DNA of 64,000 nt from Marmoricola sp. (GTDB lineage: Bacteria; Actinomycetota; Actinomycetes; Propionibacteriales; Nocardioidaceae). A program made the position numbers and the translations under genes. Under the pieces are notes generated by a model. That model saw nothing but the letters and a program-made list of their open reading frames with translations, searched no databases and was not told where the DNA came from. Shown piece by piece: positions 1 to 64,000 of this stretch (positions are counted from its first letter, which is position 1; every line of letters starts with the position of its first letter). Location: assembly GCA_025965315.1 (NCBI GenBank), contig JAOPXD010000056.1, positions 1 to 64,000 on the forward strand, in the 5' to 3' direction.

Positions 1-16
1 TACCAATTTAACGTGC

Positions 17-30
17 ACCTGTTTACAGGT
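17..30. promoter_or_regulatory. Inverted repeat ACCTGT-TT-ACAGGT upstream of the permease operon
   Basis: Perfect 6-bp arms separated by two T residues, 57 bases ahead of the permease start codon. Size and place suit an operator for a dimeric repressor of the 87-5008 operon. No regulator gene is adjacent within the window, so the binding protein is unknown. Confidence 0.4.
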
Positions 31-86
31 CGTCATCAGCGGGTCTAGCGTCCGTTCCAGACTCCGCACGACCCGAGAGGTGGACC

Positions 87-1655
87 ATGCCCGAAGCCCA
101 CGAGACACTCACCGCCGACGAACAGCAGCTGGCAAAGCTCGGCTACAAGCAGGAACTTTCCCGGACCTGGTCGGGGTTCTCCAACTTCGCGATCTCGTTC
201 TCGATCATCTCGATCCTGGCCGGGTGCCTGACGACGTACGGCGCCGGTGTCGCCAACGGTGGCCCGGTCTCGATCTCCTGGTCCTGGCCGATCATCGCGG
301 CCTTCATCATGGTCATCGGCTTCACGATGTCCGAGCTGGTCTCCTCGATGCCGACCTCGGGCGGCATCTACTACTGGGCCTCCAAGCTCGGCGGGCCGAT
401 GGCCGGCTTCTTCACAGGCTGGCTCAACCTCATCGGGCTGATCGCCGTCACCGCATCGGTCGCGTACGCGTGTGCCACCTTCTTCGACCTGACGTTCCTC
501 GAGTGGGGTTGGGTCAGCCACTTCTCGCTCAACGTCGTCTTCATCTACTTCTTGGTGATCCTCGTGATCATCGTGTTGCTCAACATCTTCTCCAGCCACC
601 TGCTGGCGATCATCAACAACGTGTCGGTCTGGTGGCACGTCGCCGGCGCTGCCTTCTTGATCGCCGTGCTCGTCATCGTCCCGGACCAGCACCTGAGCTT
701 CGCGCAGGTTTTCACCGACCGCTTCAACGGCTCCGGCTGGCAGACCGGGCACCACGACACCTCGTCCTGGCAGTTCTGGCTCTCGATCATCCCGTTCGGG
801 TTCATCCTGACCCAGTACACGATCACCGGTTTCGACGCCTCGGTGCACCTGTCGGAGGAGACGCAGGGCGCCGCCAACTCGTCAGCCAAGGGCCTTTGGC
901 AGTCGATCTTCTACTCCGCGGTCGGCGGCTACCTCCTGCTGCTCGCCATCACCTTCGCGATCCCGAAGGTCCACGGAGTGCCGCAGTACAGCGCCATCCC
1001 AGCCGGCGGCGTGGACTACGTCTTCCACGCGGCCCTCGGCGGCAACTGGGCCGGCGCGCTCCTGTTCATCTCCTCCGTGGCACAGCTGTTCTGTGCGACG
1101 GCGTGCCTGACGTCCACGTCCCGGATGATGTTTGCGTTCAGCCGCGACCGCGCGGTCCCGGGGTCCCATCTCTGGTCCAAGGTCAACGCCAACCGGACCC
1201 CGGTGAACGCGGTGATCGCTGCGGCAGTCATCGGCGGGATCATCACCCTCCCGGCGCTGAAGAACGTGGGCGGAATCCCGACTGCGTTCTACGCCGTGAC
1301 CTCGGTCTCGGTCATCGGCCTCTACCTCTCCTTCGCGATCCCGATCTTCCTGCGCTGGCGGCACGGTGAGAGGTTCGAGACCGGCGGCTGGACCAACGGC
1401 GCCAAGTACAAGTGGATGAACCCGATCGCGGTCATCGAGATCGTGCTCGTGAGCATCATCCTGATGCTGCCTACCGTTCCCGCGGCGGCGCCGTGGCGCA
1501 AGGAGTTCGCTTGGGCCTCGGTCAACTACGCCCCGTTCATGGTGATCGGCGCCCTCGTGCTGCTCACGATCTGGTGGAACGTCTCGGCGAAGCATTGGTT
1601 CACCGGTCCGGTCCGTACGGTCGAGGAACCGCCGGCCGAACCAGTAACAGTCTGA
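87..1655 (+). CDS. APC-superfamily amino acid/choline-type permease
   Basis: A 522-residue integral membrane protein with about 12 hydrophobic segments. The N-terminal motif around residues 21-45 (KQELSRTWSGFSNFAISFSI) and the following SMPTSGGIYYWASKLGGP stretch are typical of the amino acid/choline transporter branch of the APC superfamily, which imports amino acids, GABA or choline-like amines by cation-coupled transport. The ATG at 87 follows GAGAGG at a suitable distance. The next gene begins one base after the stop codon, so the permease is probably co-transcribed with a choline-kinase-like gene and a demethylating flavoprotein; this makes a methylated amine or betaine-like compound a likely substrate. 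The exact substrate cannot be read from the sequence. Confidence 0.88.
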   Translation: MPEAHETLTADEQQLAKLGYKQELSRTWSGFSNFAISFSIISILAGCLTTYGAGVANGGPVSISWSWPIIAAFIMVIGFTMSELVSSMPTSGGIYYWASKLGGPMAGFFTGWLNLIGLIAVTASVAYACATFFDLTFLEWGWVSHFSLNVVFIYFLVILVIIVLLNIFSSHLLAIINNVSVWWHVAGAAFLIAVLVIVPDQHLSFAQVFTDRFNGSGWQTGHHDTSSWQFWLSIIPFGFILTQYTITGFDASVHLSEETQGAANSSAKGLWQSIFYSAVGGYLLLLAITFAIPKVHGVPQYSAIPAGGVDYVFHAALGGNWAGALLFISSVAQLFCATACLTSTSRMMFAFSRDRAVPGSHLWSKVNANRTPVNAVIAAAVIGGIITLPALKNVGGIPTAFYAVTSVSVIGLYLSFAIPIFLRWRHGERFETGGWTNGAKYKWMNPIAVIEIVLVSIILMLPTVPAAAPWRKEFAWASVNYAPFMVIGALVLLTIWWNVSAKHWFTGPVRTVEEPPAEPVTV

Positions 1656-1656
1656 G

Positions 1657-2571
1657 TTGACCGTCCCCGACCACCTCGCCCGCCTCTCCGTCCTGGAGGG
1701 GCGGTCGTGGTCGGTGACCGAGCTCCCGGGCGGGCTCACGAACGTGAACGTGCGCGTGCGGACCGTTGACGATCGTGAGCCCGAGCTCGACCTCGTTGTC
1801 CGCTGCTCCGGCAACGACCCCGGTCTGCTGGGCATCGACCGGGCCACGGAGCACGTCAACACCGATCGGGCCGCAGAGGCCGGGGTCGGCGCTCCGGTGT
1901 TCGAGTTTCGCGAGGACCTGCGGATGCTGGTGATCGGCTTCCTGCCCGGCCGGGCGCTCGCGGACGCGGACTTCGCTGATCCCGGCGTGCTGGCGCGGGC
2001 AGCAACGGCGGTCCGCACCCTGCACGCCGGTCCGCGGTTCGCCGGCGACTTCGACATGTTCGAGCGGCAGTCCTCCTACCTGGCCACGATCCGGGCACGC
2101 GGGTTCCGACTGCCTGCGCAGTACGAGACCTACGCACACCAATGGGACCCCGTACGCCGGGCGCTGGCGGTCTCGGCGCCGCCGACGGTCCCCTGCAACA
2201 ACGACCTGCTGGCGGCGAACTTCATCGACACCGGCGAACGCACCTGGCTGATCGACTACGAGTACTCCGGCAACAACGACACCTGCTTCGAGCTCGGCAA
2301 CACCGCCACCGAGTGCGGCTTCTCCCCGGAGCTGACCGAGGCCTGGACGACCGCCTACTTCGGGTCCCCCACGACCGCCGACTTCGCCCGGGTCCGGCTC
2401 CAAGCACTGTGCAGCTGCTACGGCTGGTCGTTGTGGGGATTCATCCAGGCGGCGACCAGCCCGCTCGACTTCGACTTCTGGTCCTGGGGGCTGGAGCGTT
2501 TCGAGAAGGCCCAGCAGACGTTCGGAAACCCCGGCTTCTCCCAGCTGCTCGAGGAGGTGGCCGATGCCTGA
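1657..2571 (+). CDS. Choline/aminoglycoside kinase-like phosphotransferase
   Basis: A 304-residue protein of the APH/choline-kinase fold. The catalytic loop reads CNNDLLAANF, with the usual His of the HNDL motif replaced by Asn, followed by the metal-binding segment LIDYEYSGNND. The invariant Asp of the loop is kept, so activity is possible. The TTG start at 1657 lies one base after the permease stop (TGAgTTG), a translational coupling arrangement, and the C-terminus overlaps the next gene by 8 bases. Its place between a permease and a dimethylglycine-dehydrogenase-like gene suggests phosphorylation of an amino-alcohol such as choline or a derivative, but this is inferred from context. Confidence 0.8.
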   Translation: MTVPDHLARLSVLEGRSWSVTELPGGLTNVNVRVRTVDDREPELDLVVRCSGNDPGLLGIDRATEHVNTDRAAEAGVGAPVFEFREDLRMLVIGFLPGRALADADFADPGVLARAATAVRTLHAGPRFAGDFDMFERQSSYLATIRARGFRLPAQYETYAHQWDPVRRALAVSAPPTVPCNNDLLAANFIDTGERTWLIDYEYSGNNDTCFELGNTATECGFSPELTEAWTTAYFGSPTTADFARVRLQALCSCYGWSLWGFIQAATSPLDFDFWSWGLERFEKAQQTFGNPGFSQLLEEVADA

Positions 2572-5008
2572 GCTGCCGAGCCGCGCTCGGGTCGTGATCA
2601 TCGGCGGCGGCGTGATCGGCATCAGCGTCGCCTACCACCTGACCCAGCTGGGCTGGACCGACGTCGTACTGCTGGAGCAGGGCCACCTCTCGTCCGGTAC
2701 GACGTGGCACGCGGCCGGCCTGGTCGGACCGCTGCGCGCCAGCGAGAGCGGGACCCGACTGGTGCAGTACTCCGCCCAGCTCTACGCCGAGCTCGAGGCT
2801 GATACGGGCCTCTCGACCGGCTACCGCAACGTGGGCGGACTGGTCCTGGCGCGTACCCCCGAGCGGATGGTCCAGCTCGCCCGCACCGCTGCCAACGGCG
2901 AGGCCTTCGGTCTCGAGACCGAGCTGATCGATCCTGCCCGTGCCCAGGAGCTGTGGCCACCGATGCAGGTCGACGACCTGCTCGGCGCCTTGTGGCTTCC
3001 CGGCGACGGCAAGGTCAACCCGACCGACCTGACCCAGTCGCTCGCCCGAGGCGCACGCCAGCGGGGCGCGACGATCGTCGAGAAGGTGCGTGTCACCGGC
3101 TTCTCCACGACTCCCGGAACACGCGGCCCGAGGGTCACCGGAGTATCGACGGATCACGGCGACATCGAGGCCGCGGTCGTGGTCAACTGCGCCGGGCAGT
3201 GGGCCAAGGCGCTCGGTGACCTGGTCGGGGTGACGATCCCGTTGCACTCGGCCGAGCACTTCTACGTCGTCACCGAGCAGGTCGCCGGCACCCACCCCGA
3301 TCTGCCGATCATGCGCGACCAGGACGGCTGGACCTACTTCAAGGAAGAGGTCGGTGGCCTGGTGGTCGGCGGCTTCGAACCGAACGCGAAGCCGTGGCGC
3401 TCGCCCGACGACCTTCCCTACCCCTTCGAGTTCCAGCTGCTGGAGGAGGACTGGGACCACTTCTCGATCCTGATGGACCAGGCGCTGCTCCGGGTCCCCG
3501 ACCTCGCGCACACCGGCATCCGGAAGTTCTACAACGGGCCCGAGTCGTTCACCCCCGACAACCAGTTCCTGCTCGGCGAGGCGCCCGAGCTGGACGGGTT
3601 CTTCGTCGGCTGCGGCTTCAACTCCGTCGGCATCGCCTCGGCCGGTGGCGCCGGGCGGGCGCTCGCGGAGTGGATCGTCGCCGGGTCGCCGCAGGACGAC
3701 CTCGTCGCCGTCGACGTACGCCGGTTCGCGCCGTTCCACGGCGACCACGGCTGGCTGCGGTCCCGGGTGGCCGAGACGCTGGGCAACCACTACGCGATCC
3801 CGTGGCCCAACCTCGAGCTGGTCACCGGACGCCCGCAGCGCACCTCGCCGCTGCACGAGCGGCTCGCGGCGAAGGGGGCGGTCTTCGGGTCGAAGATGGG
3901 CTGGGAGCGCCCGCTCTACTTCGGGCCGCCCGACGGCTCTCTCCAGCTGGCCTACTCCTGGGGGAAGCCGGACTGGCTGCCGTTCTCGATCGAGGAGCAG
4001 CTGGCTTGCCGCGCCGACGTCGCCGTCTTCGACCAGACCTCGTTCAGCAAGTACGTCGTCGCCGGTCCCGGCGCGGTCGCGTCGCTGCAGCGGATCTGCG
4101 GCGCCGACGTCGACGTGGCCGTCGGCCGGGCGGTCTACACCCCGTGGCTCGCGAGCGACGGCGGCTACGAGGCCGACCTCACCGTCACCCGCACGGGAGA
4201 GCAGTCCTTCCTGGTGGTCTCGTCGTCCGCGACCACCATCCGCGACCTCGACTGGCTGCGCCGCCACCTCGACGCCGCCGCCGCGGTCGACGTGACCGAG
4301 GAGTACGCCGTCGTCGGCGTGATGGGCCCGCGGTCGCGCGCGCTGCTCGCGGGGCTCACCGACGCGGACCTGTCCGACGACGCGTTCGGTTTCGCGACCA
4401 GCCGGGAGATCACCCTGGCAGGAGTGCGCCTACGCGCCACCCGGCTCACCTACGTCGGCGAGCTCGGCTGGGAGCTGATGGTCCCGGTCACACACGCGCT
4501 CGCGGTCTACGACGCGGTGTCCGCTGGAGGCGCCCGCGACGCCGGCTACTCCGCGATCGAGTCGCTACGCCTCGAGAAGGGCTACCGCGCCTTCCCCCGC
4601 GAGCTCAACCCGGCGTACAACCCGGTCGAAGCGGGCCTCACGTTCGCCTGCAAGCTCGGCACCGACCTGGACTTCATCGGCCGCGCTGCGGTGGAGAAGG
4701 CCAAGGCCGACGGCCCGCGACGACGGCTGGTCTCGTTCGCGGTCGCCGATCCTGACGCGATGCTGTGGGGCGGCGAGCTGGTGCTCCGCGACGGCGTACC
4801 GGCGGGTCAGGTGACCTCGGCCGCGTGGGGAGCCACCGCCGGCTCCGCGGTCGGCCTGGCGATGCTCACCGATCCCGCTGGTGGCGTCACCGATGCCGCC
4901 TGGATCCGACCCGGCTCGTACGCCGTCAACGTCGGCGGCGAGATCCAGCCGGTCACGGTCTCGCTACGGGCGCTGGTCGATCCCGACGGCGCGCGGATCA
5001 GGGGCTGA
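2564..5008 (+). CDS. FAD-dependent dimethylglycine/sarcosine dehydrogenase-like protein with GcvT domain
   Basis: An 814-residue two-part flavoenzyme. Residues about 5-40 form the Rossmann FAD site (VVIIGGGVIGISVAYHL), and the segment SGTTWHAAGL carries the His that binds FAD covalently in dimethylglycine and sarcosine dehydrogenases. From about residue 420 the protein matches the aminomethyltransferase (GcvT) fold, which passes the removed methyl group to tetrahydrofolate. Length agrees with the family (about 800-850). It removes an N-methyl group from a glycine-betaine breakdown product or related amine in the cytoplasm. The gene overlaps the upstream kinase by 8 bases and the convergent membrane-protein gene by 11 bases. 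Confidence 0.88.
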   Translation: MPELPSRARVVIIGGGVIGISVAYHLTQLGWTDVVLLEQGHLSSGTTWHAAGLVGPLRASESGTRLVQYSAQLYAELEADTGLSTGYRNVGGLVLARTPERMVQLARTAANGEAFGLETELIDPARAQELWPPMQVDDLLGALWLPGDGKVNPTDLTQSLARGARQRGATIVEKVRVTGFSTTPGTRGPRVTGVSTDHGDIEAAVVVNCAGQWAKALGDLVGVTIPLHSAEHFYVVTEQVAGTHPDLPIMRDQDGWTYFKEEVGGLVVGGFEPNAKPWRSPDDLPYPFEFQLLEEDWDHFSILMDQALLRVPDLAHTGIRKFYNGPESFTPDNQFLLGEAPELDGFFVGCGFNSVGIASAGGAGRALAEWIVAGSPQDDLVAVDVRRFAPFHGDHGWLRSRVAETLGNHYAIPWPNLELVTGRPQRTSPLHERLAAKGAVFGSKMGWERPLYFGPPDGSLQLAYSWGKPDWLPFSIEEQLACRADVAVFDQTSFSKYVVAGPGAVASLQRICGADVDVAVGRAVYTPWLASDGGYEADLTVTRTGEQSFLVVSSSATTIRDLDWLRRHLDAAAAVDVTEEYAVVGVMGPRSRALLAGLTDADLSDDAFGFATSREITLAGVRLRATRLTYVGELGWELMVPVTHALAVYDAVSAGGARDAGYSAIESLRLEKGYRAFPRELNPAYNPVEAGLTFACKLGTDLDFIGRAAVEKAKADGPRRRLVSFAVADPDAMLWGGELVLRDGVPAGQVTSAAWGATAGSAVGLAMLTDPAGGVTDAAWIRPGSYAVNVGGEIQPVTVSLRALVDPDGARIRG

Positions 5009-5798
5009 GCGGACCCGAGTCGGGAGCCAGGTCCAGGTTGCCGGACCTGAACGGCACCTCGATCTCCTGGTGGGTCCGCGCGAGGTAGCCGACCAGGATC
5101 GCGAACACGACCAGACCGACGGCGAACACGATCCCGTCACCGACCCCGAGCCCGCCCTTGGCGGACGGCTTGCCGAGCCAGTCGGCGATCGAGGCGCCGA
5201 GCGGCCGGGTGAGCACGTACGAGCCCCAGAACGCGGCGACGGCGTTCAGGACGCCGAGACGCCAGAGCACCAGCGGCACCAGGATCACCACTCCGAAGAA
5301 GAGCGTGGCCTTCGAGTACCCCAGGTGGGCGTTGAACGCTGCGGTGTCACCGAGCGCCGTACCGAGACCGAAGGTGAGCAGGACCGCCGTCCAGTAGAAG
5401 CGTTCGCGGCGAGCGGTGGTGATCGAGTGCACCGACAGCGTCCCCTCGGACCGCTGCCACCACACGAACAGGGCACCGAGCGCCAGGGCGCAGACAGCGG
5501 AGTCGAACCAGTACGGCGTGCCGAGCACCAGGTGTGGCCCGTCGGCGCACATCGTCCCGAAGATCGCGACCATCAGCACCGCGACCCAGTAGCGGACCGG
5601 CTCGTACCTCGTGGCCCGGAGCTGGGCACGGATCGCCAGCCAGAAGCCGAAGACGCCGACCGCTGCGGCGAGCAGCAGGTTCACCTTGGCCAGGTAGTCC
5701 GAGCCCGCCTCACCGATCCCGGTGGTGAGCAGCTTGACCACCCAGAAGAGAACGAATACCTCGGGAACCTTGGGAACGCGGAAGGTGCGCGTATCCAT
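4998..5798 (-). CDS. DUF347/COG4705-type repeat membrane protein, copy 1
   Basis: A 266-residue multipass membrane protein. The repeated elements [29 protein letters not shown] and TRPLGASIADWLG match the four-repeat DUF347 (COG4705) family of bacterial membrane proteins, whose function is not established. The ATG at 5798 was chosen over the longer open frame because it begins just before the first conserved repeat and aligns with the start of the neighbouring paralogue. It is the downstream member of a tandem pair, 8 bases after the stop of the copy at 5807. Its 3' end overlaps the convergent flavoprotein gene by 11 bases. Confidence 0.78.
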   Translation of the reverse strand: MDTRTFRVPKVPEVFVLFWVVKLLTTGIGEAGSDYLAKVNLLLAAAVGVFGFWLAIRAQLRATRYEPVRYWVAVLMVAIFGTMCADGPHLVLGTPYWFDSAVCALALGALFVWWQRSEGTLSVHSITTARRERFYWTAVLLTFGLGTALGDTAAFNAHLGYSKATLFFGVVILVPLVLWRLGVLNAVAAFWGSYVLTRPLGASIADWLGKPSAKGGLGVGDGIVFAVGLVVFAILVGYLARTHQEIEVPFRSGNLDLAPDSGPLSP

Positions 5799-5806
5799 CC
5801 CTTGCC

Positions 5807-6628
5807 TCAGTCCTGAGCCAGGTCCAGGTTGCCGGTACGCATCGGCACACCGTCGTGCGCGTGGGAATGGGTGCCCTCGACGTCGGAGTGCGTGATCGTG
5901 AGGTAGGCGACGAAGCCGACGAACAGCAGCATGCCGAGCCCGGTGACGGTGCCGTCGCCCCAGCCGATGCCGCCGTTCTTGTGCGACTTGCCGAGCCAGT
6001 CGGCGACCGAGGCCCCCAGCGGGCGGGTCAGCACGTACGAGCCCCAGAAGCAGAGGGTGGCGTCGAGTCCGGCTCGCCACAGGCCGAACGGGACCACGAT
6101 CGCGATGCCGAAGATCACGATCGACCAGACGAACCCGAGGCCGAAGTTGATCGCGAAGGTGTCGCCGAGCGCCGTACCGAGACCGAAGGTCAGCAGCACC
6201 GTTCCCCAGTAGAAGCGCTCACGACGCGCGGTCGTGATCGAGTGCACCGAGAGGGTGCCCTCGCTGCGCTGCCACCAGGTCAGCAGACCGGCGAGCAGGA
6301 TCAGGTAGACGGTCGCGTCCACGTAGTACGGCGACCCCAGCGCGACGTGCGGACCGTCGGCGATCATCGTGCCGAACAGCGCCACCATCAGCACGGTGAC
6401 CCAGTAGCGGATCGGGTGGTACGCCGGGGCGCGCAGCTGGTACCAGAGCGCGAGGAAGAAGCCGCCGATCCCGACCACGGCCGCGAGCGGGATGCTCACC
6501 GTCCCGAGGAAGTCCGACCCGGCTTCACCGATTCCGGTGGTGAGCAGCTTGACCACCCAGAACAGCAGGAAGACCTCAGGGACCTTCGGGGCACGGAAGG
6601 AACGGTTGGAAAGGGCACGCGTAGCCAT
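5807..6628 (-). CDS. DUF347/COG4705-type repeat membrane protein, copy 2
   Basis: A 273-residue paralogue of the protein at 4998-5798. The N-terminal repeat ([20 protein letters not shown]) and the middle segment [13 protein letters not shown] are nearly identical between the copies, while the second transmembrane pairs have diverged. Both end with the same hydrophilic tail around GNLDLA, so the pair arose by tandem duplication of a complete gene and is likely a two-gene operon. Function is unknown. Confidence 0.78.
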
Positions 6629-6771
6629 GTACCGGAGGGTATGTCCGATTTCCTGACCAGAACCTGAATCTCCGTGACAGGTGGGTTACATCTGGGAAAC
6701 GGCGGTGCTCCAGCGACTCAGCTCGCGCCGGCGCGCAGGTGGGCGAGAACCACCAGCACCGACGCAAGCAG

Positions 6772-6803
6772 AAGGCCCCCGACCGGCGAGAGTCGAGGGC
6801 CTT
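6772..6803 (-). terminator. Possible terminator hairpin downstream of tRNA-Tyr
   Basis: Arms AAGGCCC (6772-6778) and GGGCCTT (6797-6803) are perfectly complementary and lie directly after the tRNA 3' end in its direction of transcription. The loop is long (18 bases) and no strong T-run follows, so this is tentative. Confidence 0.4.
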
Positions 6804-6807
6804 GCTG

Positions 6808-6890
6808 TGGCAGATGAAGGATTCGAACCTTCGGAGACATAAGTCGACGGATTTACAGTCCGCTCCCATTGGCCGCTCGGGCAATCTGCC
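6808..6890 (-). tRNA. tRNA-Tyr (anticodon GTA)
   Basis: On the minus strand the 83-base segment folds as a class II tRNA. The acceptor stem is GGCAGAT/ATCTGCC with discriminator A, the anticodon stem-loop is CGGA-CTGTAAA-TCCG giving anticodon GTA, a long variable arm follows, and the T arm contains GGTTCGAATCC. CCA is not encoded. The flanks (6629-6807 and 6891-6990) hold no gene that I can support. Confidence 0.96.
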
Positions 6891-6990
6891 AGTGCTCTTC
6901 ACCTGGTGGTTTCCCGTTAAGGTGAGCAGCGCAGACGAGGATAACGCACCAGTAGCGCCGCTGCTAAACCAGCACAGGAGGATCCCGGTC

Positions 6991-7479
6991 ATGGCCGACT
7001 CATCGTTCGACATCGTGAGCAAGATCGACCGCCAGGAAGTCGACAACGCGCTCTCGCAGGCGGCCAAGGAACTGGCCCAGCGCTACGACTTCAAGGGCAC
7101 CGGCGCCGAGATCAAGTGGTCCGGCGAGGTCATCGAGATCTCCGCGAACGCCGACGACCGGGCCAGCGCCATCCTCGAGGTGTTCAAGGAGAAGCTGATC
7201 AAGCGTCAGCAGTCCCTGAAGATCGTCGACGCCACCGAACCGCGGGCCTCAGGCCGCGAATCGAAGATCACGGTGACGCTCAAGGAAGGCATCAGCCAGG
7301 AGGACGCCAAGAAGGTCGGCAAGCTGATCCGGGACGAGGGCCCCAAGGGCGTCAAGGTCCAGGTCCAGGGCGACGAGCTCCGGGTCACGTCCAAGAAGCG
7401 CGACGACCTCCAGGAGGTCCAGGCGCTGGTCAAGGCCCAGGACTACGACTTCGCGGTCCAGTTCGCCAACTACCGCTGA
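6991..7479 (+). CDS. yajQ: YajQ-family nucleotide-binding protein
   Basis: A 162-residue cytoplasmic protein that matches the YajQ family over its full length: it opens [13 protein letters not shown], contains RYDFKGT and IKRQQSLKI, and ends [12 protein letters not shown]. YajQ has two ferredoxin-like domains. Homologues bind nucleotides, and some bind cyclic di-GMP. The ATG at 6991 is chosen over an upstream in-frame start because AGGAGG (6976-6981) lies nine bases before it and the family N-terminus begins here. It stands alone between tRNA-Tyr and the ABC transporter operon. A weak inverted repeat, CTCCACC/GGTGGAG (7489-7529), downstream could be its terminator. Confidence 0.93.
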
Positions 7480-7614
7480 CAACGCGCGCTCCACCTGGCG
7501 GCGTAGCGGACCTCCCCCGCGCGGTGGAGAGCCACGCTCGAAGTTCAGCAGTCCGACCGACGCGGGACTGGTGCCCGGCTCCCTAGGGTTCGAGTACCGA
7601 CCTGAGGAGAGACC

Positions 7615-8538
7615 GTGATCGAAGCACGTGGGCTGACGAAGAAGTACGGCGAGAAGACTGCGGTGGATGACGTCACCTTCACGATCCGACCCGGGATCGT
7701 GACCGGCTTCCTCGGGCCCAACGGCGCCGGGAAGTCCACGACGATGCGGATGATCGTCGGACTCGACGCTCCGACCACCGGCACGGTCACGGTCAACGGC
7801 AGGCCCTTCGCCGAGCACGCGTCCCCGCTCCACGAGGTCGGGGTCCTGCTGGAGGCGCGGGCGGTGCACACCGGCCGCTCCGCCGAGAACCACCTGCTGG
7901 CGATGGCAGCGACCGCCGGGATCTCACGGCGTCGGGTCCAGGAGGTGATCGAGCTGGTCGGGCTCCAGGACGTGGCCCGCAAGCGGGTCGGAGCGTTCTC
8001 GCTCGGCATGGGCCAGCGCCTCGGCATCGCCGCAGCGCTGCTCGGTGACCCGCAGACGATCATGCTCGACGAGCCGGTCAACGGCCTCGACCCCGAGGGC
8101 GTGCGCTGGGTCCGGCACCTGCTGCGCGGGCTGGCCGACGAAGGCCGCACCGTCTTCGTGTCGTCGCACCTGATGTCGGAGATGGCCCTGACCGCGGATC
8201 ACCTGATCGTCGTGGGACGTGGCCGGCTCATCCGCGACATGTCGGTGAGCGACTTCATCGCCAGCGCCTCGACCGAGTCGGTCCGGGTGCGCTCCCCGCA
8301 GGCCACCGAGCTGCGCGAGCTCCTCCTCGGCAAGGGCGCCAAGGTGTCGAGCTCGGCACGCAACGAGCTCGACGTGGTGGGCCTGACCACCGACGAGATC
8401 GGTACGACGGCCGCGGAGTCGCAGCTGACCCTCTACGAGCTCTCCCCGGTCCAGGCGTCCCTCGAGGAAGCGTTCATGGAGCTCACCGGCGAATCCGTCG
8501 AGTACCGCAGTCACACCGTCGAGGAGAGCGCAGCATGA
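7615..8538 (+). CDS. ABC transporter ATP-binding protein
   Basis: A 307-residue ATPase with Walker A GPNGAGKST (about residues 34-42), a variant signature LGMGQ near residue 130, Walker B IMLDEP followed by the D-loop, and a switch His in VSSHL. It belongs to the DrrA/CcmA-like exporters that pair with a separate permease. The C-terminal 90 residues are the extension common in drug or peptide exporters. The start is GTG at 7615 after GAGGAGA. The gene overlaps the permease by four bases and is followed by a histidine kinase and response regulator, an arrangement typical of transporters induced by an antibiotic or cell-envelope stress. Confidence 0.9.
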   Translation: MIEARGLTKKYGEKTAVDDVTFTIRPGIVTGFLGPNGAGKSTTMRMIVGLDAPTTGTVTVNGRPFAEHASPLHEVGVLLEARAVHTGRSAENHLLAMAATAGISRRRVQEVIELVGLQDVARKRVGAFSLGMGQRLGIAAALLGDPQTIMLDEPVNGLDPEGVRWVRHLLRGLADEGRTVFVSSHLMSEMALTADHLIVVGRGRLIRDMSVSDFIASASTESVRVRSPQATELRELLLGKGAKVSSSARNELDVVGLTTDEIGTTAAESQLTLYELSPVQASLEEAFMELTGESVEYRSHTVEESAA

Positions 8539-9362
8539 GCACCCTGACCGAGCCCCGCCACCAGCCGGCCGCCGCCGCGGCCCCCAGGATCGCCCAGCCG
8601 GTCAACTTCGTCCGGACCGTGACCTCGGAGTGGATCAAGTTCCGCACGTTGAGGTCGAGCTGGCTGGTGCTCCTGGCAGCGGTCGTCGGCGTGATCGTGA
8701 TCGGCCAGCTGATCGGTTACAACACCGGCAAGAGCTTCTCGCACCTCGCGCCCGAGGACGCCGCGCCGTCCGGGGTGATGCAGGGGTACTTCCTGGGCCA
8801 GCTCCTGATCGGGGTCCTCGGCGTCCTGTTCGTCACCGGCGAGTACGCGACCGGGATGATCCGGTCGACTGCCACCGCCGTACCGCGCAGGTTGCCGGTC
8901 CTCGCGGCGAAGGCACTGGTCTACGGCCTCGTCGCCGTGGTCACCATGGTCCCCACCTGCATCGTCACCTTCCTGGGGGCGATGGCGTTCCGGTCGCACT
9001 ACGGCCACGGATCGTCCCTGGGTGACCCGGGAAACCTGCGGGTCGTGATCGGCACCGGGGTCTACCTGGCGCTGATCGGCCTCCTCGGCGGTGCGATCGG
9101 CTGGATCGTGCGGAACACCGCCGGCGGCATCTCCACCCTGGTCGGTCTGATCCTGGTCCTCCCGGTCCTCTTCGAGGTCGTCCCGGGGACCTGGGCGAAG
9201 TCGGTCAGCAAGTTCTTCCCGAGCAACGCCGGAAGCTCCTTCGTCTCGACCGTGCACGCCGCGGACACCCTGACGCCCTGGACGGGACTCGTCGTCCTGG
9301 TCGCCTGGGTCGTCGCAGCGATCGCCCTCGCCGCCGTCCTGCTCAAGCGGAGAGACGTCTGA
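8535..9362 (+). CDS. ABC transporter permease (ABC-2 type)
   Basis: A 275-residue membrane protein with six predicted hydrophobic segments and a cytoplasmic N-terminus. The segment TSEWIKFRTLRSSWLVLL is typical of ABC-2 permeases paired with actinobacterial ATPases of this type. The ATG overlaps the stop of the ATPase gene (ATGA). Together they probably form an exporter; the substrate is unknown. It is followed 25 bases later by the sensor kinase, so all four genes may share a transcript. Confidence 0.87.
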   Translation: MSTLTEPRHQPAAAAAPRIAQPVNFVRTVTSEWIKFRTLRSSWLVLLAAVVGVIVIGQLIGYNTGKSFSHLAPEDAAPSGVMQGYFLGQLLIGVLGVLFVTGEYATGMIRSTATAVPRRLPVLAAKALVYGLVAVVTMVPTCIVTFLGAMAFRSHYGHGSSLGDPGNLRVVIGTGVYLALIGLLGGAIGWIVRNTAGGISTLVGLILVLPVLFEVVPGTWAKSVSKFFPSNAGSSFVSTVHAADTLTPWTGLVVLVAWVVAAIALAAVLLKRRDV

Positions 9363-9387
9363 TCGAGGGCGGCGGGAGCCGGGCGCG

Positions 9388-10587
9388 ATGAGGGACACTG
9401 GCGAGATGGTGCGCCAGGTGGACAGCGCGTGGCAGTGGGCTCGCGAGACGCTCGCGGTCCCGGCCACGGCGGTGGCCGCGCTGGCTTTCGCGGTCCTGCA
9501 CGACTTCGTCGGGCGGGACGGCGACAACGCCTGGTGGGTGCTGGTCTTCGACGTCGTCCTGGTGCTGCCGCTGTTCCTGCGCCGTCGGTGGCCCTGGGGA
9601 ACCTTTCTCGCGGTCGCCGCGATCGCGCTGCTGCAGTGGCTGGGCGGGGTCTTCGCAGCCGGTGACATCGCGCTCCTGGTCGCGCTCTACTCGGTCGGCG
9701 CGTACGCACGCCGCGAGGCCGTGGTCGCTGCCGCCCTGATCAGCCAGCTGGGCGTCGTCCTGGCGGTCGCGCGTTGGGCCCCGTCCGGCCAGGTCGTCAC
9801 CAGTGCGCTCGGGATGACCGGAACCGTGACCGCCGCCTGGGTGATCGGCGTCTACGTCCGCACCCGGCGCGCCTACATCGCCTCGGTGCTCGAACGGGCC
9901 GCCACCGCCGAGCGGGAAAGCGATCAGCAGGCGCTGCTCGCTACCGCCGCCGAACGGGCTCGGATCTCCCGGGAGATGCACGACATCGTGGCGCACAGCC
10001 TGTCCGTGATCATCGCGCTGAACGACGGTGCCGCGGCGTCGGTGCAGAGCTCGCCCGCCGAGGCCGAGGAGGCCGTCCGGCTGGCCGCCAGCCTCGGTCG
10101 CCAGTCGCTGGGTGAGGTACGCCGGCTCCTGGGAGCGGACCAGGAGGTCGCAGCATCCGACCGGGTGCCCGCGCCCGGGTTGGCGCAGCTCGACGACCTG
10201 GCAGCGAGCGTCCGCGCCGCCGGCCTCGCGGTCGACCTGACCATGGAGGGCCACCCGGTCGAGGTACCACCCTCGGCCCAGCTCACCATCTACCGGATGG
10301 TCCAGGAAGCGTTGACCAACGTGCTCAAGCACGAGCCCGAGGCGCGGCGCGCCGTCGTGACCGTGCGCTACCGGCCCACCGAGGTCGAGGTCGAGGTGAT
10401 CAACGACGGGCCCGTCGGCGCCGTGCCTCCGACCAGCCGTGCCGTGGCCCATCACGGGCAGGGCCTGAACGGGATGCGCGAGCGGGTCGGGATGTTCTCC
10501 GGGACCGTCGAGGCTGCCCCCCGCGTCGGCGGCGGCTGGCGGGTTGCCTCCCGGTTGCTGCTCGACGAGCCAGCAGGACCGCGATGA
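9388..10587 (+). CDS. Two-component sensor histidine kinase (NarX/DesK type)
   Basis: A 399-residue kinase. Hydrophobic segments at about residues 22-160 form a compact membrane sensor with almost no extracellular domain, as in envelope-sensing kinases. The HisKA_3 dimerisation motif ARISREMHDIVAHSL carries the phospho-acceptor His at about residue 198. The C-terminal HATPase has an N-box (MVQEALTNVLKH) and a GLNGMRERV glycine motif. A second in-frame ATG at 9406 is possible. Its stop overlaps the ATG of the response regulator, so the two form a cognate pair that probably regulates the ABC exporter upstream. Confidence 0.9.
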   Translation: MRDTGEMVRQVDSAWQWARETLAVPATAVAALAFAVLHDFVGRDGDNAWWVLVFDVVLVLPLFLRRRWPWGTFLAVAAIALLQWLGGVFAAGDIALLVALYSVGAYARREAVVAAALISQLGVVLAVARWAPSGQVVTSALGMTGTVTAAWVIGVYVRTRRAYIASVLERAATAERESDQQALLATAAERARISREMHDIVAHSLSVIIALNDGAAASVQSSPAEAEEAVRLAASLGRQSLGEVRRLLGADQEVAASDRVPAPGLAQLDDLAASVRAAGLAVDLTMEGHPVEVPPSAQLTIYRMVQEALTNVLKHEPEARRAVVTVRYRPTEVEVEVINDGPVGAVPPTSRAVAHHGQGLNGMRERVGMFSGTVEAAPRVGGGWRVASRLLLDEPAGPR

Positions 10588-11255
10588 CGATCCGCGTGCT
10601 CCTGGTCGACGACCAGCCGCTGCTGCGTCACGGGTTCCGGCTGGTCCTGGCCGCCGAACCCGATCTCGAGGTCGTCGGCGAGGCCGGCAGCGGCGACGAA
10701 GCCGTCCGCCTCGTCGGCGTCCTCCACCCCGACATCGTGCTGATGGACGTCCGGATGCCCGGGATGGACGGGATCGAGGCGACCCGGCTGATCGCCGAAC
10801 AGGCCCCTGCGGTGCGGACGATCATCCTGACCACCTACGACGTCGACCAGTACGCGTTCTCGGGGCTCCGTGCCGGCGCCAGCGGGTTCCTGCTCAAGGA
10901 CGTCCAGTCGGCCGATCTGGTGGACGCGATCCGGGTCGTGGCCCGCGGGGACGCCGTGGTCGCGCCCAGCACGACCCGCCGCCTGCTCACCGCGTTCGCC
11001 CACCGGATCCCGGCGGACGACGCCGCCGCGACCGAGCCGCCGGACGTGCTCGCGCCCCTGACCGATCGCGAACGCGGGGTCTTCGCCGGGCTGGCCACCG
11101 GCCTCACGAACGCCGAGATAGCCCAGGGCCTCAGCCTGTCCGATGCCACCGTGAAGACCCACGTCGGCCACATCCTGGCCAAGCTGGAGCTGCGCGACCG
11201 GATCCAGGCAGTGATCTTCGCCTACGAGAACGGGCTCAACGCTCCACGCGTCTGA
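10584..11255 (+). CDS. Two-component response regulator, NarL/LuxR family
   Basis: A 223-residue regulator. The receiver domain (1-120) has the acidic pocket VDD near residues 8-10, the phospho-acceptor Asp55 in VLMDVRMPGMDG and a conserved Lys in FLLKD. The C-terminal LuxR-type helix-turn-helix (LTDRE to AKLELRDR, about 155-205) binds DNA. The ATG overlaps the kinase stop by four bases. Confidence 0.92.
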   Translation: MTIRVLLVDDQPLLRHGFRLVLAAEPDLEVVGEAGSGDEAVRLVGVLHPDIVLMDVRMPGMDGIEATRLIAEQAPAVRTIILTTYDVDQYAFSGLRAGASGFLLKDVQSADLVDAIRVVARGDAVVAPSTTRRLLTAFAHRIPADDAAATEPPDVLAPLTDRERGVFAGLATGLTNAEIAQGLSLSDATVKTHVGHILAKLELRDRIQAVIFAYENGLNAPRV

Positions 11256-11281
11256 ATCCACCGACCGTCAACCGAAACGCG

Positions 11282-12061
11282 TCACCCGAAGCGCGGCGCG
11301 CGCTTCTCCACGAAGGCGAGGACGCCCTCGCGACCGTCGGGTTCGCCTGCTCGGTCGCGGATCGAACGCGTCTCCGCACGGAGCGCGCGCTCCGGGGCCG
11401 GATCTGCCGTCGTGCGCAGCAGCCGCTTGGTCGCGGCGAGGGCCGCAGCGGGGCCGGACACCAGTCGGCCGACGACCTCCTGGACACCGGCCGCCAGCTC
11501 GTCGTCGGGAAGGACCCTGGCAACCAGACCTGCTGCCTGGGCTTCTGCCGCCGACAGCACATCGTTCAGCAGGGCGAGACGGAGCGCGCGGTGCAGCCCG
11601 AGCGAGTGCACCAGCAAGCTGGTTCCGCCGTCGACGCTCAAGCCGACCTTCGTGTAGCCGAGGGTGAACTTCGCCGACGCGGCCGCGATCACGACGTCCG
11701 CCGACGCTGCCAGCGGGAAGCCGGCGCCGGCGGCCGTTCCCTGGACGACGGAGACGACGATCGCTTCGTTCTGCACCAGCTCGAGGACGACCCGGTGGAT
11801 CGCCTCGGCGAGGTCGTCGATGAAGACGGAGACATTGTCCGCGCCGGGCGCCGCCGCGAACGCGCCCAGGTCTCCGCCCACGCTGAAGAACTTGCCGCGT
11901 GCCTGCAGCACGATCACCCGTGCCCGGTCTGCCGTGGAACGCCGTACGGCGTCGTGCAGCTCAGCGATCATCGCCGGGTGGATCGCATTGCCGTGCTCGG
12001 CGTCGTCCAGGGTGATCCAGGCGACGCCGTCGGCGTACTCGTAGCTCACGTACTCGCTCAT
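11282..12061 (-). CDS. Enoyl-CoA hydratase/isomerase family protein
   Basis: A 259-residue crotonase-fold protein. The oxyanion-hole region GKFFSVGGDLGAF and the second motif QGTAAGAGFPLAASADVV are present, but the position of the usual second catalytic Glu reads YTKVGLSVDGGTS, with Asp, as in many isomerase or degenerate members. It acts on acyl-CoA thioesters in the cytoplasm; the exact reaction is open. It is divergent from the crotonase gene at 12130 across a 68-base gap and convergent with the response regulator. No copy of the TTGAC-N6-GTCAA site is seen in the gap. Confidence 0.85.
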   Translation of the reverse strand: MSEYVSYEYADGVAWITLDDAEHGNAIHPAMIAELHDAVRRSTADRARVIVLQARGKFFSVGGDLGAFAAAPGADNVSVFIDDLAEAIHRVVLELVQNEAIVVSVVQGTAAGAGFPLAASADVVIAAASAKFTLGYTKVGLSVDGGTSLLVHSLGLHRALRLALLNDVLSAAEAQAAGLVARVLPDDELAAGVQEVVGRLVSGPAAALAATKRLLRTTADPAPERALRAETRSIRDRAGEPDGREGVLAFVEKRAPRFG

Positions 12062-12129
12062 GGACAGCCACGTTACGCGGCCGCATATCCTGCTTCGGAG
12101 CCGCCGTTCCTACCCCTCCGGAGACCTTC

Positions 12130-13134
12130 GTGACCCGCTGTCGACTGCCCGAGCTCTCGGCTCTGCGCAGGGGACCGCTGGTCCTGGTCGACCTGTCGGC
12201 GGGCGAGGACTGGGAAGGTGCGCCGCTCGACGTTCTTCGCGAGCTCACTGTCGGCTCGCTGGTGGTCGGGGTGGCGACGGAGCCGTTGCCCCTGGATTCG
12301 GCGAAGGTGCTGGAACACCTGACTTTCACGTTCGCGCCCTCGGCTCCCGGGCGGGCCTCGGTGCCGGTCGACGACATGGATCTCGAGGCCGTCTGCCGGA
12401 CCGTCGCGGCGGCGCCGCTCGCCTCGCGGGTCCTGGTTGAGGTGCTTCGTTCCACCGCTGGCCTCGCTGTCCGCGACGGGTTGGTCGTCGAGTCGCTCGC
12501 GTACTCGGAGCTGCTCGGCGGACCCGAGTTCGCTTCCTGGCGCGCCCGGACCCCGGTCGGCGCCACGGTGCGGACCGACGACGCCGCCGTCCTGGTCGAG
12601 CGGGACGGTGACGCGCTGCAGGTCGTCCTCAACCGGCCCGAGCGCCACAACGCCTTCGGACACCGGGTCCGCGACCTGACGGTGGAAGCCCTGGCCGTCG
12701 CCGAGCTGGACCCGTCCATCGGCGAGGTCGTGCTGCGTGGCAACGGTCCTTCCTTCTGCAGCGGTGGCGACCTCGACGAGTTCGGGACAGCGGGCGACCT
12801 CGACGCTGCCCACCGGGTCAGGACGGAGCAGAGCGTCGGGCTGGCCGTGCACCGACTGACCGAGCGGCTCGGGGACCGGATGCGGGTGCAGGTGCACGGT
12901 GCGTGCATCGGCGCGGGTGCGGAGGTCCCTGCGTTCGCCGGATACGTCGAAGCGGCTGCCGATGCGTACTTCTGCCTGCCCGAGCTGGGGATGGGGCTCA
13001 TCCCCGGAGCCGGCGGGACCGTCAGCATCCCTCGGCGGATCGGCAGCTGGCGGACGGCGTACCTGGCGCTGACCGGTCGGCGGATCGACGCCCGGACCGC
13101 ACTCGACTGGGGACTCGTCGATGCCGTCACCTAG
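12130..13134 (+). CDS. Enoyl-CoA hydratase-like protein with unassigned N-terminal extension
   Basis: A 334-residue protein. Residues from about 157 to the end are a crotonase core with the motifs GPSFCSGGDLDEFG and GACIGAGAEVP, and with LPELGMGLIPGAGGT carrying the second catalytic Glu. About 150 residues precede the core and match no family I recognise. The usual C-terminal helical region after the core is absent: the protein ends at WGLVDAVT. The start is GTG at 12130. Its 3' end overlaps the CoA-transferase gene by 14 bases, so the two are translated together. It probably hydrates or isomerises an acyl-CoA supplied by that transferase. Confidence 0.78.
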   Translation: MTRCRLPELSALRRGPLVLVDLSAGEDWEGAPLDVLRELTVGSLVVGVATEPLPLDSAKVLEHLTFTFAPSAPGRASVPVDDMDLEAVCRTVAAAPLASRVLVEVLRSTAGLAVRDGLVVESLAYSELLGGPEFASWRARTPVGATVRTDDAAVLVERDGDALQVVLNRPERHNAFGHRVRDLTVEALAVAELDPSIGEVVLRGNGPSFCSGGDLDEFGTAGDLDAAHRVRTEQSVGLAVHRLTERLGDRMRVQVHGACIGAGAEVPAFAGYVEAAADAYFCLPELGMGLIPGAGGTVSIPRRIGSWRTAYLALTGRRIDARTALDWGLVDAVT

Positions 13135-14347
13135 GCCCGCTGACCTGGAGCTCTGGGCGAGATCGGGGGCGATGGCGCTCACCGGACGCGCCGACGGACC
13201 ACCGCTGGCTGCTCCCGGCCGACCCGCGAGCATCGTTCAGGACGCCCTCGACCACCTCCGGACGACGACGCTCGAACGCACCGGGATCGCGCCGGTCCTG
13301 CCCGGGATCGAGCTGTTCGGCGAGCGTGCCGCGATCGTCGGCTTCACCCGTCAGGGATCCGTGTCCTGCGGTGGCGGGTTCCGGCTGCTCCCGACCACCG
13401 ACGGGTTTCTCGGGCTCTCACTCCCCCGGACCTCTGATCTCGACCTGGTGCCGGCGTTGGTCGAGAGCTCGACGGTGCTGGACCCGTGGGACGCGGTCGC
13501 CCGGTGGGCAACCGCGCAGAGCACTGGAGCTGCGGTCGCCCGCTGCCGACTCCTCGGTCTGGCGGCGTCGGGCGTACCGGAAACGCCCGAGGCACGGGCT
13601 GCTGCGGTCACGGACAGTGGTGGGCGACGAGCCCGGGTCAGTGAACGGCCTCGGGTGCTCGACCTGACCTCGCTCTGGGCCGGACCGCTGGCGACCCACC
13701 TGCTGCAGCTCGGCGGCGCCGACGTGGTCAAGGTCGAGAGCGCTCACCGGCCGGACGGCGCTCGCGGCGGTCCGGCCGAGTTCTTCGACCTGCTGCAGGC
13801 AGGCAAGCGGATGGTCGCGCTCGACTTCACGACCGCCGAGGGGAGAGCCCGGCTTCAGGCCCTGGCCGCTGACGCCGACCTGGTCGTGGAGGCCTCGCGG
13901 CCCCGGGCACTGCGCCAGCTCGGACTGGTCGCCGAGGAGCTGGTCGCGGCGGGGACCTCCTGGCTGTCGATCACGGCCCGCGGACGCGGCTCGAACGACA
14001 TCGGCTTCGGCGACGATGTCGCGGTCGGTGCCGGCCTGGTCGCGTACGACGGCTCCGGGCCGGTCCCCTGTGGCGACGCACTGGCCGATCCGCTGACGGG
14101 CGTCGTGGCAGCCGCTGCCGCGGCCGACGCACTGGCCGACCCGTTCGCGCGGCTCGTGGACGTGTCGATGGAAGCGGTGTGCGCCTCGGCAGCCGGGGCG
14201 GTCGAACCCCACGAGGTGATCCAGCGGCCGGACGGCTGGGAGGTCGTGACCGACGCGGGCAGCTTCAGGGTCGAGCCGCCGACGTCCCGGAAGCCGGCAG
14301 GTCGCGCGGGCGCGCTCGGGGCCGACAACGCAACGGTGCTGCGATGA
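13121..14347 (+). CDS. CaiB/BaiF-type (class III) CoA-transferase, unusual architecture
   Basis: A 408-residue protein whose middle and C-terminal part (from about residue 183) matches class III CoA-transferases: LDLTSLWAGPLATHLLQLGGADVVKVES is split here as LDLTSLWAGPLATHLLQLGG followed by ADVVKVES. The first 180 residues are not the normal N-terminus of the family. The transferase part is only about 225 residues, shorter than the usual 380-400, so it may be a half-size or degenerate enzyme. It overlaps the upstream crotonase gene by 14 bases and the downstream amidohydrolase by four (ATGA). Confidence 0.7.
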   Translation: MPSPRPADLELWARSGAMALTGRADGPPLAAPGRPASIVQDALDHLRTTTLERTGIAPVLPGIELFGERAAIVGFTRQGSVSCGGGFRLLPTTDGFLGLSLPRTSDLDLVPALVESSTVLDPWDAVARWATAQSTGAAVARCRLLGLAASGVPETPEARAAAVTDSGGRRARVSERPRVLDLTSLWAGPLATHLLQLGGADVVKVESAHRPDGARGGPAEFFDLLQAGKRMVALDFTTAEGRARLQALAADADLVVEASRPRALRQLGLVAEELVAAGTSWLSITARGRGSNDIGFGDDVAVGAGLVAYDGSGPVPCGDALADPLTGVVAAAAAADALADPFARLVDVSMEAVCASAAGAVEPHEVIQRPDGWEVVTDAGSFRVEPPTSRKPAGRAGALGADNATVLR

Positions 14348-15693
14348 CCGACGGCGCAATCCTCTTCCAGGACGTCGAGGTCGACGGGGTCCGCGTCGAC
14401 GTACGGGTCGACGCGGGCGCGATCACCGAGATCGGTGCCGAACTCTCCGTCGGTGCCGCGGAGGTGGTTGAGGGACGCGGCGGGGCACTGCTGCCCGGGT
14501 TGCACGACCACCACCTGCACCTGATGGCGATCGCGGCCGCGTACGCATCCGTGAACTGCGGGCTCGCGGCCGACCTGTCGAGCCTCGGTGGGCTTCTCGC
14601 CGCGGCACCCGGGATCTGGGTACGAGCGATCGGGTACGACGAGGCAGCACTCGGCTACCTCGATCGCACGGCCCTCGATGCCATCGCTCCGGATCGTCCC
14701 GTCCGGGTCCAGCACCGGAGCGGCGCGCTGTGGATCCTGAACTCGGAGGCCCTCCGGGAGGTCGAGCACGTCCTCGACGCGACCGATGATGTCGAGCGGG
14801 ACGATGCCGGCCGGCCCAACGGACGGTTGTGGCGGTACGACGACCGGCTGCGCCTCGCGCTGCCGGTCATCGAGCCCGATCTCGCTGCGGTCGGGACCCG
14901 ACTGGCCGCGCTCGGGATCACCCGGGTCACCGACGCGACCCCCAACCTCGATCTCGGGACCGTGGCCGTCCTCGCCCGGGCCGCGACGACCGGCGCGCTC
15001 CCCCGGAACCTCCGCCTGCTCGGCGCACCTGAGGGCGAGCTGCCTACCGGGGTGGTCGCCGGGCCGCGCAAGCTGCTGCTGCGCGATCACAACCTGCCGT
15101 CGTACGACGAGCTCTGCGACCTGATCTCGGCCACGCACGACCTCGGTCGTGCGGTCGCCGTGCACTGCGTGACCCGGGAGTCGCTGCTGCTGACGCTGGC
15201 TGCGCTGGAGCGGGTGTCGCCCCTCGCAGGAGACCGGATCGAGCACGGCTCCGTCGTCCCGCGGGACGTCTACCCGCACCTGGCCCGACTCGGGGTCGCG
15301 GTGGTCACCCAACCCGATTTCCTACGGACCCGCGGGGATGACTACCTGCGCGAGGTCACCGCCGACGACCTCGCTTGCCTGTACCCCTACGCCTCGCTGC
15401 TCGACGCCGGCATCCCCGTCTGCGCGTCGAGCGACGCGCCCTTCGGCGAGCTCGATCCGTGGACGGTGATCAGGTCGGCGCGAGACCGTCGATCAGTCGG
15501 CGGCGCGGCCCTCGGGCCGTCCGAAAGCGTCGGGGCCAGGGCCGTTCTCGACGGCTACCTCACTGATGTCCCGGGCGGGCCGCGGCGCGCGATCCAGGTG
15601 GGGATGCCGGGAGACGTCGCGCTCCTGACCGTCCCGCTGGCCACGATGCTCGCCGAACCCAGCAGCGATCTGGTCAGGGCTGTCCGGGGTTGA
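14344..15693 (+). CDS. Amidohydrolase family protein (YtcJ-like)
   Basis: A 449-residue metal-dependent hydrolase. The metal-binding motif HDHHLHL follows LLPGL near residue 55. Later conserved elements are AVHCVTRES, IEHGSVV and SSDAPFGELDPW, in the order expected for amidohydrolase-3 enzymes that cleave C-N or related bonds. The ATG at 14344 overlaps the stop of the CoA-transferase (ATGA), which fixes the start. The C-terminus overlaps the convergent thioesterase gene by 20 bases. Substrate is unknown; its linkage to a CoA-transferase and a hydratase suggests it produces or handles an acid that is then activated. Confidence 0.82.
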   Translation: MTDGAILFQDVEVDGVRVDVRVDAGAITEIGAELSVGAAEVVEGRGGALLPGLHDHHLHLMAIAAAYASVNCGLAADLSSLGGLLAAAPGIWVRAIGYDEAALGYLDRTALDAIAPDRPVRVQHRSGALWILNSEALREVEHVLDATDDVERDDAGRPNGRLWRYDDRLRLALPVIEPDLAAVGTRLAALGITRVTDATPNLDLGTVAVLARAATTGALPRNLRLLGAPEGELPTGVVAGPRKLLLRDHNLPSYDELCDLISATHDLGRAVAVHCVTRESLLLTLAALERVSPLAGDRIEHGSVVPRDVYPHLARLGVAVVTQPDFLRTRGDDYLREVTADDLACLYPYASLLDAGIPVCASSDAPFGELDPWTVIRSARDRRSVGGAALGPSESVGARAVLDGYLTDVPGGPRRAIQVGMPGDVALLTVPLATMLAEPSSDLVRAVRG

Positions 15694-16336
15694 GGGCGAG
15701 GAACAGTCCTTCGACCTCGGCACAGACGACGTCTCCGTGCTTGAGGGTGCCGCGGACCAGCCGCTTGCGGCCCACCTCGCTCTCGAACCAGGCGTCGACC
15801 CGGAGCTCCGGACCGATCGGCGTGATCGACCGGTAGTCGGTGTGCAGGTAGGCGGTCCGGCACGCACTGCGTCCCCCGGATCCGGCGAGCCAGCCGAGCA
15901 CCTCGTCGAACAGCAGCGGGATCGCGCCACCGTGGACCGCACCGTTGCCGCCGAGGAAGTAGCGCCCGAACCGGGTCGTGCCCCGGACATGGTCCGAGCT
16001 CGCCTCGTGGGGCGTGAACACGGGCGGCAACGACTGTCCGCGATCGGGCAGCTCGAAGCGGCGTGCGAAGAACTGGTCCCGCTCGGAGACTGCCATCGGC
16101 GCGAGCCGGTCGCACCACCCGCCGAGCTCGTCGGCGAGCGCCCGCACCTCGGTCGGCGCCGGGCGGGCCGCGGCGACGTGATCGAGGAACGAACGCAGGT
16201 TCGCGATCAGGTCGCCGTACCCGTCGTCCTCGGTCTCCGGCGCGACCCCGGCCCACTCCTCGATCCGCGGGATGCCCGCCGGTACGTCGGAGAACAGTCC
16301 CAGGGTCGGGTCATCGGTCGCGTCGTGTTGGGTCAC
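15674..16336 (-). CDS. PaaI-type hotdog-fold thioesterase
   Basis: A 220-residue protein with an N-terminal helical region and a C-terminal single hotdog domain. The motif GNGAVHGGAIPLLFDEVLG is the PaaI-family thioesterase signature. GTG at 16336 is chosen because it overlaps the stop of the Rieske gene (GTGA), although an upstream in-frame ATG at 16375 exists. It probably releases CoA from an acyl-CoA intermediate or drains dead-end thioesters. It is the last gene of the operon that starts at 19692 under the TTGAC-N6-GTCAA site at 19745. Confidence 0.82.
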   Translation of the reverse strand: MTQHDATDDPTLGLFSDVPAGIPRIEEWAGVAPETEDDGYGDLIANLRSFLDHVAAARPAPTEVRALADELGGWCDRLAPMAVSERDQFFARRFELPDRGQSLPPVFTPHEASSDHVRGTTRFGRYFLGGNGAVHGGAIPLLFDEVLGWLAGSGGRSACRTAYLHTDYRSITPIGPELRVDAWFESEVGRKRLVRGTLKHGDVVCAEVEGLFLALNPGQP

Positions 16337-17327
16337 GGAACGACATTCTCCCCCGCGTAGAACTGACTCGCCCACCGCCGCATCTGCCGGAACCCCCGAC
16401 CCTCCTCGGTCGCGAGTCCCGGGGGGTCGATGTAGGTCTGGTGGTTCCAGATCGCGAGGTCGTCGGGCAGCGCGAGCTTCGCCTCGTCGAGGCGACGTTC
16501 GTAGCCGCCGCCGGCCCGGTCGATCCAGTACGTCGTGAAGATCTCGGTGGTGCCGTCCTCGACCGGAGTCGTGTTCACGCTGATCACCCGGACGCCGTCG
16601 CGGGTGTGCTCAGTGTTCACGCTGACCCCGAGGCCGCTCCAGAGGATCTCGATCGTGTTCAGCGAGTCGGTGCGGACCGCTCCGTCCGGCCCGCGGGGAT
16701 GCTCCTTCCAACCACGACCGAAACCGACCCGCGACCACCAGGTCGGACCCTCGACGCGCTCCTCGATCACCGTCGGGGACGTCGGCGTGCCGTGCACGAA
16801 CCGGAAGTGGTGGGCGTCGACGGCGTTCTCGGCGACCATCTGCGGATGGACCCGCAGGTCGGTGAACCGGACCCTGCCACCGTCGTCGAGCGGGTAGAAC
16901 TCCCGCCGCTCGCAGTGCACGCCGGCAGCCAACGAGTCCGGCACCTCCCACAGCGGCGGGCGACCGGCGGCGTCGTGCCAGAGGTAGAGCGACTCGTTCG
17001 CCTCGGCCACCGTCCAGGTCGCCAGCTTGCGTGCCTTGTTCGGCCGGTCCTGGTACGGGATCGCCACGTTGCTCCCGTCGGCCGCCCAGGTCCATCCGTG
17101 GAACGGGCACTGGATCCCGGCGTCGGTGACCGTGCCGCCGTGGCCCAGGCTCGCGCCGAGGTGCTGGCAGAAGCGGCCCTGCACGCGGAAGGCGCCGTCG
17201 TGACCGCGCCACCCGACGAGGTCCTGACCGAAGTAGCGCAGCGGAAGGACGTCGCCCACCTCGAAGTCGGCCGACCACCCGATCTGGAACCAGCCGGTGA
17301 GGTCGAGGCCCAATCCGTGAAGCTGCA

Positions 17328-17328
<1 letters not shown>
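16333..17328 (-). CDS. KshA-like Rieske non-haem iron oxygenase
   Basis: A 331-residue oxygenase. The Rieske [2Fe-2S] ligands are Cys54-x-His56 and Cys74-x2-His77. The mononuclear iron site is NAVDAHHFRFVH (Asn168, Asp171, His174, His179). The opening TGWFQIGWSADFEVGDVLPLRYF resembles 3-ketosteroid 9-alpha-hydroxylase (KshA) and related single-component-type oxygenases, so a hydroxylation of a polycyclic or alicyclic substrate is likely. The ATG at 17328 shares a base with the upstream stop (TGATG). No dedicated reductase (KshB-like) is in the window, so electrons must come from an unlinked protein. Confidence 0.85.
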
Positions 17329-18479
<1,151 letters not shown>

Positions 18480-18483
18480 CGGC

Positions 18484-19692
18484 TCAGACTCCGACCAGCT
18501 CGGCCGGGTTGCGCACCGGCAACCCGAGCAGGCGGCGAGCGTTGTCGCCCATGAAGTCACGGGCGCGCTTCTCGTCCATCTCCTCGGCGTAGCTGTAGAT
18601 GCCGCGCGGTTCGGTCAGGCCTTCGGGGTGCGGGAAGTCCGAGCCGAACATGACCCTGTCCCAGCCGACGGTCTTGACGACGTCCTCGACCGAGCCCTCC
18701 CAGAAGGGGCTGATCCAGATGTTGCGGCGGAAGACGTCCAGCGGGTGCTCCGGGAACGCCTGGGGCATCTTCCCGTACGTCGCGTCGAAGTCGTCGAAGA
18801 GCGGCTTGAGCCACGAGCTGCCGTTCTCGACGCTCGCGATCCGCAGCTTCGGGAACCGGGTAAGGGTGCCGTGGCAGATCAGGCTGGTGATCATGTCGGT
18901 GATCTCGCGGTGACCGAGCGTGACCCAGCGGAAGGCGCTCATCTCGGTGAAGTTGTTCGTCGACGGCGGTTCCCACTGGTTGATGTAGCTGTCCAGGGGA
19001 GGCTGGCTCGCGTGCAGGATCACCGGGATGCCGGCTGCCTCGACGTCACGCCAGAACGGGTCGAACTCCGGCAGCGCCGGCGAGCGCCAGCCTCGGAGCC
19101 CGAAGACCGGCGACGGCTTGATCAGGATGGCGCGAGCGCCGTTCTCCAGGACGTAGGCAAGCTCGCGCTGGGCTTCCTCGAGGATGCCCATGTTGATCAC
19201 CGGGGTCATGAACAACCGGTTCTCGTGGGTGAAGCCCCAGTGCTGGAGCATCCACTGGTTCAGGGCATGGATGATCGACACGGTCAGGTCGGGGTCCTCG
19301 GCCGAGGAAGCCTCGACCAGGTTCGCCAGGGTCGGGTAGACCAGCGCCTCGTCGACTCCCTGCTCGTCGAGGGCCTTGATCCGCGGCTCGGGCGAACGGA
19401 AGGCGGGCATCGCATCGATCGGGGTCCCGGTCATCTCGCGCAACGACTGGCCCTCGGTGTTCTGGCCGGAGAAGAACTTCTCCCAGGCGCCAGGAGCAGC
19501 GACCCGGTCGAACGTCGGGTTGGGGATGTACTCGGTGATCTTGTTGTTGATCGCGATCCTGGTGGCCTTGCCGACCTGGACGTACTGGACCGCGCGCTGG
19601 TAGCGCTCCGGGAGGAACTGTGTCAGTGCCTCGGGAGTCTCGTACATGTGAGAGTCGGCATCGAAGATCGGTGCGTCGGTGAACTGAGTCAC
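18484..19692 (-). CDS. Amidohydrolase family 2 (PF04909-type) metal-dependent hydrolase
   Basis: A 402-residue TIM-barrel hydrolase that opens with the family signature FDADSHMYE, carries PVILHAS, and ends with the metal-site segment MFGSDFPHPEG near residue 365. Members of this family act as hydrolases or decarboxylases on cyclic or aromatic acids; many in actinobacterial lipid clusters have no known role. It is the first gene of a four-gene minus-strand operon (hydrolase, ACAD, Rieske oxygenase, thioesterase). A promoter-like pair (TTGACA, 18 bases, TAGGGT) lies upstream, with its -35 box inside the operator at 19745. Confidence 0.87.
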   Translation of the reverse strand: MTQFTDAPIFDADSHMYETPEALTQFLPERYQRAVQYVQVGKATRIAINNKITEYIPNPTFDRVAAPGAWEKFFSGQNTEGQSLREMTGTPIDAMPAFRSPEPRIKALDEQGVDEALVYPTLANLVEASSAEDPDLTVSIIHALNQWMLQHWGFTHENRLFMTPVINMGILEEAQRELAYVLENGARAILIKPSPVFGLRGWRSPALPEFDPFWRDVEAAGIPVILHASQPPLDSYINQWEPPSTNNFTEMSAFRWVTLGHREITDMITSLICHGTLTRFPKLRIASVENGSSWLKPLFDDFDATYGKMPQAFPEHPLDVFRRNIWISPFWEGSVEDVVKTVGWDRVMFGSDFPHPEGLTEPRGIYSYAEEMDEKRARDFMGDNARRLLGLPVRNPAELVGV

Positions 19693-19730
19693 GACCGTCC
19701 CCTTTCGGCTTGGTTGGATTCGGTAAATCG

Positions 19731-19760
19731 ACCCTAATCCCGGCTTGACGAAAGTGTCAA
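19731..19760 (-). promoter_or_regulatory. Promoter of the 19692 operon with overlapping operator
   Basis: On the minus strand TTGACA (19755-19760), an 18-base spacer and TAGGGT (19731-19736) form a sigma70-like promoter ahead of the amidohydrolase start. The -35 box is part of the perfect operator copy at 19745-19760, so a bound repressor would block polymerase. Confidence 0.5.
19745..19760. promoter_or_regulatory. Island operator, copy 1 (TTGAC-GAAAGT-GTCAA)
   Basis: Perfect match to the repeated 16-bp site TTGACGAAAGTGTCAA. It lies in the divergent region between the tetR gene at 19898 and the amidohydrolase operon starting at 19692. Confidence 0.75.
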
Positions 19761-19812
19761 GTAATTCGCCTGCCTGACCTCATCCGGCTATCTCTGACGG
19801 TCAGTGAGGCAC

Positions 19813-19828
19813 TAGACGATCTCGTCAA
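19813..19828. promoter_or_regulatory. Island operator, copy 2 (TAGAC-GATCTC-GTCAA)
   Basis: One mismatch from TTGAC-N6-GTCAA in the half-sites. It lies 70 bases upstream of the tetR start, next to a possible -10 box (TAAAGT, 19830-19835), so it probably mediates autoregulation. Confidence 0.65.
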
Positions 19829-19897
19829 GTAAAGTGGGATCGTCGGCCTGCTCGCCACCTTTGGGAAGGCCAGAAAGATCTTTGGAGGTCCCCGCAG

Positions 19898-20521
19898 ATG
19901 ACAGCCAAACTCGACGAGCTCGACCCCGAGAGCGAGCTCGGAGCGCGGGCGATCAAGACACGCGAAGCGATCCTCGAGGCGTCGCGCAAGCTCTTCCTCG
20001 AGCGCGGCTACGCGGGCACGCGGGTCAACAACATCACCGACGCGTGCGGTATCTCCCGGGCCGGGTTCTACACGTACTTCAAGGACAAGCACGAGGTCGT
20101 CAACCTGCTCGGGAAAACGACGTACGAAGAGATCCTGAAGGTGATCGGCCTGTGGGAGGAGATCCCGAACCCCTGCACACTCGACGACGTCCGTAAATGG
20201 GTCGACGCCTACTTCACCTTCATGAACGTGCACGGAGCCTTCATCATCTCCGCCGCCCAGGCAGCCCCGATGGACGAGGAGTTCCGCGCCGCGTCGCGTC
20301 GGATGCAGATGCGGGTCGCTTTCCTGCTCGGGGTCTCGCTGCGCAGCCGGCAGGCCGAGCCGACCGATGCTCCCGAGGCACTCGGCCTGGCCACCCAAGC
20401 CCTGCTGGACCGGTCGTGGTTCTACGGCCACGTCCAGCAGCTGCCTGTCGACGACGCGGACATGATGAACACGGTCGCAGTGACCATCATGTCGATGCTC
20501 GTTGCGAAACCGACTTCCTGA
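19898..20521 (+). CDS. TetR-family transcriptional regulator, candidate master repressor of the island
   Basis: A 207-residue regulator. Residues about 20-66 form the TetR helix-turn-helix (KTREAILEASRKLFLERGYA, then ITDACGISRAGFYTYFKDKH). The C-terminal ligand domain is hydrophobic and helical with no close named relative that I recognise. It is flanked by copies of the 16-bp palindrome at 19745, 19813 and 20518. Since TetR regulators usually bind their own promoter region, this protein is the best candidate for the factor that binds all eleven sites. A CoA thioester or the free acid is a likely inducer by analogy with KstR2-type regulators; this is inference. Confidence 0.88.
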   Translation: MTAKLDELDPESELGARAIKTREAILEASRKLFLERGYAGTRVNNITDACGISRAGFYTYFKDKHEVVNLLGKTTYEEILKVIGLWEEIPNPCTLDDVRKWVDAYFTFMNVHGAFIISAAQAAPMDEEFRAASRRMQMRVAFLLGVSLRSRQAEPTDAPEALGLATQALLDRSWFYGHVQQLPVDDADMMNTVAVTIMSMLVAKPTS

Positions 20522-20533
20522 CACTTTCGTCAA
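20518..20533. promoter_or_regulatory. Island operator, copy 3, between convergent genes
   Basis: CTGAC-ACTTTC-GTCAA; in reverse complement it is TTGACGAAAGTGTCAG, one base from the consensus. It spans the tetR stop codon and the 13-base gap before the stop of the convergent SDR gene. No start codon is near, so its role, if any, is not a simple promoter block. Confidence 0.6.
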
Positions 20534-20534
20534 T

Positions 20535-21305
20535 TCACCGGGGTCCGAAGCGCTGTCCGCCGTCGAGCCGGATCGTCTCGCCGTTCAGGTACCCGTTGGT
20601 CAGCGCGTAGACCGCGAGCGAGCCGAACTCCTCGGGATGTCCGAGCCGCTTCGGGAACGGCACCGCCGCGCCGAACTTCGCGATCATCTCCTCGCCGACC
20701 GACTCCATGATCGGCGTCCGCATCGTTCCCGGCGCGATGCAGACCACCCGGACGCCGACCGAGCTGAGGTCGCGGGCAGCGACGATCGTGAGCCCTGCGA
20801 CGCCGGCTTTGGCAGCTGCGTACGCGCTCTGACCGATCTGCCCCTCGTACGCCGCGATGCTCGCGGTCGTCACGATCGCGCCGCGGGCACCGTCCTCGTC
20901 GGGCTCGGTGGTGGCGATCGCGGCTGCGGCGAGGCGCAGCACGTTGTAGGTGCCGGTGAGGTACAGGTCGATGGTCTTGGTGAAGCCCTTCAGCGTGGCC
21001 GGCGTCCCGTCCTTGCCGACGATCTTCTCGGCGACGCCCCAGCCACCGTGCGCGGTGACGGCGTACCGCAGCGTGCTTAGCTCCTGCGCAGCGGCGATCG
21101 CGCCACCCACCGCCTCGTCGTCGAGGACGTCGGTACGGACGTAGCGGACCGCGTCCCCCAGCTCGGCCGCAAGCTTCTCGCCCTTCTCGTCGGAGAGGTC
21201 GGCAATGACCACGTACGCGCCGGCGTCGACCAGCTGACGGACGACGGCCTCGCCGAGGCCTCCTGCACCACCGGTCACGATCGCTGAGCTGTTCGCGAGT
21301 TCCAT
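20535..21305 (-). CDS. SDR-family 3-hydroxyacyl-CoA dehydrogenase (HSD10-like)
   Basis: A 256-residue short-chain dehydrogenase. The NAD site is VTGGAGGLGEAVV near residue 10, the catalytic set is Ser in TTASIAAYEGQ and Tyr-x3-Lys in SAYAAAKAG, and the segment YLTGTYNVLRLAA is typical of type-10 17-beta-hydroxysteroid/3-hydroxyacyl-CoA dehydrogenases. It would oxidise a 3-hydroxyacyl-CoA or ring hydroxyl with NAD+. ATG 21305 shares a base with the stop of the CoA ligase gene (TGATG). It is the last of eight genes transcribed from 28327. Confidence 0.88.
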   Translation of the reverse strand: MELANSSAIVTGGAGGLGEAVVRQLVDAGAYVVIADLSDEKGEKLAAELGDAVRYVRTDVLDDEAVGGAIAAAQELSTLRYAVTAHGGWGVAEKIVGKDGTPATLKGFTKTIDLYLTGTYNVLRLAAAAIATTEPDEDGARGAIVTTASIAAYEGQIGQSAYAAAKAGVAGLTIVAARDLSSVGVRVVCIAPGTMRTPIMESVGEEMIAKFGAAVPFPKRLGHPEEFGSLAVYALTNGYLNGETIRLDGGQRFGPR

Positions 21306-22885
21306 CAGTCTTGCCTTTCGTCGGTTCGTGGGGAGCTGAAGCGGTCGCGCAGCTCGGATTTGGCAACCTTCGCCAGCCCGGTGCGTGGGAGCGAGCCCAC
21401 GATCTCGAGACGTTCGGGGAACTTCTGCCGCATCAGGCCCGCGCGGTCGAGGTGGGCGACGAGGTCGGGCAGGGCGGGGGGAGCGCCCGGGTCGGACGGC
21501 GTGACGATTGCGCAGACGAGCTCCCCTCGCTCTCCGTCGGGAACGCCGATGACGGCGACCTCGGCAACGGCGGGATGCGTGGCGAGCAGCTCTTCGATCT
21601 CCTGCGGTGCGATGTTCTCGCCCTTGCGGTTGATGATGTCCTTGAGCCGTCCGACGACCTCGACGTGGCCGGACGGGTACAGCAGGCCGAGGTCCCCGGT
21701 GCGGAACCAACCGTCGGCGGTGAACGCCTTCTGGGTCTCGGTCGGGTCGGTGTAGCCGCGGCACACCGCCCAACCGGAGACCTGGATCTCGCCGAGCACT
21801 CCTGACGGGCAGGCCTGCCCGCTCGGATCCAGGATGCGCACGGTGTTCCCCGGGATCACGCGGCCGTCGGTCGCAGCCAGCACCGCTGGGTCGTCGGTCG
21901 GATCGGCGACCGCGATCATCGGGACCTCGGTCATCCCGTAGTCGTGGGCCAGCACAGCGCCGAGCTCGTCGCGGACCGCACCGAACATCTCCGGCGGGCA
22001 CGCCGCTCCTCCGCCCTTCAGAGTCCTCAGCCCGGGCACCAACTTCTCGGGAGCGACGGCACGCGCCATCGTCAGCAGAGCGCTGTAGAACGCCGGGGCC
22101 CCGCCGGTCGTGGTCACCCCGAAACGGCGGTAGTCGGCGGTGGCCCGATCAGGCACGAAGGCCTCCTGGACCAGGACCGGGTACCCGCCCGCCAGCGCAG
22201 CGATCAGGTAGACGACACCGCCGATGTGCGCGACCGGGAATCCCATCGCAGCGACTTCGCCGGGTTGCTCGCCCAGCCTGCCTCCGCCAGCGAACGCCGT
22301 CGCGGCTGCCAGCAGTGTGCCGTCGGTGTGCCGGGCACCCTTCGGCGCTCCGGTCGAGCCCGAGGTGAAGTAGATCCACGCGACGGTCTCAGGATCAGCG
22401 TTCGACCCGGCATCGAAGCTCGCGCCCGGGTCGGCCTCCGGAGCGTCATGTCCGATCTCGATGACGTGCGCACCGGGGGCGTCGGCCGCGATCCCGGCAG
22501 CCATCGCGCCGTAGTCGAAGCCTTGCCAGGCCCCTGGCACCAGGTAGTACTCCGCGCGCGACGTCGCCAGAGCGACAGCGACCTCCCTGGTCCGGTACTG
22601 CGTGATCATCGGCGCCTGGACGGCGTCGAGCCGACGCAGGGCGGCCAGGACCAGAAGGGCGCTGATCCGGGTGGGGAGCTGCCAGGACACGCGGCTTCCC
22701 CGGCCGATGCCTTCAGCAGCCAGCGCTGCTGCCACCCGTTCAGCCCGATCGGCGAACTCGCGGCACGTGACGGTCGTCCCGGACTCGTCGACCAGCAGCG
22801 GAGCGTCCGGAGTGGTGCGCGCCCGCAGCGCGATCAGGTCATCGAGGGTGCGGGCCCCGATCATCCACGGCCACGGGCCCGTCAC
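21305..22885 (-). CDS. Acyl-CoA synthetase (AMP-forming)
   Basis: A 526-residue ANL-superfamily ligase. The phosphate-binding loop is YFTSGSTGAPKG, followed by YGMTE, the hinge motif WFRTGDLG and GRLKDIINRKGENI, with the C-terminal catalytic Lys in PRTGLAKVAKSEL. It activates a carboxylic acid to its CoA thioester. GTG 22885 overlaps the MaoC stop (GTGA). Placement in an operon with hydratase, retro-aldolase-like and thiolase genes suggests a substrate acid with a degradable side chain. Confidence 0.9.
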   Translation of the reverse strand: MTGPWPWMIGARTLDDLIALRARTTPDAPLLVDESGTTVTCREFADRAERVAAALAAEGIGRGSRVSWQLPTRISALLVLAALRRLDAVQAPMITQYRTREVAVALATSRAEYYLVPGAWQGFDYGAMAAGIAADAPGAHVIEIGHDAPEADPGASFDAGSNADPETVAWIYFTSGSTGAPKGARHTDGTLLAAATAFAGGGRLGEQPGEVAAMGFPVAHIGGVVYLIAALAGGYPVLVQEAFVPDRATADYRRFGVTTTGGAPAFYSALLTMARAVAPEKLVPGLRTLKGGGAACPPEMFGAVRDELGAVLAHDYGMTEVPMIAVADPTDDPAVLAATDGRVIPGNTVRILDPSGQACPSGVLGEIQVSGWAVCRGYTDPTETQKAFTADGWFRTGDLGLLYPSGHVEVVGRLKDIINRKGENIAPQEIEELLATHPAVAEVAVIGVPDGERGELVCAIVTPSDPGAPPALPDLVAHLDRAGLMRQKFPERLEIVGSLPRTGLAKVAKSELRDRFSSPRTDERQD

Positions 22886-23397
22886 GACGAGTCCGCGAAG
22901 TAGTAACGGGCGACCAGGTCGGCCACACAGGCCGGCTTCTCCTCGCCGTCGACCTCGATCGTCGTCCGGGTGACGATCTGGACCGCAGCGTCACCGATCC
23001 GTTCGAGTCCGACCATCGTCGCCCGGGCCCGGACCCGCGATCCGGCTCGCACCGGAGCCGGGAACCGGACCTTGTTCAGGCCGTAGTTCACGCCCATCGT
23101 CACACCCTCGACACGACGGAGCCGGTTCACGAGGTACGGCACCAGCGAGAGGGTCAGGAACCCGTGCGCCACCGTCGCTCCGTACGGCCCGGTCGCAGCC
23201 CGCTCCGGATCGACGTGGATCCACTGGTGGTCCAAGGTGTCCTCGGCGAAGCCGTCGATCCTGGACTGGTCGACCACGAACCACTCCGTCGGCCCTAGCT
23301 CGTCACCGACCGCCGCCTCGAGAGCGGCCAACCCGGCGTAGACCGTCGCGTGCGCCGGCGTACTGCTCGGGTCGGTCAGATCTATCTGGGCACTCAT
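22882..23397 (-). CDS. MaoC-like (R)-enoyl-CoA hydratase
   Basis: A 171-residue hotdog-fold protein. It contains the hydratase-2 motif, with the catalytic pair in EDTLDHQWIHVDPERA (Asp and His) and the following GPYGATVAHGFLTLSL. It adds water to a 2-enoyl-CoA in the cytoplasm. Its neighbours are an Ltp2-like gene and a DUF35 protein. In steroid side-chain degradation a MaoC-type hydratase (ChsH1/ChsH2) passes its product to Ltp2, so this gene probably supplies the 3-hydroxyacyl-CoA for retro-aldol cleavage. Unlike ChsH1/ChsH2, this is a single complete hydratase-type domain. Confidence 0.88.
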   Translation of the reverse strand: MSAQIDLTDPSSTPAHATVYAGLAALEAAVGDELGPTEWFVVDQSRIDGFAEDTLDHQWIHVDPERAATGPYGATVAHGFLTLSLVPYLVNRLRRVEGVTMGVNYGLNKVRFPAPVRAGSRVRARATMVGLERIGDAAVQIVTRTTIEVDGEEKPACVADLVARYYFADSS

Positions 23398-23410
23398 CGA
23401 GCCTCCTGAA

Positions 23411-24598
23411 TCAGTGCGTACTCAGCAACAGGGCACCGGCGACAGGACCGCCGCCGACGCCGACGGCAGCGACCTCGGCGCCCGCGACCTGACGCTCGCC
23501 GGCCGAGCCCCACAGCTGGATGCACGCCTCGTGGAGCAGACCCATCCCGTGCAGTCGGCCGCCGGACAGCTGGCCACCGGCGGTGTTCAGCGGGAGGTCA
23601 CCGTCCAGAGCGATCCGGGACCCGTCCTCGATGAACGCCCCGACCTTGCCGTGCTCGCAGAAGCCGAGAGCATCGAGCCACTGCACAGTCAGGAAGCTGA
23701 ATCCGTCGTACAGCTGGGCGACGTCGACGTCGCTCGGCCGCAACGAGGTCCGCTCCCACAAGGTCGCGGCCGCGTCGTGGGCGGCCATCGTGGTCAGATC
23801 GATCCGCTGGTCCCAGGTCGCTCGTTCGAACATCCCGGTGCCGACCGACTCGATCGTCAGCGGATGCCTCGGCAACCCGGCGGCAGCGTCGCGCCCGGAG
23901 ACGATGACCGCCGTTGCGCCGTCGCACGGGATGTCGCAGTCGTAGAGACTGAGCGGCTCGGAGATCATCCGGCTCGCGAGGTAGTCGTCCATGGTGAGCG
24001 GGTCCCGGAACACGGCATCGGGATTGAAGCCCGCGTTGCGGCGAGCGTTGATCGCGATCTGGCCGAGCTGTTCGCGGGTCAGACCGTGCTCGTACATGTA
24101 CCGCTGTGCCGGCAGGGCCAGCCAGTTCGCCGGGGAGAGCGCGCCGAACGGGGCGGTGTACTCGAGGTGCTCGGGCAGCTCGCCCTCCGGGGTCAGCACC
24201 GAAGCGCGGTTGCCACCTGCCTGCGCTGTCGACTCCCACACCGACCGGAAGACCAGCACGTGGTTGGCGAGTCCGAGCGCGACTGCCATCGCCGCCTCGA
24301 TGACCGGGCCGATCTGGGCCGCGGTCTCCATCCCGCTCATGTACCACCGGGACCGCAGGCCCAGGGCGTTGCGGACGTCATGGACCCCGGCACCGGTGAA
24401 GCCCGGCGACGGGGCCATCGGACCGGGGTAGCTGGCGATCCCGTCGATGTCGTCCGGGGTCAACCCGGCGTCGGCGATCGCCCGCAAGGACGCTTCGAGC
24501 GTGAGGTCGAGTCCGGACCGCATCAGCTTGCGACCGACCTGGGACATCCCCGCGCCGGTGATCACCGAGCGACCTTCGAACGGTCCTCCGCGGCTCAT
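23411..24598 (-). CDS. Ltp2-like thiolase-fold retro-aldolase
   Basis: A 395-residue thiolase-superfamily protein without the nucleophilic Cys: the corresponding loop reads SGMETAAQIGP. The segment LYDGFSFLTVQWLDALGF has Tyr where thiolases have the HDxF His, and the C-terminal part (NTAGGQLSGGRLHGMG, HEACIQLWG) matches Ltp2, the aldolase that cleaves propionyl-CoA from the steroid side chain together with the DUF35 domain of ChsH2. The overlapping upstream gene (24595) encodes just such a DUF35 partner. The product is probably a ketone plus acetyl- or propionyl-CoA. The steroid identity of the substrate is not proven. Confidence 0.87.
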   Translation of the reverse strand: MSRGGPFEGRSVITGAGMSQVGRKLMRSGLDLTLEASLRAIADAGLTPDDIDGIASYPGPMAPSPGFTGAGVHDVRNALGLRSRWYMSGMETAAQIGPVIEAAMAVALGLANHVLVFRSVWESTAQAGGNRASVLTPEGELPEHLEYTAPFGALSPANWLALPAQRYMYEHGLTREQLGQIAINARRNAGFNPDAVFRDPLTMDDYLASRMISEPLSLYDCDIPCDGATAVIVSGRDAAAGLPRHPLTIESVGTGMFERATWDQRIDLTTMAAHDAAATLWERTSLRPSDVDVAQLYDGFSFLTVQWLDALGFCEHGKVGAFIEDGSRIALDGDLPLNTAGGQLSGGRLHGMGLLHEACIQLWGSAGERQVAGAEVAAVGVGGGPVAGALLLSTH

Positions 24599-25041
24599 GC
24601 CCGAGCCCGCTCGGGGCGGAACAGCGGCAACCAGACCTCGGTGTCGCCGGGTGCCGGCCAGTGCTCGAAGAACACCTCGACCCGGTCACCGATCCGGACT
24701 GCTTCCGGGTCGACGTCGACGAGCTGGCTGAAGATCCGGACGTCCCGGTCCTCGTCGAGCTCGACCAGGACGATCACGTACGGCGGTGGCATCGTCGGCA
24801 GCCACGGCTGCCGGTTGATCGTGTACGTCGCCACCACGCCCCTGCCGGAGACCGGCTCGGGAGCGACGTCCCGGCTGCGACAGCGGAAGCAGGCCGGTGC
24901 CGGCGGGTGGAAGAAGTGGCCGCAGTCGTGACACCGGTAGATCAGCAGCTCGCCGCGTTCGCCGCCTGACCAGAACGCTCGGGACTCGGCGCTCGGGCTG
25001 GGCGTGAGCCTGAACTCAGGCCGCTCGTAGGTGTCGGTCAC
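24595..25041 (-). CDS. Zn-ribbon/OB-fold (DUF35) protein, partner of the Ltp2-like aldolase
   Basis: A 148-residue protein. A rubredoxin-like zinc ribbon is formed by Cys37-x2-Cys40 and Cys51-x2-Cys54, followed by an OB fold (GRGVVATYTINRQPWL, then YVIVLVELDED). This is the ChsH2 C-terminal type that binds Ltp2. The start is GTG at 25041, three bases after the thiolase stop, and the stop overlaps the Ltp2-like ATG. Complex formation with the product of 23411 is inferred from the known Ltp2-ChsH2 complex. Confidence 0.87.
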   Translation of the reverse strand: MTDTYERPEFRLTPSPSAESRAFWSGGERGELLIYRCHDCGHFFHPPAPACFRCRSRDVAPEPVSGRGVVATYTINRQPWLPTMPPPYVIVLVELDEDRDVRIFSQLVDVDPEAVRIGDRVEVFFEHWPAPGDTEVWLPLFRPERARA

Positions 25042-25044
25042 AGA

Positions 25045-26205
25045 TCAATCCTTCTGGTTGCCGAGGATCGTCACAGCCGCTACCGCGGTGGGGCCACCGA
25101 TGTTGTGGGCAAGGCCGATCCTTGCCCCGTCGACCTGATTGTTGCCGTCGCCGCGCAGCTGCTCGAACAGCTCGACGCATTGCGCGACCCCGGTGGCGCC
25201 CGGCGGGTGGCCCTTGGCCTTGAGACCGCCGCTGACGTTGACCGGCATCGAGCCGCCGAAGGTGGTCGCTCCGGACTCCACGAGCTTGTAGGCCTCGAAC
25301 CGCTCGGCGAAGCCCAGGTCCTCGTAGCTGATCAGCTCGACAGCCGAGAAGCAGTCGTGAACCTCGGCCACGTCGACGTCTGCGGCGGTGATGCCGGCCA
25401 TCGCGTAGGCAGCCTTCGCCGCCCTCACCGTCGGCGGGAAGGTGGTCATGTCCTGCTTGTGCTGGTGCATCACCCTGTCCATCCCGAGACCCACGCCCCG
25501 GACCCAGACCGGGTTGTCGGTGTAGCGGTCGACGACGTCCTCGGAGACCAGCAGCAGCGCCGCGGCTCCGTCGCTCTGCGGGGTGCAGTCGTAGAGCCCG
25601 AACGGCGCCACCACCATCGGAGCGTTCAGGACCTGCTCGATGGTGATCTCGAACCGCAGCTGTGCCTTCGGGTTGGTCAGCGCGTGCTTGTGGTTCTTCA
25701 CCGCGACCATCGCCATGTGCTCGCGGGTCGCGGGCGACTCGTACAGGTAACGGGCTGCGTGCAGCGCGAAGTTCGCCGGCGCGACCAGGCCGAGCGGGTA
25801 GTCCCAGGCCATGTCGCGGGTCAGGCTGGCCCACTCCCAGAAGGTGCTGCGCGCCGATGATTCGCGGACCTTGTCGGCGCCGACGACCAGAGCCACGTCG
25901 ACCGCCCCGGAGCCGACGGCGTACGTCGCGTTCCGCACCGCGTCGTTCCCGGTGGCGCAGGCGTTCTCGACCCGGGTCACCGGGATGTCGAGCAGACCGC
26001 ACGAGTCGGCCAGGATCCCCGAAGGGAACCCGTCACTGGTGGTGAGCTCGCCGAACCAGGCGGCCTGGATGTCGTCCCGGTCCAGGCCCTTGTCCACGTG
26101 GGAGGCCATCTCGGAGACGGCCATCGGCACGAGCTCCTTGATGCCGAGGTCGAAGTGCTCCTTGAACACGGTCATCCCTGCGCCCACGATTGCCACGCGC
26201 TTCAT
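25045..26205 (-). CDS. Thiolase-family acetyl-CoA acetyltransferase
   Basis: A 386-residue thiolase of the SCP2/lipid-transfer type. The nucleophile is Cys83 in ENACATGNDAV; HDCFS and GHPPGATG supply the other catalytic residues, so it should be active in thiolytic cleavage of a 3-ketoacyl-CoA. ATG 26205 overlaps the stop of the upstream fusion gene (ATGA). Its genetic coupling to a Cys-less thiolase-like/DUF35 fusion suggests that the two proteins form a complex, as thiolases of this type often need a DUF35 partner. Confidence 0.88.
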   Translation of the reverse strand: MKRVAIVGAGMTVFKEHFDLGIKELVPMAVSEMASHVDKGLDRDDIQAAWFGELTTSDGFPSGILADSCGLLDIPVTRVENACATGNDAVRNATYAVGSGAVDVALVVGADKVRESSARSTFWEWASLTRDMAWDYPLGLVAPANFALHAARYLYESPATREHMAMVAVKNHKHALTNPKAQLRFEITIEQVLNAPMVVAPFGLYDCTPQSDGAAALLLVSEDVVDRYTDNPVWVRGVGLGMDRVMHQHKQDMTTFPPTVRAAKAAYAMAGITAADVDVAEVHDCFSAVELISYEDLGFAERFEAYKLVESGATTFGGSMPVNVSGGLKAKGHPPGATGVAQCVELFEQLRGDGNNQVDGARIGLAHNIGGPTAVAAVTILGNQKD

Positions 26206-27395
26206 CGGGTCTCTCCCTCGTTCGCTGCGGTCTGGGGAAGCAGGGCGTAGCCGTAGTCGGGCACTCCTGACCGGACGGCGACGCGGCGCAGGACGAGCGT
26301 CCCCCTGTCGCCGATCTGGGTGGTCCCGGCAGGAGCGCCGGTGACCTTGACCAGCGCTCGCACCTCGACGCCGTCGAGCTGGACGATCGCCAGCGAGTAC
26401 GGCGTCGGGAGCCCGGGAACCGGCACGTGCACGGTCACCGTCGTGTAGACCTCTCCTGCACGGGGCAGCGGACTCAGGCTCCACCCGGTCTCCGAGCCGC
26501 ATTCCAGGCAACGGAACCGCGGGGGCAGCGCCAGCGCGCCGCAGGCGTCGCACCTTCCGGCTTCCCAGCGGAGCTTGGAGTCGAAGGCACGCTCGTAGGC
26601 GGCCAACGAGATGGCGATGTCCGGGCCGGGTGTCGTGGTCCGTCGCGGGACCGCGATCGCCGTGGCCTCGTCGCGCCGTACCCGGGGTACGGCGGACACC
26701 GTCACCGCGGTCGCCGATGCCTGCTCGACGGCCAGCACCAGGCCGCCGTCCCCGACGTACTCCAGCGCAGCGACAGCGAAGAGTGCTGCCGCTGCACCCA
26801 CCACAGGCAGTGCCGGTGGCTTGCCGTCGGTCAGGGTGGCAGCGTGCTTGGCCGGGACGCCGGCGACGACCACCGGCTTGGTGTCGAGGTCGAGAAGCGT
26901 GACTGCCTTGTCGCCGCCGCGCACCGACTCCAGGCGCGGGTCCTCGTAGTTGCGCCGGACCCCGTCCTCGCCGCGGCTACGGACCGGCAGGCTGCGGACG
27001 ACGCGACCCGTCAGGGAGATCTCCACGCCCTCGGCTCCGAGGTAAGCAGCCGCAGCACCCGCAGGAGCGAGATCTGCGCCGATCACCAGGGTGCCCGGGT
27101 CCGCTTCGGCCAGGGCGTCGAGCAGGGCCGGCGCGCCGCCGATCTGTTCCACCGTGTGCACGTCGTCCGGCAGACCGAGACCGGCGAGCAGGGGCGCACT
27201 GTTGCCACCCTCGAGCAGCGGCAGGTCCCGGGAGACGAGCACCACTCTGGTCACCACGGCATCGGTCAGGTCGGCCAGCGCAGCACGTCCGGCGGCGACC
27301 GCCATCGTGACCACGTCCTCATCGGGTCCGGCAGCCCGGGCACCGTCGGTCCCCCAGACCGGGAGGTAGGTACCGAGTGCAGTGAGGCGGGTCAT
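26202..27395 (-). CDS. Cys-less thiolase-like/HMG-CoA-synthase-like domain fused to DUF35
   Basis: A 397-residue fusion. Residues about 1-265 have a thiolase/HMG-CoA synthase-like pattern (LGTYLPVWG at the start, LVIGADLAPAG later), but the region where the nucleophilic Cys should stand reads EQIGGAPALLDAL, and no Cys occurs before residue 282. The C-terminal part is a DUF35 unit with zinc ligands Cys282, Cys285, Cys296 and Cys299 and an OB fold. It is flanked by overlapping genes for an SDR and an active-looking thiolase. I infer a structural or substrate-presenting partner of the thiolase at 25045 rather than an independent synthase. Confidence 0.78.
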   Translation of the reverse strand: MTRLTALGTYLPVWGTDGARAAGPDEDVVTMAVAAGRAALADLTDAVVTRVVLVSRDLPLLEGGNSAPLLAGLGLPDDVHTVEQIGGAPALLDALAEADPGTLVIGADLAPAGAAAAYLGAEGVEISLTGRVVRSLPVRSRGEDGVRRNYEDPRLESVRGGDKAVTLLDLDTKPVVVAGVPAKHAATLTDGKPPALPVVGAAAALFAVAALEYVGDGGLVLAVEQASATAVTVSAVPRVRRDEATAIAVPRRTTTPGPDIAISLAAYERAFDSKLRWEAGRCDACGALALPPRFRCLECGSETGWSLSPLPRAGEVYTTVTVHVPVPGLPTPYSLAIVQLDGVEVRALVKVTGAPAGTTQIGDRGTLVLRRVAVRSGVPDYGYALLPQTAANEGETR

Positions 27396-28327
27396 CTGAG
27401 GTGCCCTGTCTGTGGTTGGAGGCCGGCGAGGCCGAGCGGTGCGAGACCGAACGCCTTGCGCAAGCCCTGATCGATCTCGCCTGCCTCAAGCATCTCGCCG
27501 CTCCTCGACCGGTACCCGCCGCGCACCGACCAGGAATCGACCGGCATCACAGCGCTGCCGTCGATGCGCAGGACGCGGCCGGTCAGCCAGCCCGACTGCT
27601 CCGAGCAGAGCCAGGCCACGACGGGCGAGGAGTTCGCCGGGTCGAGCGGGTTCCAGCCGGCATCCGGCTCGACAGCCGCCATGCCGACAGCCGCCGTCAT
27701 CCGGGTGGCGGCCACCGGGGAGATGCAGTTGGCGGTCACTCCGTAGCGACCTGCTTCCATCGCTGTGGTCTGGGTCATGTTGGCGATCGCGGCCTTGGCA
27801 GCGCCGTAGGCGACCTGTCCGACGTTGCCGGCCAGTCCGGTACCCGAGGTGGTGTTGACGATCCGGCCGACGACCGGTCGCCCTGCCTTCTGCTCGGAAC
27901 GCCAGTAGTCGCAGGCGTGCTTGGTCATCGTGAAGGTGCCCTTGAGGTGCACGTTGATGACGGCATCGAAGGCGTCCTCGGTCATCGAGGTGATGGTCGC
28001 GTCGCGAAGGATTCCGGCGTTGTTGACGATTGCGTCGATTTTGCCGTAGGTCGCGACAGTTTCAGCCATCAGCGACGCGACTCCGGACCAGTCCGAGACC
28101 GAGCTTCCGTTGGCCGAGGCGGTCCCGCCGCCATCGCGGATCGCGGCCACGACCTCGGCCGCCGGGTCGTCGCCCGAGGAGTCACCGGCAAGGCCCACAC
28201 CGAGGTCGTTCACCACGACCGTCGCTCCGTGGGCGGCAAGTTCGAGGCAATGACTGCGCCCGATCCCGCGGCCACCACCGGTCACGATGACGACCCGACC
28301 CTCCAGCATGCGCTGCACGTCAGACAC
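27392..28327 (-). CDS. SDR-family 3-hydroxyacyl-CoA dehydrogenase (MFE2-type)
   Basis: A 311-residue short-chain dehydrogenase. The NAD site is VTGGGRGIGRSHCLEL, followed by VVVNDLGVG, which is typical of the dehydrogenase domain of peroxisomal-type multifunctional enzyme 2. The catalytic site is NTTSGTG with Tyr-x3-Lys in VAYGAAKAA. It oxidises a 3-hydroxyacyl-CoA. The start is GTG at 28327, first gene of an eight-gene operon. Upstream lies a TTGACG/17/TATGGT promoter overlapping the operator at 28375. Confidence 0.88.
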   Translation of the reverse strand: MSDVQRMLEGRVVIVTGGGRGIGRSHCLELAAHGATVVVNDLGVGLAGDSSGDDPAAEVVAAIRDGGGTASANGSSVSDWSGVASLMAETVATYGKIDAIVNNAGILRDATITSMTEDAFDAVINVHLKGTFTMTKHACDYWRSEQKAGRPVVGRIVNTTSGTGLAGNVGQVAYGAAKAAIANMTQTTAMEAGRYGVTANCISPVAATRMTAAVGMAAVEPDAGWNPLDPANSSPVVAWLCSEQSGWLTGRVLRIDGSAVMPVDSWSVRGGYRSRSGEMLEAGEIDQGLRKAFGLAPLGLAGLQPQTGHLR

Positions 28328-28361
28328 GTGTTGCCCTTCCGTTCGGCCTCACTCGAAGCCG

Positions 28362-28390
28362 ACCATAGTCATACTTGACAACTCCGTCAA
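28362..28390 (-). promoter_or_regulatory. Promoter for the 28327 operon, -35 inside the operator
   Basis: On the minus strand TTGACG (28385-28390), a 17-base spacer and TATGGT (28362-28367) form a good sigma70-like promoter 35 bases ahead of the SDR start codon. The -35 element is half of the operator at 28375. Confidence 0.55.
28375..28390. promoter_or_regulatory. Island operator, copy 4 (TTGAC-AACTCC-GTCAA)
   Basis: Perfect half-sites. It sits in the 114-base divergent region between the operon from 28327 (eight genes) and the operon from 28442 (five genes), so one site could control thirteen genes. Confidence 0.72.
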
Positions 28391-28441
28391 ATATCGTTCG
28401 AATGAGACCTGATGCCCGGGTCCCGGGCGCGAGGAGGACAG

Positions 28442-29251
28442 ATGTCGCACCCGTTCGGACCGGAACTGCTGGTCGAGTCGCAGGGCGCCGTACGGATCGT
28501 GACGCTCAACCGCCCGGAGGCCATGAACGCCACCAACGGTCCTCTGCACGGGGCCCTGATCGCGGTGTGGCCGTACCTGGCGGCCGACCCCGACGCCCGC
28601 GCCGTCGTCCTGACCGGCGCCGGTCGCGCCTTCAGCGCCGGTGGCGACCTCCAGCACTTCGTCGAGCTCTGGAACGACCGTCCCGCACGGCAGCACGAGA
28701 TCGACGGCGCCGGCAAGCTGCTCCAGGCAATGCTCGAATTCCCGCTGCCCGTCGTGGCCGCAGTGAACGGTGCGGCGGTCGGACTGGGCTGCAGCCTGGC
28801 CGCGGCGAGCGACATCGTCCTGATCGCCGAGACCGCCTTCGTGGCAGACCCGCACGTGGGCATCGGGCTCACCGCGGCCGATGGCGGTGCTCCGACGTGG
28901 CCGCTGTTGATGGGCATGCTGAAGGCCAAGGAGTACCTCCTCACCAGCGAGCGGATCCCGGCTGCGGTGGCCGTCGAGCTCGGACTCGCCAACCGGGTGG
29001 TCCCGGACGCGGACCTGATGGCGGAGGCGATGAAGCTCGCCCAGAAGCTGGCCGCCTCACCCCCCCAGGCGGTGCAGAGCACCAAGCGCGCCCTGAACAT
29101 GCACATGAAGCGGGCGATCGCGGGCGTGCTCGAGTACGCGCTCCTCGAGGAGTTCCACTCCTTCGACACCCCCGAGCACCAGGCCTTGGTGCGCTCGTTC
29201 CTGGAGCGTGGCGCAGCTGCCAAGGCTGCGAAGGCCGCGGAGTCTGCGTGA
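28442..29251 (+). CDS. Enoyl-CoA hydratase/isomerase
   Basis: A 269-residue crotonase. It has the oxyanion motif GAGRAFSAGGDLQHFVEL and NGAAVGLGCSLAAASDIVLI. At the second catalytic position it reads DPHVGIGLTAADGGA, with Asp rather than Glu, as in some isomerase-like members. ATG 28442 is preferred to an in-frame ATG at 28412 because GAGGAGG (28431-28437) lies just before it and the family N-terminus starts there. It is the first gene of a five-gene operon that continues with four ACADs. The GTG of the next gene overlaps its stop. Confidence 0.86.
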   Translation: MSHPFGPELLVESQGAVRIVTLNRPEAMNATNGPLHGALIAVWPYLAADPDARAVVLTGAGRAFSAGGDLQHFVELWNDRPARQHEIDGAGKLLQAMLEFPLPVVAAVNGAAVGLGCSLAAASDIVLIAETAFVADPHVGIGLTAADGGAPTWPLLMGMLKAKEYLLTSERIPAAVAVELGLANRVVPDADLMAEAMKLAQKLAASPPQAVQSTKRALNMHMKRAIAGVLEYALLEEFHSFDTPEHQALVRSFLERGAAAKAAKAAESA

Positions 29252-30423
29252 GTACGACAGCAGCACCGGTCGAGTGGCAGACAGACGTCGACGCCTACGC
29301 ACAGGCGCTGCGTGAGCTGTTCTCGGACGATCCGGCATTCGACCAGTGGCGCGGCGTGCACCACGCCACCACCGAGGACCGGGTCCGGGCCACCGCCACG
29401 TTGCTGGGCCACCTCTACGCGGGCGGCTGGAACAGGTTCGGCTGGCCCGAGGCCGTCGGCGGCCTGGGCGGCGACGCCCGTCACCGCGCCGCCCTGTACG
29501 ACGAGCTCTCGGCAGCGGGTCTTCCGGTCCCGGACCCCTGCCTGCTGATGGAGACGTTGGCCAACCCGCTGGTGCACTTCGAACCCGGGCTGGCAGCAGA
29601 GATGCTGCCCCGGTGGCTGCGTGGCGAGGAGTGGTGGGGCCAGGGGTTCTCCGAGCCCGAGGCCGGCAGCGACCTCGCCTCGCTGCGCTGCCGCGCACGC
29701 TTGGACGGCGAGAACTACGTGGTCTCGGGCTCGAAGCTCTGGATGTCGTCCGGCGCGACCGCGACCCGGATGATGTGCCTGGTCCGCACCGGCACCCCGG
29801 AGTCACGGCACCGCGGCCTGACCATGATCCTGATCGATGTCGACTCCCCCGGCCTGAGCGTCCGACCGGTCGCCCTGGCGAGCGGGCTGAACGAGGTCGC
29901 CGAGGTCTTCTTCGACGACGTCGTGGTCCCGGCCGACCGCGTGATCGGCAGCCATGACGGCGGCTGGGGCGTCGCGATGTACCTGCTCCAGTTCGAGCGC
30001 GCGATGTACGCCTGGCTCGCTGCCTGTGTCGCTCTGCGCCGGTTCTACGAGCTGCGCGATCGCGTGATGACGAACGGCGGGTTGCCCGACGGCGCTACCC
30101 GTCGGCTGGGCGAGTGCTACACCGACCTCGTCTCGCTGCGGGCCCGGAGCGCCGAGACGGTACGACGACTCTCGGCTGCCGAAGCAGTCGGCCCGGAAGC
30201 CAGCGTCGACAAGATCCTGCTCGCCACCGCCGAGATCAGCCTGCACGACCTCGCCCGCGACCTGCTCGGCGACCATTTCCTGACCGGCACCGACGACGGC
30301 GCCGACGAATGGCGCCACGACTGGTGGTACAGCCGGTCGGCGACCATCCTCGGCGGGTCCTCGGAGGTCCAGCGGACGATCCTGGCGGACCACGTTCTCA
30401 AGCTCCCGAAGGAGAACGCATGA
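29248..30423 (+). CDS. Acyl-CoA dehydrogenase, large-type subunit
   Basis: A 391-residue ACAD with FSEPEAGSDLASL, the FAD-binding C-terminal motif ILGGSSEVQRTILADHVLKLPK, and a region before it (WRHDWWYSRSAT) that does not show the usual catalytic GGxGxxxE motif. The start is GTG at 29248 overlapping the hydratase stop (GTGA). The next gene, also an ACAD and overlapping by four bases, is probably its heteromeric partner, as in the alpha2beta2 FadE pairs of steroid catabolism. Confidence 0.87.
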   Translation: MSTTAAPVEWQTDVDAYAQALRELFSDDPAFDQWRGVHHATTEDRVRATATLLGHLYAGGWNRFGWPEAVGGLGGDARHRAALYDELSAAGLPVPDPCLLMETLANPLVHFEPGLAAEMLPRWLRGEEWWGQGFSEPEAGSDLASLRCRARLDGENYVVSGSKLWMSSGATATRMMCLVRTGTPESRHRGLTMILIDVDSPGLSVRPVALASGLNEVAEVFFDDVVVPADRVIGSHDGGWGVAMYLLQFERAMYAWLAACVALRRFYELRDRVMTNGGLPDGATRRLGECYTDLVSLRARSAETVRRLSAAEAVGPEASVDKILLATAEISLHDLARDLLGDHFLTGTDDGADEWRHDWWYSRSATILGGSSEVQRTILADHVLKLPKENA

Positions 30424-31385
30424 GCGGCCTCGACCTGGACACGATCACCGAGGTGACCGCGTCGGTGCGCGAGGTGTTCGCAGCCGGTACCGGGGCCGCG
30501 GTTCTCGCCAAGGCCCTCGACGAGCTCGGCTGGACCGAGGTGGTCGAGGCAGATCCCGCGATCGCGACCACGATCCTGTTCTCCGAGCAGGGCCGGGCAC
30601 TGGCCAGCTCCCGGCTGCTGGACGACGTGGTGCTGAATCAGCTCGGCTCGGTGCTGCCGGCCGCATCCGGTTCCCGTGCCGTCCTCTACCCGCGGACCGG
30701 AGCGACCCCTGGAACAGTCGGGATCCTGCTCGGCGCCGTCGAGGACGACACCGAGATCGTCTCGATGGCGATGGACGAGAACGGCAACGCATCCTGGTGC
30801 CTGCGACCGGCGTCCGACTTCACCACCGAGGCGATCACCGGCTTCGACCCGACCTGCGGGTGGTCGCTCGCTCGCACGAGTACGGCGGCGACCGCTGTCG
30901 CTGCAGCCGGCACGAGCTGGGACGACGCACGCGCGGCAGGCCGTCTGGCCATCACCGCCGAGATCATCGGGGTCTGCGCCTCCGCTCTCGAGCTCGCGGT
31001 CTCGCACACGAGCGCGCGCCACCAGTACGGCCGGGCCCTGGCTTCCTTCCAGGCGGTCCGGCACCAGCTGTCCGAGAGCCACGCGGCCATCGAGTCCGCA
31101 CGCAACACCCTGGCAGCTGCGTACGCCGCGTCTCCCGAGCACGGTGGCGGCGCCTGGGCGGCGAAGGTCGCCAAGGTCCGCGCCGGCCAGACCCAGGCGA
31201 TCGTGATGCGCCGAGGGATCCAGGTCCTCGGCGCCATGGGGCTCACCCTGGAGAGCGAGATGCATCGCTACGTCACGCGTGCGGCCGCGCTCGATGCGCT
31301 GCTCGGCGGACACGCCGAGCTCGCCGTCGAGATCGGCACCGAACTTCTCGGCGGCGCTGCTCCGGCACGCGTCGTCACCATCTGA
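30420..31385 (+). CDS. Short acyl-CoA dehydrogenase-like subunit
   Basis: A 321-residue ACAD, about 60 residues shorter than normal, with a reduced N-terminal and beta domain. The C-terminal helical domain is recognisable (HQYGRALASFQAVRHQLSE; VLGAMGLTLESEMHRYVTRA), with Glu in the position of the catalytic base. FAD motifs such as SEPxAGSD are missing, which fits a partner subunit that depends on the product of 29248. ATG overlaps the upstream stop (ATGA). Confidence 0.82.
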   Translation: MSGLDLDTITEVTASVREVFAAGTGAAVLAKALDELGWTEVVEADPAIATTILFSEQGRALASSRLLDDVVLNQLGSVLPAASGSRAVLYPRTGATPGTVGILLGAVEDDTEIVSMAMDENGNASWCLRPASDFTTEAITGFDPTCGWSLARTSTAATAVAAAGTSWDDARAAGRLAITAEIIGVCASALELAVSHTSARHQYGRALASFQAVRHQLSESHAAIESARNTLAAAYAASPEHGGGAWAAKVAKVRAGQTQAIVMRRGIQVLGAMGLTLESEMHRYVTRAAALDALLGGHAELAVEIGTELLGGAAPARVVTI

Positions 31386-31397
31386 GAGCGAGTCGAC

Positions 31398-32621
31398 ATG
31401 AACGACATCGAGACCTTCACCGCCGAGGTGCGCGCGTTCCTGGACGCGAACGCGCAGCGGTTCCCGGGAGGCGAGGCGCACCTTGCCTGGGGCAAGGGCG
31501 ATGACCACACCGGCTACTTCAGCGACGACACCGCTGAGGTCGAGGCAGCGAAGTTCGCGGCTGCGCGGTCGTGGCAGCGCACCCGCTACGAGGGCGGGTT
31601 CGGCTGGATCACCGGTCCCTCGTCGTACGGCGGCCGCGAGCTGAGCCCGGTGCACGACCTGGTCTACGACCTCCTCGAGGCCGAGTACGACGTCCCGGAC
31701 ACCGGGGTGATCTCCCTGATCGGGCTGGGCATGATCGGGCCGACGATCCTGGCCCACGGACAGCAGGCCATCAAGGACCGCTACCTGCCGGCGATGTACC
31801 GGGGCGACGCGATCGCCTGCCAGCTCTTCAGCGAGCCTGCTGCAGGATCCGACCTCGCCGGCGTGACCACCAAGGCCGTCCAGGACGGCGACGTCTGGCG
31901 GCTGACCGGGCAGAAGGTCTGGACCTCGGTCGCGCACCAGGCCCAGCTCGGGATGGCGCTGTGCCGCACCAACCCTGATGTTCCCAAGCACAAGGGCATC
32001 ACCGCGTTCCTGGTCGATCTCGCTTCCCCCGGCGTCGAGATCCGCCCGCTGCGTCAGATGAACGGCGGCGCCGAGTTCAACGAGGTCTTCCTCACCGACG
32101 TCGTCGTTCCTGACGACCATCGGCTCGGCGAGATCGACGGTGGCTGGCGCGTTGCGCTGACCACCCTGATGAACGAGCGCGCTAGTGTCGGCGGCGAGAA
32201 CGAAGGCGCCCTCGCCCGGGTCCTCTCGGACGGATTCCTGGCCTCGTTGCTGCACGAGACCGGCCACGGCGCCGACCCGGCCGCACGCCGCCGGCTCGCC
32301 GAGATCACCGCCGACCTGACCGCTGCCGACTACCTCAACCGGCAGACCGTACGACGACTCGTCGGCGGTGCCGAGCCCGGGCCCGAGGCATCGGTCTCGA
32401 AGATGATGTGGGCCCAGAACCTGACCCGCGTCGCCCACCTGGCCGCCGAGCTCGTCGGCCCGCGCCTGACCGCCGACACCGGCGCCTGGGGCACGTACTC
32501 CTGGACCGAGCTGCTGCTCGGGAGCCCGGCCTTCCGGATCCTCGGAGGCACCGAGGAGATCCTGAAGAACATCCTCGGTGAACGTGTTCTCGGCCTGCCC
32601 AAGGAACCGGTCGCCCCGTGA
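31398..32621 (+). CDS. Acyl-CoA dehydrogenase, large-type subunit
   Basis: A 407-residue ACAD with FSEPAAGSDLAGV, the beta-domain GQKVWTSVAHQAQLGM, and the C-terminal motif RILGGTEEILKNILGERVLGLPKEP. It is similar in type to the FadE subunits that carry the FAD contacts in heteromeric steroid ACADs. It is followed after 27 bases by a second ACAD of the partner type. Confidence 0.88.
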   Translation: MNDIETFTAEVRAFLDANAQRFPGGEAHLAWGKGDDHTGYFSDDTAEVEAAKFAAARSWQRTRYEGGFGWITGPSSYGGRELSPVHDLVYDLLEAEYDVPDTGVISLIGLGMIGPTILAHGQQAIKDRYLPAMYRGDAIACQLFSEPAAGSDLAGVTTKAVQDGDVWRLTGQKVWTSVAHQAQLGMALCRTNPDVPKHKGITAFLVDLASPGVEIRPLRQMNGGAEFNEVFLTDVVVPDDHRLGEIDGGWRVALTTLMNERASVGGENEGALARVLSDGFLASLLHETGHGADPAARRRLAEITADLTAADYLNRQTVRRLVGGAEPGPEASVSKMMWAQNLTRVAHLAAELVGPRLTADTGAWGTYSWTELLLGSPAFRILGGTEEILKNILGERVLGLPKEPVAP

Positions 32622-32648
32622 GTACCTACCTGTCGTCCGAGGAGAACC

Positions 32649-33773
32649 ATGTCTGAGCTGACCACCGACGCCGACCGCGAAGACCTGCGCGCAGGAGCCC
32701 GTGCGGTCCTGAGCGCCAAGGCGACCGACGAGCAGAACCGCACGGCGATCGCCAGCGAGGCCGGCTACGACGTTGCCCTGTGGGCGCAGCTCGCCAGCGA
32801 GCTCGGCCTGCACTCGATGGTGTTTCCCGAGGAGCACGGCGGTAGCGGGTTCGGGTTCGTCGAGCTCGGCGTCGTGCTCTCCGAGATGGGTCGGGCGCTT
32901 CTCCCCGGGCCGTTCTTCACCTCCGTCGTACTCGCCGGATCAGCTTTGGTCGTCTCCGGTGACGACGAGGCCCGGGCGTCGTACCTGCCGGGGATCGCTG
33001 ACGGCTCGACGGTTGCCACCCTGGCGGTTCAGGAGGCTGACGGCGCGTGGCGCCACGACGGTTTCGACTCCGAAGCGGTGCACGAGGGTGGCCGGTGGTC
33101 GCTGACCGGTGAGAAGTCGCTGGTCCCGTTCGGCACCGTCGCCTCGCTCATCGTGGTCGCGGCCACCACTGCTGACGGTCCGTCGTTGTTCGCCGTCGAG
33201 GCCGGTGCAGCCGGGTTGACGAGCGAGGCGCTGACCACGCTGGACATCACCCGACCGCTCGCCCGGTTGAGGTTCTCCCGAACCCCTGCGGTGCTGATCG
33301 GCGTGACCGGTCAGGCCCCCGCGATCCTGGACGCCGTCCTGGACCGGGCGACCGCGGCACTCGCTGCCGAGCAGGTCGGCGCAGCACGCGCATGCCTGGA
33401 GATGGCAGTCGCGTATGCCAAGGACCGGTCCCAGTTCGGGCGGCAGATCGGTTCGTTCCAGGCGATCAAGCACAAGTGCGCCGACATGTTCGCCCGGATC
33501 CAGATCGCCGAAGCCGCGGCCGTCGAGGCGGCTCGTGCCGTCGACGGCCTCGAGGACGCACCGCCGGTCGGTGTCGCCGCCGCGGTCGCGCACTCGGTCT
33601 GCTCGGAGGCGTTCATGTTCGCTGCTGCCGAGAACATCCAGGTGCACGGCGGGATCGGTTTCACCTGGGAACACCCGGCGCACCTGTACTTCCGCAGGGC
33701 CAAGGCATCGCAGCTGATGTTCGGCGGTCCAGGGGTCTACCACGAGCGGTTGCTCCAGCGGATGGGCGTGTAA
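32649..33773 (+). CDS. Acyl-CoA dehydrogenase, partner subunit
   Basis: A 374-residue ACAD. The beta-domain motif is degenerate, but the C-terminal catalytic segment QVHGGIGFTWEHPAHLYFRR is intact with its Glu base, as in FadE27/FadE29-type subunits. RSQFGRQIGSFQAIKHKCAD is the conserved interface helix. ATG follows GGAGAA. It is probably the catalytic partner of the product of 31398. It ends the operon; the following 330 bases contain only a degraded Fic fragment. Confidence 0.88.
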   Translation: MSELTTDADREDLRAGARAVLSAKATDEQNRTAIASEAGYDVALWAQLASELGLHSMVFPEEHGGSGFGFVELGVVLSEMGRALLPGPFFTSVVLAGSALVVSGDDEARASYLPGIADGSTVATLAVQEADGAWRHDGFDSEAVHEGGRWSLTGEKSLVPFGTVASLIVVAATTADGPSLFAVEAGAAGLTSEALTTLDITRPLARLRFSRTPAVLIGVTGQAPAILDAVLDRATAALAAEQVGAARACLEMAVAYAKDRSQFGRQIGSFQAIKHKCADMFARIQIAEAAAVEAARAVDGLEDAPPVGVAAAVAHSVCSEAFMFAAAENIQVHGGIGFTWEHPAHLYFRRAKASQLMFGGPGVYHERLLQRMGV

Positions 33774-33779
33774 CCGGGA

Positions 33780-34090
33780 GCGAGCGCGGCAGGCCATTGC
33801 GCCGCGTCATGGCCGGAGGTTGGCAGGTCCGGACGAACGCGTTCAGGGGCCTCGACAAGGAGATCGGTGTGCAGGCATGCGTGGCGGCCGCTCCCATTCG
33901 GGAACGGGTGAATGCCCACGAGCTTGTGGTGGCACTTCACAGCGGCCTGCTCGATCACGCCAGCTTCATCGGAACCGAACCAGTACTTCGCGCCATCCAC
34001 CAGGTCCTTGACAGCAGCAGGAACCCGAACGGGGTCGATCCCGAAGGTCATCTCGCGCCGCCGATAGGTGCCAGCCCAGGCGGATGCCCC
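33780..34090 (-). pseudogene. Degraded Fic-domain (mobile mystery protein B-like) fragment
   Basis: On the minus strand, residues read WAGTYRRREMTFGIDPVRVP, then LVDGAKYWFGSDE, then KCHHKLVGIHPFPNGSGRHACLHTDLL given here in parts: HHKLVGIHPFPNG and SGRHACLHTDLLV (Fic motif at 33854-33910). This tracks the Fic part of mobile mystery protein B. The catalytic GNGR is changed to GSGR and the usual HARL to HACL. An in-frame stop lies a few codons before WAGT, and similarity ends after DLLV. An ATG at 34051 would open a 104-codon frame, but it starts inside the domain. It is a non-functional remnant occupying the 332-base gap after 33773. Confidence 0.7.
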
Positions 34091-34105
34091 CTCGGACGAG
34101 CAGCA

Positions 34106-35269
34106 TCAGCGCCCGAGCACCCAGAGCCCTGTGATCGCCCGAGCTCGCCCTACGCGGTCCAGCCCGCGCAGGTCGGCGACGCCGTGCTCCGTGACGATCA
34201 CCTCGACGTCGTGGCTCGGGGTGCTGACCGGTCCGGAAAGAGCGTCGACCAGTGTCGGCTTGCCGCGGTGGTGCGACGGCAACGCGATGATGCTCAAACC
34301 GCCGACCGAGCGGGCGCCGGCCGCTGCGTAGTCGGGGTGCCCCCCGACCCCGGCGACCACGGAGCCGTTCAGCATCTCGACGTTCACCTGGCCCTGGTCG
34401 TCGATCTCGAGCGCAGTGTTGACCGCGACGAACGGGACGCCGGTCGAGAGCCGGGTCGGGTCGTGGGTGAACTCCACCGGGTGCAGGATGCCGCGGCCGT
34501 CCGCCCACTCGAAGAGCTCCTGCCCACCCGCGAGGTAGGTGCCGATCGGTTCGCCGAGCAGCAGCCCGCGGCGGTCGAGGTCGACGACCCCGTCAGGCAG
34601 CAGCCCCGAGTCGATGAACACCGGGTGGTCCACCGCTTCGAGGATGGCGGTGCCCAGCGCCCCCGGTCCGACCTGCAGTCGCGCACCTTCGGGAACGAGT
34701 CCGACGACGTGCGCTGCGATGGCGTGGTGCACGTCCTTGGGCCCGGTGAAGTGCAGCGGCGGGACCGGGTCGATGTGCTCCCCGATCACCGTGACCTGAT
34801 CGGCCGGCAGGCCCGGACCTGCTGCGGCAGCCACCGAACCGCGCGCGAGGACGCCCGCGACCCGAGCCCCGGCGTCCACGGCGGCCGTCATCCAGGAGAC
34901 CTCGGTCCCGAACGCGAAGGAACCGTCGGGTCGCGGCACGACGGAGGCCACCAGCAGGTCGGGGCGCAACGGTCCGTGCAGCAGTGCCGGGACCCCCGAC
35001 CACCGGGTCGCAACCCCGCGCACCTCGCCGGCCTGCATCGCAGCCCGTACTCCCCAGCCGGACATGAACGCGACAACGTCCGAGAACGCCGCCATCTCCA
35101 GACCTGGGTCGGGAGTCGGTAACCAACCGAGGACCAGGCTGATGTCGCCGTGGGCCCGAGCGGCCGCCGTCAGGTCGGCCGAGACCGAGCGGGGGGCACC
35201 GAGCCCGTCACCGACGGCGACGCGCATCCTGGGCCGGACCAGGTCAGCCAGGTCTGCGGAGCCGCTCAT
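34106..35269 (-). CDS. Acetyl-CoA hydrolase/transferase family CoA-transferase, C-terminally truncated
   Basis: A 387-residue class I-type CoA-transferase with the C-terminal-domain motifs SGVPFVAVNTALEIDDQGQVN-type (here TGVPFVAVNTALEIDD), GGHPDYAAAGARS and VIVTEHGVADLRG. Family members normally continue after the RARAL segment with an AHPxxR stretch, but here the protein ends RARAITGLWVLGR. The lost tail coincides with the border of the Fic fragment, so a recombination event probably cut the 3' end. It may still be active, since the missing part is short. The ATG overlaps the upstream ACAD stop; it is the last gene of the operon from 41302. Confidence 0.82.
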   Translation of the reverse strand: MSGSADLADLVRPRMRVAVGDGLGAPRSVSADLTAAARAHGDISLVLGWLPTPDPGLEMAAFSDVVAFMSGWGVRAAMQAGEVRGVATRWSGVPALLHGPLRPDLLVASVVPRPDGSFAFGTEVSWMTAAVDAGARVAGVLARGSVAAAAGPGLPADQVTVIGEHIDPVPPLHFTGPKDVHHAIAAHVVGLVPEGARLQVGPGALGTAILEAVDHPVFIDSGLLPDGVVDLDRRGLLLGEPIGTYLAGGQELFEWADGRGILHPVEFTHDPTRLSTGVPFVAVNTALEIDDQGQVNVEMLNGSVVAGVGGHPDYAAAGARSVGGLSIIALPSHHRGKPTLVDALSGPVSTPSHDVEVIVTEHGVADLRGLDRVGRARAITGLWVLGR

Positions 35270-36402
35270 GCGCGCGGCGACGGTTCACGCGGCAGGCCGA
35301 GGATCCGTTCGGCGAGGATGTTGCGCTGGATCTCGCTGGTGCCACCGAGGATGGTCTGCGCGTGGCTGACGAGCATCCGTTGGACCAGCGGCTCGTCCTG
35401 CTCGGAGGCCAACGCATCTGGTCCGAGCGCTTCGATGCCCAGGTCGCCGATGGCTCGCTGGGTCTCGGCCGTCATCAGCTTGAGGACCGAGAAGGACGCG
35501 TCGCCGGGCTCGGCGCCCTCAGCGATCGCACGTTCCCAGGTGGTACGGAGCAGCCAGACCCGGACCCAGAGCTCGCTCACGCTGGCCCGCAGCGAGGCAC
35601 CGAGTCGCCCTCGGGACTCCGCAGCAGCGACCAGGTGCTCCAGGGCGCGGAACATCTCCACGGAGTTCGCGCCGAGGGAGAGTCGTTCACGCCCCAGGGT
35701 CGTGGTCGCGACCTTCCAGCCCTGGCCTTCGGCACCGATCAGCGCGTCCAGCGGAAGCACCGCACCCGTGAAGTAGACCTCGTTGAACTTGCTCTCCCCG
35801 TCCATCTGGCGCAGCGGCCGCACCTCGATGCCGGGGGTGTCCATCGAGACCACGAACATCGACAGGCCGGCGTGTCCGGACCCGCCCGTCCGCGCGAGCA
35901 GGATCCCGAAGTCCGAGCCGACTCCCCCGCTGGTCCACACCTTCTGTCCGTCGACAACCCAGCCTTCCGGAGTCTCGCGCGCGCGCGTGCGTACCGAAGC
36001 GAGGTCCGAACCGGCGTCCGGTTCGGAGAACAGCTGGCACCACAGGTGCTCGCCCGTCCTGATCGACGGCAGGTACGCCGACTTCTGCAGCTCCGAGCCG
36101 TACGCCATCAGGACCGGGCCCACCAGGTCGGGGCCGACGATGCTGAGCTGGCGCGGTACGTCAGCCCGTGCCGCCTCTTCGGCGAAAGCCGCCTGGTCGG
36201 CCACCGACGCGTCCCGTCCACCCCACTGCTCGGGCCAGTGCAAGCAGGCGTAGCCGGCCTCGGCAAGAAGTGCCTGCCAGGCACGACCGGTCGGGACGTC
36301 GCCGGCCTGGGGCGTCGGACCGTAGTCGTGCAGTCCTTCCGGTCCCTGCGTCGCGGCGAGCCAGGCCCGCACCTCGGCGCGGAATCCGGACGGCTCGCTC
36401 AT
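35266..36402 (-). CDS. Acyl-CoA dehydrogenase, large-type subunit
   Basis: A 378-residue ACAD with WPEQWGGRDAS, FSEPDAGSDLASV, GQKVWTSGGVGSDF and the C-terminal TILGGTSEIQRNILAERILGLPRE. It lacks a clear GGxGxxxE catalytic segment, as expected for the FAD-binding member of a heteromeric pair. The likely partner is the product of 37981 in the same operon, which has the catalytic segment but lacks these FAD motifs. ATG overlaps the thiolase stop (ATGA). Confidence 0.87.
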   Translation of the reverse strand: MSEPSGFRAEVRAWLAATQGPEGLHDYGPTPQAGDVPTGRAWQALLAEAGYACLHWPEQWGGRDASVADQAAFAEEAARADVPRQLSIVGPDLVGPVLMAYGSELQKSAYLPSIRTGEHLWCQLFSEPDAGSDLASVRTRARETPEGWVVDGQKVWTSGGVGSDFGILLARTGGSGHAGLSMFVVSMDTPGIEVRPLRQMDGESKFNEVYFTGAVLPLDALIGAEGQGWKVATTTLGRERLSLGANSVEMFRALEHLVAAAESRGRLGASLRASVSELWVRVWLLRTTWERAIAEGAEPGDASFSVLKLMTAETQRAIGDLGIEALGPDALASEQDEPLVQRMLVSHAQTILGGTSEIQRNILAERILGLPREPSPRA

Positions 36403-37547
36403 GTCGACAGGATGGTCACGGCCGCGGTGCCGGGCGACCCGTAGAGCTGGGCGTAGCCGACCTTCGCGCCCTCGACCTGACGACCGCCGGCGCGACCGCG
36501 CAGCTGGGTGGTCAGCTCGAACACCTGGCGCAGCCCGGAGGCACCGACCGGCTCCCCGTTGGCGAGCAGGCCGCCGTCGGTGTTGACCGGCATCCGGCCA
36601 CCGATCTCGGTGGCGCCCTCGGCGATCAGCTTCTCCTGGTCACCGTCGGCGCAGAACCCGTTCTCGGCCATGTGGATGATCTCCGAGCCGGCGTCGGTGT
36701 CCTGGAGTTGGATCACGTCGACGTCCTCGGGACCGATCCCCGCCAGCTCGTACGCCGCCCGCGAGGCGTAGACCGTCGGGCTGAGGTCGGCCTCGATCGG
36801 CAGCGACGGGCTGAGCAGCTCGAACGCCCCTTCCTTGCGGGAGAACAGCGTGCTCGCCTTGAGGAAGACCGGCGTGCCGCCGTACCGGTGCGCCTGGTCG
36901 GCGCGGCAGACCACAGCGGCGGCGGCGCCCTCGTCGGGACCGCAGTACATGTACTGGCGCAGCGGGTAGTTCAGCACCGGCGAGGCCAGGATCTCCTCGA
37001 CCGACATCTGCTTGTTGCGCCAGGCGTACCCCGTCCGCTCGCCGTTGCGGAACGCCTTGACGGCCACCCGTGCGAGCGTCTCGTGGGAGATGCCGTGATC
37101 GTTCATGTAGCGGTTGATCTTCATGCCGAAGAAGTGCGTGGTCAGGAAGAGTCCCGCCTCGCCGTACCAGTCCGGGAGACCGGAGACCGAGGGGTGCGCG
37201 GAGAACGCGCCGCGCGGGTGCTTGTCCAGGCCGACCGCGACGGCGACGTCAGCCTCGCCGAGGCGCACCGAGTTCGCTGCTTGCGCGAGAACGTTGCCGC
37301 CCGAGGCGCAGCCGGTGAAGGTCGAGCGTGCCGGGATGCCGGTCAGGCCGAGCAGCCCGGTGATCGCCTCGGGGTTGAAGACCTCCATGCTCGAGGCCCA
37401 CAGCGAGCCCACGTCGCCCCACGCGACGCCTGCGTCGCCGAGGGCGTCGATGACGGCGTCCTCGCCCATCTGCAGCGCGGACTTGCCGTCGTAGCGGCCG
37501 AAGGGGTGCATCCCCACGCCGATGATCGCAATGTCGTCGGTGCTCAT
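36399..37547 (-). CDS. Thiolase-superfamily lipid-transfer-type protein with altered active site
   Basis: A 382-residue thiolase-fold protein. A Cys is kept at the nucleophile position (Cys80 in TFTGCASGGN), but the His of HDxF is replaced (IQLQDTDAG) and the GHPxGATG His is also lost (NGEPVGASG). A normal thiolase reaction is therefore doubtful; the protein may instead catalyse a related C-C cleavage as the Ltp3/Ltp4 group does, or serve a different role. It overlaps by four bases with a DUF35-like gene upstream and with an ACAD downstream. Confidence 0.82.
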   Translation of the reverse strand: MSTDDIAIIGVGMHPFGRYDGKSALQMGEDAVIDALGDAGVAWGDVGSLWASSMEVFNPEAITGLLGLTGIPARSTFTGCASGGNVLAQAANSVRLGEADVAVAVGLDKHPRGAFSAHPSVSGLPDWYGEAGLFLTTHFFGMKINRYMNDHGISHETLARVAVKAFRNGERTGYAWRNKQMSVEEILASPVLNYPLRQYMYCGPDEGAAAAVVCRADQAHRYGGTPVFLKASTLFSRKEGAFELLSPSLPIEADLSPTVYASRAAYELAGIGPEDVDVIQLQDTDAGSEIIHMAENGFCADGDQEKLIAEGATEIGGRMPVNTDGGLLANGEPVGASGLRQVFELTTQLRGRAGGRQVEGAKVGYAQLYGSPGTAAVTILST

Positions 37548-37984
37548 GCGGTGTCTCCGTCCTGGACCGGCGCGAACGCGTAGATCATGGTTTCGTTGCC
37601 GTCCGCGTCGAGACCGAACGGCACGATCCGCAGCTCCATCTCCTGGCCGATGCTGAGCTTGTCCGGATCGGGCTCGGTGAGGCGGGCCTCGATCTTCAAC
37701 GCCCCGGGCAGCTCCACGTAGCCGACCGAGAACGGCTGGAACGACTTGACGTCGTCGTTGCCCGCGTACGGCGGCGCCGGTGGCCGGAACACCTGCGAGG
37801 TGAACGTCCACAAGGTCCCGCGACGTGGCAGCTCCACCTTCTCGAGCTCCTCCCGTACGCCGCCGACGAGTCGGTGGGAGCGGTACGGGAACTCGAGCTT
37901 CCCGTCGGAACCCTTGCCGGCGATCAGGCTCGGCGAGTCGGACGGCCAGGTGAAGAGGTCCGGGGCGATCGGGACTTGGGTCAT
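37544..37984 (-). CDS. OB-fold DUF35-like protein lacking the zinc ribbon
   Basis: A 146-residue protein with the OB-fold pattern of DUF35 partners (RRGTLWTFTSQVFRPPAPPY; FSVGYVELPGALKIEARL). It contains no Cys at all: the place of the zinc ribbon reads GKGSDGKLEFPYRSHRLVGG. It overlaps both the ACAD upstream and the thiolase-like gene downstream (ATGA at each junction), so it is most likely the obligate partner of the product of 36399. Confidence 0.78.
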   Translation of the reverse strand: MTQVPIAPDLFTWPSDSPSLIAGKGSDGKLEFPYRSHRLVGGVREELEKVELPRRGTLWTFTSQVFRPPAPPYAGNDDVKSFQPFSVGYVELPGALKIEARLTEPDPDKLSIGQEMELRIVPFGLDADGNETMIYAFAPVQDGDTA

Positions 37985-39111
37985 GACGTGACTCCTTGGG
38001 TGGCGAGGATCGGAACGAGGTCGACGAGCTGGGCCCGGTGCTCTGCGGGGGTGCCGAGAAGTACTGCCGATCCGCGGGAGCGCTTCACGTGCAGCTGGGC
38101 CGGGTGCTCCCAGGTGAAGCCGATACCGCCGTGGACCTGGACGTTGTCCGACGCGCAGCGCAGATAGGCCTCCGAGCAGACCGAGGATGCGATCAGGACG
38201 AGCAGGCTCGCCTCAGCGGCCTCAGTGGCCTCGTCGTCGAGCGCGCGCGCCGCGGCCCAGACAGCCGAGCGCGCCGACTCGACGGCGACGAGCATGTCGG
38301 CGCACTTGTGCTTGATCGCCTGGAAGGACCCGATCGGACGACCGAACTGGTGCCGGGTCTTTGCGTAGCCGACGGCCATGTCGAGCGCGGCCGCAGCTCC
38401 GCCGACCTGTTCGGCGGCCAGCGCGACCATCGCTGCGGCCAAGGCCGCGTCGGCCGCGGAGGCTCCGGCGCCAGCATCACCGACCAGGACGGCCGGGGTG
38501 TCCGCGAGCTCCAGGGCAGCGATCCGCCGGGTGAGGTCCGAGGTCGCGATCGTGGTTACGGCTGCGCCGGGCGCGGCGCTCAGCCCCTCGACCGCGAACA
38601 ACGACGGGCCTTCCGGCGTCGCGGCGAGCAGGACGAGCAGGTCTGCGCTCGCGCCGTCGAGCAGGTGCGCGATCGCGCCGGTCAGCAACCAGCCGTCCCC
38701 GGCGCGACGAGCGGTCACCGAGGACCCGGCGTCCAGCGCGGCGGTCGCAGTCAGGGTGCCGTCGACGATTCCGGGGAGCCAGCGCTCGCAGGCACCCGGG
38801 TCCCCAGAGGCCAGCAGCGCGCCGGCACCGAGCACGACGGTCGCGAGGTAGGGCGTGCACGCGAGCGAGCGCCCGAGCTCCTCGCAGACGATCGCGAGCT
38901 CGGCGTACCCGGCACCGGAGCCGCCGTAAGCCTCGGGGACCGCCAGTCCCTGCAGGCCGAGCTCGTCGGCGAAGGTGACCCACAGCACGAGGTCGTGGCC
39001 GGACGGGGACTCCATCGCCTCCCGGACCGCTGGCTCGGCGGACCGCTTCTCGAGCAGCCTGCGGACCACGGCACCGAGCTCGCGTCGGTCCTCGAGGGAC
39101 GACGTGCTCAC
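37981..39111 (-). CDS. Acyl-CoA dehydrogenase, partner subunit
   Basis: A 376-residue ACAD with AVPEAYGGSGAGYAEL near the N-terminus, a degenerate beta domain, the interface helix RHQFGRPIGSFQAIKHKCAD and the catalytic segment QVHGGIGFTWEHPAQLHVKR. GTG 39111 is taken as the start because it overlaps the stop of the upstream glyoxalase-like gene (GTGA). It resembles the product of 32649 closely enough to suggest duplication of an ACAD pair within the island. Confidence 0.86.
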   Translation of the reverse strand: MSTSSLEDRRELGAVVRRLLEKRSAEPAVREAMESPSGHDLVLWVTFADELGLQGLAVPEAYGGSGAGYAELAIVCEELGRSLACTPYLATVVLGAGALLASGDPGACERWLPGIVDGTLTATAALDAGSSVTARRAGDGWLLTGAIAHLLDGASADLLVLLAATPEGPSLFAVEGLSAAPGAAVTTIATSDLTRRIAALELADTPAVLVGDAGAGASAADAALAAAMVALAAEQVGGAAAALDMAVGYAKTRHQFGRPIGSFQAIKHKCADMLVAVESARSAVWAAARALDDEATEAAEASLLVLIASSVCSEAYLRCASDNVQVHGGIGFTWEHPAQLHVKRSRGSAVLLGTPAEHRAQLVDLVPILATQGVTS

Positions 39112-40055
39112 CACTGCACCTCGGCCGCCGGCTGCTGGGGTCGCCTCACGGCGGACCGCGGGCGCTCCACCATCTCGATCACGATCCCGTCCGGGTCGGC
39201 GAGGAAGAGCACGGTGAAGCCGCCGGTCGCGATGTCGGGCATCGGGATGTAGACGGGCTCCGGGATGTCCGCGCCGAGGGCGACCAGCGCGGCGTACGAC
39301 GCCCGCACGTCCTCGACCGCCAGCGCGACCCGGAAGACGCCCTGCGCGTTGGCGACCTTGCGTGGAGCCGACGCGCCAGCGTCCTCGACGAGCTCGATCG
39401 AGAACGTCGGGTCCTCGGGAATCATCAGGGACGCTCCGTGTGCGGTCGCATCGGTCCCGCCCAGGGCGGCGAAGCCGATCCGCTCGTACCAGACCCGGGA
39501 CCGGTCCAGGTCCGAGCAGCGCAGCCGGACGTGCGAGAACAGGCCACCCTCCGGGTCGTCCGGAGCCGGGGCGATCTCCACGAGGTCGACCCGGATCCCG
39601 TCGGGATCGAGGCGCGTGCACGTCGGCCGGGTGCGACCACGCACGGTCGTCGGCTCCGGGTCAGCAGCCGGCAGCGCGCCGAGCCGGATACCGATCGCCT
39701 CGAAGCCGAGCCGGGTGCCGTCGGACGGCGGCTCGGCCACCGTAACCGGGCGGAGCCATTCGACGAGCTCGAGGGCCGGTGCTGCCCGGGGCCCACGGGC
39801 GTCGAAGGTGAAGTCGGTTCGGCTCGCCGTGTGCTCGCCCAGGCCCATCGGGGTCGCGTCCGTGTCGTCGCTCAGGTTGGTCATCCGGAGCGCCAGGCCG
39901 AGCGGGTCGTAGAACGCCACCGCGGCAGCGGCGTCGACCGTGTTCACGTTGCAGTGCAGCACCGCGTGCACGGCCTCGGCGTGCGGGATCCGGGGGCCGG
40001 ACGGGGCCATCAGCACGACCTCGTCGAGCGACGATGACGGACCGTCCGGCGTCAC
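39108..40055 (-). CDS. Two-domain VOC (glyoxalase/dioxygenase-fold) protein
   Basis: A 315-residue protein with two vicinal-oxygen-chelate halves: residues about 25-165 (HAVLHCNVNTVDAAAAVAFY) and about 170-300 (SHVRLRCSDLDRSRVWYERI, ending FLADPDGIVIEMVERP). The arrangement recalls extradiol dioxygenases, epimerases and glyoxalase-like enzymes. The metal ligands in each half are His and Glu candidates (HVRL, IEMVE). Substrate is unknown. The GTG at 40055 overlaps the CoA-transferase stop. In this operon it could act as a ring-modifying enzyme or an acyl-CoA epimerase. Confidence 0.75.
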   Translation of the reverse strand: MTPDGPSSSLDEVVLMAPSGPRIPHAEAVHAVLHCNVNTVDAAAAVAFYDPLGLALRMTNLSDDTDATPMGLGEHTASRTDFTFDARGPRAAPALELVEWLRPVTVAEPPSDGTRLGFEAIGIRLGALPAADPEPTTVRGRTRPTCTRLDPDGIRVDLVEIAPAPDDPEGGLFSHVRLRCSDLDRSRVWYERIGFAALGGTDATAHGASLMIPEDPTFSIELVEDAGASAPRKVANAQGVFRVALAVEDVRASYAALVALGADIPEPVYIPMPDIATGGFTVLFLADPDGIVIEMVERPRSAVRRPQQPAAEVQW

Positions 40056-41302
40056 AGGATGGCGCCCTTCGCCTTCAGCTCGGCGATCTCGTCCCAGCCG
40101 ATCCCGGCCTCGACGAGGATCAGCTCGGTGTGCTCGCCGTGCTCGGGAGCCCTCGTCTCGGCGTTCGGTCGCTGATCGAACTGGACCGGACTGTCCACCA
40201 CGGCGAACTCGTGACCGGCACCGTCCACCAGCCGGGGCAGGTAGCCGTTCGCGACCACCTGCGGATCGTCGTGCACCTCGAGCGCCGTGCGCATGACGTC
40301 CCAGACGCCGTCGAAGCCCTCGAGCTGCTTCTCCCAGTGGGTGAGGGTCTGCGACCCGATCGTCTTGCGCAGCTCGGCGACGCAGTCCTTGCGGTTCGCG
40401 AACCGCACCGGCGCCGAGGAGTAGCGCTCGTCGGTGATCAGGTCCTCGCGGCCGAGCCGGGTGCAGACGTCGGCCCAGAAGCGGTCGGCCTGCAGCAGCA
40501 CGAAGACGATGTGCCGGTCGTCCGAGGTCCTGTAGATGTTCGTGACCGGGTTCGGCATCTCGGAGAGGTCGAACTTCGGCATCGGCGCACCCGTGACACC
40601 GGCTGCCACGATGTCCGTCGAGATCTGCCACATCGCGGTGTTCAGCAGCGAGACGTCGACGACCGAGGGCACGCCTGTCCGCTCACGCTTGAACAGGGCC
40701 GCGGCGACGCCGGACGCCAGCGCGAACCCACCGAAGAGGTCTCCGAAGGCCGGGCGCTGGATCGGCGGGTAGCCGCCGTCGAGCGGAGAATACGCATCGC
40801 CGATCCCGCCACGGGCCCAGTACGCCGCCAGGTCGAAGCCGCCACGATTCGCCTCGTCGCCCTGCGAGCCGTAGCCGTGGCCCCGGGCGTAGATGATCTT
40901 CGGGTTGCGTGCGCGCACCGCGTCGACATCGACACCTAGCCGCTCCCTGGAGTCCGGCAGCAGGTTCGTGATGAACACGTCCGCGGTCTCGATGAGCTTC
41001 ATCAGCACCTCGAGCCCCTCGGGGGTGCCCACGTTGATCCCGATGCTGCGCTTGCCGCGGTTCGGCTGCTCGATGAAATGGTTGACCTGACCCGCGCCAG
41101 GAACCATCCCGGAGCTGATCAGGGCACGCTGCGGGTCACCGGTCTCCGGGTGCTCGACCTTGAGCACGTCGGCTCCCCAGTCTGCAAGGACGGCCCCGCT
41201 GGTCGGGACGAACGTCCAGGCGGCGAGCTCGACGACCCGAACACCTTCCAGGACCTTGGACTGCTGCTCGCCGGGCTGGTCGGTCTGGCTGGCGTTGCTC
41301 AT
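40052..41302 (-). CDS. CaiB/BaiF class III CoA-transferase
   Basis: A 416-residue CoA-transferase of full length. It starts with LEGVRVVELAAWTFVP, contains ADWGADVLKVEHPETGDP and the stretch PAFGDLFGGFALASGVAAAL with the Asp that forms the acyl-enzyme in this class. It moves CoA between carboxylic acids without ATP. ATG 41302 is preferred over an in-frame start at 41365, since GAGGTG lies in front of it and the family N-terminus begins shortly after. First gene of a seven-gene operon (40052 back to 34106), downstream of the operator at 41368. Confidence 0.87.
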   Translation of the reverse strand: MSNASQTDQPGEQQSKVLEGVRVVELAAWTFVPTSGAVLADWGADVLKVEHPETGDPQRALISSGMVPGAGQVNHFIEQPNRGKRSIGINVGTPEGLEVLMKLIETADVFITNLLPDSRERLGVDVDAVRARNPKIIYARGHGYGSQGDEANRGGFDLAAYWARGGIGDAYSPLDGGYPPIQRPAFGDLFGGFALASGVAAALFKRERTGVPSVVDVSLLNTAMWQISTDIVAAGVTGAPMPKFDLSEMPNPVTNIYRTSDDRHIVFVLLQADRFWADVCTRLGREDLITDERYSSAPVRFANRKDCVAELRKTIGSQTLTHWEKQLEGFDGVWDVMRTALEVHDDPQVVANGYLPRLVDGAGHEFAVVDSPVQFDQRPNAETRAPEHGEHTELILVEAGIGWDEIAELKAKGAIL

Positions 41303-41367
41303 GATGCACACCTCGGTGTCGTGGCGGCTCGTGCCGCAGGTCCTGTGTCGCTCGACGCTATCCATAT

Positions 41368-41383
41368 TTGACGGTTATGCCAA
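41368..41383. promoter_or_regulatory. Island operator, copy 5 (TTGAC-GGTTAT-GCCAA)
   Basis: One mismatch in the right half-site. It lies 66 bases ahead of the CoA-transferase start and just downstream of the LLM gene stop at 41409, so it would control the seven-gene operon. Confidence 0.6.
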
Positions 41384-41408
41384 GTACCTGCTCGCGCTGA
41401 TCCAGACC

Positions 41409-42326
41409 TCAGCTTCTCGACAGCCCGCGGCCCACGGCTGCGATGTCCGCGATGCATTGATCGGCAGATCGGGCGGACGACTGCCAGGTCAGCCAGGTGA
41501 CGCCGGCCGCCTCGTAGCCGTCGCCCCCGGACCGGATGAATTCCAGCAGGTCGACAGCCGCACCCACCCCCTTCGGAGCGAGGCAGACCTCGAAGCCGGG
41601 GACTCTTCCGGCGGTAGCCCGCTGGTCGCGGACCTCGGCGACCTGCTCAGCGATCTGATCGGCTCCGAGAAGGACGTCGGTCCCGGTGATCGCGGCCTGG
41701 TCCGCGGTCTGCTCGAACGGCATCCAGCCGTCCCCCAGCTCGGCGACCCGACGACGGGCGCGTCGACTGTTCCCGCCGATCCAGATCGGCGGACCGGGTC
41801 TCTGGACGGGCGGCGGAAGGGACTGGTTGGTGCCGGAATCACCGCGGGCCACCCGTGCACGGGCGTGAAACGGCTCGCCGGTCCACACCTCGCGGATGTC
41901 GCGAACGGCGTTGTCGAAAGCCGCGCCGCGCTTCTCGAAGTCCGCCCCCAGCGCTGCGAACTCCTCGGCGACGTAGCCTGCGCCCATCCCCAGCGTCACC
42001 CGGCCGCGCGAGATCACGTCCAGGCTGGAGGCGGCCTTGGCGATCAGGTACGGGTGCCGGTAGGAAGCGATCGCGAGGTTGGTGTGCAACCGGATCCGCG
42101 AGGTCCGCGCAGCCATCGCAGCCAGGGCCACGAACGGATCGAAGCTCTGGTGCCCACCCTGGGACAACCAGGTGCTACCCGGGACCGGGTGGTCCGGCAT
42201 CCCGATGCCGTCGAGACCGGCATCCTCGACGGCGGCCGCGATGTCCACCAGCTCGTGCGGTCCGGCCCAACGGGCCCAGTGCTTCACCGACCCCATCGGC
42301 AGGTCGAAGCTGATCTTCAGGGACAC
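41409..42326 (-). CDS. LLM-class (luciferase-like) F420-type oxidoreductase
   Basis: A 305-residue TIM-barrel protein with MPDHPVPGSTW, the conserved AAMAARTSRIRLHTNL, TLGMGAGYVAEEF and PIWIGGNSRRA, typical of the luciferase-like superfamily that in actinobacteria mostly uses coenzyme F420 or FMN. It probably performs a redox step or monooxygenation on an island intermediate. The start is GTG at 42326 after GAGGAGA. It is a single-gene unit with the operator at 42361 just 35 bases upstream. Confidence 0.85.
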   Translation of the reverse strand: MSLKISFDLPMGSVKHWARWAGPHELVDIAAAVEDAGLDGIGMPDHPVPGSTWLSQGGHQSFDPFVALAAMAARTSRIRLHTNLAIASYRHPYLIAKAASSLDVISRGRVTLGMGAGYVAEEFAALGADFEKRGAAFDNAVRDIREVWTGEPFHARARVARGDSGTNQSLPPPVQRPGPPIWIGGNSRRARRRVAELGDGWMPFEQTADQAAITGTDVLLGADQIAEQVAEVRDQRATAGRVPGFEVCLAPKGVGAAVDLLEFIRSGGDGYEAAGVTWLTWQSSARSADQCIADIAAVGRGLSRS

Positions 42327-42360
42327 AGGATCTCCTCGAGTACGCCCGGCGCCATCAAAT

Positions 42361-42376
42361 CTGACTGTTTCGTCAA
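42361..42376. promoter_or_regulatory. Island operator, copy 6 (CTGAC-TGTTTC-GTCAA)
   Basis: One half-site mismatch; the reverse complement TTGACGAAACAGTCAG follows the A-rich consensus. It lies between the LLM start (42326) and the stop of the ACAD gene at 42390. Confidence 0.65.
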
Positions 42377-42389
42377 TCTCATTCGACTC

Positions 42390-43400
42390 TCATCTCCCGT
42401 CGGTGGACAGAGCCCAGAGCTCGTCATCACCAGACCCTGCGAGTACCAGCCGACCGACAGCTTCCTCGGCGTACCGGGTGGTCACGTCCTGGTCGGTCCA
42501 TGCCCACAACCTCCTGGTGACGAAGTGCAGCTGGTGCTCGCGCGTGATGCCCATGGCGCCGTGCAGCTGGTGCGCGATCCTGGCCACGGTCCCGGCGCTG
42601 CTGCCCGCCACGGCACGTGCGGCGAGCGCCGTACCGAGGCTGCCCCGATCCAGGCCCTCCTGCACGGCAGACGTCAGACGGCGGCGTTCGAGGGTCATGT
42701 CCGCGAGTCCGTGGGCCACGGCCTGCAGGGCGATCAGCGGCTTGCCGAACTGGTGGCGGTCGCGGACGTGGTCGAGGGTCATCGAGCAGCAACGCTCGAC
42801 CGCACCCAGGATCGCCGCCGAGCGCAGCAACGCCCGACGCGCCTCGAAGGCCGGCAGGAGCGCAGGGTCGAGATCGGCCACCTGCTCCGCGGTACAGTCG
42901 AGGACGAGGTCCCCGACCGGCTCGTCGGCGACGTTGGTCGAGAAGGACGCCGGTCCCAGGTCTCCGGGCCCCAGGGCAACGACCCGACCGGCGCTGGGGA
43001 GCACCAGAACCACGCCGCCAGCTGGACGCAGCCAGGTCACTGCGGGAACCCGTGCGACGACCCGGAGGCCGGTGGCCGAGCTTTCCAGGCGCACCTGCTG
43101 GTCGGGGGCGACCACGGCAACGCCGCCGCGCTGCAGCACCTCGAGGCCCAGACCGGAGCTCGCCAGCACCCATGCCGCCAGCCCGGTCTCCCACAACGGG
43201 ATCGGGGACGCGTTCCTGCCCGCGGCAGCGGCGAGCTCGAGGGCATCGGCGAGGTCGCCGCCGGCCCCACCGCTGGATTCAGGTACGCCGACCAACGGCC
43301 AGTCGAGCGCGACCACCGACATCCAGAGCGTGTCGGTGTCGGCTTCGGTGGAACCGGCGAGGACGTCGTCGGCGATCGCGCGCAGGTCGTCGTTGAACAT
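42390..43400 (-). CDS. Acyl-CoA dehydrogenase, short partner subunit
   Basis: A 336-residue ACAD with a shortened N-terminal part (MFNDDLRAIADDVLAG). The C-terminal domain has RHQFGKPLIALQAVAHGLAD and QLHGAMGITREHQLHFVTRR, with a Glu at the catalytic-base position but Arg instead of the common Trp. It lacks SEPxAGSD. ATG 43400 shares a base with the stop of the upstream ACAD (TGATG), so the two are translationally coupled subunits. Confidence 0.84.
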   Translation of the reverse strand: MFNDDLRAIADDVLAGSTEADTDTLWMSVVALDWPLVGVPESSGGAGGDLADALELAAAAGRNASPIPLWETGLAAWVLASSGLGLEVLQRGGVAVVAPDQQVRLESSATGLRVVARVPAVTWLRPAGGVVLVLPSAGRVVALGPGDLGPASFSTNVADEPVGDLVLDCTAEQVADLDPALLPAFEARRALLRSAAILGAVERCCSMTLDHVRDRHQFGKPLIALQAVAHGLADMTLERRRLTSAVQEGLDRGSLGTALAARAVAGSSAGTVARIAHQLHGAMGITREHQLHFVTRRLWAWTDQDVTTRYAEEAVGRLVLAGSGDDELWALSTDGR

Positions 43401-44488
43401 CAGGCGCTCGCTTCCTGGCGGGCGATGACCGTGCGCATGATCTCGCTCGCGCCACCACGGATCGAGCCGGAGGGGATCGTGATCAGGCCGTCGTCGAGCA
43501 GGGCGAGGTCGCCGGGCTCGGCACCACAGACGTCGAAGGCGTAGCGAGCGACCTCGACGACGTCCTTCTCGAACAGCGTCCCCAGCAGCTTGAGCTCGGC
43601 GGCAAGACGGGTCGGCGCTTCGCCCCGGTCGATCGCCCGGGCCAGCTCGAGCGACATCCGGCGCAACGACACGAGTCGCGCGGCCAAGGCTCCGATGCGC
43701 TCGGTCACCGCACGATCCGGGCTCCGACGTCCGGCTTCGGCCGCTGCCACCAGCAGCGGGTACGTGCTCAGGTAGCGCTCGACCCCGCCACGCTCGAACG
43801 CCAGCTGCTCGGTGACCTGGGTCCAGCCGTTCCCGACGGCGCCGAGGACCCGGCGGTCCGGGACGAACGCGGACTCGAGGATCATCTCGTTGAAGTGGTG
43901 GTCGCCGACCAGGTCGCGGATGGGCCGGACGGAGAGCCCGGGAGTGCCGATGTCGACCAGGAACTCGGTCAGCCCGTCGTGCCGGGATTCGGGCGGGCCG
44001 GTACGGGCGAGGACGTAGGCGTGGGTCGCAACGTGCGCTGCTGTGGTCCAGATCTTGGCACCGGTGATCTCCCAGCCACCCTCGACCTGGACCGCACGGG
44101 TCCGCACTGCCGCCAGGTCGGATCCGGCCTCGGTCTCGCTCAGACCGAGGCACACGACGACCTCGGCGCGCATGATCGCCGGCAGGAACTCTTCGCGGAG
44201 GTCGTCGGTGCCGTGACGCAGCACCGACGGCCCGATCTGGCGATCGGCGGTCCAGTGCGCTGCCACCGGCGCTCCGGCACGGAGCAGCTCCTCGGTGACG
44301 ACCAGACGTTCTTCGTTCGACCGGCCGCCGCCGCCGTTGCGCACCGGCCACGTCATCCCGATCCAGCCGTGCTCGGCGATCTTCCTGCTGAACGCCGGAT
44401 CGAAGCCCCGCATCCAGCTGTCGCAGCGAGCCTCGAAGTCGGCCGCGGCGACGACCGCTCGGATCTCGGCACGCAGGCCCTGCTGCAC
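43400..44488 (-). CDS. Acyl-CoA dehydrogenase, large-type subunit
   Basis: A 362-residue ACAD with MTWPVRNGGGGRSNEERLV, GLSETEAGSDLAAV, GAKIWTTAAHVATHAYV and the C-terminal SIRGGASEIMRTVIARQ. The start is GTG at 44488 with AGGAGG five bases ahead. It heads a two-gene operon with its partner subunit at 42390, under the operator at 44525. Confidence 0.87.
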   Translation of the reverse strand: MQQGLRAEIRAVVAAADFEARCDSWMRGFDPAFSRKIAEHGWIGMTWPVRNGGGGRSNEERLVVTEELLRAGAPVAAHWTADRQIGPSVLRHGTDDLREEFLPAIMRAEVVVCLGLSETEAGSDLAAVRTRAVQVEGGWEITGAKIWTTAAHVATHAYVLARTGPPESRHDGLTEFLVDIGTPGLSVRPIRDLVGDHHFNEMILESAFVPDRRVLGAVGNGWTQVTEQLAFERGGVERYLSTYPLLVAAAEAGRRSPDRAVTERIGALAARLVSLRRMSLELARAIDRGEAPTRLAAELKLLGTLFEKDVVEVARYAFDVCGAEPGDLALLDDGLITIPSGSIRGGASEIMRTVIARQEASA

Positions 44489-44524
44489 GAGTTCCTCCTG
44501 GGTGCGTACGCCTGAGACAGATGC

Positions 44525-44540
44525 TTGACGAAAGTGTCAG
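44525..44540. promoter_or_regulatory. Island operator, copy 7 (TTGAC-GAAAGT-GTCAG)
   Basis: One base from the consensus. It is 37 bases ahead of the ACAD start at 44488, in the gap before the stop of the small gene at 44583. Confidence 0.7.
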
Positions 44541-44582
44541 AAGAATAGGCCTTCCGGCCTCTCACGTCTAGGTCGCCGAACC

Positions 44583-44870
44583 TCAGGTATTCCGTTTGGC
44601 GATACCCGAGAAGCCGAAGAACTTCTCGAAGTTGTCGTCGTTGATCGGCTGTCGCCGATTGCGTTCGAGCGCAGCCTCCAGAGCGCTCAAGCGAGCTGAC
44701 GCTTCGTCGAGTCCTGGCCCATTCACGCTCTCGAGTTCGCTCACCAACGCCCGTTGACCACGAACCGCGTCCTGCAGACGGACTCCCGCCTCACCGTAGG
44801 TGAGGAGGTCGTGATCCTCGGTCTCCTCGCGTTCGATCGCACCGTCCGCCGACTCGTCAGTACCGGTCAT
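44583..44870 (-). CDS. Small acidic hypothetical protein
   Basis: A 95-residue protein that I do not recognise. The first 25 residues are very acidic. A helical, Leu/Ala-rich middle (VSELESVNGPGLDEASARLS to ALEAALERNRR) could form a coiled coil, and the C-terminus DDNFEKFFGFSGIAKRN is aromatic. ATG 44870 is preferred over TTG 44882 because GGAG lies six bases before it. It is divergent from the amidohydrolase at 44958 and shares the operator at 44889, so it belongs to the regulon. A role as a small accessory subunit is possible but not shown. Confidence 0.6.
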   Translation of the reverse strand: MTGTDESADGAIEREETEDHDLLTYGEAGVRLQDAVRGQRALVSELESVNGPGLDEASARLSALEAALERNRRQPINDDNFEKFFGFSGIAKRNT

Positions 44871-44888
44871 ATCAGTCTCCAAGTTCTC

Positions 44889-44904
44889 TCGACGAAACCG
44901 TCAA
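44889..44904. promoter_or_regulatory. Island operator, copy 8 (TCGAC-GAAACC-GTCAA)
   Basis: One half-site mismatch. It lies in the divergent region between 44870 and 44958, with a possible -10 box TATATC (44911-44916) for the plus-strand amidohydrolase gene just beyond it. Confidence 0.68.
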
Positions 44905-44957
44905 GTAGCGTATATCGTGGCCGTGATGTGCACCACCTTTGAAGGAGTTGGAGATTC

Positions 44958-46130
44958 ATGCCCCTGCAGGACCACCACCAGATCGTGTCAGTCGATGACC
45001 ACCTGATCGAGCACCCTCGCGTCTGGCAGGACCGGCTCCCGGAAAAGTATCTGGACGCAGGACCGAAGATCGTCGAGGTCGACGGCAAGCACCTCTGGCA
45101 CTACGACGGCAACGTGTTCCCCACCATCGGCCTGAACGCCGTCGCTGGCAAGCCCCAGGAAGAGTGGGGCATGGACCCGGTCCGCTACGAGGACATGATC
45201 CCGGGCTGCTACGACCCGGCGGCGCGCGTCAAGGACATGGACGTCGACGGCGTCCAGGCCGCGCTGCTGTTTCCCTCGTTCCCCGGCTTCGGCGGCGGCG
45301 TGTTCTTCCGCGGCCAGGACAAGGAGCTCTCCGCGCTCTGTGTCAGTGCCTGGAACGACTTCCACATCGACGAGTGGTGCGCGACGGCCCCTGAACGCTT
45401 CATCCCGATGTGCATCGTCCCGATCTGGGACCCGGTGCTCGCTGCCGCGGAGGTGCGGCGGGCCGCTGCCAAGGGTGCCCGTACCGTCTCGTTTCCCGAC
45501 TCTCCTGTTCCGTTGGGCCTGCCGAGCTTCCACCACGAAGCCTGGGAGCCGTTCTGGAACGCGTGCGAGGACACCGGGATGGTGATCTCGTTGCACTTCG
45601 GCTCCGGTGGCTACGTGCCCGGGTTCTCGTTCGCGAACACCAACACGACAGGTGGCGAGCTGAGGATCCCGGATGCGCCGTTCGCCGTCGCGATCGCGCT
45701 GTTCTCCACGAACCTGATGTGGTCGACGGTGGATCTGCTCTTCTCGGGCGTCCTCCAGAAGCACCCGAAGCTGCAGTTCTCCCTGGCAGAGGGCGGCATC
45801 GGCTGGATCCCCTACATCCTCGAGCGGACCGACTTCGTCTGGGAGCGGCACCGCTACTACCAGCCGATCGACTTCCACACCCGACCGTCCGACCTGTTCC
45901 GTGAGCACTTCTGGGGCTGCTTCATCGACGACGTGCACGGCGTCGAGAACCGGCACGCGGTCGGCATCGACCGGATCATGCTCGAGATCGACTACCCGCA
46001 CTCGGACTCGAACTGGCCGAACAGCCGCAAGCGCGCGGCCGAGGTCCTGGCCGACGTCCCCGACGACGAGGTCACGAAGATCTGTGAGACGAACGCACGA
46101 ACGATGCTCAACTTCCCGCGGGTGAGCTGA
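44958..46130 (+). CDS. Amidohydrolase family 2 (PF04909-type) metal-dependent hydrolase
   Basis: A 390-residue TIM-barrel hydrolase that begins HHQIVSVDDHLIEHPRVW and has VISLHFGSGG, LAEGGIGWIPY and MLEIDYPHSDSNWP as later conserved segments. The Asp/His metal motif is VDDH rather than DxH-x-H. It is a second member of the same broad family as the product of 18484, though only distantly alike. ATG follows GAAGGAG and GGAG. Such enzymes may open a ring by hydrolysis or decarboxylate; the function here is unproven. A strong terminator follows at 46142. Confidence 0.86.
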   Translation: MPLQDHHQIVSVDDHLIEHPRVWQDRLPEKYLDAGPKIVEVDGKHLWHYDGNVFPTIGLNAVAGKPQEEWGMDPVRYEDMIPGCYDPAARVKDMDVDGVQAALLFPSFPGFGGGVFFRGQDKELSALCVSAWNDFHIDEWCATAPERFIPMCIVPIWDPVLAAAEVRRAAAKGARTVSFPDSPVPLGLPSFHHEAWEPFWNACEDTGMVISLHFGSGGYVPGFSFANTNTTGGELRIPDAPFAVAIALFSTNLMWSTVDLLFSGVLQKHPKLQFSLAEGGIGWIPYILERTDFVWERHRYYQPIDFHTRPSDLFREHFWGCFIDDVHGVENRHAVGIDRIMLEIDYPHSDSNWPNSRKRAAEVLADVPDDEVTKICETNARTMLNFPRVS

Positions 46131-46141
46131 ACAGATCGACA

Positions 46142-46178
46142 ACGACAAAGGGCCCGCCGGTCGGCGGCCCTTTGTCGT
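46142..46178. terminator. Bidirectional terminator hairpin
   Basis: A perfect 13-bp stem, ACGACAAAGGGCC (46142-46154) with GGCCCTTTGTCGT (46166-46178), and an 11-base loop. It lies between the convergent amidohydrolase (ends 46130) and GMC oxidoreductase (stop 46190) and can serve both. Confidence 0.85.
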
Positions 46179-46189
46179 GCTCGACGTCG

Positions 46190-47794
46190 TCAGGCGTCCT
46201 CGGCGATGTAGCGCGCTGCCCGCATCGACATCGCCATCAGCGGCGCGTTCAGGTTGCCGGCCACCATCACCGGCAGCACCGAGGCATCCATGATCCGCAG
46301 CCCCTCGACCCCGCGGACCCGCAGCCGGGAGTCGGCAACGGCGTCCTCGCCCGGACCCATCCGGGCGGTGCCGTAAGCGTGGTAGCAGGTGCCGCCGTTC
46401 AGAGCGACGTGGTCCATGATCGCTTCGTCGCTCTGCACCGCCCAGCCCGGCTCGCTCTCGGCATGAACCATGTCGACCAGCGGGTGCTGGGCAGCGATCT
46501 CCCGCATCCGGCGGAACATCCCCAGGTAGATCGCCCGGTCGTGGTCGTTCCAGTCGTAGTTGGGCCAGATCCGCGGGTTCGCGTGCGGGTCGGTCGAGGA
46601 GACGTGGACCCGGCCGGTCGTGGTCGGACGTAGCGGGTTGCCGATGATCGTCGCGCCGGGCCTGGACTCCAGGGTCAGGTCGATCGGCTTGATGCCCTGG
46701 GTGAACGGAGTCATCAGGATCTGCGCGTTGACCCGCGGCTCGGCCGGATCGGTCTTCATGAACCCGACGAGGTCGTACGCCGGGAAGCCGATCGGGCCCT
46801 TGCGGGTCATCAGGTACTTCAGTCCGGCCTTGGCCTGACCCGCCTGGCTGCTCAGACTCGCGTTGTAGCCGAGCGCTGCGTCGTTGAGGCGCAGCTGCAG
46901 GGTCACGTAACGGTGCTCCACCATGTCCTCGCCGACCCGGGGCCGGTCCAGCTTCACCTCGATACCGGCAGCCTTGAGCACCTCCGCGCCACCGATGCCG
47001 GACAGCTCGAGCAGCTTCGGCGTCTCCAGGGCACCGAGCGACAGGATCACCTCCTTGTCGCAGCGAACCACCTCGGTCCGGCCGCCGCCGGCCTCGATCT
47101 CGACGCCTACCGCGCGGTCGCCCTCGAGAACGATCTTGCTGACAAAGGCCCCTGTCCGGATCGTGAGGTTCTTGCGCCGACGCGCAGCCGGACGGGCGAA
47201 CACCTTGCTCGCACTCTGGCGCAGGCCGTTCTTGATGTTCGCCGGCACGTAGCCGACCCGCTCCTCGTCGGAGGCGTTGAGGTCGTCGACCCGTTTGAGG
47301 CCGACGTTGCCGGCCGCGTCGAGCAGTGCTTCGTCGACGCTGTTGCTGTTCTCCTGCACGCTGATGTGCAGCGGTCCGCCAGCGCCGCGGGTCTCGGAGG
47401 CACCGAGCTGGTGGTCCTCGATCTCCTGGTAGACCGGCAGGATCTCGTCCCAGCCCCAGCCCGGGTTCCCGGTTCCGGCGATCGAGTCCCAGTCGTCCTT
47501 CCAGCCGCGGTTGTAGACCATCCCGTTGATCGCGCTGGAACCGCCGAGCACCTTGCCCCGTGCCCACTCCTCCGAGGCACCGAGCGGCCCGAAGGGCTCC
47601 GTGTCGTAGATGTACGCACGGTTCGGGTCCTTCAGCGCGAAGGCGAAGCCCTTGGGGATGTGGAAGACCGGGCTGCGGTCACGACCGCCTGCTTCGAGCA
47701 GCAGCACCCGGGCAGCCGGGTCCTTGCTGAGCTCGCTGGCCAGCACGCAGCCGGAGGTGCCGGCCCCCACGATGATGTAGTCGTACGACGCCAC
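46190..47794 (-). CDS. GMC-family FAD-dependent alcohol oxidase/dehydrogenase
   Basis: A 534-residue GMC flavoenzyme. The N-terminal FAD site is IIVGAGTSGCVLASELS, GMC signature 1 is ARGKVLGGSSAINGMVYNRG, and the C-terminal active-site region has TCYHAYGTARMG and the motif LRIMDASVLPVMVAGN. It oxidises a primary or secondary alcohol to an aldehyde or ketone. The start is GTG at 47794, 11 bases after the stop of an aldehyde dehydrogenase gene. The two could convert a terminal alcohol to the carboxylic acid that is then activated by a CoA ligase. Confidence 0.9.
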   Translation of the reverse strand: MASYDYIIVGAGTSGCVLASELSKDPAARVLLLEAGGRDRSPVFHIPKGFAFALKDPNRAYIYDTEPFGPLGASEEWARGKVLGGSSAINGMVYNRGWKDDWDSIAGTGNPGWGWDEILPVYQEIEDHQLGASETRGAGGPLHISVQENSNSVDEALLDAAGNVGLKRVDDLNASDEERVGYVPANIKNGLRQSASKVFARPAARRRKNLTIRTGAFVSKIVLEGDRAVGVEIEAGGGRTEVVRCDKEVILSLGALETPKLLELSGIGGAEVLKAAGIEVKLDRPRVGEDMVEHRYVTLQLRLNDAALGYNASLSSQAGQAKAGLKYLMTRKGPIGFPAYDLVGFMKTDPAEPRVNAQILMTPFTQGIKPIDLTLESRPGATIIGNPLRPTTTGRVHVSSTDPHANPRIWPNYDWNDHDRAIYLGMFRRMREIAAQHPLVDMVHAESEPGWAVQSDEAIMDHVALNGGTCYHAYGTARMGPGEDAVADSRLRVRGVEGLRIMDASVLPVMVAGNLNAPLMAMSMRAARYIAEDA

Positions 47795-47805
47795 GATGCG
47801 CCCCC

Positions 47806-49296
47806 TCAGTCGTCGTCGAGTCCGTCGGTGTACCCGACGGTCTTGGTCTGCAGGTGCTGCTCGAAGCCCTCGGGCCCGTTCTGGCGACCGGTGCCGGACG
47901 CCTTGTAGCCGCCGTACGGGGCGTCGGCGCCGTAGAACATCCCGCCGTTGACCATCAGGGACCCGGTCCGGATCCGCCGGCTCACGGCCAGCGCACGGTC
48001 ACGGTCGCCGGCGAAGACACCCCCGGAGAGCCCGTAGTCGTTGTCGTTGGCCAGCCGGACCGCGTCGTCGTCGTCATCGAACGCGATCACCGCGATGACC
48101 GGTCCGAAGATCTCTTCCCGCGCAACGGTCATGTCGTTGGTGACATCGGCGAACACTGTCGGCTCGACGTAGAAGCCACGGTCGTACGCCGCCGGACGTC
48201 CACCGCCCGTGGTGACCCGACCGCCCTCGGCCCTGCCCTGCTCGATGTAGCCGAGCACCTTGTCGCGCTGCTTGGCACTGATCAGCGGGCCGCCCATGTT
48301 TCCGGCGTCGTTCGGGTCCCCCACGCCGATGTCGCGGAACGCCTGGGTGACCAGCTCGACCGACTCGTCGTACCGGTGCCGCGGCACCAGGAGCCGGGTC
48401 TGCAGCGCACACCCCTGTCCGGCGTGCATGCACATCAGCGAGGCGCCCGGAACGACCGATTCGAAGTCCGCGTCGTCCAGGACGATCATCGCCGACTTGC
48501 CGCCGAGCTCCAGGAACGTCCGGGCCATCCGCGGAGCGGCGATGCTGGCGATCCGGGCACCGGTCGCTGTCGAACCGGTGAACGAGATCATGTCCACCCG
48601 GCGGTCCACGACGAGCTGCTCGCCGACACCGTGGTCACTCGAGGTGAGCACGTTGAAGACCCCTGCCGGGATGTCGGTGCGTTCGGCGACCAGGCGACCG
48701 ATGCGGGTCGCCGACCAGGGCGTGTCCGGGGCGGCCTTGAGGATCACGGTGTTGCCGGTGGCCAGCGCGGTGCCGATCTTGCCGAGCGCCACCTCGACCG
48801 GGAAGTTCCACGGCGTGATCGCGGCGACGACCCCGACGGCCTCCTTCCAGACCGCCCGGTGGCTCAGCATCCCGAACGCCTCGCTGTCCGGGATGTCGCG
48901 GTCCCACGCGAACTCCGAGATGTACTCGGCCGGCCACCTGACGGCGTCATCGATCGGCCAGTCGATCTGGGCCGCGTACGTCGTCATGATCGGGGCACCG
49001 GCCTCGGCGACGACCTCGGCCCGGAACTCCTCGCGCTCGTCCTCCAGGGCCTGCTGGAGCTGCAGCAGGCACTCGCGTCGGAACTGGTGGTCGGTCGACC
49101 AGGTGGTCTCGTCGAAGGCCCGGCGAGCTGCTGCGATCGCTTGCTCGGTGTCCGCTGTACCGGCGTCCGCGGTGACCCCGAGGACCTCTTCGGTGGCTGG
49201 ATCGACGTTGTCGAACGTCCGGCCCGACTCGGCGTCGACGAGCTTGCCGTCGATGAGGAGACGAGGGTCCCCGATCTGCGTGCTACCGATGCTCAT
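47806..49296 (-). CDS. NAD(P)-dependent aldehyde dehydrogenase
   Basis: A 496-residue ALDH of normal length. It has the general-base Glu in FLELGGKSAMIVLDDAD and the nucleophile Cys in HAGQGCALQTRL, the cofactor contact TPWNFPVEVALGKIGTALA, and FTGSTATG. It oxidises an aldehyde to an acid. First gene of a two-gene operon with the GMC oxidase, with the operator at 49318 just upstream of the ATG. Confidence 0.92.
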   Translation of the reverse strand: MSIGSTQIGDPRLLIDGKLVDAESGRTFDNVDPATEEVLGVTADAGTADTEQAIAAARRAFDETTWSTDHQFRRECLLQLQQALEDEREEFRAEVVAEAGAPIMTTYAAQIDWPIDDAVRWPAEYISEFAWDRDIPDSEAFGMLSHRAVWKEAVGVVAAITPWNFPVEVALGKIGTALATGNTVILKAAPDTPWSATRIGRLVAERTDIPAGVFNVLTSSDHGVGEQLVVDRRVDMISFTGSTATGARIASIAAPRMARTFLELGGKSAMIVLDDADFESVVPGASLMCMHAGQGCALQTRLLVPRHRYDESVELVTQAFRDIGVGDPNDAGNMGGPLISAKQRDKVLGYIEQGRAEGGRVTTGGGRPAAYDRGFYVEPTVFADVTNDMTVAREEIFGPVIAVIAFDDDDDAVRLANDNDYGLSGGVFAGDRDRALAVSRRIRTGSLMVNGGMFYGADAPYGGYKASGTGRQNGPEGFEQHLQTKTVGYTDGLDDD

Positions 49297-49317
49297 GTGC
49301 CGCTCCGTCGTCGTTTG

Positions 49318-49333
49318 ATGACTATTTCGTCAA
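49318..49333. promoter_or_regulatory. Island operator, copy 9 (ATGAC-TATTTC-GTCAA)
   Basis: One half-site mismatch; the reverse complement TTGACGAAATAGTCAT keeps the A-rich left arm. It lies 22 bases ahead of the ALDH start. Confidence 0.65.
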
Positions 49334-49407
49334 CTCGGATTAAATAAGCAAATCCCGCCTGAATCTTAGCCCAGATGTTGACCGCTGTGACCTGGCTCTC
49401 TACTCTT

Positions 49408-49423
49408 TTAACGAAAGTGCCAA
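49408..49423. promoter_or_regulatory. Island operator, copy 10 (TTAAC-GAAAGT-GCCAA)
   Basis: Two half-site mismatches but the central GAAAGT is kept. It lies 57 bases ahead of the SRPBCC gene start at 49481. Copies 9 and 10 share the 184-base divergent region. Confidence 0.55.
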
Positions 49424-49480
49424 TCTCCGCATCATCGGTGGCACATCCCGACCCAGCACCCTGAACGAGAGGTTCCCGAC

Positions 49481-49921
49481 GTGGCCGTCGTGAAGAAGTC
49501 CGCAGAGATCGCAGCCGTACCCGCGAAGGTGCTCGCGATCATGTTGGACGTGACCGAGCACCCGAAGTGGCAGAAGGAGGTCGACAGCATCGACATCCTG
49601 GAGGCTGACGCCCAGGGCCGCCCGCTCAAGACCAAGGTCAACATCTCGGCGATGGGCCAGAACGCGTCGTACTCGCTGCAGTACGAGTACCCGACCGAGA
49701 CGAGCTTCGCCTCCCAGCTGCTCGACGGCGCCGACACGACGGTGACGACGCTGAACAACTTCACCTTCGCGGCGACGGCGACCGCGACCGGCACCACCAT
49801 CGAGGTCACCCAGGAGATCGACCTGAAGTGGCCGCTGCCCGGCTTCATGATCGACCAGCTCGCCCTCAAGGGCGTCAAGGACATGATCAAGAACCTGACC
49901 GCTCAGGCCGAGGCTTCCTGA
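49481..49921 (+). CDS. SRPBCC (START-like) domain protein
   Basis: A 146-residue single-domain protein of the polyketide-cyclase/dehydrase or lipid-binding START fold (VPAKVLAIMLDVTEHPKWQK at the start, VTQEIDLKWPLPGFMID near the end). The fold has a deep hydrophobic pocket, so it may bind a lipophilic intermediate or catalyse a cyclisation or dehydration. The start is GTG at 49481. It is convergent with the thiolase gene at 49947, with a 25-base gap. Confidence 0.8.
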   Translation: MAVVKKSAEIAAVPAKVLAIMLDVTEHPKWQKEVDSIDILEADAQGRPLKTKVNISAMGQNASYSLQYEYPTETSFASQLLDGADTTVTTLNNFTFAATATATGTTIEVTQEIDLKWPLPGFMIDQLALKGVKDMIKNLTAQAEAS

Positions 49922-49946
49922 CGCGCACGACATCGGATCAGGCCGG

Positions 49947-51116
49947 TCAGCCGACCTCGATGACGACGGCACCGCCCTGGCCTCCCCCGGCACACATGGC
50001 CGCGACCCCGATGCCACCGCCACGACGACGCAGCTCGTGCACCAGGGTGGTGAGCATCCGGGCGCCGGACGCGGCCACCGGGTGGCCCAGGCTGCAGCCG
50101 CTCCCGTAGATGTTGACGCGGTCCTCGTCCAGGTCCAGGAGCCGACAGGCAGCAAGAGGCACCGAGGCGAAGGCCTCGTTGATCTCCCACAGGTCCACGT
50201 CGGCCACCGAGAGACCGGCGCGCTCGAGCACGGGCGGGATCACCTCGGCGGCAGCCAGACCGGTGCGGTGCGGTGCGACCCCGACGGCAGCCCAGGCGCG
50301 AACCCTGGCCAGCTGGGTGAGGTCGTGCGCTTCGGCGAGCCCATCGCTGACCACCATCAGCGCGGCGGCGGCGTCGTTGACACCGCTGGCGTTCCCGGCG
50401 GTGATGCTGAAGCCGTCGATCTCGGGATGCAACGCCTTGAGGCCGGCGAGCTTCTCTGCCGTCGTCCCGCGTCGCGGACCTTCATCGGTCGTGAACAGCG
50501 CTGCCGCACCATCCGGGCCGGTCACCGGGACCGCCACGATCTCATCGGCGAAGACCCCGGCGTCGATGGCGGCGATCGCGCGCTCGTGCGATCTCAGCGC
50601 CCAGGCGTCGATCTCTGCGCGCGTCAACCCGAGCTCCTGGGCCGAGGACCAGCCGGTGGAGATGGTGACGTCGTCGTCAGCACCGTCGTAGTGCGGGAAC
50701 GTCGCCGGCATCCCGACGCGTGGTTCGGCAGCGCCCGGCACCCGCCAGGTCATCATCGGCATCAACGACGTCGACATCACGCCGCCTGCGATCACGGCAC
50801 GGTCCATGCCAGCGCGGATCGAGCCGGCCGCGTTGCCGACCGCCGTCAGGCTGCCGGCGCAGTGCCGGTTCAGAGCCTGGCCAGCGACGTGGGTCAGGCC
50901 CGCGCCGACCGCCGCGTACCGCGCCAGGTCGCCACCGCCGTACAGCGACTCCGCGAGGATCACGTCGTCGATCAGCTCGGGCGGGACGCCGGAACGACGC
51001 GCGACCTCCGCCACGATCAAGGTGGCGAGCTCCTCAGCGGGCGTGTCCCTCAAGGTCCCCTTGAAGGCGACCCCGATCGGGGTACGGACGGCACTGACGA
51101 TGACGGCGTCGGTCAT
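49947..51116 (-). CDS. Acetyl-CoA C-acyltransferase (thiolase)
   Basis: A 389-residue classical thiolase. The nucleophile is Cys86 in NRHCAGSLTA; EINEAFASVPLA, GCSLGHPVAASGAR and CAGGGQGGAVVIE complete the active site. It cleaves a 3-ketoacyl-CoA to acetyl-CoA and a shortened acyl-CoA. ATG 51116 overlaps the stop of the DoxX gene (ATGA). It is the last of the five genes in the ferredoxin/P450 operon that starts at 53872. Confidence 0.92.
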   Translation of the reverse strand: MTDAVIVSAVRTPIGVAFKGTLRDTPAEELATLIVAEVARRSGVPPELIDDVILAESLYGGGDLARYAAVGAGLTHVAGQALNRHCAGSLTAVGNAAGSIRAGMDRAVIAGGVMSTSLMPMMTWRVPGAAEPRVGMPATFPHYDGADDDVTISTGWSSAQELGLTRAEIDAWALRSHERAIAAIDAGVFADEIVAVPVTGPDGAAALFTTDEGPRRGTTAEKLAGLKALHPEIDGFSITAGNASGVNDAAAALMVVSDGLAEAHDLTQLARVRAWAAVGVAPHRTGLAAAEVIPPVLERAGLSVADVDLWEINEAFASVPLAACRLLDLDEDRVNIYGSGCSLGHPVAASGARMLTTLVHELRRRGGGIGVAAMCAGGGQGGAVVIEVG

Positions 51117-51613
51117 GAGGTTTCCTTGTTCGGTCGGAGGAAGGTGATCAGCAGACCGGCGGCTGCAGCCGCTCCGCCAACGGCGGCGACGACGGCCCAC
51201 CAGCCACCGGCGAGGTCCAGGTTGAAGGCGTTGTCGAGCGACCACTCCCCGGGCCCCAGGGCCGCGATCGCGATCGCGATCATCGCGATCAGGACGGTGT
51301 ACTCGCAGCCGCCCTTGAAGACGAAGTAGCCCTTGCCCCGGTGATCGGTGAAGGTCGCGACCAGCATCAGCCCGACGAACGCGGTCGCGGCCAGACCGGT
51401 GAACAGCCCCAGCGTGAGCAGCGTGCCGGCGACGATCTCGTTCCCCGACGCGAGCCGGGCGTGCAGCCACGCGGGACGGAGGCCGAGGGACTCGAACCAG
51501 CCCTCGGTGCCGGCGAAGCCGTTGGGTCCGAAGGCCTTGTTGAGTCCGTGCAGCACCAGCATCGGGCCGAGCGCGAGGCGCAGGAGCGCCAGACCGAAGT
51601 CGAGGTCGTGCAT
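51113..51613 (-). CDS. DoxX-family membrane protein
   Basis: A 166-residue four-helix membrane protein. LALLRLALGPMLVLHGLNKA at the N-terminus and the segments NEIVAGTLLTLGLFTG and FKGGCEYTVLIAMIAIAIA are typical of DoxX/DoxD relatives, which are linked to quinone-coupled or thiol redox in other systems. Its ATG shares a base with the P450 stop (TGATG). A role in supplying or taking electrons in this operon is possible but not shown. Confidence 0.83.
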   Translation of the reverse strand: MHDLDFGLALLRLALGPMLVLHGLNKAFGPNGFAGTEGWFESLGLRPAWLHARLASGNEIVAGTLLTLGLFTGLAATAFVGLMLVATFTDHRGKGYFVFKGGCEYTVLIAMIAIAIAALGPGEWSLDNAFNLDLAGGWWAVVAAVGGAAAAAGLLITFLRPNKETS

Positions 51614-52836
51614 CAGACTGCGTCCGATCGCTGGCCGGGACTGAACGTGATCGGCACGCTGTTGAAGGCGTAGACCTCGGCCGCGTCGGCGAAGAGCACC
51701 GGCTCGCCCACCAGCTCGAAGTCGGGGATCCGGGTGAGCACCTCCTCGAGCATGACCTCGAACATGTCACGCGCCAGGTTCGATCCCAGGCACCGGTGTG
51801 CCCCGACCCCGAAGGTCATGTGCTTGGTGTTCACGCGGTCCAGGTCGAGCTCCTCGGGGTTCTCGAAGACCTCGGGATCCCGGTTCGCCGCTGCCCAGGA
51901 GAGCAGCACCATGTCGCCCTCGGACATCTTCTGGCCCTTGAACTCGCAGTCCCGGGTGACCGAGCGGGCCAGCCCGATCTGCGGTGTCGAGAAGCGCAGG
52001 AACTCCTCGGTCGACCTCGGGAGTGCCGAGGTGTCGGCAAGAAGGCGCGCGCGCAGCTCCGGCTCGCGGGCGATCTTCACGAAGACGTTCGCGGAGAACC
52101 CGCTGGTGGTGTCCATCCCGCCGAACATCATCAGCAGGCCGTACATCACGATCTCGGTCTCGTTGAGCGGTTCGCCGTTCAGGGTGCCGTGCACGATCCG
52201 GGAGTACAGGTCGGCGGTGGGCTCGCGGTCGCGGCGCAGCTCCATGTGCTCGGCGAGCTCGTTGAGCATGCTCCCGGTCGCCTCCATCGACGCGTCCAGG
52301 TCGCGGGCCCGGTCGTGGACTGCCGAGTGCACCCGGGTCACCCAGGACTCGTACGTCGACTCGTCGAAGTCCATCATCCGGAGCAGCACCCGGGCGGTCA
52401 GCGGCGTGGTGAAGTCCTTGACCAGGTCACAGCTCCCCGACTCGATGAAGGCGTCGATCAGCTCGGTCGCGATCTCGTGCATGCCCGGACGCAGCGCCTT
52501 GCCCGACTTCGGCGAGAACGCCGGCAGGGTGATCGCCCGCAGCTGCTGCGTCTCCGGCGGGTCCGTCTCGATCGGCAGGATCGGGAACGGAGTCCCGCTG
52601 GCCGGGATCCCGACCGAGACCGCCGAGCTGAACAGGTCGTCGTCCCGCGCGGCCTCGTAGACGCTGTCGTAGTCGGTCAGGATCCAGAAACCACCGTGCT
52701 CCGAGGAGTGCGCGACCGGGCACTTGGACCGGATGTCGCGTAGGAACTCGTACGGCGCGCCGCGGAAGTCGGCGCCGTGGTGGTCGAGGTCGACCGAGGC
52801 CTGACCGTCCTGGTTCACCTGTGCATTCGTGGTCAT
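51613..52836 (-). CDS. Cytochrome P450
   Basis: A 407-residue soluble bacterial P450. The oxygen-binding I-helix motif reads FGGMDTTSG, the ExxR pair is in TEEFLRFS, and the haem loop is FGVGAHRCLGSNLARD with Cys ligand. The protein hydroxylates a hydrophobic substrate, with electrons from the 3Fe-4S ferredoxin two genes upstream. ATG 52836 overlaps the stop of the dehydrogenase gene (ATGA). A ferredoxin reductase is not encoded in the operon. Confidence 0.93.
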   Translation of the reverse strand: MTTNAQVNQDGQASVDLDHHGADFRGAPYEFLRDIRSKCPVAHSSEHGGFWILTDYDSVYEAARDDDLFSSAVSVGIPASGTPFPILPIETDPPETQQLRAITLPAFSPKSGKALRPGMHEIATELIDAFIESGSCDLVKDFTTPLTARVLLRMMDFDESTYESWVTRVHSAVHDRARDLDASMEATGSMLNELAEHMELRRDREPTADLYSRIVHGTLNGEPLNETEIVMYGLLMMFGGMDTTSGFSANVFVKIAREPELRARLLADTSALPRSTEEFLRFSTPQIGLARSVTRDCEFKGQKMSEGDMVLLSWAAANRDPEVFENPEELDLDRVNTKHMTFGVGAHRCLGSNLARDMFEVMLEEVLTRIPDFELVGEPVLFADAAEVYAFNSVPITFSPGQRSDAV

Positions 52837-53675
52837 CGGGCACTCCTTGGTTCGTTGACTAGTGAGAAGGGGCCGTCCTCGACGAGCCGGCCGAGAACTC
52901 CGGTACTGATCCCGAGCGCGGTAGCCTCGGATTCGATCAGGGTTACGTCCTTGCGCAGGTAGGGCACTGCCAGCGCAGCAAACGTGTCGACATCGCCGAC
53001 CGCCCGAAGCGTCGCCAGCGCGGTGCTGTTCGCGCTGCAGGTGGTCAGCGCCTCGAGCAGGCGCCCAGGCTCGAGCCCGAGGTCGCTGCCGAGCGCCACG
53101 GCAGCTCCGGCGATCTGGGTGTGGCTCGCGAACACCAGGTTGTTGACCAGCTTGGTCATGGTGGCCGACCCGACGTCACCGGTCCGGATGACGGCGTCCG
53201 CGTAGCAGCCCAGGATCGGCGCCAGTCGCTCGAGCAGGTCGTCCGCGCCGCCGTACAGGACCTTGAGGGTGCCGGCCGCGATGTCGTCGGCCCGCCCGCT
53301 GATCGGTGCGTCGACCACGACGACACCCGTTGCCGCTGCGCGCAGGGCCAGGTCGCCGATGCAGCCGGCAGAGACGGTCGCGTGCTGCACCAGGACCGCT
53401 CCCGGGCTCATCCGTGCCAGCAGTCCGTCGGGTCCGTCGACGATCTCGGCGAGCTGGGTCTCGTCGAACGGACAGACGATCACGACCGGGCTCGGCGCGA
53501 GCTCGGCCACCGAGGCGACGACGACCGCACCCAGGGCTGCGAAGCGATCGGCCACCTCGGTACGTCGCGCCACCAGGTTCACCTCGAATCCGGCGGCTAG
53601 CAACCGGGCGACCATCGGAGCGCCCATGGAACCGGCGCCGACGAACCCGACGGTCATCGACGATGAGGAGGACAT
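52833..53675 (-). CDS. NAD(P)-binding 3-hydroxyisobutyrate dehydrogenase-family protein
   Basis: A 280-residue beta-hydroxyacid dehydrogenase. The Rossmann motif is VGFVGAGSMGAPMVARLLAA (residues about 8-28), the substrate motif is DAPISGRADDIAAGTLKVL, and the catalytic Lys is in MTKLVNNLVFASH. It oxidises a 3-hydroxy acid or reduces an oxo acid. It lies two bases after the ferredoxin stop and overlaps the P450 start, so it probably oxidises the P450 product or a downstream hydroxy acid. Confidence 0.87.
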   Translation of the reverse strand: MSSSSSMTVGFVGAGSMGAPMVARLLAAGFEVNLVARRTEVADRFAALGAVVVASVAELAPSPVVIVCPFDETQLAEIVDGPDGLLARMSPGAVLVQHATVSAGCIGDLALRAAATGVVVVDAPISGRADDIAAGTLKVLYGGADDLLERLAPILGCYADAVIRTGDVGSATMTKLVNNLVFASHTQIAGAAVALGSDLGLEPGRLLEALTTCSANSTALATLRAVGDVDTFAALAVPYLRKDVTLIESEATALGISTGVLGRLVEDGPFSLVNEPRSAR

Positions 53676-53677
53676 TC

Positions 53678-53872
53678 CTAGGCCAGGATCGTGATCGCGC
53701 GCTCGGGGCAGGAGCTGGCCGCCAGCTCGACCGCACTCTCCCGGTCGGGGGGGATCACGTCGACCAGGACCCGCGCGCGACCGTCGTCGTCATCGGTCTC
53801 GAAGACGTCCGGCGCCATGCCTTCGCACAGTGCGTGACCCTGGCAGTGCGACTGGTCGACGGTGACGCGCAT
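53678..53872 (-). CDS. [3Fe-4S] ferredoxin, P450 partner
   Basis: A 64-residue ferredoxin with exactly three cysteines, Cys10, Cys16 and Cys55, and a His at position 13 (HCQGHALCEGMAP), the pattern of single-cluster 3Fe-4S ferredoxins that feed actinobacterial P450s. Very acidic in the middle (ETDDDDGR). The ATG at 53872 has AGGAGG six bases upstream, so the longer in-frame opening is rejected. First gene of the operon that includes the P450. Confidence 0.92.
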   Translation of the reverse strand: MRVTVDQSHCQGHALCEGMAPDVFETDDDDGRARVLVDVIPPDRESAVELAASSCPERAITILA

Positions 53873-53924
53873 GGAGTTCCTCCTGGAACGGAAACCCGGT
53901 GAGGGAGAGGCCTCCAACCTATAA

Positions 53925-53941
53925 CGGACGATTATCGTCCG
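53925..53941. promoter_or_regulatory. Perfect palindrome CGGACGAT-T-ATCGTCCG, candidate TetR operator
   Basis: Two 8-bp perfect arms around one T, centred in the 97-base divergent region between the ferredoxin/P450 operon and the tetR gene at 53970. It differs wholly from the TTGAC-N6-GTCAA sites, so it is the likely target of the TetR protein encoded at 53970. Confidence 0.72.
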
Positions 53942-53969
53942 CAATACCTGGACCTGCTTTAATCCCCCC

Positions 53970-54590
53970 ATGACCTCGGCCGCTGCGACCCCTCCGCCCC
54001 GCTCCGCGGGGCGGCCGCGGGACCCGCACGCACGTCGACGGGTCCTCGATGCAGCTCTCGAGGAGTACGCCGAGCGGGGCTGGTCGGGATTCACGATGGA
54101 CGGTGTGGCCCGTCGGGCCGGCGTCGGCAAGTCGACGATCTACCGACGCTGGGCCGACAAGGAATCGCTGCTCACCGACACCCTGACCTCCTGGTCGAAC
54201 CAGGTCGACCAGGTCGACACCGGAACCCTCCGCGGCGACCTCCAGCTGATGGCCACCAACCTGCTGCGCTACTACCTGGACCCGGCAGGCTGGGTGACGC
54301 TGCGGCTCGTCGTCGACGCCGCCGTGCTGACCACGGCCCCGGCCCGCTTCGCCGACGAAGTGGTCGACCGGAACCTCAAGGCAGCTGCCGCCCTCATCGA
54401 CCGCGCCGTGGCTCGCGGCGAGATCGCGCCCGGTACGCCGACCCGCCAGCTCACCGAGTTCCTCTACGGAGGCGTGACGATCAGTGCGCTCGGGATCCCG
54501 GGCGACCAGCGCGCGATGGGCGACGACGAGATCGAGGCCCGCACCAAGCCGCTGGTGGACTTCTTGATGACCTCCGTGACGCTGATCTGA
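53970..54590 (+). CDS. TetR-family transcriptional regulator (local P450-operon regulator)
   Basis: A 206-residue TetR protein. An Arg/Pro-rich N-terminus (PRSAGRPRDPHARRR) is followed by the helix-turn-helix at about 25-65 (MDGVARRAGVGKSTIYRRWA). The C-terminal part resembles the TetR_C_16-like ligand domain. It is divergent from the ferredoxin/P450 operon, with a perfect 17-bp palindrome between, so autoregulation and control of the P450 operon are likely. Confidence 0.88.
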   Translation: MTSAAATPPPRSAGRPRDPHARRRVLDAALEEYAERGWSGFTMDGVARRAGVGKSTIYRRWADKESLLTDTLTSWSNQVDQVDTGTLRGDLQLMATNLLRYYLDPAGWVTLRLVVDAAVLTTAPARFADEVVDRNLKAAAALIDRAVARGEIAPGTPTRQLTEFLYGGVTISALGIPGDQRAMGDDEIEARTKPLVDFLMTSVTLI

Positions 54591-54649
54591 CTGCTCAGGC
54601 GTCGTTGCGACGGGACCTGATCGCGCACCTCTCCCAGCGCTGACGCGCC

Positions 54650-56128
54650 TCAGGCAGAAGCCGGGGTCGCGTAGAGCTGGACGACGTCCCGGCGCACCAG
54701 CTTGCCGGTCTCGGTCCGCGGCAGCTCGTCCCAGAAAACGATGTCCTCGGGGGTCTTGCTGCTGCGCAGGGTGTCCTTCGCAAAGGCCTTCAGCTCGTCG
54801 GCATCCACGCTGTGGCCGGCCCGCCGTACGACGGCAGCGGCGATCCGCTGGCCCCACTCCTCGTCCGGTACGCCGATCACAGCCACGTCGAGCACGGCCG
54901 GGTGCCGCAGCAGCACGGCCTCGATCTCGGCCGGCGCGATGTTCTCCGCGCCCCGGATGATCGTGTCGTCGGTGCGCCCGCCGATGAAGAGGAAGCCCTC
55001 GTCGTCGAGGAAGCCCTCGTCGCGGGTGTCGAAGAACCCGTCGGCGTCGACCATGCTGCCGATCCCGGCGTACTCGGCTGCGACCTGCTCACCACGAACG
55101 CAGATCCGGCCGCGGATGCCGGCGCCCACGAGAACACCGGACTCGTCCCGGATCACCAGCTCGATCCCCGGCAGAGCGCGGCCCACCGATCCGAGCCGGG
55201 CCCGGACGAACGGGTCCTCGCTGGAGACCGCGTCACGATGATCCTGCGGAGTGAGCACGGCGACCGTCGAGCTCGTCTCGGTCAGGCCGTAGGCATTGAC
55301 GAAGTCGAGCTCCGGCCAGGTCTGGACGGCTTTGCGGATGACGGCGGACGACATCGGCGCTCCGCCGTAGGCCAGGGTGCGCAACGAGGGCAAGGCCTTG
55401 TCGCTCTCGCACTCCAGGATCCGCGACAGCATCGTGGGAACGACGAGTGCGTTGGTCACACCCTCGGCACGGACCAGGTCCAGCCACTCGGCGGGTTCGA
55501 ACTTCTCCAGCGCGATGAACCGGCGACCGGCGTACAGGTTGGTGATCACGTTGGCGACCGCGGCGATGTGGTACGGCGGCACGCTCATCAGGGCGGTCTG
55601 GTCCTCGTCGGCGGAGAAGAACTCGACCGAGCCGAGGACGTAGGAGACCAGGTTGTGGTGGCCGAGCAGAACGCCCTTGGGCGCCGACGTCGTACCGCTG
55701 GTGTAGATGACCACCGCGGCACCCTCGGCCTCCTCGACGGGATCCTCGGCAGACGCGCCGGAGGTGGTCCCGGCCAGCCAGGCAGCGGTCGACATCGACG
55801 TCGGGTCGCCCGGCTCGGCGCTCTGGGTGATCAGGAAGGCACGGGGGTGGTTCGCGAGGAGCTCGTCGAGCTGTTCGTGACCCAGGCGGTAGTTGAGCGG
55901 CACCAGCGGCACCCCGGCGTACGCCGCCGCGAACAGCGCGACCGGGAAGGCGGGCCCGTTCACTGCCAGGTAGACGATCGAATCGGCATCGGCGGCGCGG
56001 ACGAGCCCGGCTCCACGGAGGGCGGCCGCGCGCAGCCGGCCGACCGTCAGCCCGTCCTGCCGGGTGCCGACGATGACGCGCTCACCGAAGCCGTCGGTGG
56101 CCATGTCGAGCAGGATGGTGAGATTCAT
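54650..56128 (-). CDS. Acyl-CoA synthetase (AMP-forming)
   Basis: A 492-residue ANL-family ligase with IYTSGTTSAPKGVLLGH, YGLTETSS, the hinge segment GGRTDDTIIRGAENI and the catalytic Lys in PRTETGKLVRRDV. It activates a carboxylic acid with CoA. It lies 16 bases after the stop of a small unknown gene and is the last of three genes transcribed from 57256. Confidence 0.9.
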   Translation of the reverse strand: MNLTILLDMATDGFGERVIVGTRQDGLTVGRLRAAALRGAGLVRAADADSIVYLAVNGPAFPVALFAAAYAGVPLVPLNYRLGHEQLDELLANHPRAFLITQSAEPGDPTSMSTAAWLAGTTSGASAEDPVEEAEGAAVVIYTSGTTSAPKGVLLGHHNLVSYVLGSVEFFSADEDQTALMSVPPYHIAAVANVITNLYAGRRFIALEKFEPAEWLDLVRAEGVTNALVVPTMLSRILECESDKALPSLRTLAYGGAPMSSAVIRKAVQTWPELDFVNAYGLTETSSTVAVLTPQDHRDAVSSEDPFVRARLGSVGRALPGIELVIRDESGVLVGAGIRGRICVRGEQVAAEYAGIGSMVDADGFFDTRDEGFLDDEGFLFIGGRTDDTIIRGAENIAPAEIEAVLLRHPAVLDVAVIGVPDEEWGQRIAAAVVRRAGHSVDADELKAFAKDTLRSSKTPEDIVFWDELPRTETGKLVRRDVVQLYATPASA

Positions 56129-56144
56129 GGTCCAGCTCCTCGGG

Positions 56145-56450
56145 TCAGTCGGACGAGGGCAGGGCCTTGGCCTGCGCGACGGTCAGGGCGGACCCGTCCA
56201 CAGCCAGCGAGCCCTTGCCCGGCTTGGTGCACAGCAGCTCGACGGTGCCGGCCTCGTCCACGTACCGCTTGCCGAGCAGGGAGCCCTCGAGCTGCGCCGG
56301 ATCGGCTTCACCGCTGACGGCGTCGTCGCCCTTCGGGTACATCGCCACGCCGCCGCACGTCACCGAGACGTCACCGTCGGGAGCGCGCGTCACGATCACG
56401 CCGGTCTCGTCCACAGCGCTGACGAGCGCCTGGCCCACCTTCAACTGCAT
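56145..56450 (-). CDS. Small hypothetical protein, conserved-looking neighbour of acyl-CoA ligase
   Basis: A 101-residue soluble protein that I do not recognise. It has a beta-rich pattern (MQLKVGQALVSAVDETGVIV), Cys pairs separated widely (VTCGG and LLCTK) and a short C-terminal helix. It may be a small beta-barrel or a CoA-ligase accessory. No signal peptide or membrane segment. It is placed between an enoyl-CoA hydratase and an AMP-ligase gene in the same operon. Confidence 0.62.
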   Translation of the reverse strand: MQLKVGQALVSAVDETGVIVTRAPDGDVSVTCGGVAMYPKGDDAVSGEADPAQLEGSLLGKRYVDEAGTVELLCTKPGKGSLAVDGSALTVAQAKALPSSD

Positions 56451-56491
56451 GTCTTCTCCTCAGGCCTGTTCGGATATCTGCAGATCATGGC

Positions 56492-57256
56492 TCATCGTCC
56501 GGTCCACACGGGTGCGCGCTTCTCGGCGAAGGCGGTCGCTCCTTCGCGGGCGTCCGCCGAGGAGAAGACCGGCATCATCAGGGCGTCCTGCTTGGCCCAG
56601 CCCTCGGCCCAGCTCCAGTCAGCAGACGCCTTCGCGATCTCCTTGGTCACCGCGACGGCGAACGGCCCGTTGGCCGCGATCACCTCGGCCAGCTTGATCG
56701 CTTCCGCCAGGGCTTCTCCGTCAGGTGTCACCCGGTTGACCAGGCCGAGGCTGGCAGCCCGGTCAGCATCGATCGGATCCCCGGTGAGCAGCAGCTCCAT
56801 CGCGATCGACATCGGCAGTCGTCGGCCCAGCAGCAGCGCAGCACCACCGCCCGCCACCAGCGCGCGCTTGACCTCCGGCACGCCGAACCGGGAGCCCTGC
56901 GCGGCCACGATCAGGTCGCAGGCGAGCAGGAGCTCGAAGCCGCCGGCGACCGCCCAGCCCTCGACAGCACCGATCAGCGGCTTCCGCGGCGGCTTCATGG
57001 TGACCCCGCACAGACCCCGATCGCCGACGAGCGGCGTCTCGCCCCGCAGGAAGGCCTTCAGGTCCATCCCGGCGCTGAAGGTGCCGCCCGCGCCGGTCAG
57101 GACGCCCGACCGCAGGGTGTCATCGGCCTCCAGCTCGTCGACCGCAGCGGCGACCCCCTGGGCGACCGCTGCGTTGAGCGCGTTCTTCGCTTCCGGGCGG
57201 TTGATCACGATCACCTGTACGGCCCCGTGACGCTCGACCAGCACCTGATCCGTCAC
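56492..57256 (-). CDS. Enoyl-CoA hydratase
   Basis: A 254-residue crotonase with both catalytic Glu positions: GFELLLACDLIV and FGVPEVKRALVAGGGA. The oxyanion-hole motif is GTFSAGMDLKAFLRGE. It hydrates a 2-enoyl-CoA. GTG 57256 is preferred over ATG 57295, because GGAG is directly before it and the family N-terminus starts here. The upstream region carries the operator at 57307. Confidence 0.88.
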   Translation of the reverse strand: MTDQVLVERHGAVQVIVINRPEAKNALNAAVAQGVAAAVDELEADDTLRSGVLTGAGGTFSAGMDLKAFLRGETPLVGDRGLCGVTMKPPRKPLIGAVEGWAVAGGFELLLACDLIVAAQGSRFGVPEVKRALVAGGGAALLLGRRLPMSIAMELLLTGDPIDADRAASLGLVNRVTPDGEALAEAIKLAEVIAANGPFAVAVTKEIAKASADWSWAEGWAKQDALMMPVFSSADAREGATAFAEKRAPVWTGR

Positions 57257-57306
57257 GCTCTCCACCTCACGGTCGTGCCACCTGGACCGCCCCATGAAAG
57301 CCTGAT

Positions 57307-57322
57307 TTGGCACTTGTGTCAA
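57307..57322. promoter_or_regulatory. Island operator, copy 11 (TTGGC-ACTTGT-GTCAA)
   Basis: One half-site mismatch. It lies in the divergent region between the hydratase/ligase operon (start 57256) and the acyl-CoA synthetase gene at 57458, so it may control both. Confidence 0.58.
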
Positions 57323-57457
57323 GTACCGTGGAGGTGCTTGAGACTCCCCATAGAAGGCCTCCCTACGGTGCCAGGAGGAGGCGTAGTTGACGCAATTGCC
57401 AGATATGCTGATCGCCCCGAGTTCTGCACCTCCGGACAAGGAGACACCCGAACCACG

Positions 57458-58978
57458 ATGGACCCCCGAACCTGGCGAGAAACCGACCGCGCAGCTCTGA
57501 TCATGGCGACCTCCGGGACGGTGGTGACCCATACCGAGCTCGACGACCGGGCCAACCAGCTGGCGCACCTGTTGCGGGCCGAGGGGCTCGTCCGCGGGGA
57601 CACGATCGCGATCCTGATGGAGAACAACGAGCACTACCACGTAGCGATGTGGGCCGCGCGGCGCTCGGGCCTGTACTTCACGACGATCAACGCCCATCTC
57701 GGTGCCGGCGAGATCGCGTACATCCTCAACGACAGCGGCGCAGCACTGCTGGTCTCGTCCGAGGCGATGTCCGCGACCCTGGCCGCGCTGGACCTCGAAG
57801 AACTGCTGGCGCTCCGGGTACGCCTGATTCACGGCGAGCCGCCGACACCGGCATGGGCGTCGTTCGCGGACGCGGTCTCGGCGATGCCGACCGTACCGAT
57901 CGCCGACGAGTCCGCGGGCGACCTGCTCCAGTACTCCTCGGGCACGACCGGTCAGCCGAAGGGCATCAAGCGACCACTGCGCGACGGACCCGACTCAGCC
58001 GACAACGATCCGACGGTGCCGTTCCTGCGGGCGATCGGATTCCCCGATGGAGGCACCTACCTGAGCCCGGCGCCGATCTACCACACCGCACCGGCGTACT
58101 GGACGATGGCGGTGCAACGGCTCGGCGGCACCGTCGTGATGATGGAGAAGTACGACGCCGAGCACGCGCTGGCGCTGATCTCGGCTTACCAGGTCACCCA
58201 TGCCCAGTTCGTGCCGTCGCACTTCGTCCGGATGCTCAAGCTCGACGACGAGGTCCGGGCTGCCTACGACGTCAGCTCGCTGCGCCAGGTCGTGCACGCA
58301 GCAGCACCGTGCCCGGTACCCATCAAGCAGCAGATGATCGCCTGGTGGGGGCCGGTGATATCCGAGTTCTACTCGTCCTCCGAAGGGGCCGGTGCGACCT
58401 TCATCTCCGCCGCGGACTGGCTCGAGCACCCCGGGTCGGTTGGAAAGCCGATGCTCGGCGTGCCCTCGATCGTCGGGCCCGACGGCGGCGAGCTCCCGAA
58501 CGGAGAGATCGGGGACATCTACTTCGCCGGCGGTGCGTCCTTCGCGTACCTCAACGATCCCGACAAGACCGCGTCGGTCAGCGACAGCGCCGGACGGGTC
58601 TGCGTCGGCGACATCGGCTACCTCGACGACGACGGGTTCCTCTACCTGACGGACCGCAAGAGTTTCATGGTCATCTCCGGAGGTGTGAACATCTACCCGC
58701 AGGAGGCGGAGAACGTCCTGGTCAGCCACCACAAGGTGATGGACGCAGCCGTCTTCGGTGTCCCCGACCCGGACCTCGGCGAGCGGGTGCACGCCGTGAT
58801 CGAGCCGGTGCACTGGGCGGACGCCGGTCCTGACCTGGCTGCCGAGCTCACGGCGTACTGCGCGCAGCACCTCGCTCGCTACAAGGTTCCCCGGGGCATC
58901 GACTTCGACCCGGCGCTCCCCCGCCTCGACAACGGCAAGCTCTACAAGCAACAGCTGCGCGAGAGGTACACGCCCTAG
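57458..58978 (+). CDS. Acyl-CoA synthetase (AMP-forming)
   Basis: A 506-residue ANL-superfamily ligase. The P-loop is QYSSGTTGQPKGIKRPL, followed by SEFYSSSEGAGATF, the hinge motif YLTDRKSFMVISGG and a C-terminal Lys in PRLDNGKLYKQQL. The SSGTTGQPKGIK type is common in actinobacterial FadD proteins that act on branched or cyclic acids. ATG 57458 follows AAGGAGA, 14 bases upstream. It is the third CoA ligase of the island and is convergent with the mce operon, four bases from its last stop codon. Confidence 0.9.
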   Translation: MDPRTWRETDRAALIMATSGTVVTHTELDDRANQLAHLLRAEGLVRGDTIAILMENNEHYHVAMWAARRSGLYFTTINAHLGAGEIAYILNDSGAALLVSSEAMSATLAALDLEELLALRVRLIHGEPPTPAWASFADAVSAMPTVPIADESAGDLLQYSSGTTGQPKGIKRPLRDGPDSADNDPTVPFLRAIGFPDGGTYLSPAPIYHTAPAYWTMAVQRLGGTVVMMEKYDAEHALALISAYQVTHAQFVPSHFVRMLKLDDEVRAAYDVSSLRQVVHAAAPCPVPIKQQMIAWWGPVISEFYSSSEGAGATFISAADWLEHPGSVGKPMLGVPSIVGPDGGELPNGEIGDIYFAGGASFAYLNDPDKTASVSDSAGRVCVGDIGYLDDDGFLYLTDRKSFMVISGGVNIYPQEAENVLVSHHKVMDAAVFGVPDPDLGERVHAVIEPVHWADAGPDLAAELTAYCAQHLARYKVPRGIDFDPALPRLDNGKLYKQQLRERYTP

Positions 58979-58982
58979 CGCC

Positions 58983-59510
58983 TCAGACCGGGGTGACCTT
59001 GGAGACGAGCCACTCGTTGCCGACCTTGGTCATGGCGACCTCGACCCGGCTGCCGTTGATCTGCGGAGTCGCGTTGGCGCCGCTGGTGGTGGTCAGGTTG
59101 AGGAAGACCAGCACCGTGACCCGCGACGAGCTCGCTGAGACCACGCCTGCTTCTACGGCCTTCGCAGTAGTGGTGATCCTCCCCGACAGTGCTCCGGCAC
59201 GAACCTGGGTGCTCATCAACGATGAGAATTGCGTCTTGAAGCTGCCGGTCACCTGACCGGTCGCTGTCGTGATGTCGGCGTCGATGGTCTTGTAGGAGTA
59301 GGACAGCATCTTCGGGACCCGGGTGGTCGCGCTCGTCAGCGCCGCTGACCGGGCGCCGTCCAGGCCGTCCCCTCCAGGCTTGGCGATCTGCAGACCGACG
59401 GCCGCTCCGCCCAGGACCACCACCAGCACCGCCAGCACGATCACGAGCACCCGCGTCAGCCCGGCCGAGAAGCGCGGCGGCTTCGTGGCGCTGGTCGTGT
59501 CGGCGCTCAT
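58983..59510 (-). CDS. Mce-associated membrane protein
   Basis: A 175-residue protein: a short cytoplasmic N-terminus, one transmembrane helix at about residues 18-42 and a periplasmic beta-rich domain ending NEWLVSKVTPV, the pattern of Mce-associated (Mas) proteins. It stabilises or assists the Mce importer. ATG overlaps the upstream stop (ATGA). Last gene of the mce operon. Confidence 0.85.
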   Translation of the reverse strand: MSADTTSATKPPRFSAGLTRVLVIVLAVLVVVLGGAAVGLQIAKPGGDGLDGARSAALTSATTRVPKMLSYSYKTIDADITTATGQVTGSFKTQFSSLMSTQVRAGALSGRITTTAKAVEAGVVSASSSRVTVLVFLNLTTTSGANATPQINGSRVEVAMTKVGNEWLVSKVTPV

Positions 59511-60097
59511 GCCACGAACCGCATGTCGGAGATGAGCCAGCGGTCACCCGTCTTCTCGGCGACCACCCGTAACCGGTAGTACCGGGCCTCGGCCTTGGGG
59601 GTCTGGTTGTTCTTGAGCTCCTGGACGACCGCGACCACCATGGTGACCTTCCGGTCCTTGACGTTCAGGCTCGAGATCCCCGACGACGCGACGGTCGCCG
59701 TCGCCGTGACCCCCGCCGACTTGACCGTGGACGCGAAGGTCTGCGCGATCTGGCCCAGCTGGTCCTTGAACGCCCCGGTCGAGCGGGAAAGCATGTCCTT
59801 CACGTAGGTGTCCGCGGTCGCCGCCGACGGCGACGTCAGCTCCACCACTGCGGTGGTGATCGCAACGGTGGCCTGCTGCCGCAGGGCGGTCTCGTTGTTG
59901 GACCTGGCGTGGTTGTACGACCGGATCTGGAACGGGACGAGTACCGCAAGGGCAATCACGGCGACGACGAGGACAGCGACGGCAGCCAGGCTCCTGCGGC
60001 TCGCCGGCACGGCCGCTGCAGCGCCCTGCCAGGGAAGCTCGAGAGCAACCTCGTTGTCCGGACCCTCGTCCTCAGCGTCGGTCTGGGGTGGTTCCAC
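59507..60097 (-). CDS. Mce-associated membrane protein
   Basis: A 196-residue protein with an acidic cytoplasmic N-terminus (about 1-33), a transmembrane helix at about 35-56 and an extracytoplasmic domain ending DRWLISDMRFVA. Paralogue-like neighbour of 58983. The start is GTG at 60097, six bases after the mceF stop. Confidence 0.85.
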   Translation of the reverse strand: MEPPQTDAEDEGPDNEVALELPWQGAAAAVPASRRSLAAVAVLVVAVIALAVLVPFQIRSYNHARSNNETALRQQATVAITTAVVELTSPSAATADTYVKDMLSRSTGAFKDQLGQIAQTFASTVKSAGVTATATVASSGISSLNVKDRKVTMVVAVVQELKNNQTPKAEARYYRLRVVAEKTGDRWLISDMRFVA

Positions 60098-60103
60098 GTC
60101 CGG

Positions 60104-61459
60104 TCACTTTCCCATCGTCGACAGGACCAGCTGCTGCCACGTCCTCGGGGGGGTACCGAGCGATCCCGAACCCAGAGCATAGAACTTGCCGTCCGGGCCG
60201 ATGAAGCGGCCGGTCGCGGGCTCGTACAGCGCCTCGTCGAGCGGCTTCTGGCCGGGCAGGTAGGCGACCTTCGGGTCAGCCTCAGGGCGTCCGGTCGCCG
60301 CGATCGCACACTCGTCGACCGTGCCTGCGCGGTACCCGGGGAAGCCCTCGCACGGATAGTTGCGAGCACCCCTGATGACCGACTTGGAGTCCTTGGGCAG
60401 CTTGCAGTAAAGGTCGGGCGGTGTCGGCACCTGGGTGGTGATCCGTGGATCACGCCAGTCCTTCGTCGGGATAAAGCCCTTGGTGCAGGTCGCCGGGTAG
60501 TTGGCCTGGAGCTTGAAGTCGAGGGCGACGCCGCCTTGTGCGTCGTACGGGAGCAGCGCCCCCTGGTAGCCGGCGATCGACGCAGGCAACAGCGCCAGCG
60601 CCTGCTCGGCACCGGGCAGGTACGCGACCAGGGCCTGGCTACTGGTGGTCAGGTTCGTCAGGAGCACCGGCAGCGACGGCTCGAGATCACCGACCAGACT
60701 GGTGAACCGGTCCGCGAACGGCGCGCCGCTCTTGAGCAGCCGGACCAGATCGGCGTTCTTGTCGGACAGCGTGGTGGTGACGCCTGCGAGGTTGTTCACG
60801 CTGCGCAGCTCCTGGTTCCGCAGCTGCACCTGGGTGTTCAGGAACGGCGCCGCGGTGTTGATCAGGTCGGTGGTCGGCCCGACGTTGGCCTGCGCGGTGC
60901 GCAGCAACGAGTCCGACTGGCTGACCAGCGTCTGCAGGTCGTTCGACCCACCGCCGAAGGCTGTCGTGATGTTGTCGAGGAGCTTCGAGAGACCGGTGGG
61001 CGGAATCGAGTCGATCAACCCCTTGACGCTGTCGAGCACGTCCCCGGCCTGAGGCATCCCGACCGTGCGCGACTCAGGAATGGTCGAGCCATCGGTGAGG
61101 TAGGGGCCGCCCTGGCGCGCGGGGACGAGGTCGACGTACTGCTCACCGATGGCGGAGGTGCTGTGGATCGCGGCGATCGCATCCGACGGCACGTCGGAGC
61201 CCTTGTCGATCTGCATCGTGACGATCACGCTGGTGCGCGACGGTTCGAGTGACTTCACCACGCCGACGTCGACGCCGCGGTAGGTGACCCGGGCCGACGG
61301 GTAGAGCCCGGAAACGTCGGCGAACTGGGCGTGCAACGTCATCTGACGGAAGCCGAGCAACCGCGGCAGCCCGACGTACGACACCGACACCGTGGTCATC
61401 GCGATGAGTGCCAGCACGCCGAACACCATCAGCTGGATCCTGCTTTGCTTGAGCAACAT
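60104..61459 (-). CDS. mceF: Mce-family lipid-uptake protein, MceF-type
   Basis: A 451-residue Mce protein: an N-terminal membrane anchor (about 9-28), the MlaD/Mce domain (about 35-115: HAQFADVSGLYPSARVTYRG, then AIGEQYVDLVP), and a long helical region with Thr/Asn/Leu-rich repeats that forms the tunnel. The C-terminal 130 residues are a Cys-containing extracellular part. ATG 61459 shares a base with the mceE stop (TGATG). Part of a heteromeric lipid importer that reaches across the cell envelope. Confidence 0.88.
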   Translation of the reverse strand: MLLKQSRIQLMVFGVLALIAMTTVSVSYVGLPRLLGFRQMTLHAQFADVSGLYPSARVTYRGVDVGVVKSLEPSRTSVIVTMQIDKGSDVPSDAIAAIHSTSAIGEQYVDLVPARQGGPYLTDGSTIPESRTVGMPQAGDVLDSVKGLIDSIPPTGLSKLLDNITTAFGGGSNDLQTLVSQSDSLLRTAQANVGPTTDLINTAAPFLNTQVQLRNQELRSVNNLAGVTTTLSDKNADLVRLLKSGAPFADRFTSLVGDLEPSLPVLLTNLTTSSQALVAYLPGAEQALALLPASIAGYQGALLPYDAQGGVALDFKLQANYPATCTKGFIPTKDWRDPRITTQVPTPPDLYCKLPKDSKSVIRGARNYPCEGFPGYRAGTVDECAIAATGRPEADPKVAYLPGQKPLDEALYEPATGRFIGPDGKFYALGSGSLGTPPRTWQQLVLSTMGK

Positions 61460-62733
61460 CAGCAGCCTCCCAGGAGCTTGGTCAGGAGGTTGCACGCCTT
61501 CGGAGGTGCCGTGGGCGTCCCGGAGGACCCACCGGTCGGGGCGCTCGGTGTGCCGCTGGTCGCCGGGCTGCCCGAGGTCGACCCGGCCTTGGTCGTCGTG
61601 CCCGTCCCTGAGCTCGTCGTGGTTCCCGACGAGCCGGCAGGGGGCACGGTGCCCGACGCCGGCTTGAACGGGTTGATGTGCTCGAAGAAGAGGCTCGGCT
61701 TGTTGAACCCGCTCGAGTCCGCCGGTCCACCGATGAAGTTCGCGGTCAGCTGAGGAAGGGAGAGGTCGAGGGTTCCGTACAGGTTCGCGAAGTCGCCCTT
61801 CACAGCCCCGGCGATGGTCGGCAACGGGAACGGGAACGTGCCCGTCACCTCGAGCGCGTTCGGGATCGACGAGGCTGCCACCCGGATCTTGGTCAGGGTG
61901 GGCTCCAGCTGGCGCAGGTTCGTGACCAGCTCGTCGCCGGACTCACGGATCACCCGGGAGCCGATCGTCCCGAATTCGCCGAGCTTCTCCAGGGCACCGA
62001 CCAGGGTCGCGCGCTCGTGGTTGAGCACCACCAGGCCCGGGGTGATGTGCTGGATGGCTCTCGAGACCGTTGCCCGTTGCCGGGCGAGGGTGCCGGCGAG
62101 CCGGTTGATCGAGGCGATCAGGCCGATGATGTTCTTCTTGTTCTGGTTCAGCGAGGCCAGGAACACGTTCGTCCGGTCGATGAGCTCGCGCGCGTTCTGC
62201 TGCCGTTCGGGCGATCCGACCATGCTGTTGAGCTCGGAGGTGATCGTGTGCAGCTGCGACAGACCACCGCCGTTGAGCACCAGGGACACCGAGGCCAGCA
62301 CGTCTTCCGTCTCGGGATAGTTGCCGGTCCGTGCCGCGGTCACCCTGTCACCGGCCTGCAACCGCGAGGTGCCGGCGTCGGTCGAGCTCGGAGCGACGAC
62401 CTCGACGTACTCCGCCCCGAGCAGGCTGGCCTGGCCGATCTTGAACTGGGTGGTGGCGGGCAGCGGGACGTTCTTCTTGAGCTTCATGGTCACGTCGGCG
62501 TGCCAGTTCTTCATCGCGATCCTGGTGACGGTGCCGATCACGACGCCGTTGTACATCACCCGTGAGTTCGGAACCAGGTTCTCGACGTTCGCGAACTCGG
62601 CGCTGACCTGGTAGCCGTCCGAGCCGGTCGCTACGCCGCCGGGCAGCACGTAGTCGTTGGGCTTCTTGATCGCGCAGCCGGAGAGGGCCATCGCGGCAAC
62701 CAGGGGGATGACGAACAAGCGCAGTCGCTTCAC
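61459..62733 (-). CDS. mceE: Mce-family lipoprotein, MceE (LprK)-type
   Basis: A 424-residue Mce protein with a lipoprotein signal peptide: MKRLRLFVIPLVAAMALSGC, with the lipobox Cys at residue 20. The Mce domain follows (about 40-120: SAEFANVENLVPNSRVMYNG), then the helical tunnel region, and a low-complexity Ser/Thr/Gly/Pro tail of about 60 residues. The lipobox identifies the E position of the operon. ATG overlaps the mceD stop. Confidence 0.9.
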   Translation of the reverse strand: MKRLRLFVIPLVAAMALSGCAIKKPNDYVLPGGVATGSDGYQVSAEFANVENLVPNSRVMYNGVVIGTVTRIAMKNWHADVTMKLKKNVPLPATTQFKIGQASLLGAEYVEVVAPSSTDAGTSRLQAGDRVTAARTGNYPETEDVLASVSLVLNGGGLSQLHTITSELNSMVGSPERQQNARELIDRTNVFLASLNQNKKNIIGLIASINRLAGTLARQRATVSRAIQHITPGLVVLNHERATLVGALEKLGEFGTIGSRVIRESGDELVTNLRQLEPTLTKIRVAASSIPNALEVTGTFPFPLPTIAGAVKGDFANLYGTLDLSLPQLTANFIGGPADSSGFNKPSLFFEHINPFKPASGTVPPAGSSGTTTSSGTGTTTKAGSTSGSPATSGTPSAPTGGSSGTPTAPPKACNLLTKLLGGC

Positions 62734-63980
62734 TTCGAACCTCCGAGGCCGAGGAGGGCGAGCAGGCCCTGCTCACCAGGGGTCGACGGCGACTCCGGCT
62801 TGGAGCCCGGCGCCGACGGCAGGCCGGGTTTCGCCTCCGGGTTGAGACCCGGGATCGGTAGCGTCCCGTTCGGGAAAGCGCTGTCGCCCACTCCGAGCAA
62901 CGAGGCGAAGGGGCCGACGGCCGTCTTGCACTGGTTGCGGAACTCGTCCAGCTTCGGTCCCGAGGTGGCCGGGGTGATTCCGATGACGCCAGCAATCATG
63001 CCGCAGGCCAGACCCGCTCCGGACGCCTGCAGGTTGCCGAGACCCAGCGCCCCGGTGAACGCGTTGTAGCGCGGATCGATGATGTTGTAGAAGTTCACGA
63101 GGGCCGTCGGCGCGACGTGCAGGATCTGCTGGAGCTGCTTGGTCTGTTCAGCCAGCGTCGACGAGAACTCAGCCAGGTCACGAACGCTGCCCGAGATCTG
63201 GGTTCCGTTGTCGTCGAGGAACGTCTTCATCTGACCGAACGCCTGACCCAGGCTGTCCAGGGCGAGCGAGAGCGAGCCGCGGTCCTGGGCGAGGGTGGTG
63301 CTGACGCCGGTGAGCTCGGAGCTGAACTGGCGGACGGCGGCGTCGTTGGTGACCAGGTTCTTCAGGAACACGTCCAGGTTCCGCACGGTGTCGAACAGGT
63401 CGCCGCGGCCGCTCGAGATCGCGGTAGCCGCCTGCGACAACGAGTGGATCGAGTCGTGCAACCGCTGGGCGTTGCCGTGCGCCAGGTTGGTGTTGGCAAC
63501 CCTGATGACCTGGGCGAGTGAGCCGCCCGGGTTGTTCCCGTTGGGGCGCAGGGCGTCGGCCAGGCGTGTCAGCTGAGCCTTGACGTCGTCGAACTCCTCG
63601 GGAACCAGCGTCCGGCTCTCCGGGATGACTGCTCCGGACGCGAGTACCGGGCCCGAGCTGTAGGCGGGGGTGAGCTGGACGAACCGGCTCGCGACCAGGC
63701 TCGGGGACAGCATCACGGCCTTGGCGTCGGCCGGGATCTTCCGCGAGGACGGCACGCTGAACGTCACCCGGACGTAGGTGCCTTCGGGCTTGATTGCATC
63801 GATCCGACCGACCTTGACACCCAGGACGCGGACGTCGTCGCCGACGTACAGGCCCTTGGCTGAGACGAACAGCGCGGATGCCTGGGTATCCCCGGACCCG
63901 CCGATGACTCCGAAGGCGAAGAGCCCGGCGACGATCACCAGCACCAGGACCGCCGTGTTGACCTTGGCCCGCCAGCTCAC
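62730..63980 (-). CDS. mceD: Mce-family lipid-uptake protein, MceD-type
   Basis: A 416-residue Mce protein with one N-terminal membrane anchor (about 8-28), an Mce domain (about 33-112: LFVSAKGLYVGDDVRVLGVK), the helical tunnel segment, and a Pro/Gly-rich C-terminal tail. The start is GTG at 63980, overlapping what looks like the end of mceC (GTGA). Confidence 0.88.
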   Translation of the reverse strand: MSWRAKVNTAVLVLVIVAGLFAFGVIGGSGDTQASALFVSAKGLYVGDDVRVLGVKVGRIDAIKPEGTYVRVTFSVPSSRKIPADAKAVMLSPSLVASRFVQLTPAYSSGPVLASGAVIPESRTLVPEEFDDVKAQLTRLADALRPNGNNPGGSLAQVIRVANTNLAHGNAQRLHDSIHSLSQAATAISSGRGDLFDTVRNLDVFLKNLVTNDAAVRQFSSELTGVSTTLAQDRGSLSLALDSLGQAFGQMKTFLDDNGTQISGSVRDLAEFSSTLAEQTKQLQQILHVAPTALVNFYNIIDPRYNAFTGALGLGNLQASGAGLACGMIAGVIGITPATSGPKLDEFRNQCKTAVGPFASLLGVGDSAFPNGTLPIPGLNPEAKPGLPSAPGSKPESPSTPGEQGLLALLGLGGSK

Positions 63981-64000
63981 TTGGAACCCACCGCTTCGGC
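63977..64000 (-). CDS. 3' end of the preceding mce gene (mceC-like), cut by the window edge
   Basis: The minus strand reads seven codons (AEAVGSK) then TGA, overlapping the mceD GTG by four bases as at other junctions here. The rest of the gene lies outside the window; assignment as mceC rests on the usual mce gene order. Confidence 0.45.
   Translation of the reverse strand, partial: AEAVGSK

Follow-up and report, generated by a model that had tools for sequence, protein, structure and literature searches.

A shortened HMG-CoA synthase-like domain fused to DUF35 as a likely non-catalytic subunit of an actinobacterial thiolase complex

We found that the window (the whole stretch of 64,000 nucleotides analyzed here) encodes a protein, FUS, in which a compacted domain of the HMG-CoA synthase (HMGCS) type is joined to a DUF35 unit, and whose gene overlaps that of an SCP2-type thiolase (TH1). 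By analogy with related complexes, FUS is quite probably part of a thiolase complex in which it has no catalytic role of its own, with an N-terminal half that has an HMGCS-type fold and has lost its nucleophile, and a DUF35 domain that serves TH1. We consider FUS most likely to be a variant of a known system, a probable non-catalytic assembly subunit like PhlA/PhlB. The initial annotation had proposed a pseudo-enzyme scaffold that brings a DUF35 domain to the thiolase, a reading that is probably right given the Ala or Gly at the nucleophile position in all 22 aligned members, the constant thiolase neighbor and the precedent of PhlACB (PMC6392133). The features are listed below (L numbers denote other loci).

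26202-27395, minus strand: FUS, 397 amino acids, pseudo-HMGCS (PhlA-like) domain and DUF35 unit in one chain, ATG start (ORF, Cys positions, relatives)
26622-27395, minus strand: residues 1-258 of FUS, compacted HMGCS/PhlA-like condensing-enzyme domain without nucleophile (profiles, hhalign, models)
27132-27134, minus strand: Ala88 codon of FUS, aligned with Cys114 of archaeal HMGCS and Gly115 of PhlA (two MAFFT modes)
26490-26570, minus strand: zinc ribbon of FUS, residues 276-302, Cys 282, 285, 296 and 299 (PF12172)
26304-26471, minus strand: DUF35 OB fold of FUS, residues 309-364 (PF01796)
25045-26205, minus strand: TH1, SCP2-type thiolase, predicted partner of FUS (motifs, match to 6ESQ chain A, adjacency)
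24595-25041, minus strand: stand-alone DUF35 protein, more likely the partner of TH2 (Pfam; no match in mycobacteria-like FUS-TH1 loci)
23411-24598, minus strand: TH2, Ltp2-like thiolase-fold protein, putative retro-aldolase (sequence, families, Ltp2 motif; PMC12329534)
22882-23397, minus strand: MaoC-like hydratase (PF01575; syntenic)
21305-22885, minus strand: acyl-CoA ligase, FadD-like (PF00501; syntenic)
27392-28327, minus strand: SDR dehydrogenase, 3' end overlapping the start of FUS (PF00106; also upstream of FUS in L069-L073)
20535-21317, minus strand: second SDR dehydrogenase (PF13561; an SDR follows TH1 in L069-L073 and L099-L100)
29241-33773, other strand: acyl-CoA dehydrogenase-like genes (named by sequence inspection)

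By Pfam, the operon runs SDR, FUS, TH1, DUF35, the thiolase-like TH2, MaoC, acyl-CoA ligase and SDR, and an enoyl-CoA hydratase gene accompanies it as well. FUS overlaps TH1 by 4 nt (26202-26205) and the upstream SDR gene by 4 bases; thus, with such overlaps at both of its ends, FUS lies within a tightly packed operon. A 104-amino acid Fic/DOC-family ORF at 33737-34051 (HPFPNGSGRH) runs into the end of an opposite-strand acyl-CoA dehydrogenase-like gene and is possibly a fragment left over from a mobile element.

Searches of Pfam and the PDB with the single FUS sequence matched the DUF35 half only and left the N-domain unmatched, but the thiolase/HMGCS-like label first given to this domain is supported by profile searches and by a low-confidence fold comparison. 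A three-sequence profile of the N-domain, run against all PDB sequences, matched PhlA entries and nothing else, a weak match for this family taken alone (E about 0.003), and hhalign, restricted to the N-domain, related this short family to longer HMGCS-DUF35 fusions with 98.7% probability (E 4.7e-16). The long fusions match PhlA (6.5e-63), archaeal HMGCS (4.3e-53) and a synthase-III-like chain of 9VBO over the whole N-domain. Since the AlphaFold model of full-length FUS, made from an alignment of five sequences, was poor (pLDDT 42), the alignments of its residues 1-228 with folds of KASIII and of type III PKS, at Z about 14 across ~193-204 residues, count as supporting only; the N-domain modeled alone, also from five sequences, gave a moderate result (pLDDT 62, pTM 0.67). 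We conclude that the N-domain of FUS is of the HMGCS/KASIII-type fold; the sequence comparisons establish this, and the structural models lend support. It is ~90 residues shorter than the HMGCS domain.

As the initial annotation had stated, residues 1-281 of FUS are free of cysteine, and the only Cys residues of the protein (282, 285, 296 and 299) are all zinc-ribbon ligands. We rejected the missing Cys as evidence by itself, since the probability of finding none in 281 residues is about 0.07 at the 0.93% Cys of 13 neighboring proteins, from which the background frequency was taken. Such a stretch is unremarkable by composition, and therefore the homologous nucleophile position is the proper test. 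Moreover, one or two Cys occur elsewhere in the N-terminal half of some relatives, and the complete lack of Cys is therefore in part a feature of the lineage.

The nucleophile position is occupied by Ala in 17 and by Gly in 5 of the 22 family members in the alignment, never by Cys, and both MAFFT modes placed Ala88 of FUS there, with reference archaeal HMGCS and PhlA sequences taken from their search alignments. The claim that the normal nucleophile is unusable is borne out by these residues. A different catalytic residue conserved in place of the Cys would have argued against a pseudo-enzyme; we looked for one and found Ala or Gly in 22 of 22; a substitute nucleophile was accordingly rejected. 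Glu82 of HMGCS is replaced by R56 in FUS (Arg in 21 of 22 members, His once), and where HMGCS has Asn270 the family has Thr, Val or Ser. His238 falls on Ala178 in one MAFFT mode and in a gap in the other, in a shortened region where the alignment is uncertain. The long fusions likewise lack Cys at the nucleophile position, with Leu, Ile or Ala there in the members inspected. Judged by these aligned positions, FUS is not an active HMG-CoA synthase: the nucleophile and Glu positions are lost, the His position less certainly so.

The C-terminal half of FUS, described at the outset as an intact zinc ribbon and OB fold, does appear complete. The OB fold scores above its cut-off (PF01796, 31.8 bits against 27.1) and is matched in 22 of 22 members; the zinc ribbon scores below its own (PF12172, 20.6 bits against 23.2), yet its four CX2C-X10-CX2C ligands are all present. 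Just 7 of the 22 aligned members, the FUS of the window included, keep all four zinc ligands. The FUS genes of a mycobacteria-like branch (L041-L044, L075-L087, L089) have all four zinc-ribbon Cys replaced, with the surrounding region kept, and the ligands are also absent from the long fusions L050, L051, L052 and L066. Thus, with zinc ligands lost in many relatives, the DUF35 half is not conserved as it is in PhlB, a point against the role proposed for FUS.

TH1 is indeed an active-looking thiolase, as had been said of the gene that FUS overlaps, with its motifs intact: C83 (ENACATG), HDCF with C285, and GHP. Its best solved relative by sequence is chain A of 6ESQ, the thiolase of an archaeal thiolase/DUF35/HMGCS complex. 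The same fusion does occur beside thiolases in other genomes, since TH1 follows FUS wherever the contig of a short-clade locus continues beyond FUS. In 22 of 25 loci the stop of FUS and the start of TH1 overlap by 4 nt, and the nucleophile Cys of the adjoining thiolase is kept in all 22 distinct short-clade loci in which the stretch is readable. Likewise, a TH1-like thiolase lies beside the long fusion in 23 of 23 loci, with the Cys present in all 22 that are readable. Another thiolase-family ORF of the window (36399-37811; Thiolase_C_1) is 32% identical to TH1.

TH2, by its sequence a putative Ltp2-like aldolase, has no Cys at the nucleophile position, carries YDGF in place of the YDHF motif of Ltp2, and is adjoined by a DUF35 gene of its own and by the MaoC gene. 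Neither TH2 nor the stand-alone DUF35 gene has a match in the mycobacteria-like FUS-TH1 loci, which points to TH1 as the partner of FUS and to TH2 as that of the stand-alone DUF35 protein.

Full-length relatives of FUS were found in Pseudonocardia, in one Streptosporangiaceae MAG and in one Actinoallomurus MAG, and an 864-kb plasmid record of Mycobacterium branderi carries one that is annotated as "OB-fold domain-containing protein"; identities across families are 48-73%. Among 395 sampled genomes of the class, 21 have a full-length relative, and these belong to four genera including that of the window. The other sampled genomes of this genus yielded no full-length FUS and gave matches that cover essentially the DUF35 part; thus, the cluster looks acquired. 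The long HMGCS-DUF35 fusions (~485 amino acids) are widespread in Actinomycetota, with matches at E 1e-30 in 49 of 296 sampled phylum genomes, some of which cover the HMGCS part only.

FUS-TH1 is the sole constant part across three operon contexts: a ligase/MaoC/TH2/dehydrogenase cluster around the pair (the window and L026-L029); SDR-FUS-TH1-SDR (L069-L073); and, in mycobacteria-like loci, aldehyde dehydrogenase-CoA transferase III-FUS-TH1-yrbE-mce (L092 6311-13042, L094 7022-19670, L096 7241-20000). Upstream of FUS in L026 there is just a 69-amino acid C-terminal SDR-like piece (5741-5947), possibly a remnant, where the window and L069-L073 have a full SDR gene. The kinds of genes that make up the third context are also present in the window, scattered at 47806-49296, 40052-41365 and 58983-64000; the last of these, at the window's edge, holds Mce/MlaD genes (PF02470 and PF11887 at 61459-62733).

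The short clade is under purifying selection. For the N-domain, the mycobacteria-like clade gives dN/dS values of 0.03-0.12, similar to those of the DUF35 half and of the thiolase. Close Pseudonocardia-like pairs give 0.2-0.3, and the comparison of the window with L028, which has a high dS, gives 0.37; L026 and L027 are too similar to each other for this use. In the tree, the sequences of the window, Pseudonocardia, Streptosporangiaceae and mycobacteria form the short clade as one monophyletic group (100/100 support), whose stem measures 2.24 changes per column and which is separate from PhlA, as PhlA groups with archaeal HMGCS; a long-branch warning affects the position of the short clade relative to the long fusions. 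Since PhlA clusters with archaeal HMGCS, FUS is not a PhlA orthologue. FUS may work like PhlA plus PhlB, with a catalytic loss that may be independent of that of PhlA.

A model for FUS comes from PhlACB, in which the Cys-less HMGCS-like PhlA (Cys replaced by Gly115), the DUF35 protein PhlB and the thiolase PhlC (Cys88) form a Phl(A2C2)2B4 complex (PMC6392133). PhlA lacks both Cys and Glu, only PhlC is catalytic and only PhlC residues touch the substrate; PhlB bridges the PhlA and PhlC dimers, and all three genes are required for activity (PMC6392133). In the archaeal thiolase/DUF35/HMGCS complex, the CoA site is built by all three proteins. We infer by analogy that FUS and TH1 form a complex, as well as its stoichiometry, reaction and substrate. 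The N-domain of FUS would most likely dimerize and dock beside TH1, and the DUF35 domain would clamp onto TH1 and complete the channel for CoA and substrate, as PhlA and PhlB do for PhlC. FUS would thereby supply both a PhlA-like wall and a DUF35 bridge, with the fusion providing the two parts in equal numbers, and TH1 alone would carry out the chemistry through Cys83. Its reaction would most likely be thiolysis of a beta-ketoacyl-CoA made by the neighboring ligase, acyl-CoA dehydrogenases, hydratases and SDR, in a pathway that is likely to be side-chain or fatty-acid-like degradation. The gene context points to CoA-thioester degradation rather than phenol C-acylation, and a hydrophobic substrate is suggested by the P450 and Mce genes that lie in other parts of the window.

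We considered that the N-domain might mainly bind ligand or might still be an enzyme. An N-domain that serves principally to bind acyl-CoA or acyl chains, for delivery or for chain-length control, and not as an architectural scaffold, is possible, if on the unlikely side: DUF35 has been proposed to deliver acyl-CoA and PhlA to control chain length (PMC2954200), the CoA site of the archaeal complex is shared at a three-protein interface, and the PhlA cavity is roomy enough for acetyl-CoA. However, the CoA-binding residues are absent from PhlACB, and a scaffold role is compatible with such binding anyway; even without catalysis, the FUS fold may have a ligand or a regulatory role. That the N-domain remains an enzyme by means of other conserved residues is very unlikely. 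Candidates for these (E83, R56, R131, R134 and E224-Q225) are invariant or nearly so across the 22 members, and related folds have been repurposed, as in the Ltp2 and Sal aldolases, which use the Tyr or Cys of a YD(H/C)F motif (PMC12329534), but the nucleophile and Glu positions are lost, the His position is probably not retained and ~90 residues of the HMGCS domain are gone. Moreover, PhlA, with the same losses, contributes no residue to acyl transfer.

A non-catalytic subunit of this kind might instead serve TH2, since TH2 lies within the same operon and Ltp2 and Sal, too, have DUF35 domains as binding partners (PMC12329534). We think this highly improbable, because TH2 has its own DUF35 gene alongside and the mycobacteria-like FUS-TH1 loci have no matched TH2 or stand-alone DUF35 gene. 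Least credible is that FUS is a decaying gene heading for loss. It has lost catalytic residues and part of its domain, one branch is without zinc ligands, and the stem of the clade is long (2.24 changes per column), with dN/dS of 0.2-0.37 in some pairs. In contrast, the frames are open in the members used, the overlap and the adjacency to the thiolase are conserved, identity across families reaches 48-73%, and N-domain dN/dS is 0.03-0.12 in the mycobacteria-like clade; we rejected decay on these selection data.

Inactive partners from the thiolase superfamily, as well as fusions of DUF35 to domains of that superfamily, have been on record since 2010 (PMC2954200), and long Cys-less fusions are common. 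A literature search for HMGCS-DUF35 fusions found no paper. We came across no description of the shortened clade, of the missing zinc ligands in its mycobacteria-like members and some of the long fusions, or of the FUS-TH1-Mce unit. A 451-amino acid "hydroxymethylglutaryl-CoA synthase" beside a "putative thiolase" has been listed in a mycobacterial island with an mce operon (PMC4263727). The PhlA-type arrangement of dead synthase, DUF35 and live thiolase, known from an antibiotic pathway, would thus also exist in fused and shortened form in degradative-looking actinobacterial clusters, some of them joined to Mce transporters. It is rather unlikely, but conceivable, that the short clade represents a portable module of two genes. 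A minimal dead synthase, which in some lineages has no zinc and almost no Cys, would then be an obligate fused chaperone and lid for the thiolase, tied to Mce importers that feed imported lipids into a dedicated CoA pathway. The FUS family is a natural experiment on the minimal requirements of such a dead subunit: the fold, the DED motif and the interface appear to be kept, while the nucleophile and even zinc appear dispensable. Naming the long fusions HMG-CoA synthase would wrongly predict an active enzyme; their N-domain matches NCBIfam hydroxymethylglutaryl-CoA synthase models of the archaeal HMGCS family, below the cut-off in the member examined in full.

Among known systems, PhlACB, the Friedel-Crafts C-acetyltransferase of Pseudomonas protegens (PDB 5M3K), resembles FUS/TH1 in having a Cys-less HMGCS-like part, a DUF35 part and an active thiolase-fold subunit encoded in one operon. 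FUS differs in carrying the A and B parts in one chain, with an A part ~90 residues shorter, in having a sister branch that lost the zinc ligands, and in a setting that looks CoA-thioester-degradative, whereas PhlACB acylates phloroglucinol. The archaeal acetoacetyl-CoA thiolase/DUF35/HMG-CoA synthase complex (PDB 6ESQ) has the same three parts, and the DUF35 half of FUS matches its DUF35 chain, but the archaeal HMGCS is active (Cys114, Glu82) and FUS has lost both positions. The long HMGCS-DUF35 fusions share with FUS the domain order, the lack of Cys at the nucleophile position and the neighboring thiolase; they have a full-length HMGCS domain, and the short clade stands apart from them (100/100). 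BbsA, the DUF35 partner of an SCP2-type thiolase in the degradative benzoylsuccinyl-CoA pathway, is not known to have an HMGCS-like half. Its deposited chain, in the benzoylsuccinyl-CoA thiolase BbsA/BbsB (PDB 7PXP), is 146 amino acids long. In the ChsH2-DUF35/Ltp2 and Shy/Sal complexes (PMC12329534), DUF35 is fused to another catabolic domain and binds a thiolase-fold enzyme, as we propose for FUS; unlike in FUS, however, DUF35 is joined to a MaoC hydratase in Shy and to a hydratase subunit in ChsH2, and the thiolase-fold partner is an aldolase, so that these complexes are nearer to TH2 and the stand-alone DUF35 protein of this operon.
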